Source of the DNA: Mya arenaria
Lineage: Eukaryota > Mollusca > Bivalvia > Myida > Myidae
DNA length: 64,000 nucleotides
Assembly (NCBI RefSeq): GCF_026914265.1
Contig: NC_069133.1
Location: 43,734,417-43,798,416, forward strand
Direction: 5' to 3'
A program made the position numbers and the translations under genes. Position 1 is the stretch's first letter. Every line of letters begins with the position of its first letter. This document shows positions 1-64,000 of this stretch, in pieces. The notes beneath the pieces were generated by a model. That model saw only the letters and a program-made list of their open reading frames with translations, was not told where the DNA came from and ran no database searches.

Positions 1-1435
1 ATAAATGTAGCCGTGTTGACTGTCTTTTCGACAGTTGTAATTTCATCTGACAGACTTCCCATTCAACAGTTCAATTGAATTAAAAGAACTAAATTTTGGA
101 ACTAAGCATGCACAAGGATGATAGAGCATAATGCATTTATAAAACTAGACAAACTGTAGCATTTTTTTAAATTCCAAAACGTTACTTGATTTCTATCGAA
201 CTTACATTATAAACTGTTGTCTGCTACGTCGTCAATGTCAAAAAGACGCTTGGCTATTTTAGTGTTTAAACTCAACGAAAAAATACCAGAAACTAACAAT
301 TACCAAAAAGCGGTGCGTACATTTATAGGATGCATACTCCTCTTTGGGGGAAAAGGAGAAAGTTCTTATCGTTATTTGAAGAAAAAAAGCACTAACAGTC
401 CACCATATAGCGCTAATATTAAAACTATTCTGTACATTACGCCTGGGAATAGGATTTGTCCCAGATTGTGCTAATTATGGATGTCAAAACACTCTTTTGG
501 AAATTATATTGATTTTTTTCTTTTATATCTGTAATTAAAAATATTAATAAGTCAAAATAAAGCTATAGAAATAAAACCGTTAAAAGAAAATCATATAAAT
601 TATAAATGCCATTTTCTGAAATGTGGATCTTCTTCATAAGTTCATTATTGTACTGGGCCAACTCAAGTCAGGTTCATCTCCGTCAGATGACTCAATCACA
701 TTTATACATCGGTAGTCTTTTTTAAAAAATGCGCAAGCTTACATACCCTCAAAATTATAAACGGATTTAAGCCACACAAAAAGGCCATGAAAAAGAGGCA
801 GTATCATAAATATGTGGCGTAGAATTCCTACGTATTTGTTTTTTTTGGGGGGGGAATGTGCTACCGCCCTCAATCTGTACAGCGTCAAGGCCTAGTAAAA
901 ACCTTTTATAAGTGACCACCATCCCCCCCCCCAAAAAAAAAAAAAAAAAAAAACACCACCACCACCACCGTGTATTTGTACAACCTCCGTTAATTGATCT
1001 TCATCTAATTGCCTTATTGTCTTATCGGATCCCCGATCTGATTATCCTGCTGTGCCGTTTGTGATGTTTTATTATAGAAGTTGACCCTAAATGGCCCTGA
1101 GCCAATAAACGAATACACAGGAAATTGGCCCCTACTGTGACACCAGCGCAAATCGAAGGAGATGCACAGCAGGGAATTGTCATGCCAAACATTCCTTAAA
1201 CTAGGCCTTTAACATTATTGGAAATGGAAAATAAAATGGATTAAGCCTTATGCCTACGCCAATGGGATCGCCGGACAGATTCACACATAATCATTTAGAG
1301 GAACTCTGACAACAATAAATCCCTAAAGCCCGGCCTGCCAAACTTAATCGTTTATAAGACAAAAATTAAGTATGAATTTAGTTTATACTAATATATTTTA
1401 GCTCAATTGTGACGAAAGCTGATAGTTTATAGAAT
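1..1435. other. Upstream non-coding stretch
   Basis: I see no supportable gene here. An 85-codon frame from 217 to 474 resembles no family I know and has no splice context. The stretch contains homopolymer tracts (poly-G near 847, C/A runs at 924-951) followed by a short CAC triplet repeat ending near 969. The rest is AT-rich intergenic DNA. Confidence 0.5.
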
Positions 1436-1440
1436 CAATG

Positions 1441-1563
1441 TCGAGTCCGATTCCTGGGAAGAAATCCGTACTGGTGTCCATTTTCAGAGGAAAAAATTAA
1501 CCCACTTGGGTACGTGGGGTTTGAACCTTTTGTGTGAAAGGCGGACACCTATAATATGGCCTA
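1441..1563 (-). repeat. tRNA-derived SINE copy
   Basis: On the minus strand the head contains a Pol III B-box-like GGTTCAAACCCC (1516-1527). It is followed by a body reading TTTTCCTCTGAAAATGGACA and then CCAGTACGGATTTCTTCCC. The same order (GTCCGCCT, B box, TTTTCTCATGTCCTC, GGACACAGTACTGG) occurs at 62691-62880 on the plus strand, so the two are probably copies of one SINE family. The A box is eroded here. Confidence 0.6.
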
Positions 1564-2039
1564 CGTACGTTTACAAATAGCAACCATGATTCGAAATTCA
1601 AGATTTATTTACGGAATATCCAGAAGGCCATGACCCATGTGAACAAATAAATATACAACATAGTGTAATCAGGTGGTTCAATGCATGTACATATAACAAG
1701 ATTAAACAACAAAATATAAAAAAAATATCGAATAAGCAATTACAACAACTTCATACGTTCAGTAAATCAAAATATTTCATAATGCAATCTATGCATTAAA
1801 TCACTGCGTAGGAGATTGACACAATAACGGTGAACTTGGCTCCCCTTGTTTGAATCCTATAACGAGTCGTTCCAGCCATTTCACTCAACATATTTTTTAG
1901 ACAGTTTGAATTCACTAAAAAAACGCTTGCTATATTTTCTTCATTTTGATTACACTTTGTGAATGTGTCTTCAGTATCGATATTATAGTTGTTAGAAAAA
2001 AGTACATTTTTCCATGCAATTTGTATATATGCATATTTG

Positions 2040-3265
2040 TAGTATGGAATTAAGGGCGGATTGGGGGTCGGATGAAATACAAAGGCGAATATTACCTCGA
2101 TCGCGTCAAATTCAAAATGTATACATCATTTGATTCATGAATCATATATATTATATAAATATGTCATAAATATTATTTGATAAGAGCATGCAAACATAAC
2201 ATTCAAATTAACGTGAAAAAAAACACGTACAATGAGGTAAAATATATTCAATAAAATATCAGGGGTGGATCCAGTATTTGATGTTAGAGGGAGCGTATCT
2301 TAGGGGCAAAAGCTTTGGGGGAGGGGGTAACACTATCTAGCCAGAGATGGTGTATTTTGAGTGTATTGTATTTTCTCCGATATTGAAATAAAAGTAGACC
2401 TGGATTTTTGAGGGGGTGCCCCCCCCCACCCCACCTCCCCGCGTGCTGTGCTAGTGGATAGTTACCTCACTTATTCCGTATTACTTAAGAAAGTTCGTCG
2501 TCGGAATAATAAAGCATTATTATATAAAGAAAAAAAAACTACAGTAGAGTAAAATATATTCAATAAATATCAGGGGCAGCCTCCAGGAATTGACGTTTAA
2601 GGGAGTGTAACTTAGGGGCACAACCTTCAGGGGCCTGGGATGAGGGTTGGTTATATATTATAGCCAAAGATGGCGTATTTTGAGAGCACTGTATTTTCTC
2701 CGATATTGAAATAAAGTAAACTTGGACGATTTTACCCCCCCCCCCCCCTTCCCGCGCGTGATAGTGGATAGTTACATCACTTAAGAAAATTCTTAAGTTA
2801 GCTCGTCGTCGGAATAAAATAAAGCATTACTATATAAAGAAAGCGCCCATGTAGGTTTTGAGACATTACGTTTGTTGTCAACAAAACTGAGAAGACTTTC
2901 GACTTGATAAAAAAACATAACTCTTATTTTTTCTTCAGATTTTTAATACCTGGTAATGATTTTTTTCATCGAAGTTACAGTTAGGCTAAAATTATCCATT
3001 TTTGTCAATGCCATTATGTAATAGATCAAAAATTAAGGGCGGGGTGGTAGCTGAATTCGAAAGTGGTTATTACCTCGATCACATAATTAACTTTCAAAAT
3101 ATATTTATTATTTATTTCATGAACCATATAGCATGCAAACATTTATTGTGAGCAGAAACACATTTACAATAAAGGAACACACTAAAAACATATTGTTCTC
3201 TCTTACTTTAACCAGTTCGTCGAAGCAAGATAATATATAACAGTATTCTTATATAAAGAAGGTTT
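2040..3265. repeat. Duplicated repeat block (L-M-M'-L') upstream of CSNK1A1
   Basis: Two neighbouring copies of a roughly 300-bp unit run from about 2240 to 2530 and from about 2550 to 2845. Both contain TATTCAATAAA.ATATCAGGGG, TATTTTCTCCGATATTGAAA, a poly-C tract, AGTGGATAGTTAC and CGTCGTCGGAATA.TAAAGC. They are flanked by two copies of another segment (about 2050-2240 and 3030-3265). Those share TTATTACCTCGATC or TATTACCTCGATC, an ATGAATCATATA-type motif, GCATGCAAACAT and a terminal TTATATAAAGAA. The block ends about 400 bp before the first kinase exon. Confidence 0.65.
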
Positions 3266-3677
3266 ACCTGTATACACGTTTATTATACATGTGATTTACA
3301 AGCAGTGGACGCTGCACTTGCTAGTATCGAGATCAATATCACAAAAATCGTATACAAACGAGAAACTATTGATATATAAATAACAGTTTGCCTTAAGCCG
3401 ATTTTTCTCTACACGTGTTAAGTCTGTCAAATTAACCATAGTCGTGGCTATATAGCATACGGGGTCTTAAACCTCTATCGTCGTCAATCACTATTCGCTT
3501 TGTGTGTGTGTAGGAACAACGCACTGTGTTAAGGGATCATTTTGAAACAGTGAAGGATAAACAGAAGAAAGGCTTTGGAAAATAATATGAAATATACAAA
3601 TATGTGGGATTGTGAATAGTTCATATGTACAAGAACTTTCTGTGATATTTTATTAAGGAGTTTTATATTTTAAAACA

Positions 3678-3803
3678 ATGACTAGCGCTTCTAGTTCTGC
3701 TAAAGGTGAATTCCACATTGGTGGAAAGTACAGACTTGTTAGGAAAATTGGAAGTGGTTCGTTTGGAGATATTTATTTATCTATAAACATAGCCAATGGA
3801 GAG
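3678..3803 (+). CDS. CSNK1A1: CSNK1A1 alternative first coding exon 1a
   Basis: This exon encodes 42 residues, starting [20 protein letters not shown] and ending in the Gly loop and INIANGE. A GT donor follows directly in phase 0. It matches the usual CK1 alpha N-terminus ([20 protein letters not shown]). The ATG has A at -3 (aacaATG). A leader is presumed upstream, but no clear TATA or CCAAT element stands out. Confidence 0.93.
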
Positions 3804-6800
3804 GTATAAAATTAATAATCTTGGATATTATATATTTGAATATACATGTGCTATGTACAGTATACTACATGTACAATTGTCTATTATTGATCAATGTATA
3901 TAATTGGATGTAAACTGAACCATTCAAAACTACTTTTAAAATATATAATTATTCAATAACTGTTTCCATTGACATAAATCTAAGTAAACAGGTGAACAAG
4001 AATCGGCGTTCGTGAATTTCAAGTATTTTATTTTTCAAACGGTTAGAACAGGTTAACAAAGGGTTCAAGGCGTTTATTAATAATTCGATGATTTTATCCA
4101 TTTATAGAAACCCGTTTTAAAGTCGAGTGGAGACACATTTATTTTTAGCTCTAAATACAAGTTTCAGGTGAAAACAATGGTTTCAGATTAAATTGTGTTA
4201 AAATATCAGCAGTGACCTATATTCGGAATTGAATTAAGAAAGGATACACCTTCGCGTGACGTCACACGCAGTAATGTAGGACGCGAGTACGTGCCTCCCC
4301 TGGTAACCAATTGGCTCCGCCCATTTTCCCACACTGCACCACGATTTTCTTTGTTTACTCTGACCTCACAGCTGACTTATGTTTACAAAGGAAGATATAT
4401 GTAAATGTGTCGAAATTTGCACATCACATGTACAAGTGAAGTGAATTTTTCTTTTGTAATGGCAGACTCTGCCCGTTCTAGTACAAAATCTACCAAGAAA
4501 GAATTTATCATACATGGTAACAAGGGTAATGAATATCGTCTGGTTCGAAAAATCGGTAGTGGCTCATTCGGTGACATTTACTTAGGAATAAATGTGAATA
4601 CAGGAGAGGTTAGTTGAAGTCCGATCAAAGAAATGAACTTTATTTGCATTGTATTGTTGAATAAGTCCTCGGATTATGTTTCACGGACTGCGATTTTCGT
4701 ATTTATTTTTCAACCACTTTCGTACCCATATCCGTTCAACCCCGTATCGAATTCGCCCCGAAATATACCAGGGTAAATGATAAGTCAATACAAATATGTT
4801 CGAACAAAATGCTAGGTGTTCAAGTTACTTCTTATTTTCATGTCTGTGTTATTTACTTGAACATAATAATACAATATATACAAGAATATGTCATGAATGA
4901 AGTCATGTCTCTAATTTACATTCTGTTTTGGTTTTGATTTTTTTTCTCTTGGCAGAAAGATGTTGATACTAAAATATAATTAATCTCTTGACACAAACAG
5001 TGTTGTACATGTGATCTTTTTTTCCAGGAAACTGCCGTTAAGTTGGAATCACAAAAGGCACGGCACCCTCAGCTGTTATACGAGAGTAAATTGTACAAAA
5101 TACTTCAAGGAGGAGTTGGCATTCCTCATATAAGGTATGGCTAGTTTAGGAGTCAAAAAAGTAATGTTTCTATGCTTGCACAGAATAGTCTTTGGTTTTT
5201 CTACTGTGCCTTTACCCACTAGTCTGCCTAGTCAGTTTATATACATAGCAAAGTTGAATTTCTTTTCATGCAGATCCTAAAAAGATCACAGGATTAGGGT
5301 CTTTATTAGATTTTAAAAAGGGAGCTAGGGAAGAAAGGGGCTCATTGTATTGGGCTTAGATGATTATGAAAATATTGATAGAGAATTTTAGGAATTGTGC
5401 TTTATTGAAATAGTATTAGGTATCAACTGCCATATACTGTATGTTCAGTGTGTATGTATTTATGATATATTTGACATTTCATTCAATGAATACAGAAGGG
5501 AGGTTTTAAAAAGGACAGGGTGCAGCACTTTATCAAAACAATGATACATGTATATAAAGATGATGGTCATAAGACATTCTTTTTGTTTTGTTTTCATTTA
5601 TTTTGAGCTTTTTCTGTGAAGTTTTTATTATCTTAAGTTCCTTTTAGCCAATACCATGTCATTTTTTCTCCTTAAAACCCTGTCCTTTTCCTGCAGCCCC
5701 CTGCCTTTTCTAAACTCTGGTCAAAGCCCTTAAATGCCCATTCATGGAAATAACACTTGAATTAACAAGCATGTTACAGTTGTGCTTGGCATCACTATTT
5801 TTTTCTACAAGCAGTGGTATTCAGCATTTTAAATATGTTGCATCTTTCATAAACATTGATCTTAAGCAAAAGTCTTAGAACCCCCAAAATTTTCTTTATA
5901 AAATACACATTTAACCTAATTACAAGGCATCCCATGGATGCGGAAACAGCTTTAGATCTATGCTGGTACGTCGGTAAAAGTACTTGGTAAAATTAAAGAA
6001 AATACTTTCAATTGATTGTAGTGTTTTAATGTGTACTTTGTATTGCTAAGTTCAAATTGATTTCAAGTGAAGTGGTTTATTACATAAATAATTAAGATTC
6101 CTAAGAGTAAAGTCCTTACGTTCAACAACTAAATCGAAATTACTATGTGATCTTCTTGCAGTATAGTTAAATGTAAAGAATTCTTACATTGTAAACGGTC
6201 CATATTATACAATCTGAGGATGTTTTCGATTAAAAATGGCTGAGCAGTTCCAATTCAAATCAAATCAAATTTTATTTTCAGTCGGTATGACACAACAGGC
6301 CCCAATTTATCGAAACTTCTTAAGTCCCTTATAACAGGATTAAGCTTAAACCACTATTTTTTGTCTTTCAATATTTTGCGTTTTATATACTCAATCAAAT
6401 GTTCTAATATTTAAGAATGGAATTATCGTTACGATTATCACAATCAACCATTTCTCATTTATAAAAAATCACTTTAAGTATGTATTTTTGCTAATTGAAA
6501 TAAGAAACTTAAGCCGATTAGGCTGAAGAAGTTTCGAGAAATTGGGACCAGAAAAACATTGCCTAACAGATTGCCCCTGGATGCACATAATTGGGAATAA
6601 TGGGTCACATCAGTGCAATAACTCAACATCTGCTTCTATTTTCATATGCAGTTTAATATTGAGAAATGAGTTATTGCACTAGGGTGACATTTATTTAATA
6701 TATGGGTCCCCAGGAAAACCTATGAGTAAAGGACTAGGGGTGCATATCAAAATGAATCACTGAACATGCTTTGCTATATAAAATCCAGATTTTGAGTCAG

Positions 6801-9800
6801 CCCAGAAAGCATAATACTGGTGCAGGCCTGAATAACAAGCTTTGCTATATACCAGATATTAAGCACGCCCAGAAAGCATTTTACTAGTGCAGGGCTTGCG
6901 GGCTTGTACTCATTTCAACTATTGAATGATACAGATGTGATAAGGAAGAGCTAGTTGTTTTCAATACTTTTCCTGTTGATAGGTGATAATTATAGAGTAT
7001 CTAATTAACTCATAAAGATCGTGAACAAGCAGGAAAACGTGAATAAATAATAACCATAGCAATAACATGACCATTGTGCACAGAAAGTGGGAAACGTGCT
7101 GCCCCATATTGATCTCATTACTATGGTTATTTGCCATTAGACGGCTGTATTCAATAAGCATTGAATCATACATGATACTAAGTACATCATGTGTGGTTTT
7201 CAATATTTGGTGTAGCCAGAACTCGTATTTGTTCTAGCAGAATAATGCTTTGAAAAGAAGAAATAATAACAAAATAATCAATTATCCTGCTTTACTTGAT
7301 CCAGAACTTGAGCATGGCAAAATGCTAGTGCACTTGAGGGCTTGCAATCTTGTGCTCGCTTCAACCACTGTACTAATCATAACAAAAGTAAAGACAATGA
7401 CTACAACATGTTGTTGCAGATGTTTTGTTTAATAGAGTTAATAAAGGAATAAGCGATTTTAATTAAAATATGTATCTTGATCAATGATCATTCAGTTAGG
7501 GGCCTAAGTCCCAAAGTTTTTGTTGTATTTTGAAAAAAACATGGACCCACCCAAACTTTTTTTATATATATTGATACAAAGTTGGTCTACTCTTAAGAAA
7601 CAAACTTTATCAAACTATTTTGTCATTCCAGTCTGCTTTTTGAAGGTTTTTGTCTGTCTCTAGGCAAAACTAGACTTCCCAATTTCTGTCAAAATGAAGC
7701 ATTTTTCCAAATCCAAAAGACTCTGGCCCAACTCTCCAAATGGTGAAAAAAAAACACTGTCATTGAAAAGATGTCATTCTTGAAAATATAATGCCCCTAG
7801 AGGTCATAGTGCTTAGGGGCATTGATGGTGTTGCACTTATCATGTTGTTGCTGTCAAATGACAGTCAATCAAACTTCAGAATGCTATTAATTGATTTTTT
7901 TATAATACTTTTTTAAATTTTGTTTTATGAAAATTTACATGAAAGTACTAGTACATGTATAACAATTGAAATACCTCTACAATATATTTCTTATTCTTGT
8001 CTGAGTCATTGACATAAGTGTTAGTCAGCTCCTATTGTAATGCAATGTTACCAGTAGGTTATTAAAACTCTTTAAGAGAACTCTTAAAGCTATTTAGTGA
8101 CTTTGATGTTCAGTCTGAATAGGTGTTTGTTCTGCATTGTGTCAAGTCAGACAGAACATCAGATTTCACAAGATAAAATAAAATGACAGCATTAGCCATA
8201 ATTTGACAAAGTGTTGTGTGAACCCTCTAGAAACTGACTTGTCCCAACTAGCAAAATAAAATGGACTTGATCGCCCTAAAGTGTTTTATCAATCGATCCC
8301 TCAAGTTGGCCATACGCACTTAAGTTTAAAAGTTTAAGAAAGTTCGCCATGACTGTTTTGTCAAAATTTGTCATAAAAATGTTTAAAAGAAATCTGGGAA
8401 AGTGTCAATATTTACAATTGTTTGTAGCTGCGAGGCATATGTGATGGTTCAGTTTTTATCTCGTATTTTGGTCAGTAAAATTGGTAATTTAGAACCTGAA
8501 GTCAAACATTTAAAAGTCATAAAATCAGATGATACTTTCCCTTGAAAAACATTATCTTGATGTACCAAGCTAGTAACAACTGTACTTTAACATGAACTGA
8601 ATCTTATACATGAATTACGAGACATGCAAAAGTGAAACATTACATTGTCCGCTAATTATTTAAGAATAATTACATGATAATTCTTCTATACTTGTTTTTA
8701 ATTATAATAAAAATTGTAGGGAAGTGAAATGTGGGTCACAAAGGCCTCTTAGACAAAGTCCAATGTGACAGGGAAGTCAAGGGCTTGTACATTCCTTTGT
8801 GAAAACACCATGCAAATCATGGTCACTAGATTTTAAATGGCAAAATTAAGTTCATGTACCGGTAGTAGTCGAATATCTATAGTAGACAAGTTTGACATAA
8901 CTCCAGGCCTCCATTTCCCATTTACTGATTATGTTGTTTTAAAGATCGATGAAATGGAAATTACTCTTTTCAAAATAAATTTCAAATTTCTCGCCCAAAT
9001 CAAATTTCTCTTCTAAAATCTTACTTTTACTTTTCTTGATGAACAAAGATGACAAAACCAACAATTTTTTAGATGTACAAGCCAATATATGAAGTTTGTA
9101 CAGGCATGATGGACCTCATATGATTTTTAATCAATAATCAATCGGTTTTCAGTCTCAATAATCGATAGTAAAATTTATTGGTTTGATTACCAATACCAAG
9201 TTCCGCTATATATAGATGTTGCAGATCCACTAAACATTTTGTAACATGTATTTCAGGTGGTATGGCCAGGAGAAAGAGTACAATGCCCTGGTCATGGACC
9301 TTTTGGGACCAAGTTTGGAGGACCTGTTCAACTTTTGTTCCCGCAGATTCTCTATGAAGACCGTCCTTATGCTGGCTGATCAGGTATGCTCAAAAGCTAT
9401 GCTCAGGTACCCTCCTAAAGCTTCTGGCAGAATGTATGCGAAAAATATACGTACAATCCTTTTTTTAAATTTAGTCATGTTTTAAAAAGTGGTTATGCAT
9501 AAAAAGTAACTATCTTAAGACTAATACGATCTTAATTGAAATTGGGCCCCGGGCCCTGTTTGAAAAAAAACTTAGTTGATTTTAGTCGTGTATTTAAATC
9601 ATCTTAGTGTTATATTTTTGTTTCTTTGCAACATATTGGTGTAAATTTGGGTTTAGCCAGTATTAAAAATGAACACAAAGTTAATTATATAAATACAAAA
9701 CCAACTTGTTGACATTTGCAATGTTTCTACAGATTTAGGATTATTGAAGTTAAGAAATGGGCCCAGGTCAGGGAAAAGATTTTGTTTTGATTGCTATGTC

Positions 9801-12800
9801 ATAATGATGTCTAATTTTTATATTCTTTGTGTTTTGACCTTCTTTGATAAGATTTAGTTTTTTGTGGTCATATGAAACGTTTTTTTTGTGTACAGGATAT
9901 GCTATTAAGTAGTTGAAGTATCATATATCGTACTAAAGCAGAAAGAAATGCCATCCTGTCTTACCGTTAGTATTGTTTTTATAAACAATGCCTTCAAGTT
10001 CTTTGTCTGTTCAACCATTTTCTTTAGTTCAAATGAAGTGAAAAATGAAGCTAGGTTTCTGGTATAAAGCAATGGTTTAAAAAAAAAGCTAAGCAGCTCT
10101 GCCGTTATTATTAGTTTTACTTTTACAGGAGATATGAAAAAAGTTTTTCCTCATAAATTTGAGAAAAGATGTTTAAAAATCAACATATTGATATTTCATA
10201 CATCATTAATCAATTAGATTATTCACAATATGTTCTAACTAACGGTATAAAGTAGGGAAACATTAATTATTGTAAATCGGAGCAGTTAGAAATGATCAAA
10301 TGGCAATAGAAAAATCACATGTCATACAGTTGCAATTTCCCTGTCAGTATGTTTATGGTTAACGAATAGCTGTCATTTCCTAATTTGAAACAACTCGCTA
10401 TTAAATACTGTTGACATACATGTCCAAACACCTTGGTCAATATGTCTTGTCAAAATGTAGGTCACACTATGATAATACATGAATGTAACAATGGTCAACA
10501 ATAGCCGTACTTAATGATGGTTATTGTATACATGTATAAACATGTATAGCCTTATGGCCTTGATTATGAAGGTCGTAAAACAAATCATTAACATGTAGAA
10601 GATGTATTTACAATTTGATGTACCTGTATAATTGAAATCTTATTTGTAATACAAACAGTGCTAGTAAAGGCGTTTAAATATTTAAATATATGGCTACTAG
10701 GCATGTGGCATAGTGTTTAATAATAACACAGAAATGGTTAAAAAATTATATGTTTATAGAATAAAAATAAATGTTTTTTTCACAATTTCTATGTAATGTG
10801 GACACATTATAATGATCTATGGTAAATGATGATAGTGTTCAAAAGAAAATTAGCATTATTTAATCAATAATGTTAAGACAAATTGAAATGGTATACAAGC
10901 TGATTAGTTGTGTATGATTTCTTATACAAATAGTTAATTAAGTTGTGAACTTTTAAGATTGGCCTTCAAAATGTACTCTGCAGTTTCGTGTTTAAACATT
11001 GAACATTTTTCTCCTGATTTGGATAATACGGGTAAATGAAGTGAATCTAATGATAAAAAATATGACATGAGCTTCATGAAATCTTTTTTAGCCAGAATCA
11101 ACAATATTTCATGATAATTCAAACTTGAATGTCAAAATCACCTGATAAAAAAAATGGTACAAATAAAACTGATTTGATTTGATTGAGAGCGACGCACATT
11201 TGATAAAGTGCAATTTGTACATGTATGTATTATTCTTTTCATTAAACGATGGCTGAGCTAAGCATCAATGATTTTCATTTAATTTATAAGTTATCATTAA
11301 ACTGTATAAAGAGGAAGTTTGGTCTCCTTGCTAACCATGGTATTTGAGGGAAATTAGTAATAACCAAATGTTTAACATCAAAATAATTGGAAAGACTTAA
11401 AAATTCCCCTGGTGCTGTATTTTTTGCAATGCACAATACAACAAAAAAGGGCTTCATAAAATACCATTAAAGTGACACTCTTATTCAAAATCAATACATA
11501 CAGATGTATAACAAACATAAATTTTGACTGGTACACCTAAAACTACTTACTAAATAATGCATTTATGGAAAATATCAATTATTGATAACAAGATTGTAAC
11601 CGTGTATTTAATAGCAGAAAGCGCTAAAATATTAAATGATTGGTGAATGCTAAAAGATTTACTGTGGTTTACTATAGTTTTATATGGTAGAAATACTGTG
11701 TTTTATGCTCATTTCTTTCAAATTCAACTCGGTATCCTTCATGAGAACCATTGTTCGACATTTATTCATACATTTTGGAATATTAAATCAAAAGTTTTAA
11801 TTGTGGTAAATCTTACATGGGAATAAGAGTGCATCTTTAAAACTTCCAAATTCATCTGTCTCATCCTTTTGTTAGGAGCTTTAAAGTTCAGGATTAAATC
11901 TGAAATCAGTTTTGAGATTTTCAACTTCAGACTATCGTACGGTTGTTAAGATCGTTTTTTTTGCTTAGTCTAGACGTGATCAACAAAAACAGTGGGATGT
12001 ACTTTGAAATGATTATAAATTACTTTGGAAACAGTTTCAAAAACGGTCTAATTAAGCACCATGTTAAACCGTGCTTTGGGCATAAATCCCTCAAACTGAT
12101 CACCGGCTGTTTCACATGATTGACAACTATCAGCTGTTAGAATCCCTATGGTAAAATACATCGATACGGCTGTTACTTAGATTGCAAAGAAGCGCATGTA
12201 ATATTAAATCTATATATCCTCTTTAAGGCCTAAAAAATACATTTGGTTCGGGTAACTCGACCCCACCTTCAAAACAGTGCCAACCCTAGTGTTTTTATAG
12301 CAAAAAAATCTTTATCTTTTATTTTTTAAGTGTGTGTTTTCCATGTTGTTGAAAAGCTTTATGCAGAAGATTACTTTTATTAGCACCATTCTTCACTGAT
12401 GACAATTATGTTCTTATAAATTATAAAGCCTTAAAAAAAATGTATTTTTTTTAAATAGCCTACCTACGTACACTACCTGTTTTGGAAAAGGGTGTAACCC
12501 TTACCAAACTTTTTTGGCCTTATCATCATATTCTTGCATCTCTAACAACATGTGTAACTTTGTATTTCAGATGATCAACAGAATCGAATATGTGCATAAC
12601 AAGAACTTCATCCACCGCGATATAAAACCGGACAACTTCCTTATGGGAATAGGTCGACACTGCAATAAAGTGAGTAGAGCACCCGCCCGCTGATTACTCA
12701 CCTGTCAGTGCATAATAAAGTGCACACCTTGTGTAAATAGTGCAAAGCCAAGAGTGTGTCACTTAATGTTGTTATCTGTTGTGGTTTTGATACAAAGATC

Positions 12801-15800
12801 GAGCATAAATATGAATACAGGGAAGTTTGAAAGTTAATAATAGTACTAGTGATAAAAATTGTATGAAAAAAAAACGATTTCCTTTTTTAGTATCAGTCTG
12901 CGTGATGTCGCAAGCCCAAATGTTGGTTAGACATCTTCTGCACCCATTGATATTTTAGTGCAGCATGCATGAAAGACTGGATCATAATTTATAAACTATA
13001 GTTGTTTAAATAGAAAAAATCCCTTGACAGGACAAAAAATGAAAAGTTTGACCAATCAGAAAGAACTCTTTACCAATTTAAAAAAGTCTCATTCCAGCAT
13101 GAACCTTTGGTTGATAATAAAACTGGTATGAGTCATTTACATGGGGCTTATTCACAAAAGGATTTATAGGTTAAATTTGTGTTTTCTAAAATTAATCTAT
13201 TTTCTCAACTGTTTTATAACGCACTGGTAGAAAATGTTATAACTTATCATTTGATTCATGTTCAATGTATAACACTTATATGCTGAAGTATTGTTTTCTC
13301 AAAACATGTTATAAAATAAGGTCTTTAGATCTTTACTTGAAGTCATGACTAACGAGGTGTAACTTTTCAAGTATTTCTTTTCAATTACAATGTTATCCAT
13401 GTCATGTATCGTGACATCAGTTTTCGAAACGTTTTGAGTTATTTTTAAACATTGTAAATCACATGAAATGGCACAGTCGACTAAGAAATATTATTTGGTT
13501 GGATGGTTGTATTTTTCTAACCATTATTTTGCAATTACCTATTGGTAATGTAATATGTAATTGTCTATTGTTGTGGTATGTTTATTCGGCGTATGTGCAT
13601 GAATTATTTCTCTCACGTGTTTCATGTTTGCATACCTTAAGCCATTCACATTCTTAAAAACTGTGTATGCAGACAATGATCACGGTACATACATGTATAG
13701 CTTTTATCAAAATACAAATATATAGACCACAAGCTACTTTAAATATATTCTATGTAATGACATCGTCATTTTACGACACCAGAAATAAACATTTTTTAAT
13801 GACATTAACGCTTTAATTACTGGCTTCCATGATAGCCAATGTTTTATTTTAGGTACTTGTTATTGAAATAAAACATTAGTGCCTTTAGAATACATGTACA
13901 TGTTCCTAGTCCATTCATATTTCAAAGAAATAAAGGTCAAATTACTTTCCATTTTATCATTGATAATTATTCCACGTTTAACATCACATGAATTCTTGCA
14001 TTTAAAGTGATAGTCTGGGGGCTAATGTCTGGGGGCTAATTGTTTGAACTTGTGTTAAAAGTTAAAAACGTTTTTAACATCGTTATTAACAACCTTTATA
14101 GCTGTACTACTCAGTTAGTTTTAAAAACAAATATCTAAAAATAGCAATTTAATATAAAAACAAATATCTAAAAATAGCAATTTAAATTAATAAAAAATAA
14201 TTTAAAATAACGATTTTAATGGCGAGGACAGTTTCTTTATTCAGCGAGTACACTTGACAAGTATATTTGTAAAGTTATTTACCTCATAAGTCCTAAAAAT
14301 GTATATTTTCTCTGAACAGGTATTCTTGATAGACTTTGGCCTGGCGAAGAAATATCGCGACAGTCGCACACGGCAACACATTCCTTATCGGGAAGATAAG
14401 AACTTGACCGGCACGGCTCGATATGCTTCCATCAATGCTCACTTAGGTAAATATTTCCACCTCTGCATCCTTTTAATGTACCAGTCAATTGTAACCGCAG
14501 CCCCCCCAGGTCCAAGAAATAGCGGGGACTTTCGTTCCAGGAAAGCCCGGGTAACATCTCCATCCTAACTGATAGTAAAATCCCTGCCAAATGTCCCCGC
14601 ACCCCAGGGACCCCTAGCTAAGGCCCATTACCCACTATATTTGACGCGAAGACAAAATCACCGCATTCACCTGGCACTGCTGGGCCACCAGGAAGGTAAA
14701 AACACGGCCCATTTCCCCTGGACCTATGGGGGCGTGGTTAGAATTGACTGGTGCATTAGCTTATATATGTTTTAAAAAAAATGCCTCTGCGTCAATTTAG
14801 CCTTGGTGTTGCCATATCCTTGCCTTGGTTTTCGTCATAGAATAAGTGTCGTCATATTTGGGAGTAGACATAGATAAAGAGTTATGGAAGGGTGCTGCTC
14901 CATGTCCTTTTTTGGTAGCACCCTTTTGTCCTCATGGAGACCAGCATAGGGTATCTTCTGCCTTCATAGAGTTAATTGATAAAGACTAAATATGAGTCTC
15001 AAATTTTAAAAGAACTAGGTTATAAATACAATTTTTTAAATATTTGGTAGTTTAAACCTAAAATAACTTTAATTATACCCCCCAAGACAAAGTTTGGGGG
15101 GGTATACTGGAATCGGGTTGTCCGTCCGTCTGTCCGTCCGGTTTTTTTTTGTCCGGGATTCATCTTTGTCGTTATTGAACAAATCTTTTTCAAACTTTCA
15201 AATATTAATGACCATGATGTAAACCTGTGCCTCCGTGGATTTGGTCAGAGTCGCATGATCCTGAGTGGAGTTGTGGCCCCTTAATGAGTTAAATTGGGCA
15301 AAATTAGCTTTGTCCAGGATTCTTCTTTGAAGCTATTGAGCAAATCTTTTTCAAACTTTCAAATATTAATGGCCATGATGTAAACCTTTGCCTCCATGAA
15401 TTTGGTGGGAGTCACATGATCCTGAGTGGAGTTGTGGCCCCTTAATGAGTTAAATTGGGTAAAATTAGTTTTGTTCGTCCTACTCCTTCGTCATTTTTGA
15501 ATGAATCTTTTTCAAACTTTTAGCCATGGTGAGAACATTTGCCCCTGTGATTGTGGTTGGAATCACATGATCATGTCTCCAATTATGGCCCCTGAATAAG
15601 TTAAAATAGGCAAAAATTATACAGCTTTGTCTAGCCTAATCCTTGGTCATTTGTGATCTCTGCTGCAGTGCCATGGCAGTCCCTGATTCAGTAATAGGTA
15701 TTCTAAATAAACTAAATAAATGTATTGCCTTGTGCTTTCTAATGATACCATAACTAAGGCCAGGGCAAACAACCTAGACAGGGAAGGGTTGGGGGGTATT

Positions 15801-18800
15801 CGTTAGCCTTTGGCTTACAGTTCTAGTTAAACACAAAATCGGTGAATGACTTTTTTGGTGCAATTCATAATGTTCAAGTTCATAACAGCTCCCCTTATCA
15901 GGTCTCCCTTTCTTCCTTAGAACCCTGTCCCTTTTGCAGCACCCTGTCCTTTTTAAAACCTGGCTAAAACCCTATATGGCCTTAGGTTAGTCATAGCCTT
16001 GGGTTTGTCATAGCCTTGGTGTAGCATGTACATTTTCAAAAATATAAGCAATGTTTTAGCACTTATTTAACTGGGAAATTTGTGGCCACGTAATTAAATA
16101 AAAAAACACATTTATTTCTTGATAATATTTTTTATCTGTACCTTATTCATATGCCTTTTTTTATTTTGATCGAATGCATTTAAATTTTGAAAAAATAAGT
16201 TTTTATAGCATCAACCCTTTATAATGTGCGCCATAAATGCTTCCTGCTACAAATTTAATAATAAAAAAAGTAGATATATTTCAGATTAACGTTACATTTG
16301 CGTACCGACAGATACCATACAAGTGATCTATAAAACTATAAAGCTTCTTTTGAATCAAATTGTTTACACATATCCTGGGTTTGAACAAAGGCTCTTATGT
16401 TTTTTATCAATGAAAGGTTAAGAAGATTACTTATAAGTACCATACCTTGAGCGAAGATCGTATTTGTTTGTTCGCATACAGTGATTCATAAAAAAACACA
16501 CAAACAAAGCAGTTACGGACTGTTCTGATATATGAACCATTTTTAATACTTTATAAATACTGTCTAGTGTATTAAATTCACCATATACAGGCATTTAGCG
16601 ATATGATGAAATTGCTTGCAAAATAAATTAACATACACTTGAAAATCACAAGAAAAACTTTTATCGACACCATCAGTAAAATTCATGACTGTAATAAAAG
16701 CAAAAAGCGTCAATTGACTCAAAGCATTCAAATTTTATTTAAAGTTTTAATAAGTGTGTATATGTATCAGTTTGTTGTATTCAAAGGTAAAATAATAAAG
16801 CAGAGTTTTCTCATATTAACATTCAATTCATAATTGTGTATAAACCATTATACATCAGTTAGTTCAAGATTATAAATTTCAATGTAATATTAATGCAAAT
16901 TTAACCCTATGACCCCATTTTCCAATAGTTCATATTGGTAATATCGTGTCTGTTCAATGTCCCTCTATGATCTAAACGGGCTAGATTTGTCATTTTATGG
17001 ATTGTGTTTCAAATGATCAATGTACACATGTATCTAAGTAAGGCCATTAAAAAAAAAATGTAATTTGCACTGTTGAGATGAATTCATCATTAAAAACCCT
17101 GGAACAAAAACAATTGAGCCTCTGGCGTTTTCCAAAACAATAGATTTTAAGCATGCAAGATTGTTCTTTTTTTGTTAATGATTAGTCAGGGATGATAAAA
17201 TAATTCCCGATGTACTGAAAAAAAATCCGAGGTTGAGTAAATGAAGCAAACAATATTTCTTAGTGGCCTAATGATCAATATTTGCTTTCTGTTGATCGTA
17301 TTTAGGAGAATCGGTTAAACAATATAAGGCCCCCTCTGACTGTTTAACTGATAGGCATTACAAAAGTCATTGTGAAAATAGCTCATGTAATCAGTAATCT
17401 GATTGTATTGGGTCAAGAAAGCGTGAACAACAGATTAATACAGCGAGAGATATAGATGAATTTAAACCTTAATTTCATCTTTCAAGTACAACTGTCAGTT
17501 ACACAGGAATACGCAGTTGGCACGTTTTTGAACACAAGCTGAAAGGCGGATCCTTCAGGGTTGTTATCCATGGCGTTTATTTTTAGTCTGAAATAATAGC
17601 TGTCTCCTTTTGATCAAGACTATTCAATGATGGTGCAACATCGTCAACGCCCATAAGCAGCTTGCTCATAATGCCCTGTTCTATTTTGTACTCTATGACG
17701 TTATACGGATGAGAGAAAGTAATAATTTTAACTTAGTTTCTATGTGACAGATTAATTTATACTACCGGTACTTAGGCGAACTGAAGCACTGCAGAATTCT
17801 TCAATGATTGAAATATTCACGCAAGTCTGGACTTGTTAAAACCTCACGAGTTTTGTTTTATGTTTATAATCTTATACATACTCTTGGTTTAAAAACTTGA
17901 ATATGAACATAATTATGGTATTCAGGTTTGTTTAAATCTTTATTTCAATATCTACAAGACTACTCCCTTGTGAGTCATAAGTTTTAACTCATTCCTTTTC
18001 CTTTTGAAAACCATAGATCTATTAACTGTTTGTTCATCAGGAAGTGATCAGTGGTCTAAAAAGTCATGTAGTGCACATCCTGAAGTGGTATGTTTTAACA
18101 AAGCAGTGCTTGTTACAATTTTTGAGCCAAATATTGTTGTTCAAGAATTTGGGTTTATTATTAAAAAAGTCTACTTTTGATGTCAGTCCCATACAATGTC
18201 GGAGCTTTTTACCAAATATTGGGAAGAGGCCTGGGATATTTTAGTGCGTAAAAGCTTTAAATAGGGAAATTTTGGTACGTTAACAACTTTAGGAAAAACA
18301 AGTCTGAAATTTGATATAAAAATACATTAAATGTATATCAATGTCCACCCATGCTTCAGCTAGGCCTAAATAGCAGGGTGGGGCACCCCTGCCCTTTTCC
18401 AGCACCCTGTTGCCGTTTTTCTACATTTTGTTGTGCCCTGCTGTTTGACATGGTCAATTTTCAGAAATAAGTGTAAAAATAATAAATATACATTTTAAAG
18501 AAAAGGTGACAGCTAAGGTATTCATAACAAACTATTATTATTGATAGTAGTTACAACACATACACAATGTGAACTGAACATTGGCCCTTGCAAGTGCCCC
18601 ATTAAGGCTCATTCTGTGCACATCGAAAGTGCCCTTTCTGAGCTAGCTCACAGCTCTCTTCAATTCCTGGCTGGAGCATTATCTACGATTATGAAATTGT
18701 CAAATTTTGGCCTGTGCTGAAGAAGATGGAAAAGTCCAGAAAGTGTTTGCTGGGTGTCAGACTTGTGTTATATTATCCTATGTTTGTTTCAGGCATTGAA

Positions 18801-21800
18801 CAAAGTCGACGAGACGATATGGAATCTCTGGGATACGTCCTCATGTACTTCAACAGAGGAACTTTACCATGGCAGGGGCTTAAGGTTTGTTCTTGAACTT
18901 CTGTCATTGTTTTTTTTTATAATCGTTACAAAAATTGGCAAAGACGGGCTTGATTAGGAATGGAAGGTAAACCATTGTATATTTTTGATAATGGTATACT
19001 TTTTCAGTAGACTGCTTCATTTTCATAAAATCTTTTTTGAAATTTTATTTGACCAGTTTTGAGAGGTCTGAAATTCTTGAGGCATTAATATAGCCACAAG
19101 AAAGCGATGGAAAATAAAAAATAGCGCTTGATTTTTAATTCACAACCTGACTGATTGGCGTAAAGTCATGAAAAATAAACCCTCCCAAACTTAAAACATT
19201 TCATCAATATAAAAATCACTTCAGATGTGGTTTAGTGAGAGGTGCAAAGAAAGTTGGAAAAATAGGGGTGCGTGCCTTGGCTAGTAAATACAGCGTTGAA
19301 GCTAATATCAAAGTTTGATGTTTCAGACGACAAATCTCACCCCGCTTTGTCTCCCTGTTTTGACCCCTTATAATGCATAATAACCGGAGGCTTTATGCTT
19401 TAGAAAAATATATAAGATAGTGAGTCTCTGACACCAAGCAAGAAGATACGTTCTTTATAAATATTAAAGATAACTCTTTTCAAAATGCTCCTGTACACAG
19501 TTATTTCTCATTAAATTGTTAAGCGTACATCTATTGTTATGTTATGCAATTGTATTTTGTTCTAGAACACAATCAATATTATTTTCCTTATTTTTTACAA
19601 TCTCCAGTGCTTACCGCTAAGTACCGTTATAATGCAGATCTGATTGGCAAAATTATTGCAGAACAGGTGTCCATTTCAATAATCTTATGGCTTAAGATCT
19701 TAAATTTCCTTTTTGGGCTTAAACTGCGTTTCAATAAAAGAAATCTGAAGAACATTTATCAAATTAATTCTGCCAGTTACTTAACGGGTGTCTCTCAGAT
19801 GTGTCAACTATCGGACCCATTCCCCTAGCAAAATATATGGGTTTTTTTGTTTTTATGAAATTCTTTTTACATGTAATGGTTCATTCAACATCCTAATGAA
19901 TTATGTGATGAAAAGTTGTTTATCACATTCAGAGATCAGTATACAATATAATCTGTCATGATTTTGTTGCAATAAAAGATAATTACACCCCAAGGATTGA
20001 TATTACAAGTCTTTTGAAAAGGAGAAAAACTAATATTTTAATTAGTTCCTCATCAGCAGGAGACAGAAACGCTTGTCCTATAAACTGATTTTTTTTATGT
20101 AAAGCTGTGGTTTTCTTTCTCAAAATGGCATATTTCTCGACATAAATTTTCCCAAAATGTCTAGGGTCTTTTTCCAAAATGGGCAGAAAAAAGCGTGCAG
20201 CATATTATGGTTAACGGCTAAGATACCTAATTGTAATGGTCCCATGCTGCTTATGTCATAGGTCCAAGATCAAATACATGTATTTACTAAGTCGGTATTG
20301 AACATGTGTGTGTGATAATTGCTTCCATGTGTGTTGATCACACCTGGTGTCCACTGCTTACAAGTCAGATGCTTGACCAGTTCAGCTGACCAGTCTTGTC
20401 CAGTATTTACAGTATATTCTCACATCATCCTCAAAATATTAATGTTACAGACAATCTTCAATAAATTAATAAAAGGCCTAATGTTGACACATTTCTGTGG
20501 TCTAGTGGTTAAGGCATTTGCCTAAGAAATAGAAAAGGTCATAGGAAATCCCAGCTTGTTCTCGAATGACAAGTAACGTGCTGACCAATCAGATTGTTGA
20601 TTGGATAGCAGAGTACAGATTGGCATCCTGCCAGATGATCTAAAAATTGTGCATAGATTTCAATCTATAAATCTGATAAGTGCAGCATTTGTCCAGCTAA
20701 TTCAAAGGAGTGACTCCATAATAAACAAAACTGTTCTTTTATAATATACCATACTTGTTTTGATGTAAACAGCATGTGATCCAATACATCATCGACATAT
20801 GCACTTGGAATGTGACTGGCCTATTTTTAACAGATGATTTTCTTAGAAAGGAATAACCAAGGCTGTGTGTTATTTGAGAAGTCAAGGAGATGAAGTCTGG
20901 ATTTCCATGATCAATATTTTCTTTGTTTTGCGTGACATTTAGAATGATATGTATGAAGATATTAAAGGAACACCCCACCAATTCTATTAAATTCATTTCC
21001 AGGATCTGTATTAAATAAACATTTTGAGATTGCAGTGGGGTTTTTTTTCGGCCCTGATCTGGGCCTAAATTTGGCTCCAATCGCATCCTGAAATAGTATT
21101 TATTTATCCCCTACCCGTTTAAAAGACTGAGTTAAAGGGAACACAGTTTTGGGGCGTAACTAAGGACATTTACCCCTTCCGCCGAACTGAAAAATATTTA
21201 GTTAGGGGATTTTGGTACTTATTGTACATTTTTTTCAGGTATTTTTAGTCTGAAATAATGGAATTTTGGCACCCTAAGATATATATAGAAATATTTCCCT
21301 TTAAATCTATAAGAAAGGGAATCTGTTTGAAGGACCTGAAATCAGCTTAGTTTGCATTTGTCCGGCTGAATATTTCGGTGATCCTTATGTCCTGCAAGTC
21401 CAAGAATGAGATTGGTTAATGGATTTGCATATATCCGTAGATTCGATGGACCCACAAACACCCTTATAAAAAAACGGAAAAAAAATGGATTTCTTCATAT
21501 GCCCAAGGAATTGACACTCCAGTTTGTATGTGGCCTCCTTACCTAAACCGTTACATTGAAATCTATGATTTATGATTTTTCAGTAGTGTATGAACAGAAT
21601 TTTAGTTACAGGAGCAGCCATGTTGTTGTGGACCAAATTCAGTATTCAATTATGATGTGACAAGTGGCAACAAAACTTCATAGTCTTTAATGGCATCTTT
21701 GTATTCCTGTATTTATTTTCGTTTCAGGCAGCAACAAAAAAGCAAAAGTATGAAAAAATCAGTGAGAAGAAAATGTCAACCCCTGTAGAAGTACTGTGTA

Positions 21801-24800
21801 AGGTATGTCATATTGCTTTTCCCTTGAAGGGTGTTGGTGGTATTAAATAGATCAATTGTGATGTTAATGTGAAATGGAAGCAAATGGTTGTCAGGTAAGC
21901 GCACTCACTTCTGAATAAGGCAACCAGGGTTTAGATTCCCGGCCATGCTCATGCGAGTTTTGTTTGTGGTCGCCCAGACTGTCAAATTGGTTTTCTCCAG
22001 GTTCTCCAGAATCTCCCACTATACAAGATCTCAATCTCGCTCAATATCGTGACTTGCCATATTTCGTTAACATAACTTCCTGCACAAACGTAAAATAAAA
22101 AAATATTTTAATAAAATGGTAGCAAGTTACAATGTTACAATAAGATAAAGAAGGTAATGGTATCTTTGGGTATTAGCCCTACAAAATACAAGTTTATCCT
22201 TAGGAAATTTCAAATAATTAATTATAACCACTTAAAAAGTTAACTATTATTTACACAGAGTAATTTAAAGAACATAAAAATTCGCATTAAAACCAGATTG
22301 GACTTTAATATAGCCTTGAGACAGTTTGTAATCTTAAGCCCAGAGACATGTACTCTTGCAGGGGTGATAAAGTCCTGGGTAAATCTTGAAATCAGGATAG
22401 AAAGCTTTCAACTTCAGACTATCATACAGTTCTAAACTTGTTTTAAGCACTGAAAAATGACACTGGCATTTTTCATGTTTAAATCAAAAGATAATAAATA
22501 TTTGATAATTTTTAGTATCTAATTCTATGAAGGCAGTAGGGTGCACATTCTGGTCATTATGAGCGCAGAAGGGTGCTTCCATAAGAAATAGAAGGAAGTA
22601 CCGTACACTAAAATGTCTCTCTCTCCCCCCTCTCTCTTTCTCTCTCTCCCTCCCTCCCGCCCTCTCTCTTTCTCTCTCTCCCTCCCTCCAGCCCTCCCTC
22701 CCCTCTCTCACCCTCCCTCCCCTCTCTCTCGCTCTCGCTCTTGCTGTTGTTCTCTCTATATATATACATTCATATATGGACATTAAGACGTACCAGTACA
22801 TAAATGACATTGGAAACAATTTTAACAGAGGTCTAAACCACTTCAACTTTCAGTCTACTATCAGCCTGAATCCCTCGTATTCAAACAAAAAAATCAAGAT
22901 ATAATGAAGTGGTATTTTTGGTCTGTCTTCATCCCTGGTCACAAAGTACACCGGTTCTGTTTTTTTACACAGACAAAAGAAATCAAGAGGGATTACATAT
23001 TGGCTTTTAGCTGTCACGATGTTCAGAAATAAGGAAATTAAGTCACATTTGGAATAAACACGTGCCTCTGTTGTTGACTGACTGGAAGCAAAACAGAGTA
23101 ATCAGTGATATTTTAATAATACCTCGCACTGGTATATTCATTCACATGTATGACACTTATTTGAATATTTGAGTAGGAAGGTGATTTTGTTCTACCTGGG
23201 TTTACTTGAATCAATAACTTGTATCACGCAATGTCATGCTTTTTTAGAATAATCTGGGCATCTAGTGCCTTATTGCATTTTAATATGCTTGTGTCAATTT
23301 TCTGTATTTATAAGGAATGATAAGCTATTGTCGAAACCTGAATATTGATTATGCTTCTGTCAGTGACAGTATTTGTGATATATCTTGTGCTTGTTGCCTG
23401 GTTGGTGTTGAAAGTTGTGAGAATGACAAAAATCTCTGAAGTTTTCGCGTATAGTATGCTTGTTTGTTGTGTTTTCATATGATGAAAAATATTTACTGTT
23501 CAGAACCAAACACTCGGACAAGAACAGTTTGACGTATTGATCCACAGTGTGTCTTTCAGATTTGACAATTCCACAAAACTAACCATTACAGCTTATAATG
23601 GTCTATGTGGTATAGGTGACGGTGACAGTGACCTCTCAATTAAGGGGTTTTTGGTCCGAACCCCACATATTGCCATGTTCTGTTGAATCAGAATTTTATT
23701 TTTTGTTTCTTTCTATTCATTTCTGTTTTTTTAGGGGCCATATTCAATATCCGGCTTAGATTTAACTTAATTTTCAGAGTAGAATTTGGGGCTTTATTCA
23801 ACAATATACATATATTTATCTTTAGAATTTCTGTATGATTCCATTCAATCGATTGGCCAAATGATTTTTATCAGTCCAATCGAAACACTGAGATTTTACT
23901 CTAAAAGCTAAGTAAAATTTAGGCTGGTTATTAGATATGGCCTAGGGAAACAGACTGTTGAGTGATCCATAATCAGCTACATGTATAGCTGGCTTCATAA
24001 GCAATCTTGAATTAAACATTTTCTTTCTACCTATCAAGCTTATGTCAAAAAGGCACTACATGAGTGAAAATGTCCTCTTATGGGTCTGAAAATTTGCAGT
24101 ACAAAACAATGTGAACTTACAAATAGCTTTTGAAAACTACTAGTATACATTTCAGTTTTAACATTTGAATTCTATTTATAGGGCTACCCTGCGGAATTTG
24201 CGATGTACCTCAACTACTGTCGGGGCCTTCGTTTTGAGGAGGCGCCAGACTACATGTATCTGCGTCAGCTGTTCCGTATCCTGTTCCGTACCCTCAACTA
24301 CCAGTACGACTATGTGTTCGACTGGACGATGTTGAAACAGAAGGCTGCGGGGGCCTCGTCTGCTGCCCATGGCTCAACGGCTCTAGCTACCGCAGGTATG
24401 GATATGACTTAATCACTGTTAAGTGCTTGCACTAGATTTCTAGCCAATGGCAGACTTTAAAATCAATGGATGAGAACTACTTCAAGTTGATTCGATGAAT
24501 CAGGTGATCTTTCTTATGATGAATAGATCCAAAATGGTGAATTGTGCTGATTTCACCAGCTTGCTGTTCGTTGACCTTTCAATATGCAATAAAAACCTTT
24601 ATAGGCAACTAATTTTAATGTATTTTTTCACAGAAGTCATAAGGAGTCATATTTTATTTATCTTTAAAGCTGTAAAATAAATTGAAATTGTTTTCTAATT
24701 TTTTCCTTTTATTCACAAACTTACTGATTTGAACTTGTTATAGCGCTTCAGATTGGTGAACAGCCTAGGACAATCCTTAGTATAATAGATTTTATTTTAA

Positions 24801-27800
24801 GATTTCTCAGAATACAATGAAATATTAGGTATTTTCATGATTGAGATTTCACACTTAACATCTTCAGAATGAAATCATACGGTATTCATTGGGTTTGCAA
24901 ATTAGCTTAAAAGTTATTGAAGCTCTGCCATTGGTTGCAGGAATTGGGGGTACATCAATAAATACATTTATAGTTCATCGATTACTCTGCGGCCAAATTG
25001 TGCCCATTTGGTAGCTTTCCCTCCAGTATTTATATCTGATTCAAAAACAGGACACAAAGGAAATTGATAATAATGTATTTTTTAAAACTCAAAGTTAAGA
25101 CTTCAGTTACTATGTTGTATCACTTCATTTTGTTCTATTAGTAAGCTAGTGCAAAACAGATATAACTTTTTGTGAGAAATTGACCATACATGTATTTTAT
25201 GAGTTGTTTGATAATTCAGCGGGCCCTATTCAAAAAGCAACTTAGGGCTATACCATTTAACATATAACCCCTGGGGGGAAGGCAGTTTAAAATACCACCC
25301 CCCCACAGAAGCAAATTTACCCTTTCGGGGTCTTAATTAGCGAAAAAAGACTCCCACCCATATACCATTCAAATAATTGCCTTCCCCCCGTGGGTTATAT
25401 GTTTTACTGGAATAGCCCGTACATTGAACTTAAAATTAAGATTAGAAACTAAGTGTTTTGATTGGCCTGTATAATTAGCTGACCAATAGGCTGAATGGAA
25501 TCAGTGAGGCATGTCTAAGGATAAGGATAAGATCATTTTTGAATACTGGCCTTGAAATTAATTAGATGCAAATTAAGTTGATTCGTCAAACTGAAGACTT
25601 CCATCTTGCCACTAAATTTTGCAGTTTTAAATGGCGGGATAAAGTAGAATGAAGTTTTTGTAAGGCAGAAACATGTTTCTAGTTGAGATATTCCCTTCAG
25701 CGGTCCATTAACTGCTGTTTTGATATATTCAAATATAAAGCTTTTCTGAACATTCATGATTGTAAAAAAAAACTGAAGGTGATCATTTAAAAGCCCATTA
25801 GAGTCAGTTTTGATGTAATTAAATATATTAGAAAACTTTGGAAAACAAATTATCAATGTGATTTATAAGTTATAACATGAAATTAACCTTTATATAAATA
25901 GTCACATAAGAAAATAGTGCCTTTAAGACATGAAATTAATTTTATAAATATAATGAATAAAAAAGAAGAAGATTTTTTCCCCATGGCAGCAAGATTCGCA
26001 CCCTGATAATCTAGGTCTGCTGCGCAGTCGGAGACCATATATCCATTACACCATCGAAGTCAGATACTCTAAACTAGCTTTATGTAACATAGATACAAAA
26101 TACATAATTGTGGCCAAATTTTGTCAACATTGAAGTGAAAGTCATCAACATTTGAATGTTTATTGTTTTGGTTCAATTGAACTTGATAACACTAGATAAC
26201 AGAGCAATCAATCTTGTTGACAGTTTCTGATATCCGGTGGTAGGATATTAGGATATGAAAAGCATGTAAGAGGCCTAATATAACCTGCTATTTATTGCTT
26301 TAATTTATTCTTAAAGTGAAACAAATATACTTAGGCTTTTAGCGTGGTTTTAAAAAAGACAGGGTGCTGCAGTAATCGAAATTATAGTTTTGGATAAACA
26401 AGCCCGAATTCTGAATACTACTGCTCGGCATCAAGTTTTTGAACAAGCCCTGCTATACAAAATTCAAAATTTTATCAAGCCGGAAAGACAATTTACCAGT
26501 GCAGGGCTTGCGGGCTTGTGTTAATTTCGATCACTGGTGCTGTAGAAAAAGGGACAGGGTGTTGAGGGACAAAAGTCAGGACATTATCTTGTTAAGTTTT
26601 ATCTACTACATGTAAATATGTAAAGTTTGAATTCATAATCATTTTTCATGTTTAAATCAATAGATAATAAATATTTGATTATTTTAAGTATCTAATTCTT
26701 TGAAGGCAGGAGATTGCACATTCTGGTCTCCATGAGGGCAGAAGGGTGCTTCCAAAAAAAGACATGGTGCAGCACCCTCTCAAAACCCTCTTGCTTAAAT
26801 CCTAATACTGTCCAGAACTGAGATTTCTGGATTAATTGATTTAATTTATAAAGCATTTAATTTAAGCATTCCCGTTAAGCAAACAGCCAGGTGCATAATT
26901 CAATAACAATCTTCGTTGATTTAAGTAAATGGTTAAGTAAAATTATCTTAGTGTCATAGTTTCATTATTTTGCTGCATATCTCAATGAATTGATCTTAAG
27001 CCAGTATTAACAATGAAAACACAAAGTTGGCGAAATAAAAAAATCAACATGTTGCCATTTATTATGTTTATACAGCTTTAAGATAATTGAAGTTAAAACT
27101 CAAATCCTTTATTGTAACGGCCCCTGGGGTTGTAACTGTTTGCTGAAGCACTTGATATCATATTGAAACAAGAAGAAAAAACGAAACTTGCCAGTAAGTC
27201 TGACATAAGTAATGCGGTCATTAATCACAGATTAACCCTTCTCTAAATACATTTAATGTACATGATTTGAATAGGGATTTGAAATCATTTGTTTTGTTAG
27301 TAACTAGGTGTCGATAATGGATTTGCTTGAGACATCTAAAAGAGATTAGCCTATGTTTTGGCCAAAGATTACTGACTGAACTAGACATAGAAAAAACTTG
27401 TATTTACTCTTGTTTAACATCAGATGAAAACATGTTCATTCTGTTCATTTTTATTTGATGTTTACAATAATAATTTGATACGCCTTAAACAAGCAAACCC
27501 AAAGAATGGAAGTGTATGTTTAATATTCTAAGTCATTTAAAAGTTAATGGGCTGATTTTTCAAAACTTAGTTAAAGTTAACAACATAATGAACGACATCA
27601 TTGTTAACTTTTAAACTCAAACTATTTCATGATGTGTTAGTACATTCAAATAAAACAAGTTCAGCTGAAACATTTGTCTCAAATTTTGTTGAAAACACTG
27701 CAGATCACCATTTGAAAGTTAACACCAATGTCGTTGATCACGTTGTTAACTCCAAAAAAGTTGAAAAGTTCTGAGCAATCGAGCCATTAAAGCTGCACTC

Positions 27801-29250
27801 TCACAGTTTTACCATTTTTACAACTTTTTTATTTTTTGTCTTTGAAAGAGCAAATTTTTGCGTAAATATCTGAAAACCAATGATATAAGATTGATGACAA
27901 AAATTCAAATCGTAGATTTTCATATTTCCGTGCGATAATGAATGTTTTATGCCCTAAACTAACGGTTTTAAGAAAAATGCATGAAACATCAATTTTTGAA
28001 CTTAGATTATAAGTATCTTCCATGGCCGAGAGTGTAAGATAGGTTCATTCCGACCCGAGCGTAGGGTGGAGGGTCGGGATGAAACTATCTTTCACGAGTG
28101 GCTATGGTAGATGCTTTTACTCCCACCTCAGTTAAACAAAATTGATTAAAAATGTATTTTTTGCTGGAACTATTTTGTGCTTAGTGAAAATAATTGCGTA
28201 TGGATATGCGATAGCACGTGGTTGTCATGGATACGCGCGCAGTGATCCAGTTAATGTTAATAGTCAAATCGGTCTTTTTAAATAGTTCTAAGGAGAATGA
28301 AGCATTATTTCTTGAATGGTGCGTGAAAACTGTTTTATGGGAACATTTGAGTGAGAAATAATTTATTAGCATTCTAAATATTACCATAAGACAAGATTTC
28401 CTTGATGCTACTGACGACAGTCTTCAATAAGGGAGGTTATTATAATGTGGTGACCGTTAACAAGAAGTTCCATACGGGCATTTTATCTTCGCCCGTGGGC
28501 AAGATAAGAATATCTAGCATGGTTAAATTATTGGATCTACTTATCTGAGGTGGGAGAAATAAAAATCTGCACTCTAATTTTTTTGCCAGCTGTCTTATTT
28601 AACTGGTTTCCATGGATTTTCGCAAAAATTTGCTCGTTCCAAGACAAAAAATAAAAAAAAAGTTGTAAAAACGTTCAATCTGTGAGAGTGCAGCTTTAAG
28701 TGGTGAAAAAGAGGCTTAATGGTTTAATAGAGGCTTGCTTGCTGAGTTTCCTTAGCTCCTTCTTAATCAGTAAGATTTTACTTGATATCTTTTAACTATT
28801 GTACTTAAAACCGCTTGAAATTGCTGAATGTGAAGGCTAAGATTTTCATTAACAATCCTAAATACTGTATTTTCAAGCCCTAGTACCGTATATATACACA
28901 TAATTATAACAAAAACCAAGATTTTTTTACAAACCCGGACCTGTTTCAATAATATTTTTGTAGACCTAATATGCTGCATAAGAGTGCCGACGGAGCCATT
29001 GTAAAGTTATGGGTTGATTCTATGCTATAAATGTCCTTACAATGTTTAATTAAAACGCAGTTACGCCAAAAACAGAGTGACTCAGAGAAAGTTATGATCT
29101 TAAGCTTTACGATTTTTTATTGAAATGGAACCCTAGGCGTTTGTTTCAGCAGGGTGTCTAAAGTTCAAAATTAATCCTAAAATAAGGAAACTCTATATTT
29201 TAAATATATTAAAGTGTTTACACCACTTTGTATGATTTTCAGGTCGATGA
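3678..29250 (+). CDS. CSNK1A1: Casein kinase I alpha, spliced gene with two alternative first exons
   Basis: This is a Ser/Thr kinase of the CK1 family. In animals it primes beta-catenin for destruction and acts in Hedgehog, p53 and clock control. Nine coding exons join in frame with GT-AG borders: 3678-3803 or 4459-4608, then 5028-5134, 9257-9383, 12571-12669, 14320-14446, 18793-18884, 21728-21802, 24182-24395 and 29243-29250. The products are 324 aa (start 3678) and 332 aa (start 4459), close to vertebrate CK1 alpha (about 325-337 aa). Visible motifs are the Gly loop [17 protein letters not shown] with the ATP-binding Lys, [34 protein letters not shown] and the CK1-type [10 protein letters not shown] in place of APE. 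The vertebrate long insert after the catalytic loop is not seen. The C-terminal tail is short. Only the last exon is less certain. Confidence 0.95.
4251..4330 (+). promoter_or_regulatory. Alternative CSNK1A1 promoter: CRE, CCAAT and GC-type boxes
   Basis: A perfect palindromic CRE, TGACGTCA, lies at 4257-4264. It is followed by a CCAAT box (4307-4311) and GGCTCCGCCC (4313-4322), all within 200 bp of the exon 1b start codon. The patch is GC-rich and CpG-rich in an otherwise AT-rich intron. This is what a separate promoter for exon 1b would look like. The boxes are seen; promoter activity is inferred. Confidence 0.65.
4459..4608 (+). CDS. CSNK1A1: CSNK1A1 alternative first coding exon 1b
   Basis: This exon encodes 50 residues, beginning [16 protein letters not shown] and ending INVNTGE, with a GT donor in the same phase as exon 1a. 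It repeats the whole N-lobe start, including [12 protein letters not shown], so it cannot be spliced together with exon 1a in a sensible protein. The two are mutually exclusive. It differs by a longer basic/Ser head and [12 protein letters not shown] in place of HIGGKYRL. An upstream in-frame ATG at 4405 exists, but the inner ATG at 4459 matches family length. Confidence 0.88.
5028..5134 (+). CDS. CSNK1A1: CSNK1A1 exon 2
   Basis: Acceptor tttccag is followed by [20 protein letters not shown] and a [13 protein letters not shown] end. It carries the VAIK-type lysine (AVK) and the alpha-C segment. It ends in phase 2 and completes Arg with the next exon. Confidence 0.95.
5135..9256. other. CSNK1A1 intron 2 (4.1 kb)
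   Basis: This is non-coding. It holds a (CAAAT)-type short repeat at about 6255-6276 that looks like a minus-strand LINE/SINE tail. It also holds degenerate copies of the 160-bp MITE family near 6775-6935 (internally duplicated) and 7205-7370. The rest is unremarkable AT-rich sequence. Confidence 0.6.
6775..6935 (-). repeat. Degenerate, internally duplicated copy of the 160-bp MITE family
   Basis: GCAGGGCTTGCGGGCTTGTACTCATTTCAAC near the right end matches the minus-strand copy at 26370-26536. The core GCTTTGCTATATA...CCAGAAAGCAT...TGGTGCAGG occurs twice within the element. Ends and target duplication are not clear. A weaker relative (GAGGGCTTGCAATCTTGTGC) lies at about 7290-7375. Confidence 0.5.
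9257..9383 (+). CDS. CSNK1A1: CSNK1A1 exon 3
   Basis: Acceptor tttcag and donor gtatgc bound this exon. It encodes [20 protein letters not shown], then [20 protein letters not shown] and DQ. This is the hinge and alpha-D/alpha-E region, nearly identical to animal CK1 alpha. Confidence 0.96.
9384..12570. other. CSNK1A1 intron 3 (3.2 kb)
   Basis: Apart from the TTAA-flanked MITE at 11471-11836, I see AT-rich sequence without a gene. A short minus-strand frame near 10934-11122 ends beside a GATTTGATTTGATTG run (about 11165-11187). It may be a LINE tail, but is too decayed to call. Confidence 0.5.
11467..11840 (+). mobile_element. MITE family B, copy 1 (TTAA target duplication)
   Basis: TTAA stands at both edges (11467-11470 and 11837-11840). 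The 366-bp body starts AGTGACACTCTTATTC and ends GAATAAGAGTGCATCT. Its interior matches, in reverse orientation, the element at 59859-60143; for example TTTTAATTGTGGTAAATC here and its complement there. This copy carries about 80 extra bases in the middle. There is no coding capacity. The TTAA target suggests the Kolobok or piggyBac superfamily. Confidence 0.8.
12571..12669 (+). CDS. CSNK1A1: CSNK1A1 exon 4 (catalytic loop)
   Basis: Acceptor tttcag and donor gtgagt bound 33 residues: [20 protein letters not shown] then [13 protein letters not shown]. The HRDIKPDN catalytic motif is intact, as in an active kinase. Confidence 0.96.
12670..14319. other. CSNK1A1 intron 4
   Basis: This intron is non-coding. 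It has a 17-bp tandem (GTCTGGGGGCTAAT twice, about 14005-14041). It also has a two-copy tandem of about 36 bp (AAACAAATATCTAAAAATAG) at roughly 14123-14187. Confidence 0.6.
14320..14446 (+). CDS. CSNK1A1: CSNK1A1 exon 5 (activation segment)
   Basis: Acceptor gaacag and donor gtaaat bound this exon. It encodes [40 protein letters not shown] and HLG. It includes the DFG motif and the CK1-specific SIN motif. The open frame runs on past the donor into the MITE at 14476, which is not coding. Confidence 0.96.
14474..14758 (+). mobile_element. MITE family C, copy 1 (TA target)
   Basis: Terminal inverted repeats ATGTACCAGTCAATTGTAAC and GTTAGAATTGACTGGTGCAT are flanked by TA (14474-14475 and 14757-14758). 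The interior is GC-rich (CCCCCAGGTCC, AGCGGGGACTTT). It is shared with the copy at 57947-58262. The TA target and the lack of coding fit a Tc1/mariner-type MITE. It sits 29 bp past the exon 5 donor. Confidence 0.8.
14880..15010 (-). repeat. Dispersed repeat (family D), inverted copy
   Basis: GGAAGGGTGCTGCTCCATGT and CCTCATGGAGACCAG...CTTCTGCCTTCA are the reverse complement of the segments at 26641-26790 and 22469-22590. Those read TGAAGGCAG...CATTCTGGTC...GCAGAAGGGTGCTTCC. There is no coding capacity. Confidence 0.55.
15076..15830 (+). repeat. Interspersed repeat with TACCCCCC ends, GTCCGTCC tract and internal tandem units
   Basis: The left end reads TATACCCCCCAAGACAAAG and the right end GGGTTGGGGGGTATTC, imperfect inverted ends. 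Inside are a GTCCGTCCGTCTGTCCGTCC tract and three successive related units of roughly 160-170 bp. Each unit carries TGAACAAATCTTTTTCAAAC or a variant, then CATGATCCTGAGTGGAGTTG and GGCCCCTTAATGAGTTAAA. The third unit is more diverged. I recall this type of repeat as common in bivalve genomes. Confidence 0.65.
18590..18680 (+). repeat. Dispersed repeat (family E), copy 1
   Basis: GCAAGTGCCCCATTAAGGCTCATTC, then CATCGAAAGTGCCCTTTCTGA and CTGGCTGGAGCA, closely match 41634-41723. It lies in CSNK1A1 intron 5. It is a short non-coding interspersed repeat; the ends were not resolved. Confidence 0.55.
18793..18884 (+). CDS. CSNK1A1: CSNK1A1 exon 6
   Basis: Acceptor gtttcag and donor gtttgt bound this exon. 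Completing Gly from exon 5, it encodes [20 protein letters not shown] and [10 protein letters not shown]. This is the alpha-F region. Vertebrates have NRTSLPWQGLK at the end. Confidence 0.95.
20494..20570 (+). repeat. Eroded tRNA-derived SINE head
   Basis: TGTGGTCTAGTGGTTAAGGC is a good Pol III A-box/D-arm match. The following GGTCATAGGAAATCCC is where a B box (GGTTCGAATCCC) would sit but has decayed. No tRNA cloverleaf can be completed, so I read it as a SINE relic in CSNK1A1 intron 6. Confidence 0.45.
21728..21802 (+). CDS. CSNK1A1: CSNK1A1 exon 7
   Basis: Acceptor gtttcag and donor gtatgt bound 25 residues, [20 protein letters not shown] then EVLCK. This is identical in style to animal CK1 alpha ([20 protein letters not shown]). 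Confidence 0.96.
21878..22100 (+). repeat. SINE-like repeat
   Basis: A tRNA-like head has a decayed B box (GGGTTTAGATTCCCGG, near 21930-21945). It is followed by a body containing GGTTTTCTCCAGGTTCTCC and an A-rich end near 22095 (AAAATAAAAAAATA). The body segment resembles the central domain of some invertebrate SINEs. It lies in CSNK1A1 intron 7. Confidence 0.5.
22469..22590 (+). repeat. Dispersed repeat (family D), copy 2
   Basis: It matches 26641-26765 over its length: TTTTTCATGTTTAAATCA, GATAATAAATATTTGAT, AGTATCTAATTCT and GCAGAAGGGTGCTTCC. It is non-coding. Confidence 0.65.
22617..22765. repeat. CT-rich microsatellite with TA tail
   Basis: This is a nearly pure pyrimidine tract of CTCTCTC and CCCTCCCTCC blocks ending in TATATATA. 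It produces a spurious minus-strand frame rich in Arg, Gly and Glu. Confidence 0.9.
23737..23943 (+). repeat. Interspersed repeat with GGGCCATATTCAAT-type ends
   Basis: The left end GGGGCCATATTCAATATCCGGCTTAG and the right end GGTTATTAGATATGGCC are imperfect inverted repeats. The interior has GATTGGCCAA. It is related to the outer element at 25221-25551 and to parts of 32200-32385. Confidence 0.5.
24182..24395 (+). CDS. CSNK1A1: CSNK1A1 exon 8
   Basis: Acceptor tttatag and donor gtatgg bound 71 codons. They encode [57 protein letters not shown] and a Ser/Ala/Thr-rich tail ([15 protein letters not shown]). It closes the kinase C-lobe. If the intron were retained, the frame would end six codons later at TAA (24411-24413). 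Confidence 0.96.
25221..25551 (+). mobile_element. Host MITE with inverted ends, interrupted by another MITE
   Basis: The ends GGGCCCTATTCAAAAAGCAA and (minus) GGCCAGTATTCAAAAATGAT are inverted repeats. The middle is broken by a separate element at 25245-25418. Outside the insert the body (GATTGGCC, GGAATCAGTGAGGCATGTC, AAGGATAAGGATAA) matches 32290-32370. No coding capacity. Confidence 0.6.
25245..25418 (+). mobile_element. MITE with 44-bp inverted repeats nested in another repeat
   Basis: The left end begins GGGCTATACCATTTAACATA and the right end, read on the minus strand, begins GGGCTATTCCAGTAAAACAT. Both continue through ATATAACCC and GGGGGGAAGGCA. The 174-bp element sits inside the repeat at 25221-25551. 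I could not define a target duplication. Confidence 0.75.
25930..26060 (-). repeat. tRNA-like SINE head (minus strand)
   Basis: On the minus strand GATGGTGTAATGGATATATG resembles an A box and GGGTGCGAATCTTGC a B box, 30-odd bases apart. An A/T-rich tail follows (CTTCTTCTTTTTTATTC). A clean cloverleaf cannot be drawn, so a functional tRNA is unlikely. Confidence 0.45.
26364..26542 (-). mobile_element. 160-bp MITE family, copy with 6-bp target duplication GTGCTG
   Basis: The element spans 26370-26536 (167 bp), with ends CAGTAATCGAAATTA and TAATTTCGATCACTG. It is flanked by perfect GTGCTG repeats at 26364-26369 and 26537-26542. Internally it carries CAAGCCCTGCTATA and GTGCAGGGCTTGCGGGCTTG, shared with the copies at 48408 and 50737 in the opposite orientation. 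Confidence 0.85.
26641..26790 (+). repeat. Dispersed repeat (family D), copy 3
   Basis: It shares TTTTTCATGTTTAAATCAA, ATAATAAATATTTGAT, CACATTCTGGTC and GCAGAAGGGTGCTTCC with 22469-22590. It extends further, through GACATGGTGCAGCACCCTCT. Confidence 0.65.
27787..28699 (+). mobile_element. MITE family A, copy 1 (TTAA), split by an insertion
   Basis: TTAA flanks both ends (27787-27790 and 28696-28699). The terminal repeats are AGCTGCACTCTCACAG and CTGTGAGAGTGCAGCT. The outer parts (27791 to about 28010 and about 28560 to 28695) align with the 326-bp intact copy at 60566-60891. The middle 540 bp or so is foreign. Confidence 0.8.
28010..28558 (+). mobile_element. Inserted element with subterminal hairpins
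   Basis: This is the sequence splitting the family A MITE. Near its left end a long hairpin can be drawn: CATGGCCGAGAGTGTAAGAT and GGTTCATTCCGACCC pair with GGGTCGGGATGAAACTATCT and TTCACGAGTGGCTATGG (28021-28109). ACTCCCACCTCAG (28120-28132) is the inverted match of CTGAGGTGGGA near 28544-28554. A second small hairpin, TTATCTTCGCCCGTGGGCAAGATAA, lies near 28482-28506. No coding region. Exact ends and superfamily are unresolved. Confidence 0.65.
29243..29250 (+). CDS. CSNK1A1: CSNK1A1 terminal coding exon (2 residues plus stop)
   Basis: A clear acceptor (tgattttcag) is followed by GT CGA TGA. This completes Gly, adds Arg and stops, giving a tail ...ATAGR. The phase fits exon 8 (one base carried over). 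The coding part is only 8 bases, so the assignment rests on the acceptor and phase. The rest of the exon would be 3' UTR. Confidence 0.6.
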
Positions 29251-30590
29251 TGCAGAACAATAGAACTTCAGGGATCTCTCTACAAGCTGTGATCACCCTT
29301 GAGTGATTGATTGACATTGATACCACACTCCCCCCCCCCCACTCCACCGTTCTTCCCCACTCAACTCAACTCAAGTTACAGAATTGGATTTTTGTTGTTG
29401 TTGTTTTTAATTAAAGGTTTTTTTTGTATTTCAAATATTTTTTGTTGATTTTTTTTAGAAAGTTAGAAAATATTTTTTTTAAATTATGACTACAAGTTTG
29501 GCATAAATATTACGATATTATAGATATATTATAACTGGAATACAATTTTTATTGAATATGTCTCTCCATAATTTCAGTTTTGCCAACAAATACTTAGTTT
29601 AGAATGCTGTCATATTGAATGATTGGTACATTGGAACCAATTTTGTATGATGTTTTAGTAAAAGAGAATTGAGTTGTCTTTTACATTTGCTTTTGTGAAA
29701 TAAGTTTCGTTCAAAGGTTAATTGTTGTTGCCAGTTATTGAAAAGCTTGTGTAAGATACATGTACTTCGGTTTTTGTTGGTTGAAAAATACAAATGTTTG
29801 GTATTGATAAACTGTAATATTTCAGAAATGAAAGGAAATTATAGGTATACATGTACCATTTTTAACTGAAATTATTTGGTACTTTTCACAATCCAAAAAA
29901 GTATACTCTTAACCAAAAAAATTTTTTTAAAAATCACAATCGTTGAAAAATAAACTCTCATAATAAGTTAACTAGTACAGATATGTTTAAATGCAGTCTC
30001 GGGCCTTTTAGGTACTTTTCAATCCATGGATCTTAATTGGGGCTTTGTTTTGTTTCTTTGTTTATACTTTGGTAAATCCACAAATTTAGGCATTTTGTCA
30101 CTATTTTGATAATTTTAAGGGCCATGCCCGTGGCCTCATCCACGAAAAGGTGAGGAGGAAACAAGTCATGGTCATACTGTAAATTATTGTTTTTTGAAAG
30201 CTGTTAGGACATTATTATACTAGACAAAATCTTTGTTGTATAAATTGAAATTTTCTTAATGTTTTTGTAGTTGTTTTGATTCTTTTGTTTACTGTAAAAT
30301 ATTTCTGTTTGTTTTAGTTTTCATTTTTCCTATAAAAATCAGACAATTTAAATTAAATATGAAACTTCTCCTGCAATTCAATTGAATATGTAGCTCTAAG
30401 ATGTGGTATGTTTAGATGCTAGTTACAATTTATTTGTTTTTATTTATTTTCACGATTGTTAATGGCTTTATTCATTCATTTTGTTGCACATTTTCATTTT
30501 TTAAACATGTCTTGTTTTTAAGAACCCATGATACATTAAGAAGTATTGAATAAAATCATGATGTTCATGTATAAAGAATTATTTAATAAA
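29251..30590 (+). other. Probable CSNK1A1 3' UTR with polyadenylation signals
   Basis: AT-rich DNA follows the stop. AATAAA hexamers occur at 30549-30554 and 30585-30590, each in a run of AT-rich sequence. A long 3' UTR is usual for this gene in animals. The transcript end is inferred, not seen. Confidence 0.45.
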
Positions 30591-32769
30591 GTCATGATAC
30601 ATGAATGAGTGTTTAAGTTAGTCACATTACACCCAAAAATAATGTATATACATGACACCGACCTAATCAAAATATCATGCATAAAACAATTATAGAATTC
30701 TTGGGCTTAGGCTTAAACGTAAGATATTTCTCAGTCATTAAATATAGGTCAAACCTCGTAGAAAACCAAGATTTAAGAACATTATATGGTTGTCATGGAA
30801 ACATAGTTTTGAGGTTTGCTTGTTTACATTGATTATGACATCATCAATTATGACATCATCGCAGTTCTATTTGAACCACAGCAAGCAGAAATGGATCGTT
30901 ATAGTCAAATTTGAAAATGTCAGATTTTAGCATCATGTTGTTTTTACCGTAAACAACCCTGGAAGTATCTCCGACCTAAAAATATCCCACCATGGGCTGT
31001 GGAGGTCTGTTTTTAGTCACACCAAAATATGACGCCATACCCTGCCTAAGCATATCAACTCTCAGACCTATTTTTGCTTGTTATGGTTCATCGATTACTT
31101 ATGTTTGAACAACTTAAATGAACAAAATATTATGCCAAGGCAGACTTTTAGTCTTCAATTCTTTTGTTAATAGTGCTTTGTGAATAAAAACCTTTTCTTC
31201 TGTTTTCAAATATAGTGAGGTTGCGAAATTCAATTGTACGCTTTTGTGTACATGAGGCTGCACGTGCCGTTAAAACTAAAGTCTAGTTTTAGAAACCGCT
31301 TGTGGGATCTCTGTATGTGGACGTGTAAACAGCTTGCTATTCAAATTAATTCATTGTCAGATACCCACGGCCGACCCTTTCCAATTTTCTAAATATAACA
31401 TATGATAAATGCAGAATAATGCATTTGATCAGCCGCACGTATCTTTGTATGATAAACCATCTGCATCTGTGGGTTTATGAAGTTGTAGTCTCACATTCGT
31501 TGAAGTGGGTTGCAAGCTTGAATATGTGTCCAGCTGCTAATTAGATAAAACCGGTTATTTCTTATAACTTGGAAGATTATCATTATACACAGACGTATTG
31601 GGTGTAAAAATTTTTAATTGTTTCCACCAATCCGCCGACCCTATTTTTTTCCTCCCAACCCTTCACTCTCTTTAGTGTAGATTTTTTAGGTTATTTCCTA
31701 AAAAATGTGTGCATTATTTGAGTGAACATGTAAAAATTAGATAATTTTATATTTATATCTTTCTACAATAGTGATATACCAAGATATGGGTCTGTTTGGT
31801 ACAGAATCCCGATTCTAAATTATTATTTTTTTTAAATATTAATTTCTACCAACCCTTTTTGTTTTTGGAGATGTTAGTTGAAACAAAATCTTTTATGTTT
31901 TGGCCTAAGCAGCATTTCGCAACCTCTATAATGTATTGTGTTTTGTGTGTGCAGTGAATGACTTCTAGAAATGGGGTTTTCCACCTTTTCTTTTATTGAA
32001 ACTGACAGTTGTATGACTTGCAGTATTTATTGTTGTGTATATATACTTTTCATGGAAAAAATGATGTTACTACATGATGTTATAAGGATGAGACCAGAAA
32101 TGATGTCTCCTATGTAAGGTATTGAATTTTACTGTAGATGATACACTAGGAAGAGCCAAAACACGATCAGATCCAGGGGGGGGAGGTTTAATAAAACAAA
32201 TTGTTATGGACTAGCCCCAAACCTCTCTGCCTTCATTTTAAATTTCGATTCTGACAGATTTAAGATTTGAATCCAAGTCTTTTGATAAGACTGTAAAAAT
32301 AACTGGCCAATGCACTAGATGGAATCACTGAGGCATGTCGAAGGTCAAGGATAAGAATTATATTGAATACAGCCCTAAAAGTATGCATGTATAATTTTAG
32401 ATTATATCAATCATATTCGTATCATCGACAGTAAAATTTGATAGGTGGAGAGTTTTAATCACATGTTTTAAGGAGGGTTTCTTTTGGTGTATTTATAATG
32501 TTATTTTGTAGATACCTGCTAGGCTATAAGTGGTATAAATGACTATTAACTGTTGTTTGTCATGATAATGTACCTGTCAGTGAATGATGTCAGTATATTT
32601 TATGAACACATTTTTATGGGCAAATTTGCCAAAATGTCTGATATGAAAAGAAACCAAAAAGAAAAAAATAAATGTTAAAGATACCAAGATGTTACTTCTG
32701 TTATTGATGAAAGACGCAGTTAGGTTAAAAGCTTCTTTTGATAGACTTTCACCACCTAATCGAGATTTT
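30591..32769. other. Intergenic stretch
   Basis: I see no gene. A short tandem ATTATGACATCATC occurs twice at about 30834-30863. The segment 32290-32370 (GGAATCACTGAGGCATGTC, AAGGTCAAGGATAAG) belongs to the interspersed family that also occurs at 25221-25551. Confidence 0.5.
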
Positions 32770-35700
32770 CACTATGCTTAACCGAAACTCACAACCAAAG
32801 GGACATAAACTATGCTTAACTAAAGCTCACAACCAAAGGGACATGAACTGTGCTAAACGAAGCTCACAACCAAAGGGACATTAACTGTGCTTAACCGAAG
32901 CCCACAGCCAAAGGGACATAAACTGTGCTTAACCGAAACTCACAACCAAAGAGACATAAACTATGCTTAACCGAAACTCACAACCAAAGAGACATAAACT
33001 ATGCTTAACCGAAACTCACAACCAAAGAGACATAAACTATGCTTAACCGAAACTCACAACCAAAGGGACATAAACTATGCTTAACTAAAGCTCACAAACA
33101 AGAGGTCGTAATTATGCTTAACCAAAGACAAAGTCATAGACTATTCTTTACTGAAGCTTACAACCAAGAGACCTAACTTATGCTTAACGGAAGACATGAA
33201 CTATGCTTAACCGAAGCTCACAGCCAAAGGGACATAAACTGTGCTTAACCGAAGCTCACAACCAAAGGGACATGAACTGTGCTAAACGAAGCTCACAACC
33301 AAAGGGACATTAACTGTGCTTAACCGAAGCCCACAGCCAAAGGGACATAAACTGTGCTTAACTGAAGCTCACAACCAAAGGGACATGAACTGTGCTTAAC
33401 CCAAGCTCACAACCAAAGGGACATAAACTGTGCTTAACCAAAGCTCACAACCATGGGACATAAACTGTGCTTAACCGAAGCTCACAACCAAAGGGACATA
33501 AACTGTACTTAACTGAAGCTCATAACCAAAACATAAACTGTGCTTAACCGAAGCTCACAACCAAGAGATATTAACTGTGCTTAACTGAAACTCACAACCA
33601 AAGGGACGGAAAATGTGCTTAACCAAAGCTCACAACCAAAGGGACATGAACTATGCTTAACCCAAGCTCACAACCAAAGGGACATAAACTGTGCTTAACC
33701 AAAGCTCACAACCATGGGACATAAACTGTGCTTAACCGAAGCTCACAACCAAGAGACATGAACTGTACTTTACCGAAGCTCATAACCAAAACATAAACTG
33801 TGCTTAACCGAAGCTCACAACCAAGAGATATTAACTGTGCTTAACTGAAACTCACAACCAAAGGGACGGAAAATGTGCTTAACCGAAGCTCACTACCAAA
33901 CAGACATAAACTGTGCTTAACTTAAGCTCACAACCAAAGAGACATAAACTGTGCTTAACTAAAGCTCACTACCATACAGACATAAACTGTGCTTAACCAA
34001 AGCTCACTACCAAACAGATATAAACTGTGCTTAACCAAAGCTCACTACCAAACAAACATAAACTGTGCTTAACCAAAGCTCACTACCAAACAGACATAAA
34101 CTGTGCTTAACCAAAGCTTACTACCAAACAGACATTAACTGTGCTTAACCAAAGCTCACTACCAAACAGACATAAACTGTGCTTAACCAAAGCTCACTAC
34201 CAAACAGACATAAACTGTGCTTAAATGATGCTCACAACCAAAGGGACATAAAATGTGCTTAACCAAAGCTCACAACCAAGAGACATGAACTGTGCTTAAC
34301 CGAAGCTCACAACCAAAGAGACATAAACTGTGCTTAACTGAAACTCACAACCAAAGAGACATGAACTGTGCTTAACCGAAGCTCAAAACCAAGAGACATT
34401 TACTGTGCTTAACTGAAGCTCGTAACCAAAACATAAACTGTGCTTAACTGAAGCTCACAACCAAGGGGACATTAATTGTGCTTAACCGAAGCTCACAACC
34501 AAAGAGACATAAACTATGATTAACTAAAGCTCACAACCAAAGAGACATAAACTGTGCTTAACCCAAGCTCACAACCAAGTGACATAAACTATGCTTATCT
34601 GAACCTCACAACCAAGAGACATAAACTATGCTTAACCGAAGCTCACAACCAAAGAGACATAAACTGTACTTAACCGAAGCTCACAACCGAGTGACATAAA
34701 CTATGCTTAACCGAACCTCACAACCAAAGAGATATGAACAATGCTTAACTGAACCTCACAACCAAGAGACATAAACTATGCTTAACTGAACCTCACAACC
34801 AAGAGACATAAACTATGCTTAACTGAACCTCACAACCAAGAGACATAAACTATGCTTAACTGAACCTCACAACCAAGAGACATAAACTATGCTTAACCGA
34901 AGCTCACAACCAAGAGACATGAACTATGCTTAACTGAACCTCATAACCAAAGAGACATAAACTATGCTTATCTGAGCCTCACAACCAAAGAGACATAAAC
35001 TATGCTTAACTGAACCTCATAACCAAAGAGACATAAACTATGCTTATCTGAGCCTCACAACCAAAGAGACATAAACTATGCTTAACTGAACCTCACAACC
35101 AAGAGACATAAACTATGCTTAACTGAACCTCACAACCAAGAGACATAAACTGTGCTTAACTGAAGCTCACAACCAAGAGACATAAACTATGCTTAACTGA
35201 ACCTCACAACCAAAGAGACATAAACTATGCTTAACTGAACCTCACAACCAAAGAGAAATAAACTATGCTTAACTGAAGCTCACAACCAAGAGACATGAAC
35301 TATGCTTAACTGAACCTTACAACCAAAGAGACATAAACTATGCTTAACTGAACCTCACAACCAAAGAGACATAAACTGTGCTTAACTGAAGCTCACAACC
35401 AAAGAGACATAAACTGTGCTTAACTGAAGCTCACAACCAAAGAGACATAAACTGTGCTTAACTGAACCTCACAACCAAAGAGACATAAACTGTGCTTAAC
35501 TGAAGCTCACAACCAAAGAGACATAAACTGTGCTCAACTGAAGCTCACAACCAAAGAGACATAAACTGTGCTTAACTGAAGCTCACAACCAAGTGACATA
35601 AACTATGCTTAACTGAGCCTCACAACCAAGTGACATAAACTGTGCTTAACTGAACCTCACAACCAAAGAGACATAAACTATGCTTAACTGAACCTCACAA

Positions 35701-38466
35701 CCAAGAGACATAACCTATGCTTAACTGAAGCTCACAACAAAGAGACATAAACTATGCTTAACTGAACCTCACAACTAAAGAGACATAAACTATGCTTAAC
35801 TGAACCTCACAACCAAGAGACATAAACTGTGCTTAACTGAACCTCACAACCAAGAGACATAAACTATGCTTAACTGAACCTCACAACCAAGAGACATAAA
35901 CTATGCTTAACTGAAGCTCACAACCAAAGAGACATAAACTATGCTTATCTGAACCTCACAACCAAGAGACATAAACTATGCTTAACTGAAGCTCACAACC
36001 AAAGAGACATAAACTATGCTTAACTGAAGCTCACAACCAAGAGACATAAACTGTGCTTAACTGAACCTCACAACCAAGAGACATAAACTATGCTTAACTG
36101 AACCTCACAACCAAGAGACATAAACTATGCTTATCTGAACCTCACAACCAAGAGACATAAACTATGCTTAACTGAACCTCACAACCAAGAGACATAAACT
36201 ATGCTTATCTGAACCTCACAACCAAAGAGACATAAATTATGCTTATCTGAACCTCACAACCAAGAGACATAAACTATGCTTAACTGAACCTCACAACCAA
36301 GAGACATAAACTGTGCTTAACTGAACCTCACAACCAAGAGACATAAACTATGCTTATCTGAACCTCACAACCAAAGAGACATAAATTATGCTTATCTGAA
36401 CCTCACAACCAAGAGACATAAACTATGCTTAACTGAACCTCACAACCAAGAGACATAAACTATGCTTAACTGAACCTCACAACCAAGAGACATAAACTAT
36501 GCTTAACTGAACCTCACAACCAAGAGACATAAACTATGCTTAACTGAACCTCACAACCAAGAGACATAAACTATGCTTATCTGAACCTCACAACCAAAGA
36601 GACATAAATTATGCTTAACTGAAGCTCACAACCAAAGAGACATAAACTGCTTAACTGAACCTCACAACCAAGAGACATAAACTGTGCTCAACTGAAGCTC
36701 ACAACCAAGAGACATAAACTATGCTTAACTGAACCTCACAACCAAAGAGACATAAACTATGTTTAACTGAACCTCACAACCAAAGAGACATAAACTATGC
36801 TTAACTAAAGCTCACAACCAAGGGGACATTAATTGTGCTTAACCGAAGCTCACAACCAAGAGACATGAACTATGCTTAACTGAACCTCACAACCAAAGAG
36901 ACATAAACTATGCTTAACTGAACCTCACAACCAAAGAGACATAAACTATGTTTAACTGAACCTCACAACCAAAGAGACATAAACTATGCTTAACTAAACC
37001 TCACAACCAAAGAGACATAAACTATGTTTAACTGAACCTCACAACCAAAGAGACATAAACTATGTTTAACTGAACCTCACAACCAAAGAGACATAAACTA
37101 TGCTTAACTGAACCTCACAACCAAAGAGACATAAACTATGCTTAACTGAACCTCACAACCAAAGAGACATAAACTATGTTTAACTGAACCTCACAACCAA
37201 AGAGACATAAACTATGCTTAACTGAACCTCACAACCAAAGAGACATAAACTATGTTTAACTGAACCTCACAACCAAGAGACATAAACTATGCTTAACTGA
37301 ACCTCACAACCAAGAGACATAAACTATGCTTATCTGAACCTCACAACCAAAGAGACATAAATTATGCTTAACTGAAGCTCACAACCAAAGAGACATAAAC
37401 TGCTTAACTGAACCTCACAACCAAGAGACATAAACTGTGCTCAACTGAAGCTCACAACCAAGAGACATAAACTATGCTTAACTGAACCTCACAACCAAAG
37501 AGACATAAACTATGTTTAACTGAACCTCACAACCAAAGAGACATAAACTATGCTTAACTGAACCTCACAACCAAAGAGACATAAACTATGTTTAACTGAA
37601 CCTCACAACCAAAGAGACATAAACTGTGCTTAACTGAACCTCACAACCAAAGAGACATAAACTATGCTTATCTGAACCTCACAACCAAAGAGACATAAAC
37701 TATGCTTAACTGAACCTCACAACCAAAGAGACATAAACTATGTTTAACTGAACCTCACAACCAAAGAGACATAAACTATGCTTAACTAAAGCTCACAACC
37801 AAGGGGACATTAATTGTGCTTAACCGAAGCTCACAACCAAGAGACATGAACTATGCTTAACTGAACCTCACAACCAAAGAGACATAAACTATGCTTAACT
37901 GAACCTCACAACCAAAGAGACATAAACTATGTTTAACTGAACCTCACAACCAAAGAGACATAAACTATGCTTAACTAAACCTCACAACCAAAGAGACATA
38001 AACTATGTTTAACTGAACCTCACAACCAAAGAGACATAAACTATGTTTAACTGAACCTCACAACCAAAGAGACATAAACTATGTTTAACTGAACCTCACA
38101 ACCAAAGAGACATAAACTATGCTTAACTGAACCTCACAACCAAAGAGACATAAACTATGTTTAACTGAACCTCACAACCAAAGAGACATAAACTATGCTT
38201 AACTGAACCTCACAACCAAAGAGACATAAACTATCCTTAACTGAATCTCACTACCAAAGAGACATAAACTATGCTTTACCGAACTCACAACCAAGAGACA
38301 TAAACTATGCTTGACTGAAATTGTAACCAAAGGACATAAACTGTGTTTAACCGAAGCTCACAACTAAGGGACATTAACTTTCTTAATCGAAGATCAAAAA
38401 ACCATGAGACAAAAAATGTGCTTTACCAAAGCTCACAACCAAAAGACATAACCTGTGCTAAACTGA
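32770..38466 (+). repeat. 5.7 kb minisatellite, 37/38-bp unit, about 150 copies
   Basis: The unit is CTTAACTGAACCTCACAACC followed by AAAGAGACATAAACTATG. It is 38 bp with AAAGAG and 37 bp with AAGAG. Variants zone along the array. The first kilobase favours GAAGCTC, GGGACAT and ACTGTG. A block at about 33885-34230 has CTCACTACCAAACAGACAT. From about 34700 on, GAACCTCACAACCAAGAG with ACTATG dominates. TAA occurs in each unit and the period is not a multiple of three for the 38-mer, so it is not coding. Long multi-unit segments recur, for example 36604-36770 against 37361-37530. Edge units are decayed. Confidence 0.97.
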
Positions 38467-39063
38467 TTTTAACAATAAACATTCTGCCATAATTATATTC
38501 CTTGATTATGAAAACTTTTTATACAAAACCTTTCTTAGCTGAAGAAGCAAATTAGAGAATTGATATCCCCCACCAAAGGACTCATAGCCGAAGAACCAAC
38601 CGTTGAAGAATCCAGAGTACCCTAAGCCAAAATCTGCAGAGTGGTTTTCAAAAACACTGCAATTGTTACTGCACACACAACCCTAGTTATTTAAATATTT
38701 ATACACACCACTTCAGTGCGAGCGTATAAATTTCAATCCAAAGGGTACTGTGGGTGAAATAACTGTTTTGTACCATGTTCTCAAGGTCAAGGCTCAATAA
38801 ACAGAGTGCGATGTAAGGGATTAACCTTGAAATTTATCACAGGCTAGTTACTGAATGGTTAAAGGGAGCAAACAGCAACTAGTATAATTATACTCATTTA
38901 AACATTTATATATTTATAATTTAATGCCTAAAATCATTCAAATTTCACGAAAGGAGCATTTTATTATTTACATTTTCAATATAAACATACCACAGAGCTC
39001 TTATTTGTACTTGTAATTAGGTTATATGACATTTTTACAACTTAACATTTTGTCTACCTTTTG
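38467..39063. other. Intergenic stretch
   Basis: AT-rich sequence between the minisatellite and the LINE tail. No frame, repeat or RNA gene is supportable. Confidence 0.5.
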
Positions 39064-39440
39064 TCGTCTAGGGAACTTCTTTAGCCCTTAAAGGCTAGTA
39101 AATCCCTTTAAACTGCTTCGTCTGTAAGTTCTCCGCCTTCGGTATGACTTAATATACTTCAGAAGTATCAAACCGTTTGTTTTTCCAAAGTTTATCAAGA
39201 CCTGCCTTGAAGGCATTCACAGATGTGGTGTTCACTAATTCATGTGGCAAATTATTCCAAGTTGAAACTATAGGATTGCTGAAAGAATTTTGACGTAATG
39301 ATTTCCTTGCTTTAGGTTTAAATAATTTCAAATTGTGTCCTCTGGTACCACTATTGTCAGCAAAGGTGAAAAATGTTGTCATACTAATGTCATCAATATT
39401 GTGTACTATTCTGTGTCAAATTCCAAACAAAATTTTCACC
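39064..39440 (-). mobile_element. 3' end of a decayed non-LTR retrotransposon (LINE)
   Basis: Minus-strand frame 39382-39149 reads FFTFADNSGTRGHNLKLFKP, then RARKSL-like KARKSLRQNSFSNPIVSTWN and NLPHELVNTTSVNAFKAGLD. This is the standard C-terminal tail of animal LINE reverse-transcriptase proteins (TRGH..K, R..FFS.R....WN.LP..VV.A.....FK..LD..W). Upstream the frame continues as HRIVHNIDDIS with in-frame stops (TGA after FGI, TAG further up), so it is dead. Downstream untranslated tail runs to about 39064. Confidence 0.8.
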
Positions 39441-41316
39441 TATCCATCTGCTTATACCACAGGTAAAACAATAGTGTCCCATATAAAAATACTTTTTGTG
39501 ATTATCATGAAGAAACTTACTACATGTACCTAAAGTCTAAAAGCTCTTAACAGAAGTAAATATAATTCACATTATAGAAACAGAAGAATGGCGAGTTTCA
39601 GAAACTTGGGGCCTGCATGATCAAGGACAAAACTGGTGGTCTCATCACTGCCGTAGTCATTCTCACTTCACATAAGTTTCATCAAATTCAACCTATTAGT
39701 GATATAGAAATGGCACTTGACGGACAAAAGCAACTTTTTATTATGAAAGGGACATAACTCTAGTGAAAACAATCAATTAATTACCGTACACATTATTCAT
39801 GATATTTTCAATATAAATTACCTGTTTATTCCTACAGCAAAGTTTTGTAATACTTTAGAGAACGTAAAAGAGGTGAAAAACCACAGGCAGCAGTTACGTT
39901 GACCTGACCCACCCTTTGGTCAAGCCCCCCACCCCTCTCGAAAAAATAAATCAAGACCAAAAATGATTATACATCACAAAAACCTTAATATCAATCTAAA
40001 ATCCCCACTAATATATAGTATTTGTACATAATAATAGACTTATAGTATAGATTATGAAAAAAAATCTTGGAATTGTTGGAGACCATAGAAACTGCTGCCT
40101 GTGTGAAAAACAAAATTACAAACTGTTTTAAAAGGTGTACCATTTCTCAAATTGATATTTATATCTGGCACACGCCATACTTTTATCAGGATGTTTTCAA
40201 TTTGCAATGTCGTGATAATGTGTATATTTAGTAAATGTGAAAATTGATAATACATAAAAGATGTAAAAATAACCTTGGTGTTTATATAATGTTCAAAAGC
40301 CACATTGGTGCTGGGGTGCATTAGTGAATTAGTCTCCATTTCATCTAAACAACAGTATTGCTTGGACAAGTCAATCAAGGGCCACAATTTGTATTTAGGA
40401 TAATATCAAGTTATGGTATCAAATCGTGTGATGGCCGTTAACAAGTGTGTGAAGTTTGAAGTCAGTTGAATGAAGGGTATAAGAGTTATAAGTGAAAATG
40501 CCAACTAGCCCTAAAACAATAACCGGACAAAGACAGAGACACCTTGGAGAGTTGTATAGCCTCTTTATTCTTCGAATTGTCAAGCTCAAAAACAGAAGTT
40601 CCCAGAGAAGTTCCAAAAGATATGATTCTTAACGTCTGACATCTTTGTTCCTCATTTCAATCAATTCTTTCAAGTAGTCCCGACGTTCTGCTTTGGGCGA
40701 AAAAAATGTTGGAGAATAAACCGGTAAGTATACAGTACTATGTACTGGCAAAAAAAGACTGTCTTCCTTTCAGAGAAGGGAGACAAAATTCATACAAGTA
40801 TATGAAGAGGTTTTACTTAGAAATGTTTTAATCCAAAGGACAATTGTCATTTTATTCCACATATTTGCCGGTTACAAGGTACATGCATATAAGTGAGAGC
40901 AATAAATATATTCCAGAAAGGTACCAGTATATCAGTATATGTTTTAGTTTAGAATAATAATAAAACATATTTTTATTAAAAAAATCAATTAGCATAGTCA
41001 TAAAATATCATAAACAAATCATCAGAACTAAATCAACTTGATAATATTACTGTTTTCTTATATATTTGAATACACACAAAATACTTGGTAAAATTTAGAA
41101 GATTGACAATTGGTTTTATAAGTCCTGTTAAAATACCAGGCAACATGTACAATTTCCCCCTTTTCAGGATTTGTTCCCCGTGATGGGGAAAAATATGTAC
41201 ATGATTGCTTTGGAAATAGATTCCTACAGAAGGGCAAAAAATCACCTCTTGTATCGGTAAGTACATTGAAAATGAAGTTAACAATCGGATGAACTTAAAA
41301 CTAGAGTCCACTTCCA
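39441..41316. other. Intergenic stretch downstream of VPS25
   Basis: I see no gene. A segment near 39650-39775 (CATAAGTTTCATCAAATTC, GAAAGGGACATAACTC) has the look of a common molluscan interspersed repeat. On the minus strand AATAAA at 40977-40972 is a plausible VPS25 polyadenylation signal, about 340 bases past its stop. Confidence 0.45.
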
Positions 41317-41509
41317 TCAAAAGAACTTGACGCCTTCGCTGTCACCAAACGCCATAAGCTCAGCCTTGCCATCTCTCTCGAGGGTTTGAAGCGCACGTTT
41401 GAGCAGCCACAGTTCGAGGCCATGGAATTCCTCACCCTCTGTTTCCTCCCCGTTAGAGAGTTCAAACAGCGTACACACTGTGTTTGTCATACTTTTTCCT
41501 GTGATGTAT
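41317..41509 (-). CDS. VPS25: VPS25 exon 2
   Basis: Acceptor ttttgcag (minus) ends at 41510. It encodes YITGKSMTNTVCTLFELSNG, EETEGEEFHGLELWLLKRAL and QTLERDGKAELMAFGDSEGV ending KFF and a TGA stop. Human VPS25 ends GRGVKFF. Confidence 0.95.
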
Positions 41510-42220
41510 CTGCAAAAATAAAATAAGTTTGGATATTTGCAATTGATCAAATTACTGAACAATGTGTCCGAAAATATTTTTTTTCCCTTTTCTGTTACCA
41601 CCAATACACAATATAAATTGAAAATTGGCAATTGCAAGTGTCACATTAAGGCTCATTCAACATACATCAAAAGTGCCCTTTCTGACCTAAGCACCCTGCC
41701 CTTTTCAAATTCTTGCTAGAGCACTGCATGGATGTTTGAATAATTAAGAATATTGTATGATTAAGTCATATTGCAATATAATACTTTATATTGAAAAAGA
41801 ACTTGCATAACAAGATGCTTAAGTGAAAAAGAATCACTTCACATCTTATAGAGTACAATAAAAAAGATAGTTCAAATTAACATACTTATATATGAGTTTT
41901 CCCCACTCTTCTGGCGTCCGCCACATAATGAGGGCCTCTTTTCTCGTCTTAGGGTCCTTCCATTCAAGATGGCCCTTTTTCCGCAATTCTTCCAGAACCA
42001 TAATGACTCCATCGACCGATAACTTACGATTGATTGATTTGTTCGTGAAGATCGAGGAATGAACCTCGTTCACATCCAGTGAATGACTGTTACGTGCCCG
42101 TTGCTGATCCAAGACCAGCTGGCACCAAGCCTCCAGCTGTTTTTTTCTCGTGTCTACATTTGGTTGTATTGTGAAGAATGGCGGAAAGTTGAACTGCCAA
42201 GGTACTTCAGTAGAACCCAT
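41317..42220 (-). CDS. VPS25: Vacuolar protein sorting 25 (ESCRT-II subunit)
   Basis: VPS25 is the ESCRT-II subunit, two per complex with VPS22 and VPS36. It recruits ESCRT-III (VPS20/CHMP6) during multivesicular-body sorting on endosomes. Two exons, 42220-41886 and 41509-41317, join in frame to 175 aa (human 176). The start MGSTEVPWQFNFPPFFTIQP carries the PPFF motif that docks on VPS22/VPS36. Then come NVDTRKKQLEAWCQLVL, VLEELRKKGHLEWKD, IMWRTPEEWGKLIYKYI and, in exon 2, TLFELSNGEETEGEEFHGLE and a GVKFF end. Two winged-helix domains fill the length. An upstream in-frame ATG (42253) is ignored because family proteins start just before the WQF motif. BBIP1 lies 308 bp upstream on the same strand. 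Confidence 0.95.
41634..41723 (+). repeat. Dispersed repeat (family E), copy 2, in the VPS25 intron
   Basis: GCAAGTGTCACATTAAGGCTCATTC and CATCAAAAGTGCCCTTTCTGA match 18590-18680. It also contains AGCACCCTGCCCTTTTCAAA. It takes up a quarter of the 376-bp intron. Confidence 0.55.
41886..42220 (-). CDS. VPS25: VPS25 exon 1
   Basis: This exon has 111 codons plus 2 bases and holds the first winged helix and most of the second. Donor gtatgt on the minus strand at 41885-41884. The open frame beyond the donor is intronic. Confidence 0.93.
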
Positions 42221-42528
42221 CTTGACCCAATGTTGTTTATACAACACCACCAATATGTATTTTGAACGAAGTACAGCAGTTTAACAAAATAACTTTAAAT
42301 AACACACTGAACACCCAGCAACTGAATATGAGAGAGCTTAAACCTTCAGTCACTCAGAAATAGTCAAGTCTATTCAAATAATACAAGAACACTTTAATTT
42401 ACAAGCAATATGTTTTTTCGAAAAAACAAACACTAAAAGGTAACTGCCAAAGACAATGTCAGTGAAAATTTAACAGCAAGTTGTCAGTTTCAATCTTGAC
42501 ACAATATGTTAAGACATTCAAGTCTTTA

Positions 42529-42744
42529 CTAGTAGATGCCAAAGTTTTCTTCCTCGGGGGCTTCCAATTCCTGCTTTTTAATTTCCTCTTGGGCTTCCCG
42601 CTGCATTTTTTCCATTTTTTCCAATGACACAGATTTCAACGGCAGCAGTTTTGGCTTGCACATAACGACAGTAGGCATGTCTTCATGGAAGGTGAGACCT
42701 TGTTTTGGCAGACATTCCTTCATAATGGGCTTTGTCTCAGGCAT
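42529..42744 (-). CDS. BBIP1: BBSome-interacting protein 1 (BBIP10/BBS18)
   Basis: BBIP1 is the smallest BBSome subunit, needed for BBSome assembly, ciliary membrane traffic and (in vertebrate cells) microtubule acetylation. The protein is 71 aa in one exon, starting MPETKPIMKECLPKQGLTFH. It then has EDMPTVVMCKPKLLPLKSVS and LEKMEKMQREAQEEIKKQE. This matches the human core LPKQG..F.ED..T.V.CKPKLLPLKS..LEK.EKM. The human form has an extra N-terminal stretch. Just upstream (minus) ATTTTCAG, 24-30 bases before the ATG, could be an acceptor for a 5' UTR intron. ATTAAA about 130 bases past the stop (42398-42393) is a likely poly(A) signal. It is co-oriented with VPS25 and divergent from SNRNP27. 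Confidence 0.9.
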   Translation of the reverse strand: MPETKPIMKECLPKQGLTFHEDMPTVVMCKPKLLPLKSVSLEKMEKMQREAQEEIKKQELEAPEEENFGIY

Positions 42745-44297
42745 GTTGACTGGTTATGTATTTATTTCTGAAAATGTATACATGACATTTCTATATGATA
42801 TTACAAGTTGTTCAAGCAATCTGTGAAAAATAGCTTGATTTCAGCTTTTCGGTTTCTATGAAATTGATTTTATTCTATCTTACTGATTGACAATACAAAT
42901 CCGAACAGGATACAAATTCCCAACACATCAAACACGCGTTTGATTACAGTGATCGATAATTAGATGATCTAGACCACTTGTGAAGTTTCATCTTGTTTTG
43001 TTGTCCGGAAACACACGTCCTGTATGCAAGAATGTATAGTAATAGTATGCATCGATGTTGAAAAATAATGACATAATTGTTAGTCGTTATTATCACATAC
43101 ATATATTTTAGATCACGAATACCCTTTTATTCATGTCCACATGTCATATTTGTCCCAGATTAACAGAATATCGGGATACTTGATAAACAATTAACACATG
43201 TAAGTGTTTTATGATATCTGAACATGTGTTTGGCATAATGACACAAATAAATATGTGTTTAATAGAAGGCAATAATATTTTCGTAGAAATTTGAATTTAT
43301 AACGGAGATAATTTCAAATTATGGCCACGAGGATTATCTGTGTAAGGACCATTCGCTACTTTATGCTGGGATGGTGGATGTCACGAGTCTGCCATAGCAA
43401 AAAAATCATCATACGACTTGTTGGCGGTCATTTAGGTGGTACTTATATTCCAAAGTCAAGTATTTTTGGCTTATAAAATAAAGTAAAATAAATGCTTCAT
43501 ATCTAAAATACACAAAAAAGTAAGTTCTTGAACAGGGTCATGTGATTTTGAACATGATCATGTGATTTGCATGACAGCAGTGAATACTGTCTACTAGACT
43601 AGTGAAGGAAAGTAAACTCTATGAGGAGTTTAGCACAGTTACTACAGTAATTGAATATGAAAAGCAAAAGTAGATCCCACTAACAATAAACTTATCTGCT
43701 TTTTAAAAATGAAATCCCGGAATGTTGAAAATGCTGAATAAATGCAGGCTGCACGATTCAGTTATTTATAAGGTAAACAATGAGTGAGTGATTAAATAGA
43801 AACAATTAAAAAAAAAAATATAGTTTGATGAGTATGAATCCTAAATTATTACCAAGTGTTTTTAATTTCAGCACATATTAGGGGTATAATTAATAGAGTT
43901 TTCTGTTATAAATAATTTGAGCCTTGGAATCCATGAAAGCGCCTACTGCGTTAGATTATAATTGACCCAAAAGAAAATATAGGTGCTCTTAGATACCGGA
44001 TGGGAAAATTGATTGGAAATGTGTATCGGCCTTTAGTTTGTTTTATTGATAATAAAAGTACTCACAACCTTTCACCCTTTCTACATTTTACAAGACAGAT
44101 ATTAAAGATGAATATTGGCTGTTAATAAATTGCGTTTCTAAGTTTTGCATTCCTTTAAAATATATAATCCTGTATGGCTGTAATAATATGCACCGGTGCT
44201 TAATTGAAAAACTTCTCCAGTAAAATATCCTAACGCAATCGAAACGTTTCAATCTTGTAAACATTTTAAAATAGTTTGGTCTGGTTGAACCCTAGAG
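42745..44297. other. Divergent intergenic region between BBIP1 and SNRNP27
   Basis: About 1.55 kb separates the two start codons. It should hold the promoters of BBIP1 (leftward) and SNRNP27 (rightward). No TATA or CCAAT element stands out. The short GC-richer patch around 43318-43390 (GGCCACGAGG, GGGATGGTGGATGTCACGAG) is the best place to look. No gene is seen. Confidence 0.4.
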
Positions 44298-44331
44298 ATG
44301 CCAAGAAGTAGAAGCCGATCTCCAAAACGAG
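44298..44331 (+). CDS. SNRNP27: SNRNP27 exon 1
   Basis: Encodes MPRSRSRSPKR plus one base; donor gtaatt. The start matches human MGRSRSRSPRR. Context agagATGcc. Confidence 0.88.
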
Positions 44332-47300
44332 GTAATTTGTTCGTTAAATGTGATTCTAACTGATACTTTTTACAATTTGTGAAAACATGGTCAAATGATT
44401 TTAATCAATGAGGTTAAAACTTAAATTTCTTGGTCTTATTTTCAATATTTACCTCATTTTTATTTCAATATTCTTGTTCTAAATTCCCTATTTTTTTTGG
44501 CTACCAGACAAATCGGCCCCTTACCAAATCGGCCCCTAGTTGAAACGGCTACCTTTTCGGCCCCTTACCAAATCGGCCCCATGCAGTAGACGTTTCGGCC
44601 CCTGATTACGGAGACGTTTCGGTCCTTATTTTTTTTTATTTTTTAATTTTAAATATAAGAGAAAAAAACATAAAATTTCATTTTTTTATTTTTATAGCAG
44701 TTGTAATGAGATATGTTTATTGACATAAAGCCATATATCATTTGCATAAAAGGTATTGATAAAAAAATAGATTTAAAAGAAAATAACTTTTTACTTGAAC
44801 ACGTATATACATATGAACATATTTTTTTTATACATTTATTCATGAGAATTTTTTATAAGAATAAATCGAGTTAAAAAAAACTCGTCGCTAATAAGTGGCC
44901 TGCAGCCACAGGTGCTGAACGTAGCGCAGAACGGACTGACACCAGTGGAAGGCATACCCATTTAGTTGACTCCCTGGAAAAAACAGATCGGAGGGCCTGC
45001 CATAGACTTTAAAGGAAAAATATATTATGATCCATCCATCTCTTTACATATTTTATATGATCATTTTTACCATGATGCATCCATATTGTGACTATGTCTA
45101 TTTTGTCATTTTGATATATGACTACCTGCTTCAAAATCCAAGATTCACCACAGTTTACACAATTGTTTTGATATACCAGAAAATGCTTTGAAGTTATCAA
45201 CTCTGATCAACTAAGATACCTTTTTAGATGGATAATAGTTCATGAAAAAAGAAATCTGATAGTTAAAAGATGTTATATATTTTCGAGGCAGACGGTCTTA
45301 TTGCGAATTGTCACATTCCACACGGGTGTCAGGCGTTGGAACTGTGACACTTAACAAGTTTATTCGTCTACACTCAGGTCACAAAAAAATGACAAAAAGT
45401 CCACAGCAACGAAACGTAATCATGAATAAGTGTGCATTTTTATGTTTATCATTAGTAGGGTACATACTTCTTTTAACTAAACTAGATGATTTTAAAAAGC
45501 GTAGTTTTTACAACTATTAAGTAATGATTTCTTATATTCTGGGAACAGAGTCAAACTTTAATATGCATTGAAACGTAAAGGTATATGGAAAAACAGTTTA
45601 CCACATTTATCAGTTGAATTTGAATGATCAAAATATGGAAAGACATATAAACGATTGAATTTGTGGCGTAGCTTTAAATTTAATCATGCATTATCTTAGA
45701 TTTATTGATACATTTATGACATGAAATTTCACCTTGACATCAACTTAGCTGGACTTAACTAATTTACAGAAAAAAACATGAAAGAAACCCGCTAATATAG
45801 ATCTTTAAATGTTGATAACACCATGTCAGACACGCGTGTGCTTCAAGTATAATGTCCACAAATTCCCACTTGTCAATGTTAGTTATAAATATTTTGACAC
45901 ATATTCTGCCAGTCCGGTGTCAATGACAACAGCTTTGATATAATTTGGTTACATTAACATTTTATTCAAAATAACTTGAATTATGGGATAACTCGCTGTT
46001 ACATACATAGCCATATCTTGAAAGATTTATTATACATTTTAGGGTTGTCTACACAACATTAATATTGCTGACACTTACCTGTATCGCAGACTCGGTGCTG
46101 CCATCTGTCACATTCATTGCAGGTGATGGCCTGTTGCAGCGGCCTCACAACCTTATCACACACAATACACAAATCCGAATCAGACATTACAAATATTATC
46201 AAAAGTCCAAAACACAAAACATTAAGAAATAAAAGACACTTATTCACTCACACTCACACGTCTTTGAAAGTCTTTTTTCACACCTACAACACCAACAGTT
46301 TGCCTGGCAAAGAATGCATTGATCAAAGACAAGTTTTCTTTGAAGTTTTTATTATATTTGATTTATATTAAACAGTTTTAACAAAGTATATTCTTATATT
46401 TTTTTTTAAATTTGATATTCAAGATAAGGGTTTAGATTTTAATGCTTTTGCAATCTTATCAATATATTTCATGAATGTCTATTTGTGACTTTACAGATCT
46501 CATATACAACGTCTTTTGAAATACAATTTGAAAATTTATATGTTTTTTTCTTTATATTAAATAAAAAATAAAATAAAAAGTAAGGGGCCGAAATGTCTCT
46601 GTTGAAATTCAGTAAGGGGCCGAAACGTCTCGAGTGAATTAAATTAAGGGACGAAATGGCAGGGCCGAAACGTCTTTGGGGCCGATTTGGTAGTAGGCCG
46701 ATATGGTAAGGGGCCGATTTGTCTCGCTCCCTTTTTATTATTCAATTATCCTTTAAACAAATATTATCAAAATAAAGTTCGCAGAAGTGTCAGATTTTTA
46801 CAAGGAGTTCAGAAATAGTCACAGGAATTTGACTCGGTGTTTGGTCTAAAGACTAAAATGATATATTTAAGTGAATTACGGACATTACGAACCATGGACA
46901 TTAATACGGACCAATAAAATAAATAATGTTAACATTTCTATTTGAGAATTCAAAAGCAACATAACCAACTAGAATGCCGTTGAAAAGTGGCTCTAGCTAT
47001 TTCATATTTATACCACAGGAGTTTTGCCAAAACATCAAACCTAATGAATTACTATTCAAAAACAATGAAAATCCTACAGAATTGCCAAACCTGACTGTCT
47101 TACCCACTAGCCAAGTCTGGTAAAATATGAGTGGGACACATAAAAAAATGCAAAAACTACAATGTCAACAAAGAAAAAAATTACACAGTAAAAATGAGTT
47201 TTTGATCTGGTAATAGTAGCAGATATTTGCAAGACAACTCAGTGTTCTCAATAAGAACCAGCTGCCGGCCAAAATGGTCGGTTCAAATGGCAATTGGGCC

Positions 47301-50300
47301 GGTTCAAATTTGGAAAACTAAATGAATTTCAAGTAGAAGCTGGTTAGTTACTCGTACTTTACTTTTTGAGACGGTTCAACTGAAACTTATCGAGTACCCT
47401 GCAACTTCTGTTTTAAATTTGCACTTTATGACAGAATCTGTTTAATAAATTATAAATCATGATGTCATAAAGCCTTCGAATGTGAACATTTTTTGTTTCA
47501 ATTCAGTTGTCTTTATTATGAACTTGTAAATGTGTTTATTGTCCTTTTACCATTTGTCAGATGTAAATTTGTATTTCAGATCGTAAAGACCGAGATCGAT
47601 CACGATCCAGAGACAGAGAAAGACATCGCAGTAAGTTCATACAAGAATCTTACCTGTACCGGCCAAATTCAAGGCTTTTCCTAAAAAAATATAGAGGCGT
47701 AACAAAATTTGGAAATGTGTTCAGAAGTTAGGTAGGGGGCTTTAGCGTAATTATTTACGTATAGAAACTATAAATGATAAAAAAAAATATATTCTGGTAC
47801 CATCTAAACCTATCTTTATGAGAATTGTAGATCTTTATCTAGTTTCATTTTCCTTAAATGTCGGCCTATCTCGTATACATGCGCTAAAGGGTTAAAACAT
47901 AAAATCGTACTGACAATTTTGACATTATTATAAATAATGTTGAGGGTCCTCAAGATAATTTTCACCAGTATAAGCATGTCTTAGGGATTTTTCTCTGCGA
48001 ATGCTATGTTAGTTGGATTATTATTAAATCTAACCAATACTCAAAGTTAAAAGTTGGATTTTTTTTATTGAATCTTGATAACTTGGCTTATTAAGGCAGA
48101 TGACAACTTGTGCTTAATCTTTGAGTGTTAATTTTAAAGCAAATAAATTCTGTCATTCAGGGCACAGAAGGAGTCGCTCACGTTCTCGGGATAGACGGAG
48201 ACGATCAAGGTCAAGGTCACGGGACAAGGAGAGGCGATACGACAAAGATGACAGGTTTGCGCAAAAACACAGTATTCTATTAAGAATGGCTTGAACAGAC
48301 AAAAAACAATTTTACAGATTTTTGCAGTCTTGGAAATAAATCAAAATTACACTTAAGAGTCCGAATTGGACAGTTTTATTGAAACACTGTAAGCATTATA
48401 TTCTTGCCAATGGTTGAAAGAAACACAAGCCTGCAAGCCCTGCACTGGTAAAATGCCTTTCGAGCTTGCTCAAATTCAAAATTTTATATAGCAGGGCTTG
48501 TTCAAAAATTTGATGCCAAGCCAAAGTATAAGAATTTGTTCAACCAAAAGTCTTATTTCGATGACTGTCTTGCTTAAATTAAACATTGAATATTGTTTAA
48601 CATGAATTTGCTTCAGGGATGTTATCATTTGATGACTCAAAGCATTTGCAGAAATACTAATTAATTAAATATTATTCTTTTTTTCAGGCGTGAACGTCGT
48701 GATGGAGGTCGTGATGGAGGTCGTGACAGGGGACGGGAAGATCGTAGTAGCTCTCAACACGGAAGTCGGGGTCATGGGGAGGAAAGTGAAGAAGATGAGA
48801 TAACCTTTCAGGCTGTTAACAAAAACGTCACTGGTAACACAATACTGAACTTATTGTTAATTTGCAGAACCACAACTGTTAATGCTCTTCAAAGATTCCC
48901 ACCCTTATTAGATTCAAAGTTCCTGCTCAGACCATTCAGATTTTGGTGTCTCCTGAACTTTTCAACCAATAAAAGGATTTTGAAAAAAAACTTGGCACAA
49001 ATGTTCACCACATTAATCCAATGTACCAGGTATTTTTTGCTCATGAACCTTTATAAATGATTTATGGTCAAGGTCACACATTGGAGTCAAAGGTCATATA
49101 GCTACATGTACTTGTCTATACCATAACTCTTCAACTGATTTTGAAATGATTCACTACAAAAAATAACCACAAAAAATAAACACAGTCACATACATATTAG
49201 CAATTGTTCACACTGAGGTCAAAAGGCTTGATCAATAACTCACTCTGTTGTTGTTTTTAAATAGTATGCCTTTGGTTTAACCTAACCTGAATGTGTTCTG
49301 TAATATATGTTTTTTATGGTGACAGAAGTTATTTTTTTTTAAACTTGTACGCAATGTTAGTGTATCCATGGAATGAAGTACATGTAGTTTGCTTACCTGA
49401 ATGGCTAGACAGAATATGAAGTTAGTTGCACAACTGAGAAGAATGATCTTATGTCTTATTCACACGCTATATGTAGATTATGACAAGCAGAACTTGGTCT
49501 TAAAGTAAATATGCCTCACGCTAAGAAATTGATGACATATTTTCTTGGTTCTGAAAATTGGTGTGTGGTGTGTTTATTTTTTATAAGGCCCTGGGTTATT
49601 TTCAGGTAATTTGCCATCTGTTTTAGTTAATGAAACACTTTTTCGATGTGATACCAAACACTGATGATTCAAAATTTATATTTTACATTTTATCTTTTTG
49701 TCTCTGTTTATGTATATCTGACTTGAGACTGTTCAAAAATATGGCCCAAGGGCATGCTATATTGATGGCACCATTTAAAAAAGCTGAACCTACATGTTTT
49801 GCTATTTCGGGGGTTTCATCTTTTAATTAACATATTTTAGTTTGCCACCTTTTCTTAAAACACCGGACTTAACAGCCAATTGAAATTGAGTAAGAAGTTG
49901 CAGAAAAACCCGAACCTACATGTCATTGTATATGACATTTTATATTGTTTTTGTATCTCCTGAAAAAGTACAAAAATGTAAGTTCGGCATTTGTAAATGG
50001 TGCCATCGATATGTCCCTACTCTGTTTATACATGTGTTCAAGAACCGTTTTCTCAATTTTACAGCTGAAGAACTAGAAGCTATGCCTGAAGATGAACAAG
50101 AACTTATGAAGGTCATGGGCTTCTCCGGCTTTGATTCCACAAAGGTGAGGAGAATGTGACTTTCTACTTCAACAAGATATTAAATTGACTTCAATAATTA
50201 CCTAATTTCTTTAACTAAAGAAAATGTTGAATGATAGAATCCGACTCCACATGCAATTGTTTGTTCAGGGTAAGACCTGCTTAGTAAATATCTGATTATA

Positions 50301-52147
50301 TCTCCATTGGTTTAACAGTTTTGAATATTTAGATCAAGGTTCCATCAATGTTGTCTGCTCCTCTCCAAGTTGATCATTTTTTCATCCAATCTTTATCATA
50401 CTTGGTAAACTATGTAAATGAGCATAGTATCTTTGAGATGTTGAACTTAAAACAATTCTCCAAATGCAAAAAAATATAAAAATGTGCACATAATATCTCC
50501 AAAATATATACGGTCTGTAATTGATGTCTGTGTACATGTTTCCTTTGATAGGTGTATATTGTGCATATTGCTCCACTTTGCAGCACTCTTGTTAACTGCT
50601 CTTAAACATTAAATCTGATTACGTTGGACCATTTTCTCGAAAATATTATGCATAACCAGTTTTTGTACCGTACCATGTTTCATATAGCCAAATTATTTCA
50701 CTTTAACTTATTTAACTAGAATATGGATCAATTATACAGTGGTCGAAATTAGCACAAGCCCGCAAGCCCTGCACTGGTAAAATGTCTTCCGGGCTTGCTC
50801 AAATTCTGAATTTTATATAGCAGGGCTTGTTCAAAAATATGATTCCATGCAATAGTATAAGAATTTGGGCTTGTTCATCCGAAAGTCTAATTTCAATGAC
50901 TGATTATACTATTAGCCATCCTACAATTACAATATACTCACTCTTTCAGGACAAGCAAGTGGTCGGGAATGAACATTACTGCGCTAATATCACAAGAAAA
51001 CGCAGATACAGGTAATAATAGATATGTAGTAACATTGTTTTTAATCCCCTGAAATTAGGGGCTTCATTTCAGCTCCATTCACAAGCCCAAAAGTATATAT
51101 ATTTTTAAAAAGTTGGACTTAAAAGATACAATCCTAATAAAATATTTTTAACTTGTTAACAACAACTACAAAATTTTATGTGTTTAAATGCAATCATAGG
51201 CTTAAAATGCTTAAAAATTCGGAGCTTGAATATTTGAACAACAGAAACCTGTCCCATACATGAAGCAGTGGCTTTGTTTAAAATGATATGGTACACATGT
51301 ATATTCAAAGTGTATTCACAATTCATGGAGACATGCCCTCATTCACAAAAAGGTTTAAAAATAACATACATGTATATATGCATATAAAACATGTGATGCA
51401 TCAGCTCAGATAGATCATTACCTCCATTCAGGGACTTTTAATTTGATTTAATTGACTCATAATTTAAAACAAATGTGGTTTTTGAAAATCCCTCAAGCAT
51501 ACTAACAGATTGTTCAAACTGTGTGAATGCACATACCGTATATTTTAAATAAATCTGTATATTTACATTGTTATCTGATTAATTTAAATGTTTACAATTT
51601 TTAGTTGTACCGTATCTTAGCTAAAACTAAGCAGAGAAATTTGTTTTCAGCATTTTAATTACTAGTATCTGGAATATTACATGTGTAATATTGCATATTA
51701 CATAATGTTTTCACCATTTGGTAAATGATTTCCCTTTTGTCCAATCAGAGTGCAGCTATACATAAATACCGGTACTGCAGCAGAAAAGTAAACATCAGTT
51801 TAATATTGTCTTGTGGTAAATGCAAAAGGAATGTCAGATTTTGTGCCTGCGCAATGTCAATGTTTTACATAAGTTGTCTATAAATGATTATAGTGTTTTT
51901 TTCAGCCCTCTTGGCCGGAAATTTGGCCCCATTCCTCTACTTAAAAAGTATATATTTTTCCCCTACCTAGATGAAAAAATTCCCTGTTTTTTTTGAAGGA
52001 GGAGCATTGACCTCTAAACATATAGCAAAAACAACATTTGACTATATTTTCTGAATGTGAAACCTGAACTAATAATTGTTTTCTTGTTTCAGACAATACA
52101 TGAACAGAAAAGGTGGATTCAACAGACCTCTGGACTTCATTGCCTAG
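44298..52147 (+). CDS. SNRNP27: U4/U6.U5 tri-snRNP 27 kDa protein, seven exons
   Basis: This is a component of the spliceosomal U4/U6.U5 tri-snRNP in the nucleus; in C. elegans its C-terminus influences 5' splice-site choice. Exons 44298-44331, 47580-47630, 48161-48254, 48688-48833, 50065-50144, 50950-51011 and 52093-52147 join in frame to 173 aa (human 155). The N-terminus is an RS domain (MPRSRSRSPKRDRKDRDRSR, then RDRRRRSRSRSRD). Next come a GGRDGGRDRG patch and an acidic EESEEDE linker. The family domain follows: EELEAMPEDEQELMKVMGFS, GFDSTK, then RKRRYRQYMNRKGGFNRPLD and FIA at the end. The Met of YMNRKGG (Met141 in human) is kept as Met159. All introns are GT-AG. Intron 1 contains a Mutator-like element. 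Confidence 0.95.
44499..46730 (-). mobile_element. Non-autonomous Mutator-like (MULE) element in SNRNP27 intron 1
   Basis: The ends are inverted arrays. On the left, AGACAAATCGGCCCCTTACC and then repeats of AAATCGGCCCC and GACGTTTCGGCCCC (44506-44632). On the right, the complements (GGGGCCGAAACGTCT, GGGGCCGATTTGTCT; 46583-46725). One open exon inside (46187-46079, minus) encodes MSDSDLCIVCDKVVRPLQQA then ITCNECDRWQHRVCDTG. It ends at a good donor (gtaagt). I recall this zinc-binding head from bivalve MULE/FLYWCH transposases. The remainder of a transposase is not visible, so the copy is internally deleted. Target duplications were not clear. Confidence 0.7.
46079..46187 (-). pseudogene. Zinc-finger first exon of a MULE-type transposase (remnant)
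   Basis: The 36-codon exon carries CxxC (CIVC), CNEC and WQHRVC spaced as in a treble-clef/PHD-like zinc module, with donor gtaagt at 46078-46077. An in-frame upstream ATG at 46247 adds a hydrophobic stretch, but the inner start fits the finger. The transposase core exons are missing from the element. Confidence 0.6.
47580..47630 (+). CDS. SNRNP27: SNRNP27 exon 2
   Basis: Acceptor gtatttcag, donor gtaagt. It encodes DRKDRDRSRSRDRERHR across the borders, part of the RS domain. Confidence 0.9.
48161..48254 (+). CDS. SNRNP27: SNRNP27 exon 3
   Basis: Acceptor gtcattcag, donor gtttgc. It encodes HRRSRSRSRDRRRRSRSRSR then DKERRYDKDDR, the main RS block. Confidence 0.92.
48402..48573 (+). mobile_element. 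160-bp MITE family, copy with 6-bp target duplication TCTTGC
   Basis: The element spans 48408-48567 (160 bp), starting CAATGGTTGAAAGAAACACA and ending TCTTATTTCGATGACTG. Perfect TCTTGC flanks it at 48402-48407 and 48568-48573. The interior reads CTGCAAGCCCTGCACTGGTA and TATATAGCAGGGCTTGTTCA, as in the other copies. It lies in SNRNP27 intron 3. Confidence 0.85.
48688..48833 (+). CDS. SNRNP27: SNRNP27 exon 4
   Basis: Acceptor ttttcag, donor gtaaca. It encodes RERRDGGRDGGRDRGREDRS, SSQHGSRGHGEESEEDEITF and QAVNKNVT. It has a 12-base in-frame repeat (CGTGATGGAGGT twice). This linker is longer than in vertebrates. Confidence 0.92.
50065..50144 (+). CDS. SNRNP27: SNRNP27 exon 5
   Basis: Acceptor ttttacag, donor gtgagg. 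It encodes EELEAMPEDEQELMKVMGFS then GFDSTK, matching human [20 protein letters not shown]..FDSTK. Confidence 0.95.
50731..50908 (+). mobile_element. 160-bp MITE family, copy with 6-bp target duplication ATTATA
   Basis: The element spans 50737-50902 (166 bp), starting CAGTGGTCGAAATTAGCACA and ending TCTAATTTCAATGACTG. Perfect ATTATA flanks it at 50731-50736 and 50903-50908. It shares CCCGCAAGCCCTGCACTGGT and ATATAGCAGGGCTTGTTCAA with 48408-48567. It lies in SNRNP27 intron 5. Confidence 0.88.
50950..51011 (+). CDS. SNRNP27: SNRNP27 exon 6
   Basis: Acceptor ctctttcag, donor gtaata. It encodes DKQVVGNEHYCANITRKRRY plus two bases of Arg. Confidence 0.95.
52093..52147 (+). CDS. SNRNP27: SNRNP27 exon 7 (terminal)
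   Basis: Acceptor tgtttcag. It encodes QYMNRKGGFNRPLDFIA and TAG, identical to the human C-terminus over that stretch. Confidence 0.97.
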
Positions 52148-55100
52148 CAGTTCCCAGTATTTTATCACGAGACAGAACGATTTAGGGACTAAAATCCCAA
52201 GATAGAGGAATATATGGCCAATATACAGACAGAGAATGATGGATTTCAAATTAGTGACATGTAGGAAGTTAAAAAAGTAAAGAGAGTAAAAGGAATGTGT
52301 ATTTCAACTTTGACAACGCTGTGAAAAAGCAATCACTCATTTCATTGTATATAGCATGGTTAAAATGTATGGTTATATAAAAAAATATAGAATCTTTCAC
52401 TTACTATTTAATACCAAAAATTATGAACTAAGTTTAGGAAAGGTTATAAATTGAGCCATCTGTGAAATTTATAATTTTTCCTCAGAGTTTCATGAAATGT
52501 TGTATTCAATTGCAATAAGTGTAAGACTCTTTCAACACATGACACATTATCATCGCCAAAATGAAGATTTTATTCACTATGCTGTAAAATGTTGGAAGCT
52601 AATTAAGTAGGGCAAAATCAAGTCAATGTAATGTTATTTGACACGAGTATAATAGAAAAAAATATGTAATGGTTTTAAAACACTTAAACCAAGGAACAAA
52701 TATAATATCATTATGTATTGAATGGAAAAATGACATCCTGTAAAGAATCATCATACAATTTTCGCGCACTGTACTCATTGTTTGTATATGAGAAAGAAAT
52801 ATCAAGATTTTGTTGTAGCCTTGGTATCATTGTTGTCGCACACACAAACTTAAACATTTGCTCTAACTTGATAACCATTAAACATATTGAAATGAAACTT
52901 GGTAAATTTGTTGCCAGGACACACATGTACAGCAAGGCCATAACTTCTGGCTTATGACATTGTTGAGTTATTCCCCTTTTGCGACTAAAGAATACAACAA
53001 GGCTTTGCGTTAGCTCGGTGGTGCTCTTGTTTCAAAATCATGACTTAACATTGTTGTAAATTCCTGTACCCATATTGTTTTGTGATTTTAATGTTTTATA
53101 TGAATAAATGTGTAGATAACTTGGGTTTTAGCTCGTCTGCTGTTTTATTAAGAAAAAAATTAGGTATTTCAAAGCCTCTGGGTCATAATCTTCATGGCTG
53201 TTGGCATTGTTCAAAGATTTCTTTTTCTCGTACATTTGCTTGAACTTGGTACACATATTTGCAAAAACAATAAATATATGTGTAAATTTCATTTTCTCAG
53301 TTTTCAATACCCGCTTGAAACTTGCTACAAAAATTTGCAATAACAATTTGTATACACAGTGAAGCCCTGTTGGCGGGAATTCCTAGGGACCTGCGTAAAT
53401 ACCTTGAGCCTTGAGAAATTCAAGCCAATCGGAAATGATTACCTTCAGTAGAATGAAATCGGTCCTTAACATCCTGTTCAAGCCAACGAGGAAATCCAGC
53501 CAAGTGAGTTCAAGCCAAAGGGGTTGGACTGTATGTGTTAATTCATTTTCTCATTTGTTCAATATTTGCTTGAAACTTGGTATACACATTTGCAATAACA
53601 ATACATATATACTAATGGCCAAAAATCTTGTCCCGTCTACAAAAGCTATAATATCTGTTTTGTTTTATATCGCACACTCATAAAGTTGGTATCGAAGAAA
53701 AGATGACATTAATCTGCATTCAATGAAAAAAGAATTTGGAATTTGAGCCAGTACTGCCGGTACAGTAATGTGTTGAAAATTGGCATTGAGGATTTGCAAG
53801 GCACAAATGAAACCCATACCGGACACAACTTTTGGCCATTAGTATATGTGTGGCAAGTCCCATCAGTCGTGCTAAAATATGTTATGCTCGTCTGGTTTTT
53901 GAAACTGATAAAAGTCAAGATATTGTGAAAGCTTTGGGTTTGGTGAAGCTGGCATGTCATTTGTGAATAGCAGAATTATTGAACAACTGCCAGACAGTTA
54001 TCAACATTTCTGAAAATTGTGCTCTAGGAGATGGAATAAGTTTAACTTTCTGGCGCATTGATTTTGCCAAAAATTAAGGTCCAGTTAACGGGCGGGTATT
54101 TTACAGAAAAGTTGTGGTGAATAAGAGCTTGAGGAACATGGTGCAAAATTTTGTTATTTAATATATACATTTTCTTTTTGCAAAACATCCGTGGATCCAG
54201 TTAACCTTTCACAGAACACATGCTGATGCTAAATATTCAATGTGAATTAGAATCAAAAAAAAATATGATTTGTGAAAAAATAAAGATTCAAGAAAAAATA
54301 CTTTAAGGAAATTCCTTTGTATATTTAAAAAATACATTGTTGTCAGTAATGTTAGAACAATGTTAAAAAGTGACTGTGAAGATTTCTTGGCCTGCTAGAT
54401 GGCTGCGTAAGCGACAAGTAGTATAATTATGAAAAGTTTGAAATTTCACATTCTGGGTACTACAGGTAGTTTCAGAAATACATAACTGTTATTTGTGAAC
54501 TCAGAGATTGGAACTGTGTGATTTTTATTGAGTAAAATTGAAATTAAAACAGATTTATTAAGACTTGGCATCCTCACCAGATGCATGAACATGTACGTGG
54601 CAGAAATGTCAAACCTGGATTAAGTGGCCACCTGTCTTAAGCAGCCACTTTGATCATTTCCCAAGGGTGGCCACTTAATACAGGATTGACTGTACTCTTT
54701 ATAAACACATTTCACCGGTTGTCCTCATTGCGCGGCAGTCAAGTCGACGGGGGGATGTAGCCATTCGCCGTCTTCGACATGCCAGAATTGTGGCAGGCAT
54801 CAACCACCATTCTTCGATGACTGGACTTCTTAGCAGTATAAACATTTTGTTTTAAATGTTCAGATTAATTCCATGTCAATAGTTACACGAAGTAACACAT
54901 GATTTTTATATTGAATACCATGGTGTAGTTTTCTAATTAATATCGTTTATTTTAAGTGACTAACTCATGTTTTGGCACATTTCTTCCAGTCATGAATCTG
55001 AAAACACTTATATTATCACTAATTTGCTCTTTGAAACTGAAATTGCAGCAAAAAATACACTTAATATATATATAAAAATCTAAATCTGGTATTAGTAGAG

Positions 55101-55359
55101 AAGCGAACAATATTTAAGCATATAAACATAATGTTGAAGGGTTCCAGCCGTCAGTATCATATTTTAAACAAACCTAATGATATGCCACACTTAAATTCCT
55201 CATACAAAAAGTGCATTTTACACAAACACAAGTCCCTTTAATTAATAGCCAACATTTTATAGTATAAGCCCATTTTTATATATGGCCAAAATGCCTGCAT
55301 GTTTATGTTGCAATAAAGACGGGCTACAAAAATCTAATCCCTGCACTAAACAGTTATCA
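52148..55359. other. SNRNP27 3' region and intergenic repeats
   Basis: No further gene is supported. AATAAA at 53103-53108 is a possible SNRNP27 poly(A) signal, though 52600-53150 looks like common bivalve interspersed repeat. At 53354-53535 imperfect inverted ends (CAGTGAAGCCC and GGGGTTGGACTG) suggest a Tigger-like MITE. A small inverted-repeat element lies at 54608-54697. On the minus strand ATTAAA at 55243-55238 is a likely poly(A) signal for the lectin/mucin gene. Confidence 0.45.
54608..54697. mobile_element. Short inverted-repeat element
   Basis: The left end TGTCAAACCTGGATTAAGTGGCCACC and the right end GGTGGCCACTTAATACAGGATTGAC are inverted repeats of about 26 bp around a 40-bp centre. 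The centre itself contains CTTAAGCAGCCAC, a further copy of the motif. I recall this CTTAAG/GGCCAC repeat as widespread in marine invertebrates. Confidence 0.6.
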
Positions 55360-56396
55360 CTACCTTGAGCCAGACCCATAATTTTCTGGGTCACATTTAT
55401 GTTTGATCGAAAAATATTTCCAGAAATTTGAAGCATCAGATAGGATAATCATTCCAAATATACCCGCCAAAAAAGCTATCCCGACGTAACCTATGGATTT
55501 TGACGTCGTTCTGTTATCGGGGGCACTTGTTTTACGACGTATAGTCGACGTCAGGTGCGTTTTGTCCACACGCAAACGTATGATAAGCTGTTCAACTTTT
55601 TCTTCCGTGGTTAGATTTTTCCATTCTGAAGAAACGTTTCCAACGAGATTTAAAATATCTGCACACTTGCATAAGCAGGTGCCTTGCGTCGTTGACGTTG
55701 TGGCAGAAATTATTGTAGTTTGAGCTGATGTATGTTGAGCAATTGTTGTAGTCTGGGCGGCTGTTATTGTCGTCGGGGCGGCGGAAGTCGAGGTCGGGGC
55801 GGCGGAAGTCGTCGTTGGGGCGGCGGTACTTGTCGTCGGTGCGGCAGTAGTTGTCGTCGGGGCGGCAGTAGTTGTTGGGGCGGCGGTAGTTGTCGTCGAG
55901 GCGGGGGTAGTAGTAGGGGCGGCGGTAGTTGTCGTCGGGGCGGCGGTAGTTGTTGGGGCGGCCGTAGTTGTCGGGGCGGCGGTAGTTGTCGTCGGGACGA
56001 CGGTAGTTGTTGGGGCGGCGATAGTTATTGGGGCGGCAGTAGTTGTCGTCGGGACGACGGTAGTTGTCAGGGCGGCGGTAGTTGTCGTCGGGGCGGCGGT
56101 AGTTGTCGGGGCGGCAGTAGTTGTTGTCGGGGCGGAAGTCGTTGTCGCGGCGGCGTTTGTCGTGGTCGTTGTGGCGGTAGTCGTCGTAGGGTCGGCGGTA
56201 CTTGTCGTCGTCGTCGGTGCGGCGGTAGTTGTCGTCGGGGCAGCAGTAGTTGTCGGTGCGGCGGTAGTTGATGTAGTGGTGGACGGGACCGGCTCTTCAG
56301 TTGTCGTCTGAAGCTCGTACGTGGAACACACCTGTGTTGGAATTGCTGTGCCACTTACACCCGCAACTGTGCCCGGATCAGACGATACTACTGCAC
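55360..56396 (-). CDS. Lectin/mucin gene last exon: mucin stalk, C-terminal module, membrane span
   Basis: Acceptor ttgttcgcag (minus) ends at 56397. Phase 1 joins Ser from the previous exon. After SAVVSSDPGTVAGVSG comes a stalk of about 180 residues of APTTTTAAPTTT-type repeats, heavily O-glycosylated by expectation. The module GTCLCKCADILNLVG..., EEKVEQLIIRLRVDK and RRKTSAPDNRTTSKSIGYVG then leads into the membrane span. NVS, NLT and NRT sequons are present. The GC-rich repeat contrasts with the AT-rich surroundings. Confidence 0.85.
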
Positions 56397-59300
56397 CTGC
56401 GAACAAAATGTCCATTGTGTCAATGTACGAGACATGTTATAGTATTTATTTTTAAATATGTAAGATGTTATCGAGGATAATCGTTTCAGTGTAAGATCGA
56501 AATATATTTCACCGAGTAAACACCAAAAGCAATAGTTAACGAGTGGGGTAGCCACAAATTAAATATTTATTTTTTTGTGTTCACGAGGTAAAACATTTTG
56601 CGATATTACATTAAAACAAACATTTTTTTCTTCTTACTTTATGCCTAAAAGTACTGCCTTTAATGACATTTAATTGTAGGTTTTCAGAAAAGTGCACCAA
56701 ATTGTATGCGAACGTAACGTCAATTCGGAAATGACGTCAATGAAAATTTGTCCAAGCCCTGTGCGCGCCTACGTTTGATTTTGATGTGAGAACGGGTTAA
56801 AATTTCAAATCAGTACAAAATATCAAAATGATATTTTCACTGTCAAAAACAATGAATTATCAGTATTATTTCATCGATAAATCTCTATAAACCATCGGAA
56901 AGCATATGATAAAAAGGGGTGTTCTCTATATGAATTAGTATAACCTAAACGAAATAAAAACCATAAAGGGGGAATGGAATGCGCAGGGTAACACACATGT
57001 GAATGTTGGTGCATTTTGTATATCCTATATATGTATATATAGTTATGATGATTCGTTTACAATGTGTTAAAGGGACTCGCTCATGTTTTCGTAAAATGTT
57101 CTTTTTTGAAAGCCGAAATGAAGTGTGGCAAATCCAAAACGTTAAAACTAAGTTCCCAAAAGCTGGAACCCTTCGACAATTGTTGATATTTGCACAAATA
57201 TCGTCTTTCAATACCAAAATTTTCATTGGCATCAATAGTTAAAACGTCAAACTATCCAACACTTTTGTATGAGTCGTCAAAACATCTTACAATTTTGTAT
57301 AAGTCCTGGTGGTCTACGGCGTCTGTTTTCTATTTGTTTCTTGAATTTACCGGTGTATGTTCGCACCCCACTAAAACCACAATACTTTTTTCATTCTATA
57401 ATTGTACTTTTCTGTAGTATATCATAGAGTAAAATAGTGATAAGATAAAAACTTAAGCGAGTCACCTTAAATTTATAAATAATATGTAACATACTTTGGT
57501 AACAATCCTTGATCTCAAAGATGGCATTTGGAGAACTTGTGACGGACGTCCCCACAAATTGGAACGGATCATCCATAAAATATAAAACGCAGTTGTCTAC
57601 GTGATAATCAGTGTTAAACAAAAGAGCCCAGCAGTTCATGGTGTTGTCAAATATCCGGGAAAGACATTTTTCCTCGCAGGATGTGACGTCAGTTGATGAC
57701 ATGACTAATTGGTTTACCCCAGACGTCGAGGTGGGTGAAACGCCATTTTGCGTGACAAACGGACAGTTTTCTGAAGAAAAGAAAAAACATCAGCTTGTGT
57801 TATTGTAAAAGGATAAACATGCTCCAAAACTTTAAGGATACAGTAGACACAGATGAAATCGTTTGCAATAACGGACAATTAAATATTCTGTTTACTACTT
57901 AAAACACGATTTGTTTTGTGAAATTGAGATTTACATGGAATGATTATGTACCAGTCAATTGTAACCACGGCCCCCTCAGGTCCGGGGAATAGCGGGGACT
58001 TTGACTTTCGGTCCAGTCAACCCCCGGTAAAATCCCCGCCCTGCGGAGAGAAACTGCTGGTAAAATCCCTGCCAAAAGCCCCCGCACCCCGTGGACATCC
58101 TATGGTAGGCTCATCCCCCGCTATTTTCGGCGCGAAAACAAAACCACCGCAGTCACTTGGCACTGCGGGGCCACATGGAAGGTAGAAACACGGCCAATTT
58201 ACCCCACTATAACCGGTATACCACCGGACCTGGGGGAGTTATGGTAACAATTGACTGGTGCATAACAATGTCAATAGCAGTATACTTTTACCGATGTAGT
58301 TTTGTAAATTTTGATTTATTACGTCCAAGGTATCAATTTTGGAGATTTTAACCCTTTTTAGGGAGTAATATACATGTACTTCAAAATGTCCTTCACAGGA
58401 AGCCTTGTGCGTTCTATAAAATTAATTGCGTACCTTTTGACAAAAATATAAACAAAATGTTGCTACTAACCTGCAAGGTTCTCGCAGACAAAGCTGTTAT
58501 CATCGTCGCAGGCGGCGGTTATCCAGTCTCCGCCGGTCTTGTCCGAGAGAACGCAGCGTTGGGCTGTCGGTTTCTTCGGTTCGGACGGCTTGTAGTTGTT
58601 GTAAAAGGCCGTATTTTGCCACCGACAGTCGGTCCAGCCGTAGATTGCGTCCACGCCGATCGTTGGGTAGTGAAGTCCAACCCACACGTGGTAATTGCTG
58701 GAAATAAACGGCAAAATGTCAATTCTATAAATCATATGTATATGTTTAAATGTTTATTTGTTATAAAAATAAATACTGTTTAAACCAAACCGCGTGTGAA
58801 TTCTTTGTCAGAAATATCATTAAGCGCATCATTGGTTCCAAAATAACTCGCATCACATGTAGAAGTTATAAAACCTCTCTGTAATCGTATATAGAGCTTT
58901 TGAAACTTTTGAAACAATAAAATAATACCCCTGAAGAACAAAAATTGTGTGTGTATTGTAATATGCAAGTTATAGAATCAGAGTATCATTTTTTATTAGT
59001 ATGTCCAGCATATAGAGATTTACGTTTGAAATATTTTAAGTCTTATTATTGTAGATGGCCTTCTTTATACAAAATTGAAAAATTAATGTCTTTAATATCA
59101 AGACCGGCCGGCATTAATCGGTATTTCGAAATATATATGTATTGCAATGAAAAGAAGAACTTGACTTGGTTTTTTTGTACAAAACCTATTTTACTTTCTA
59201 AAATGCATTGTATCTTACACATGCTAAATGTTAATACCACACTTCGTTCTCCCCTGAAAATGTTATACTTTTACTACCATCCTGTTTGTTAAATCGCTAT

Positions 59301-62300
59301 AAACTTTGTAAGTTTTTTATGCGAAATAAACAACTATTGTACTGTATTGTAATAAACTAGTTTACTCTGCAGCTTAAGCATGCATATAGATGGTACTTTA
59401 TTGTGTGAATGTCTCCTGAAAAACGTAATAACTATTGGCATGCCAATGTCTATTTTATATTGATGTTTTTAAGAATCAAATTAGTGTATGAATTCATTAT
59501 AATATAGTATATTGTAATGAAAACACTAATTTGATTCTTAAGAAAATCAATATAAAATAAACATTGGCATGAATATACCATATTGTGTTCCTGAATACTA
59601 AATCTTCTTTCGTTTCCTGTATTGACTCGCCGATCGCCATGTATATATGAACACGTATTAGATCTTGTCAATGATCAAGAGCCCTTTTGATCTATTCCAT
59701 TGTATGTAATTATGTTGAATGTTTGAACTGAAATATATTTATTTTTCCGTTCTGTTCTGTAGCTGACCAAGAAGAAAGCGTAAACGTACGACAAGTGTGT
59801 CAAATAGGTCAGTAGGTCAAATGGCAAGGTCACATACAGTAAAACTTGTAATGCTTAAAGATGCACTCTTACTCCCACGTAAGATTTACCACAATTAAAA
59901 CTTTTGTTTTAATATTCCAAAAACGATGAATATATATCGTAAACAATGGTTCTTAAAAAGGAGTTCAATTTGAAAGAAACATTTTTGCGTTTTCAGCTAT
60001 TAAATACACGGTTACTATCTTGTAATCAGTAATTAATATTTTCCATAAATTCATTATTTAGTAAGAAGTTAAATGTTTATCACTCACTGCAATTTATGTT
60101 TGTTATACTTGTGTATGTATCGATTTTGAATAAGAGTGTCACTTTAAATACAAACCTGTCATAAAAAAGGCGAGGTTAAATGAGATAACAAGTACAATAT
60201 GTTGATGTATTCACACCTAACTGTTGCAAATTGTCTGCGACAGCCGTTCGAGCATAACAGTTTTACCTTAAAAATAATATGTCTCAGAATCGGCTGATTT
60301 TGGCATCAATGTCTTTTATTCAGTCATATAAGACAATCCTCAATAGAACAGAGCTCATTTATTTGGAAAACTGAATTTATTTTTTCTGGAAGCGTAAATA
60401 ACGAAGTCTTTTAGCCATAAAACATCATTTTTCAAACTTAAATACGAAAACTTCAAGGTTATCAAAGGGGTTACCCCTTCCAACGATCTAGCATAAAATA
60501 ACTAGAATTAAATTAAATGAATTAGCTATGAATTACTGCAGTTTATAATATCAGATACTATTTAAAGCTGCACTCTCACAGATTGAATGTTTTGACAATT
60601 TTTTATTTTTTGGTCTTGGAACGAGCCAATTTTTGCAAAAATCCATGGAAACCAGTTATATAAGACTGCTGACAAAACATTGAATCGCAGATTTTCATGT
60701 TTAAGTTCAAAAATTAATGTTATATGCATTTTCTTGAACCGTTAGTAACGGTTTAAGCCATAAAACATTAATTTTCGAACGGAAATATGAAAATCTACGA
60801 TCTTATTTTTTGTCAGCAGTCTTTTATTATTGGTTAGCAGAAATTAACAAAAAAATGTGGTGAAAATGGTAGATCTGTGAGAGTGCAGCTTTAAACCCTG
60901 GCTAAAAATTTCAAAATATATGTCAAAACCTTTACTGTCTTAAAACATATTCCGGCCTGCGCAAATTTTTCATTTTCATCCCGGTGGATCGCAAATTTCC
61001 ACGACAAACATAATAGTGTTAATATGGTAATTCATAAGGATAATTTCGTTTTTGTCATTTTTTTCATTTCCTGTCATTCAACATCTCTTTGATCTTTGAC
61101 ATCTTATTCTTTCCCTGGATAATGAGGTGGTTTATATTCATTGATTTTTCATTTGTTATTCATTAACCTTTCTTTTTGTATTCGATTCTTTGCACGATTA
61201 TTCGTGCATTCATTTTTTCCCGTATTATTGGCAACTTTGTGAAACAACAAGAACCTGTGGGACACAGTGGAGAAATAATTTCATTGCACTGGAAAGTAAC
61301 TATTTGATTGAAGCAATGAATACTTAATGGCATGTAATAACGTCAGCGGACACAACTTAGTACATTTTGCCCTGACGGAATCAACTAATAATGTCACATT
61401 CGGAACTCCTCGGTCATTTTTATCGAAAATAACCTCGGATGTATTTGGACGGTTTACATACTCAAAAAGTGGTACGTTTAAGTCCGCTGCAAGTAGATCG
61501 CGTATATATAGAAATTTTATTTAGCAGTTAAACTTTATGACATAACTCTTGGGAATCTTAATTATGTTTGCAATAATACACTTCAATGACTATCAATTTA
61601 AACTTAGATCAACAAATACAACTGTAAAACACTACATTTAAATAATGATAAAATAAAAGAAAATACGAGCTACATCAACTGATGTAACTACATCCTGTAT
61701 GTTGTTTTCGATAGAAATGGCCGAGGAGTTCCGAATGGGTAATTTTAGTACATCTTGCCCAATCGTAACAACTCGGCCATCTCCGGCAAGCTTCGAGGAG
61801 TTTCGATTGCATTTTGCCCTGACGGAACTAACGCTGTCAAGTATATGTAATATAGGCTTGACGTTTCAGCTTTTGACCTTAGCATGAATAATGTGCTCAC
61901 AGGATTCGTATCAAAATCAACATGATCATCGACGGATCACGGGTGCCGGTCACGTGGCCTGGTTTCAAGGGTTTGGGATTGTAAAACAAGTTAAAATGTT
62001 CTAAATTGTTAGTAAAATTAATTAATACACTATTAATTGTATTGATGAATAAACTTAACTAGGGGTGTCCCAATTTCCGAACTCATGATATGTCATACGC
62101 TACATATATTTTCATTGATCATGTAAACACGCCCAAAGAATATCCAAACAGCAACGTGGAGGTTTATTTTAAAACATTCCTTTTCTGTTATTGTTGTTTG
62201 CAGACGTTAGCTGCACAATAGGGAATTAGAAGCCGGACTCTAATTATTGAAACGGGACAAATAAGATTCAGAATTGGCATCAATTTGTCGAAGTGTGTAT

Positions 62301-63966
62301 TCATAGTAATATCGCTGGCATGCAGGCTTCGCAGAAAACCAAACACCAATTAAGGCACCGACACAATGGAGCCTGCACTCTCATCTGACACGGCTACGCC
62401 CATATTGCGCTTTTATTTATTGATGATCTTCGTTCGTTTCAGAAGGCCGACCCAGAATTTTACCATGTTTGAAAGTACAGATCGGTCAATCAATGGCTGC
62501 TTTCAATTATCATATATCCATCTTTTACCATTCTTTGTTTTCGTCTATGCATTTACCATCATGTTGGAACGGTAACAAGTAGAATGGGCGTAACCGTTCT
62601 ACAATTACCTTGTGGATAAGCTACATTTACCGCACGTTTATTATGAAACGTTGTGCTGACAACATGGAACAAAACAGTTACGTACGCCGTTTTAGGGTTG
62701 TAGTGGTCTAGTCCGCCTCTCACCTAATAGGTCGTGGGTTCGATCCCCAATAGGGATATTTTCTCATGTCCTCTCAAAAAGGACACAGTACTGGTTCTTG
62801 TCGAGCAAACAGACTCAAAAGTGTTTTCCCTACAATCGTGCTTAAATAAGTTAATTATATATAAGTATATACTAAGCCGTAACCCTCGTGTTTGAAATTA
62901 AACACTCGCGTTAAAGCGCAGGAGTAACTCAACAACTCCGGTTTGGTGTCAGCGTATCTATTTCTTGTAACATGTTGAGAATGATTTAACTAGTAGATAT
63001 ATATATGTGGTATTTAATATGCAACTTGAGTCAATCCTATAGTCAAACTTCAGTGACTTCATTCACTGTAAAGGCCGTTATTTATATCACGCGATCCGAT
63101 TAGCTACATCGTTCAATTTGGACCTGTATTGAATACCACCGCTGAGCACTTAGAGTGCAAATAAGTATCGTGCGCATAAATAAAAGCGATTCACTTATAC
63201 GCGATCTTCTTATTGAATGTTGTCCTTGACAATATGGTACACGAAAGTTACTTCCCCCTTACTCATTAGTTTCGCGCTCATGTATAATTTTAAAAACTCG
63301 GAAAGTGAGTGAATTTACTACATGTATTTCTAAATTAACCTAATGTAAAACACATATCGGCTTCAGACTAAGGGCAAATTTGTTGTATAAATTGAGTAAA
63401 TTCAAACCCTGGTGCAGGAATATTTGACAAAATCCCTTTGGTCGAAGGTATTCTGGCATCAAATATATTTTGCAAACAAATATACGGCCAAGTCTATTTC
63501 CATGGTGGCAGTCTCATCGCACTTGTCAAATACCGCCCCATCACCTCACCGCCGTGGGGACAAAACATTGATAGGTACATTACCTGTTCCAGTCGCCCTT
63601 GTATTTTGCCAAGAGAAGCGCCCGCTCAAGGGAATCCTCGACGTACAGCCGGCCACCCGCCGCCTCGCAAATCGCTTCCGCCTCGCTCCACGGACGCACG
63701 TACCGGTGCAGCGTCACCGTGACGCGCGCTGAGCTCAGTGTAACAGTTCCGGTTCCTTAAAAATAAAGGAGAGATTTGTTTTACACTTAATCACCGTCAT
63801 CGCATTACACCACGGACCGCTGTGAGGTACAGTGATATCGCGTCGTTTTTCGGTTCTTGAAACAGCGAATATGCACGTTTTACATTCAAGCCACCTCCAA
63901 TCCCGCTTTCAGCGCACGTGTTAACCGCCGTATCGTCGTCTGCGCTGAGCATCAAAGTACCACTTC
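55360..63966 (-). CDS. C-type lectin / PAN / mucin-stalk membrane protein (3' part of gene)
   Basis: Five exons join in frame (minus): 63966-63811, 63755-63584, 58697-58471, 57770-57495, 56396-55360. The 5' exons, including any signal peptide, lie past the window. Domains in order are: a short segment GTLMLSADDDTAV...SLYLTAVRG; a C-type lectin fold (WSEAEAICEAAGGRL, WVGLHY, WTDC, RCV, FVCE); a Cys-rich PAN/apple-like unit; a Thr/Pro/Ala mucin stalk; a CLCKCADILNLVG module with three N-glycosylation sites; a membrane span (GYVGIAFLAGIFGMIILSDA); and a tail of about 25 residues. The canonical sugar/Ca motifs (EPN/QPD, WND) are absent, reading SEPKKP and WIT. It is probably a cell-surface recognition or adhesion protein. 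The ligand is unknown. Confidence 0.8.
55750..56275 (-). repeat. GC-rich coding minisatellite (Thr/Pro/Ala codons)
   Basis: Irregular tandem repeats of ACGACAACTACCGCCGCCCC-type units (read on the minus strand) encode TTTAAPTTT. Such tracts change length readily between individuals. The plus-strand frame through it (Cys/Arg/Gly-rich) is a shadow. Confidence 0.85.
57495..57770 (-). CDS. Lectin/mucin gene exon: PAN/apple-like domain
   Basis: Acceptor ttttcttcag, donor gtatgt, phase 1 at both ends, so it is a shufflable module. It encodes NCPFVTQNGVSPTSTSG, SSTDVTSCEEKCLSRIFDNT, MNCWALLFNTDYHVDNCVLY and AIFEIKDCYQ. The Cys spacing (CEEKC, NCWAL, NCVLY, DCY) resembles PAN/apple domains. The family call is by pattern only. 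Confidence 0.75.
57945..58264 (+). mobile_element. MITE family C, copy 2 (TA target)
   Basis: The ends TGTACCAGTCAATTGTAACC and GGTAACAATTGACTGGTGCA are flanked by TA (57945-57946 and 58263-58264). The interior matches the copy at 14476-14756 (AGGTCC, AATAGCGGGGACTTT, GGCACTGC.GGGCCAC). The open frame running through it is not a gene. It lies in the PAN-lectin intron. Confidence 0.82.
58471..58697 (-). CDS. Lectin/mucin gene exon: C-type lectin domain, second half
   Basis: Acceptor tttatttccag, donor gttagt. It encodes NYHVWVGLHYPTIGVDAIYG, WTDCRWQNTAFYNNYKPSEP and RCVLSDKTGGDWITAACDDD before NSFVCENLA. It has the lectin signatures WVGL, C...W...C and FVCE. It joins the first half in phase 2 and the PAN exon in phase 1. 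Confidence 0.88.
58930..59290 (+). mobile_element. 3' end of a decayed LINE in the lectin gene intron
   Basis: The plus-strand frame reads LCVYCNMQVIESEYHFLLVC then PAYRDLRLKYFKSYYCRWPS and ends ...RYFEIYMYCNEKK. This CxxC...E.EYHFLLVCP.Y..LR pattern is the C-terminal zinc-knuckle tail of a common animal LINE. The frame is closed upstream (TAA before NNTPEEQKLC), so the copy is dead and strongly 5'-truncated. It lies antisense to the lectin gene. Confidence 0.75.
59439..59571. repeat. Foldback element: 51-bp inverted arms, about 31-bp loop
   Basis: The left arm (59439-59489) begins CATGCCAATGTCTATTTTAT and ends ATCAAATTAGTGTAT. The right arm (59521-59571) is its near-perfect reverse complement, with about five mismatches. 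Transcribed RNA would form a long hairpin. No coding region. Confidence 0.85.
59855..60147 (-). mobile_element. MITE family B, copy 2 (TTAA target duplication)
   Basis: TTAA lies at 59855-59858 and 60144-60147. The 285-bp body starts AGATGCACTCTTACTCCCAC and ends AATAAGAGTGTCACT. It is the reverse-orientation relative of 11471-11836, about 80 bp shorter in the middle. Confidence 0.82.
60562..60895 (+). mobile_element. MITE family A, copy 2 (TTAA), intact
   Basis: TTAA lies at 60562-60565 and 60892-60895. The 326-bp body has ends AGCTGCACTCTCACAGAT and ATCTGTGAGAGTGCAGCT. Inverted similarity runs far inward: TTTTTATTTTTTGGTCTTGG, and GATTTTCATGTTTAAG against AATATGAAAATCTACGA. It is the reference copy for the split element at 27787-28699. 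Confidence 0.88.
61400..61735. repeat. Inverted repeat pair around a 280-bp spacer
   Basis: CGGAACTCCTCGGTCATTTT plus TATCGAAAA (about 61400-61428) is inverted at 61707-61735 (TTTTCGATAGAAATGG then CCGAGGAGTTCCG). CATTTTGCCCTGACGGAA also occurs as a direct repeat at about 61363-61380 and 61810-61828. Probably a mobile-element relic in the lectin gene intron. Confidence 0.55.
62691..62880 (+). repeat. tRNA-derived SINE
   Basis: A-box-like GTAGTGGTCTAGTCC (62700-62714) and B box GGGTTCGATCCCC (62737-62749) are well kept. The body runs TATTTTCTCATGTCCTCTCA, GGACACAGTACTGGTTCTTG and so on. It is the same family as 1441-1563. It lies in the long lectin intron. Confidence 0.75.
63584..63755 (-). 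CDS. Lectin/mucin gene exon: C-type lectin domain, first half
   Basis: Acceptor tatttttaag, donor gtaatg. It encodes GTGTVTLSSARVTVTLHRYV, RPWSEAEAICEAAGGRLYVE and DSLERALLLAKYKGDWN. W..AEA.C...GG.L is the helix-1/helix-2 signature of C-type lectin folds. It is more GC-rich than the surrounding intron. Confidence 0.85.
63811..63966 (-). CDS. Lectin/mucin gene exon upstream of the lectin domain
   Basis: Acceptor acacatgcag (minus). The phase fits a donor gtgtaa at 63810-63809. It encodes GSGTLMLSADDDTAVNTCAE, SGIGGGLNVKRAYSLFQEPK and NDAISLYLTAVRG. The start GSGTLMLS echoes GTGTVTLSS of the next exon, hinting at an exon duplication. No known domain. The gene continues past 64000. Confidence 0.6.
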
Positions 63967-64000
63967 CTGCATGTGTAAACAGAAACACACATATTTGCAT

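Follow-up and report, generated by a model that had tools for sequence, protein, structure and literature searches.

A CK1-alpha gene with two probable alternative first coding exons from an old duplication

One whole CK1-alpha gene is found on the + strand of the 64-kb window, the entire stretch of DNA analysed here, and it displays two first exons, 1a and 1b, together with seven common exons. With fairly high confidence, it can be regarded as a single gene in which the two first coding exons are alternatives that stem from an old duplication, are served by two promoters and give rise to two complete kinases. This arrangement, in which each first exon has a promoter of its own, is also the simplest reading of the locus. 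Transcripts that start upstream of position 3678 would join 1a directly to exon 2, with 1b skipped within intron 1, and transcripts that start near 4330-4400 would carry 1b first and then the same exon 2. Both first exons are predicted to lead to a complete kinase that is probably active. In Wnt signalling CK1-alpha is a key kinase, and its N-lobe sequence is strongly conserved; two constrained versions of the exon would represent a natural experiment on which positions of the N-lobe surface matter for partners and turnover.

Gene structure

Exons were located by tblastn with a human CK1-alpha sequence as the query, and their borders were set by splice-site inspection. The coding exons are the following (exons 2 to 7 by tblastn and splice joining).

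3678..3803, + strand: first coding exon 1a, 42 aa, with ATG start and Gly loop; donor GAG/gtataa after 3803, phase 0
4459..4608, + strand: first coding exon 1b, 50 aa, with ATG start and Gly loop; donor GAG/gttagt after 4608, phase 0
5028..5134, + strand: common exon 2 (ETAVKLE..., catalytic Lys); acceptor ...ttttccag/GAA
9257..9383, + strand: common exon 3
12571..12669, + strand: common exon 4
14320..14446, + strand: common exon 5
18793..18884, + strand: common exon 6
21728..21802, + strand: common exon 7
24182..24412, + strand: common exon 8, read on to TAA; alternative splice point at 24395

Scripted joining of 1a to the seven common exons gives an open frame of 327 residues, and joining of 1b to the same exons one of 335, with one common C-terminus. 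The original prediction had placed the two exons at these coordinates with these translations, had named 3803-5028 and 4608-5028 as possible junctions, and had described both exons as intact, in the same phase and ahead of the same acceptor; re-translation and scripted splicing in phase 0 bear this out. The joined translations carry a Gly loop, a catalytic Lys and a DFG and thus form a complete kinase domain. The catalytic Lys and the remainder of the N-lobe are encoded in the common exons, outside 1a and 1b.

An in-frame stop codon lies upstream of each ATG, at 3654 for 1a and at 4402 for 1b, so that each exon, in its present form, is a start exon. Upstream ATGs, in frame or out of frame, count against the reading with two first exons. 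There are three within 300 bp of 1a (3587, 3602 and 3625) and six within 300 bp of 1b (4177, 4274, 4379, 4399, 4405 and 4428). Of the latter, the ATG at 4405 shares the frame of 1b and would lengthen the product by 18 residues; judged by eye, the start context is better at 4459.

No third copy of exon 1 was found in the window, where the next-best matches have E values of 0.66 (1a) and 0.95 (1b), and a simple filter gave no candidate for an exon like the L insert in intron 4. At the 3′ end of the gene a choice of kinase C-terminus is possible, either by reading on to the TAA (...AGMDMT) or by splicing from 24395 to what may be a last exon at 29243, which would add GR and a stop. The intron after exon 5 also contains a 161 bp unit in about two copies (15148-15520, 85-90% matches).

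Identity of the first exons

The best PDB match of both exons is human CK1-alpha (5fqd_C), with E 1.1e-14 and 56 bits for 1a, and E 2.8e-09 and 39.9 bits, with a gap of four residues, for 1b. By top PDB match both exons thus prefer CK1-alpha over CK1-delta/epsilon; the second match of 1b is CK1-epsilon at 36.3 bits. Exon 1a is the closer copy, as it differs from human CK1-alpha at 3/25 residues of a shared core and 1b at 5/25.

Taken alone, neither exon reaches E 0.01 in Pfam, which is unsurprising at 42-50 residues, and no Rfam family is found in the 64-kb window at gathering cut-offs. A comparison of 1b with genome contigs (311 stretches) yielded two relatives, both in bacterial MAGs and none in an animal sequence. 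They display 42% identity over 45 residues and 45% over 29 residues and were left out of the analysis. No relative of 1b was found in viral contigs (31 pattern stretches).

Promoter motifs and donor sites

A cluster of promoter-like motifs lies directly before 1b.

4257..4322, + strand: putative 1b promoter, with CRE TGACGTCA at 4257, CCAAT at 4307, ATTGG at 4310 and GC box CTCCGCCC at 4315

It is the single place in the window where a CRE, a CCAAT/ATTGG and a GC box fall within 120 bp (5/6388 overlapping windows, with starts at 4211-4251), although the motifs were picked after the sequence had been read, which makes the cluster support and not proof. The same scan of the 500 bp that precede 1a gave nothing beyond TATA-like matches, a single E-box and a single CRE half site. 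The preferred reading has two promoters and would have both exons transcribed. The 1b promoter, with its CRE, CCAAT and GC box, would be broadly active and CREB-type in appearance, and regulation is likely to be tighter at that of 1a. In the 300 bp upstream of 1a and 1b the CpG ratio is unremarkable, since 19% and 22% of windows reach the same level, and so lends no CpG-island support to either promoter.

The nine donors of the gene were scored as splice sites. The 1a donor, at -0.46, is the lowest of the nine, a value equalled or exceeded at 11.6% of the 3479 GT sites of the window. The 1b donor, at 3.58, is a fair one; it ranks sixth of nine, and 1.1% of the same sites reach or exceed its score.

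Duplication and constraint

Exons 1a and 1b are paralogous, and they match each other in a search of the window with E values of 2.7e-13 and 3.9e-13. Over a core of 25 codons, 21/25 residues are identical. Third codon positions carry 17 of the nucleotide differences in this core, first positions 5 and second positions 3, so that 17/25 third positions differ against 8/50 first and second positions (Fisher p 1.4e-05), and inside an identical block of 17 residues, 12/17 third positions still differ. The dN between the two exons is 0.11-0.17 (ML, NG86). A usable dS is not obtained, as NG86, LWL85 and YN00 return none and the ML values of 9.7 and 19.4 are unusable as numbers; synonymous sites look saturated.

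This pattern needs amino-acid constraint. When 10,000 copies of the 1a core were changed everywhere at the rate of the third positions, a mean of 2.2 and a maximum of 9/25 residues were kept, and a stop codon arose in 70% of the copies. As 21/25 residues are kept while 17/25 third positions differ, 1a and 1b are best read as an old exon duplication kept under amino-acid constraint and not as a haplotype. The suggestion, made from the first reading of the DNA, that selection keeps two exon forms agrees with this divergence pattern.

One of the two exons might instead be a duplicate that fell silent too recently to have decayed, with the other in use now. Free drift was simulated from the 1a core, and the observed state was taken as at least 21 residues kept and no stop codon. 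With drift at 10% of the sites of one copy, this state appears in 28% of runs, often enough that a recent loss of function in one exon is possible; it becomes scarcer at 15% of sites (5.5% of 5000 runs) and at 20% of sites (0.9% of 5000 runs), the last of which counts against a silenced copy. The two exons each have a feature that would suit a silenced copy. Exon 1a has the weakest of the nine donors and lacks the motif cluster, and 1b is farther from human CK1-alpha, both in core differences and in bit score. Against this, neither frame is broken, and each exon keeps its start, its donor and the conserved residues; we consider it rather unlikely that one exon has been silenced.

Choice between the two exons

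The exons had initially been called mutually exclusive. This holds in so far as alternative first exons are most likely, but they are most likely not internal cassette exons. In a cassette arrangement, splicing would pick 1a or 1b from a common upstream non-coding exon, and each exon would require a usable acceptor that preserves start and frame. A pyrimidine-rich stretch does precede an AG at 4465 (13/20 pyrimidines), although two others of the eight AGs score equal, and a splice to 4466 removes the ATG of 1b. The RNA fold of 3804-4100, the sole stretch folded, is ordinary (z 0.15), and the motif cluster lies right before 1b. With acceptors scanned around 1b, an origin of the choice in cassette splicing is considered very unlikely. 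The eight AGs were scanned as exon starts over 4440-4600, for 1b only, and six of them shift the frame of a message that contains both 1a and 1b. The other two (starts 4498 and 4525) keep this frame and have poorer tracts of 10-11/20 pyrimidines, so that by frame alone joint inclusion of 1a and 1b is still possible.

An assembly artefact or haplotype duplicate can practically be dismissed. Invertebrate assemblies can contain unpurged haplotypes, but the third positions of the two exons are too different for this, and their non-overlapping flanks share short matches only (best E 0.021; longest 45 bp at 71%). The flank comparison gave a single long match, which is the overlap 3859-4300 set against itself.

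Differences between the predicted proteins

With alternative first exons as the preferred reading, the two products would have beta-1, the Gly loop and beta-2 in common, along with all that exon 2 and the later exons encode, and would differ in the flexible head, a four-residue insert and the hairpin turn. Exons 1a and 1b have an identical run of 17 residues in which beta-1, the Gly loop and beta-2 are the same. Relative to 1a, 1b has a different head and four extra residues just before beta-1. Through YRL, 1a contains three Lys/Arg and one Asp/Glu, and 1b six and three, with net charges that are close. The exons end, at the turn of the beta-hairpin, in SINIANGE (1a) and GINVNTGE (1b), and alignments to human 5fqd_C place the hairpin Gly in both, as Gly41 in 1a and Gly49 in 1b. 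The original description of two different N-terminal lobes is therefore correct for the head, the insert and the turn, but overstated for the lobe as a whole.

The beta-hairpin of human CK1-alpha, which is anchored by Gly40, is used in lenalidomide-dependent and in Wnt-driven targeting by cereblon (PMC8421366); this hairpin falls within the swapped exon. A second study reports that in human cells complete nuclear localisation needs both the N and the L segment, and that Wnt control is fully rescued only by variants that have the N segment but lack L (PMC11255964). Given these human roles of the N segment and the position of the cereblon hairpin, it is a fair guess, by analogy, that the 1a and 1b forms differ in partners, localisation or turnover. 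A catalytic difference between them appears less likely. A more elaborate proposal is that the exons constitute a conserved invertebrate switch that alters CK1-alpha at the cereblon/Wnt hairpin and at its N-terminal docking surface, with one form stable and broad and the other turned over or targeted differently; as it stands, this would be quite unlikely.

Relation to known systems

The CK1-alpha variants in the literature are combinations of N, L and S segments, of which L and S are inserts; L and S variants are tabulated for human, bovine, pig, rat, chicken and zebrafish (PMC11255964). The changes of the N segment that the cited passages name consist of its loss with part of the N-lobe, and no second intact one is swapped in (PMC11255964). 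As far as this published text goes, the original statement that vertebrate CK1-alpha variants arise without a duplicated first exon is upheld. Figure 1A of the same paper marks further 'unique sections' of single CK1-alpha variants, and a human variant with another start may thus exist (PMC11255964). The vertebrate variants resemble the present gene in that isoforms of the same kinase come from one gene, but in the passages cited they are formed by L/S inserts and N-segment losses, whereas here a second first exon is present and intact.

Among kinase genes, alternative coding exons at the 5′ end are known from PKA. In PRKACA and PRKACB (exons 1-1, 1-2 and others), such exons join a common exon 2, and the 5′ exons of invertebrate PKA genes are described as highly diverse (PMC3625193, PMC5526564). 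Like the present gene, these are kinase genes whose isoforms differ at the N-terminus, but the PKA exons encode tails before a common core (residues 16-350 of C-alpha-1). Unlike them, exons 1a and 1b encode beta-1, the Gly loop and beta-2 as well as the hairpin turn, and each is recognisably a duplicate of the other. Aplysia PKA is reportedly a precedent.

For mouse kinase and phosphatase loci with at least 50 counts for both starts, the main text of one survey gives mutually exclusive first exons as the majority, and over half of these starts lie within intron 1 (PMC1431701). First exons that exclude each other are a common feature of kinase genes. They form a class and not a family, and the present gene fits the same design; 'csnk1a1' does not occur in the main text of PMC1431701. 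Duplicated first exons with the Gly loop inside them seem to be less common. As a design the gene is ordinary, but for CK1-alpha no report of two first exons was met; among the matches listed from titles and abstract openings of the open-licence literature, none describes a second intact CK1-alpha first exon.

Other features of the window

A tandem array of a 38 bp unit occupies 33192-38466, with about 141 copies and 91% matches, and related copies can be seen by eye from near 32770. An ESCRT-II subunit gene of at least two exons is present on the - strand at 41317-42280 (Pfam PF05871, E 7.5e-36 and 1.4e-06); it would be VPS25. At 55360-58753, also on the - strand, there is a frame with a C-type-lectin domain (PF00059, E 1e-05), as well as a Thr/Pro-rich, mucin-like open frame followed by a hydrophobic segment. 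These frames are perhaps parts of one membrane lectin gene.
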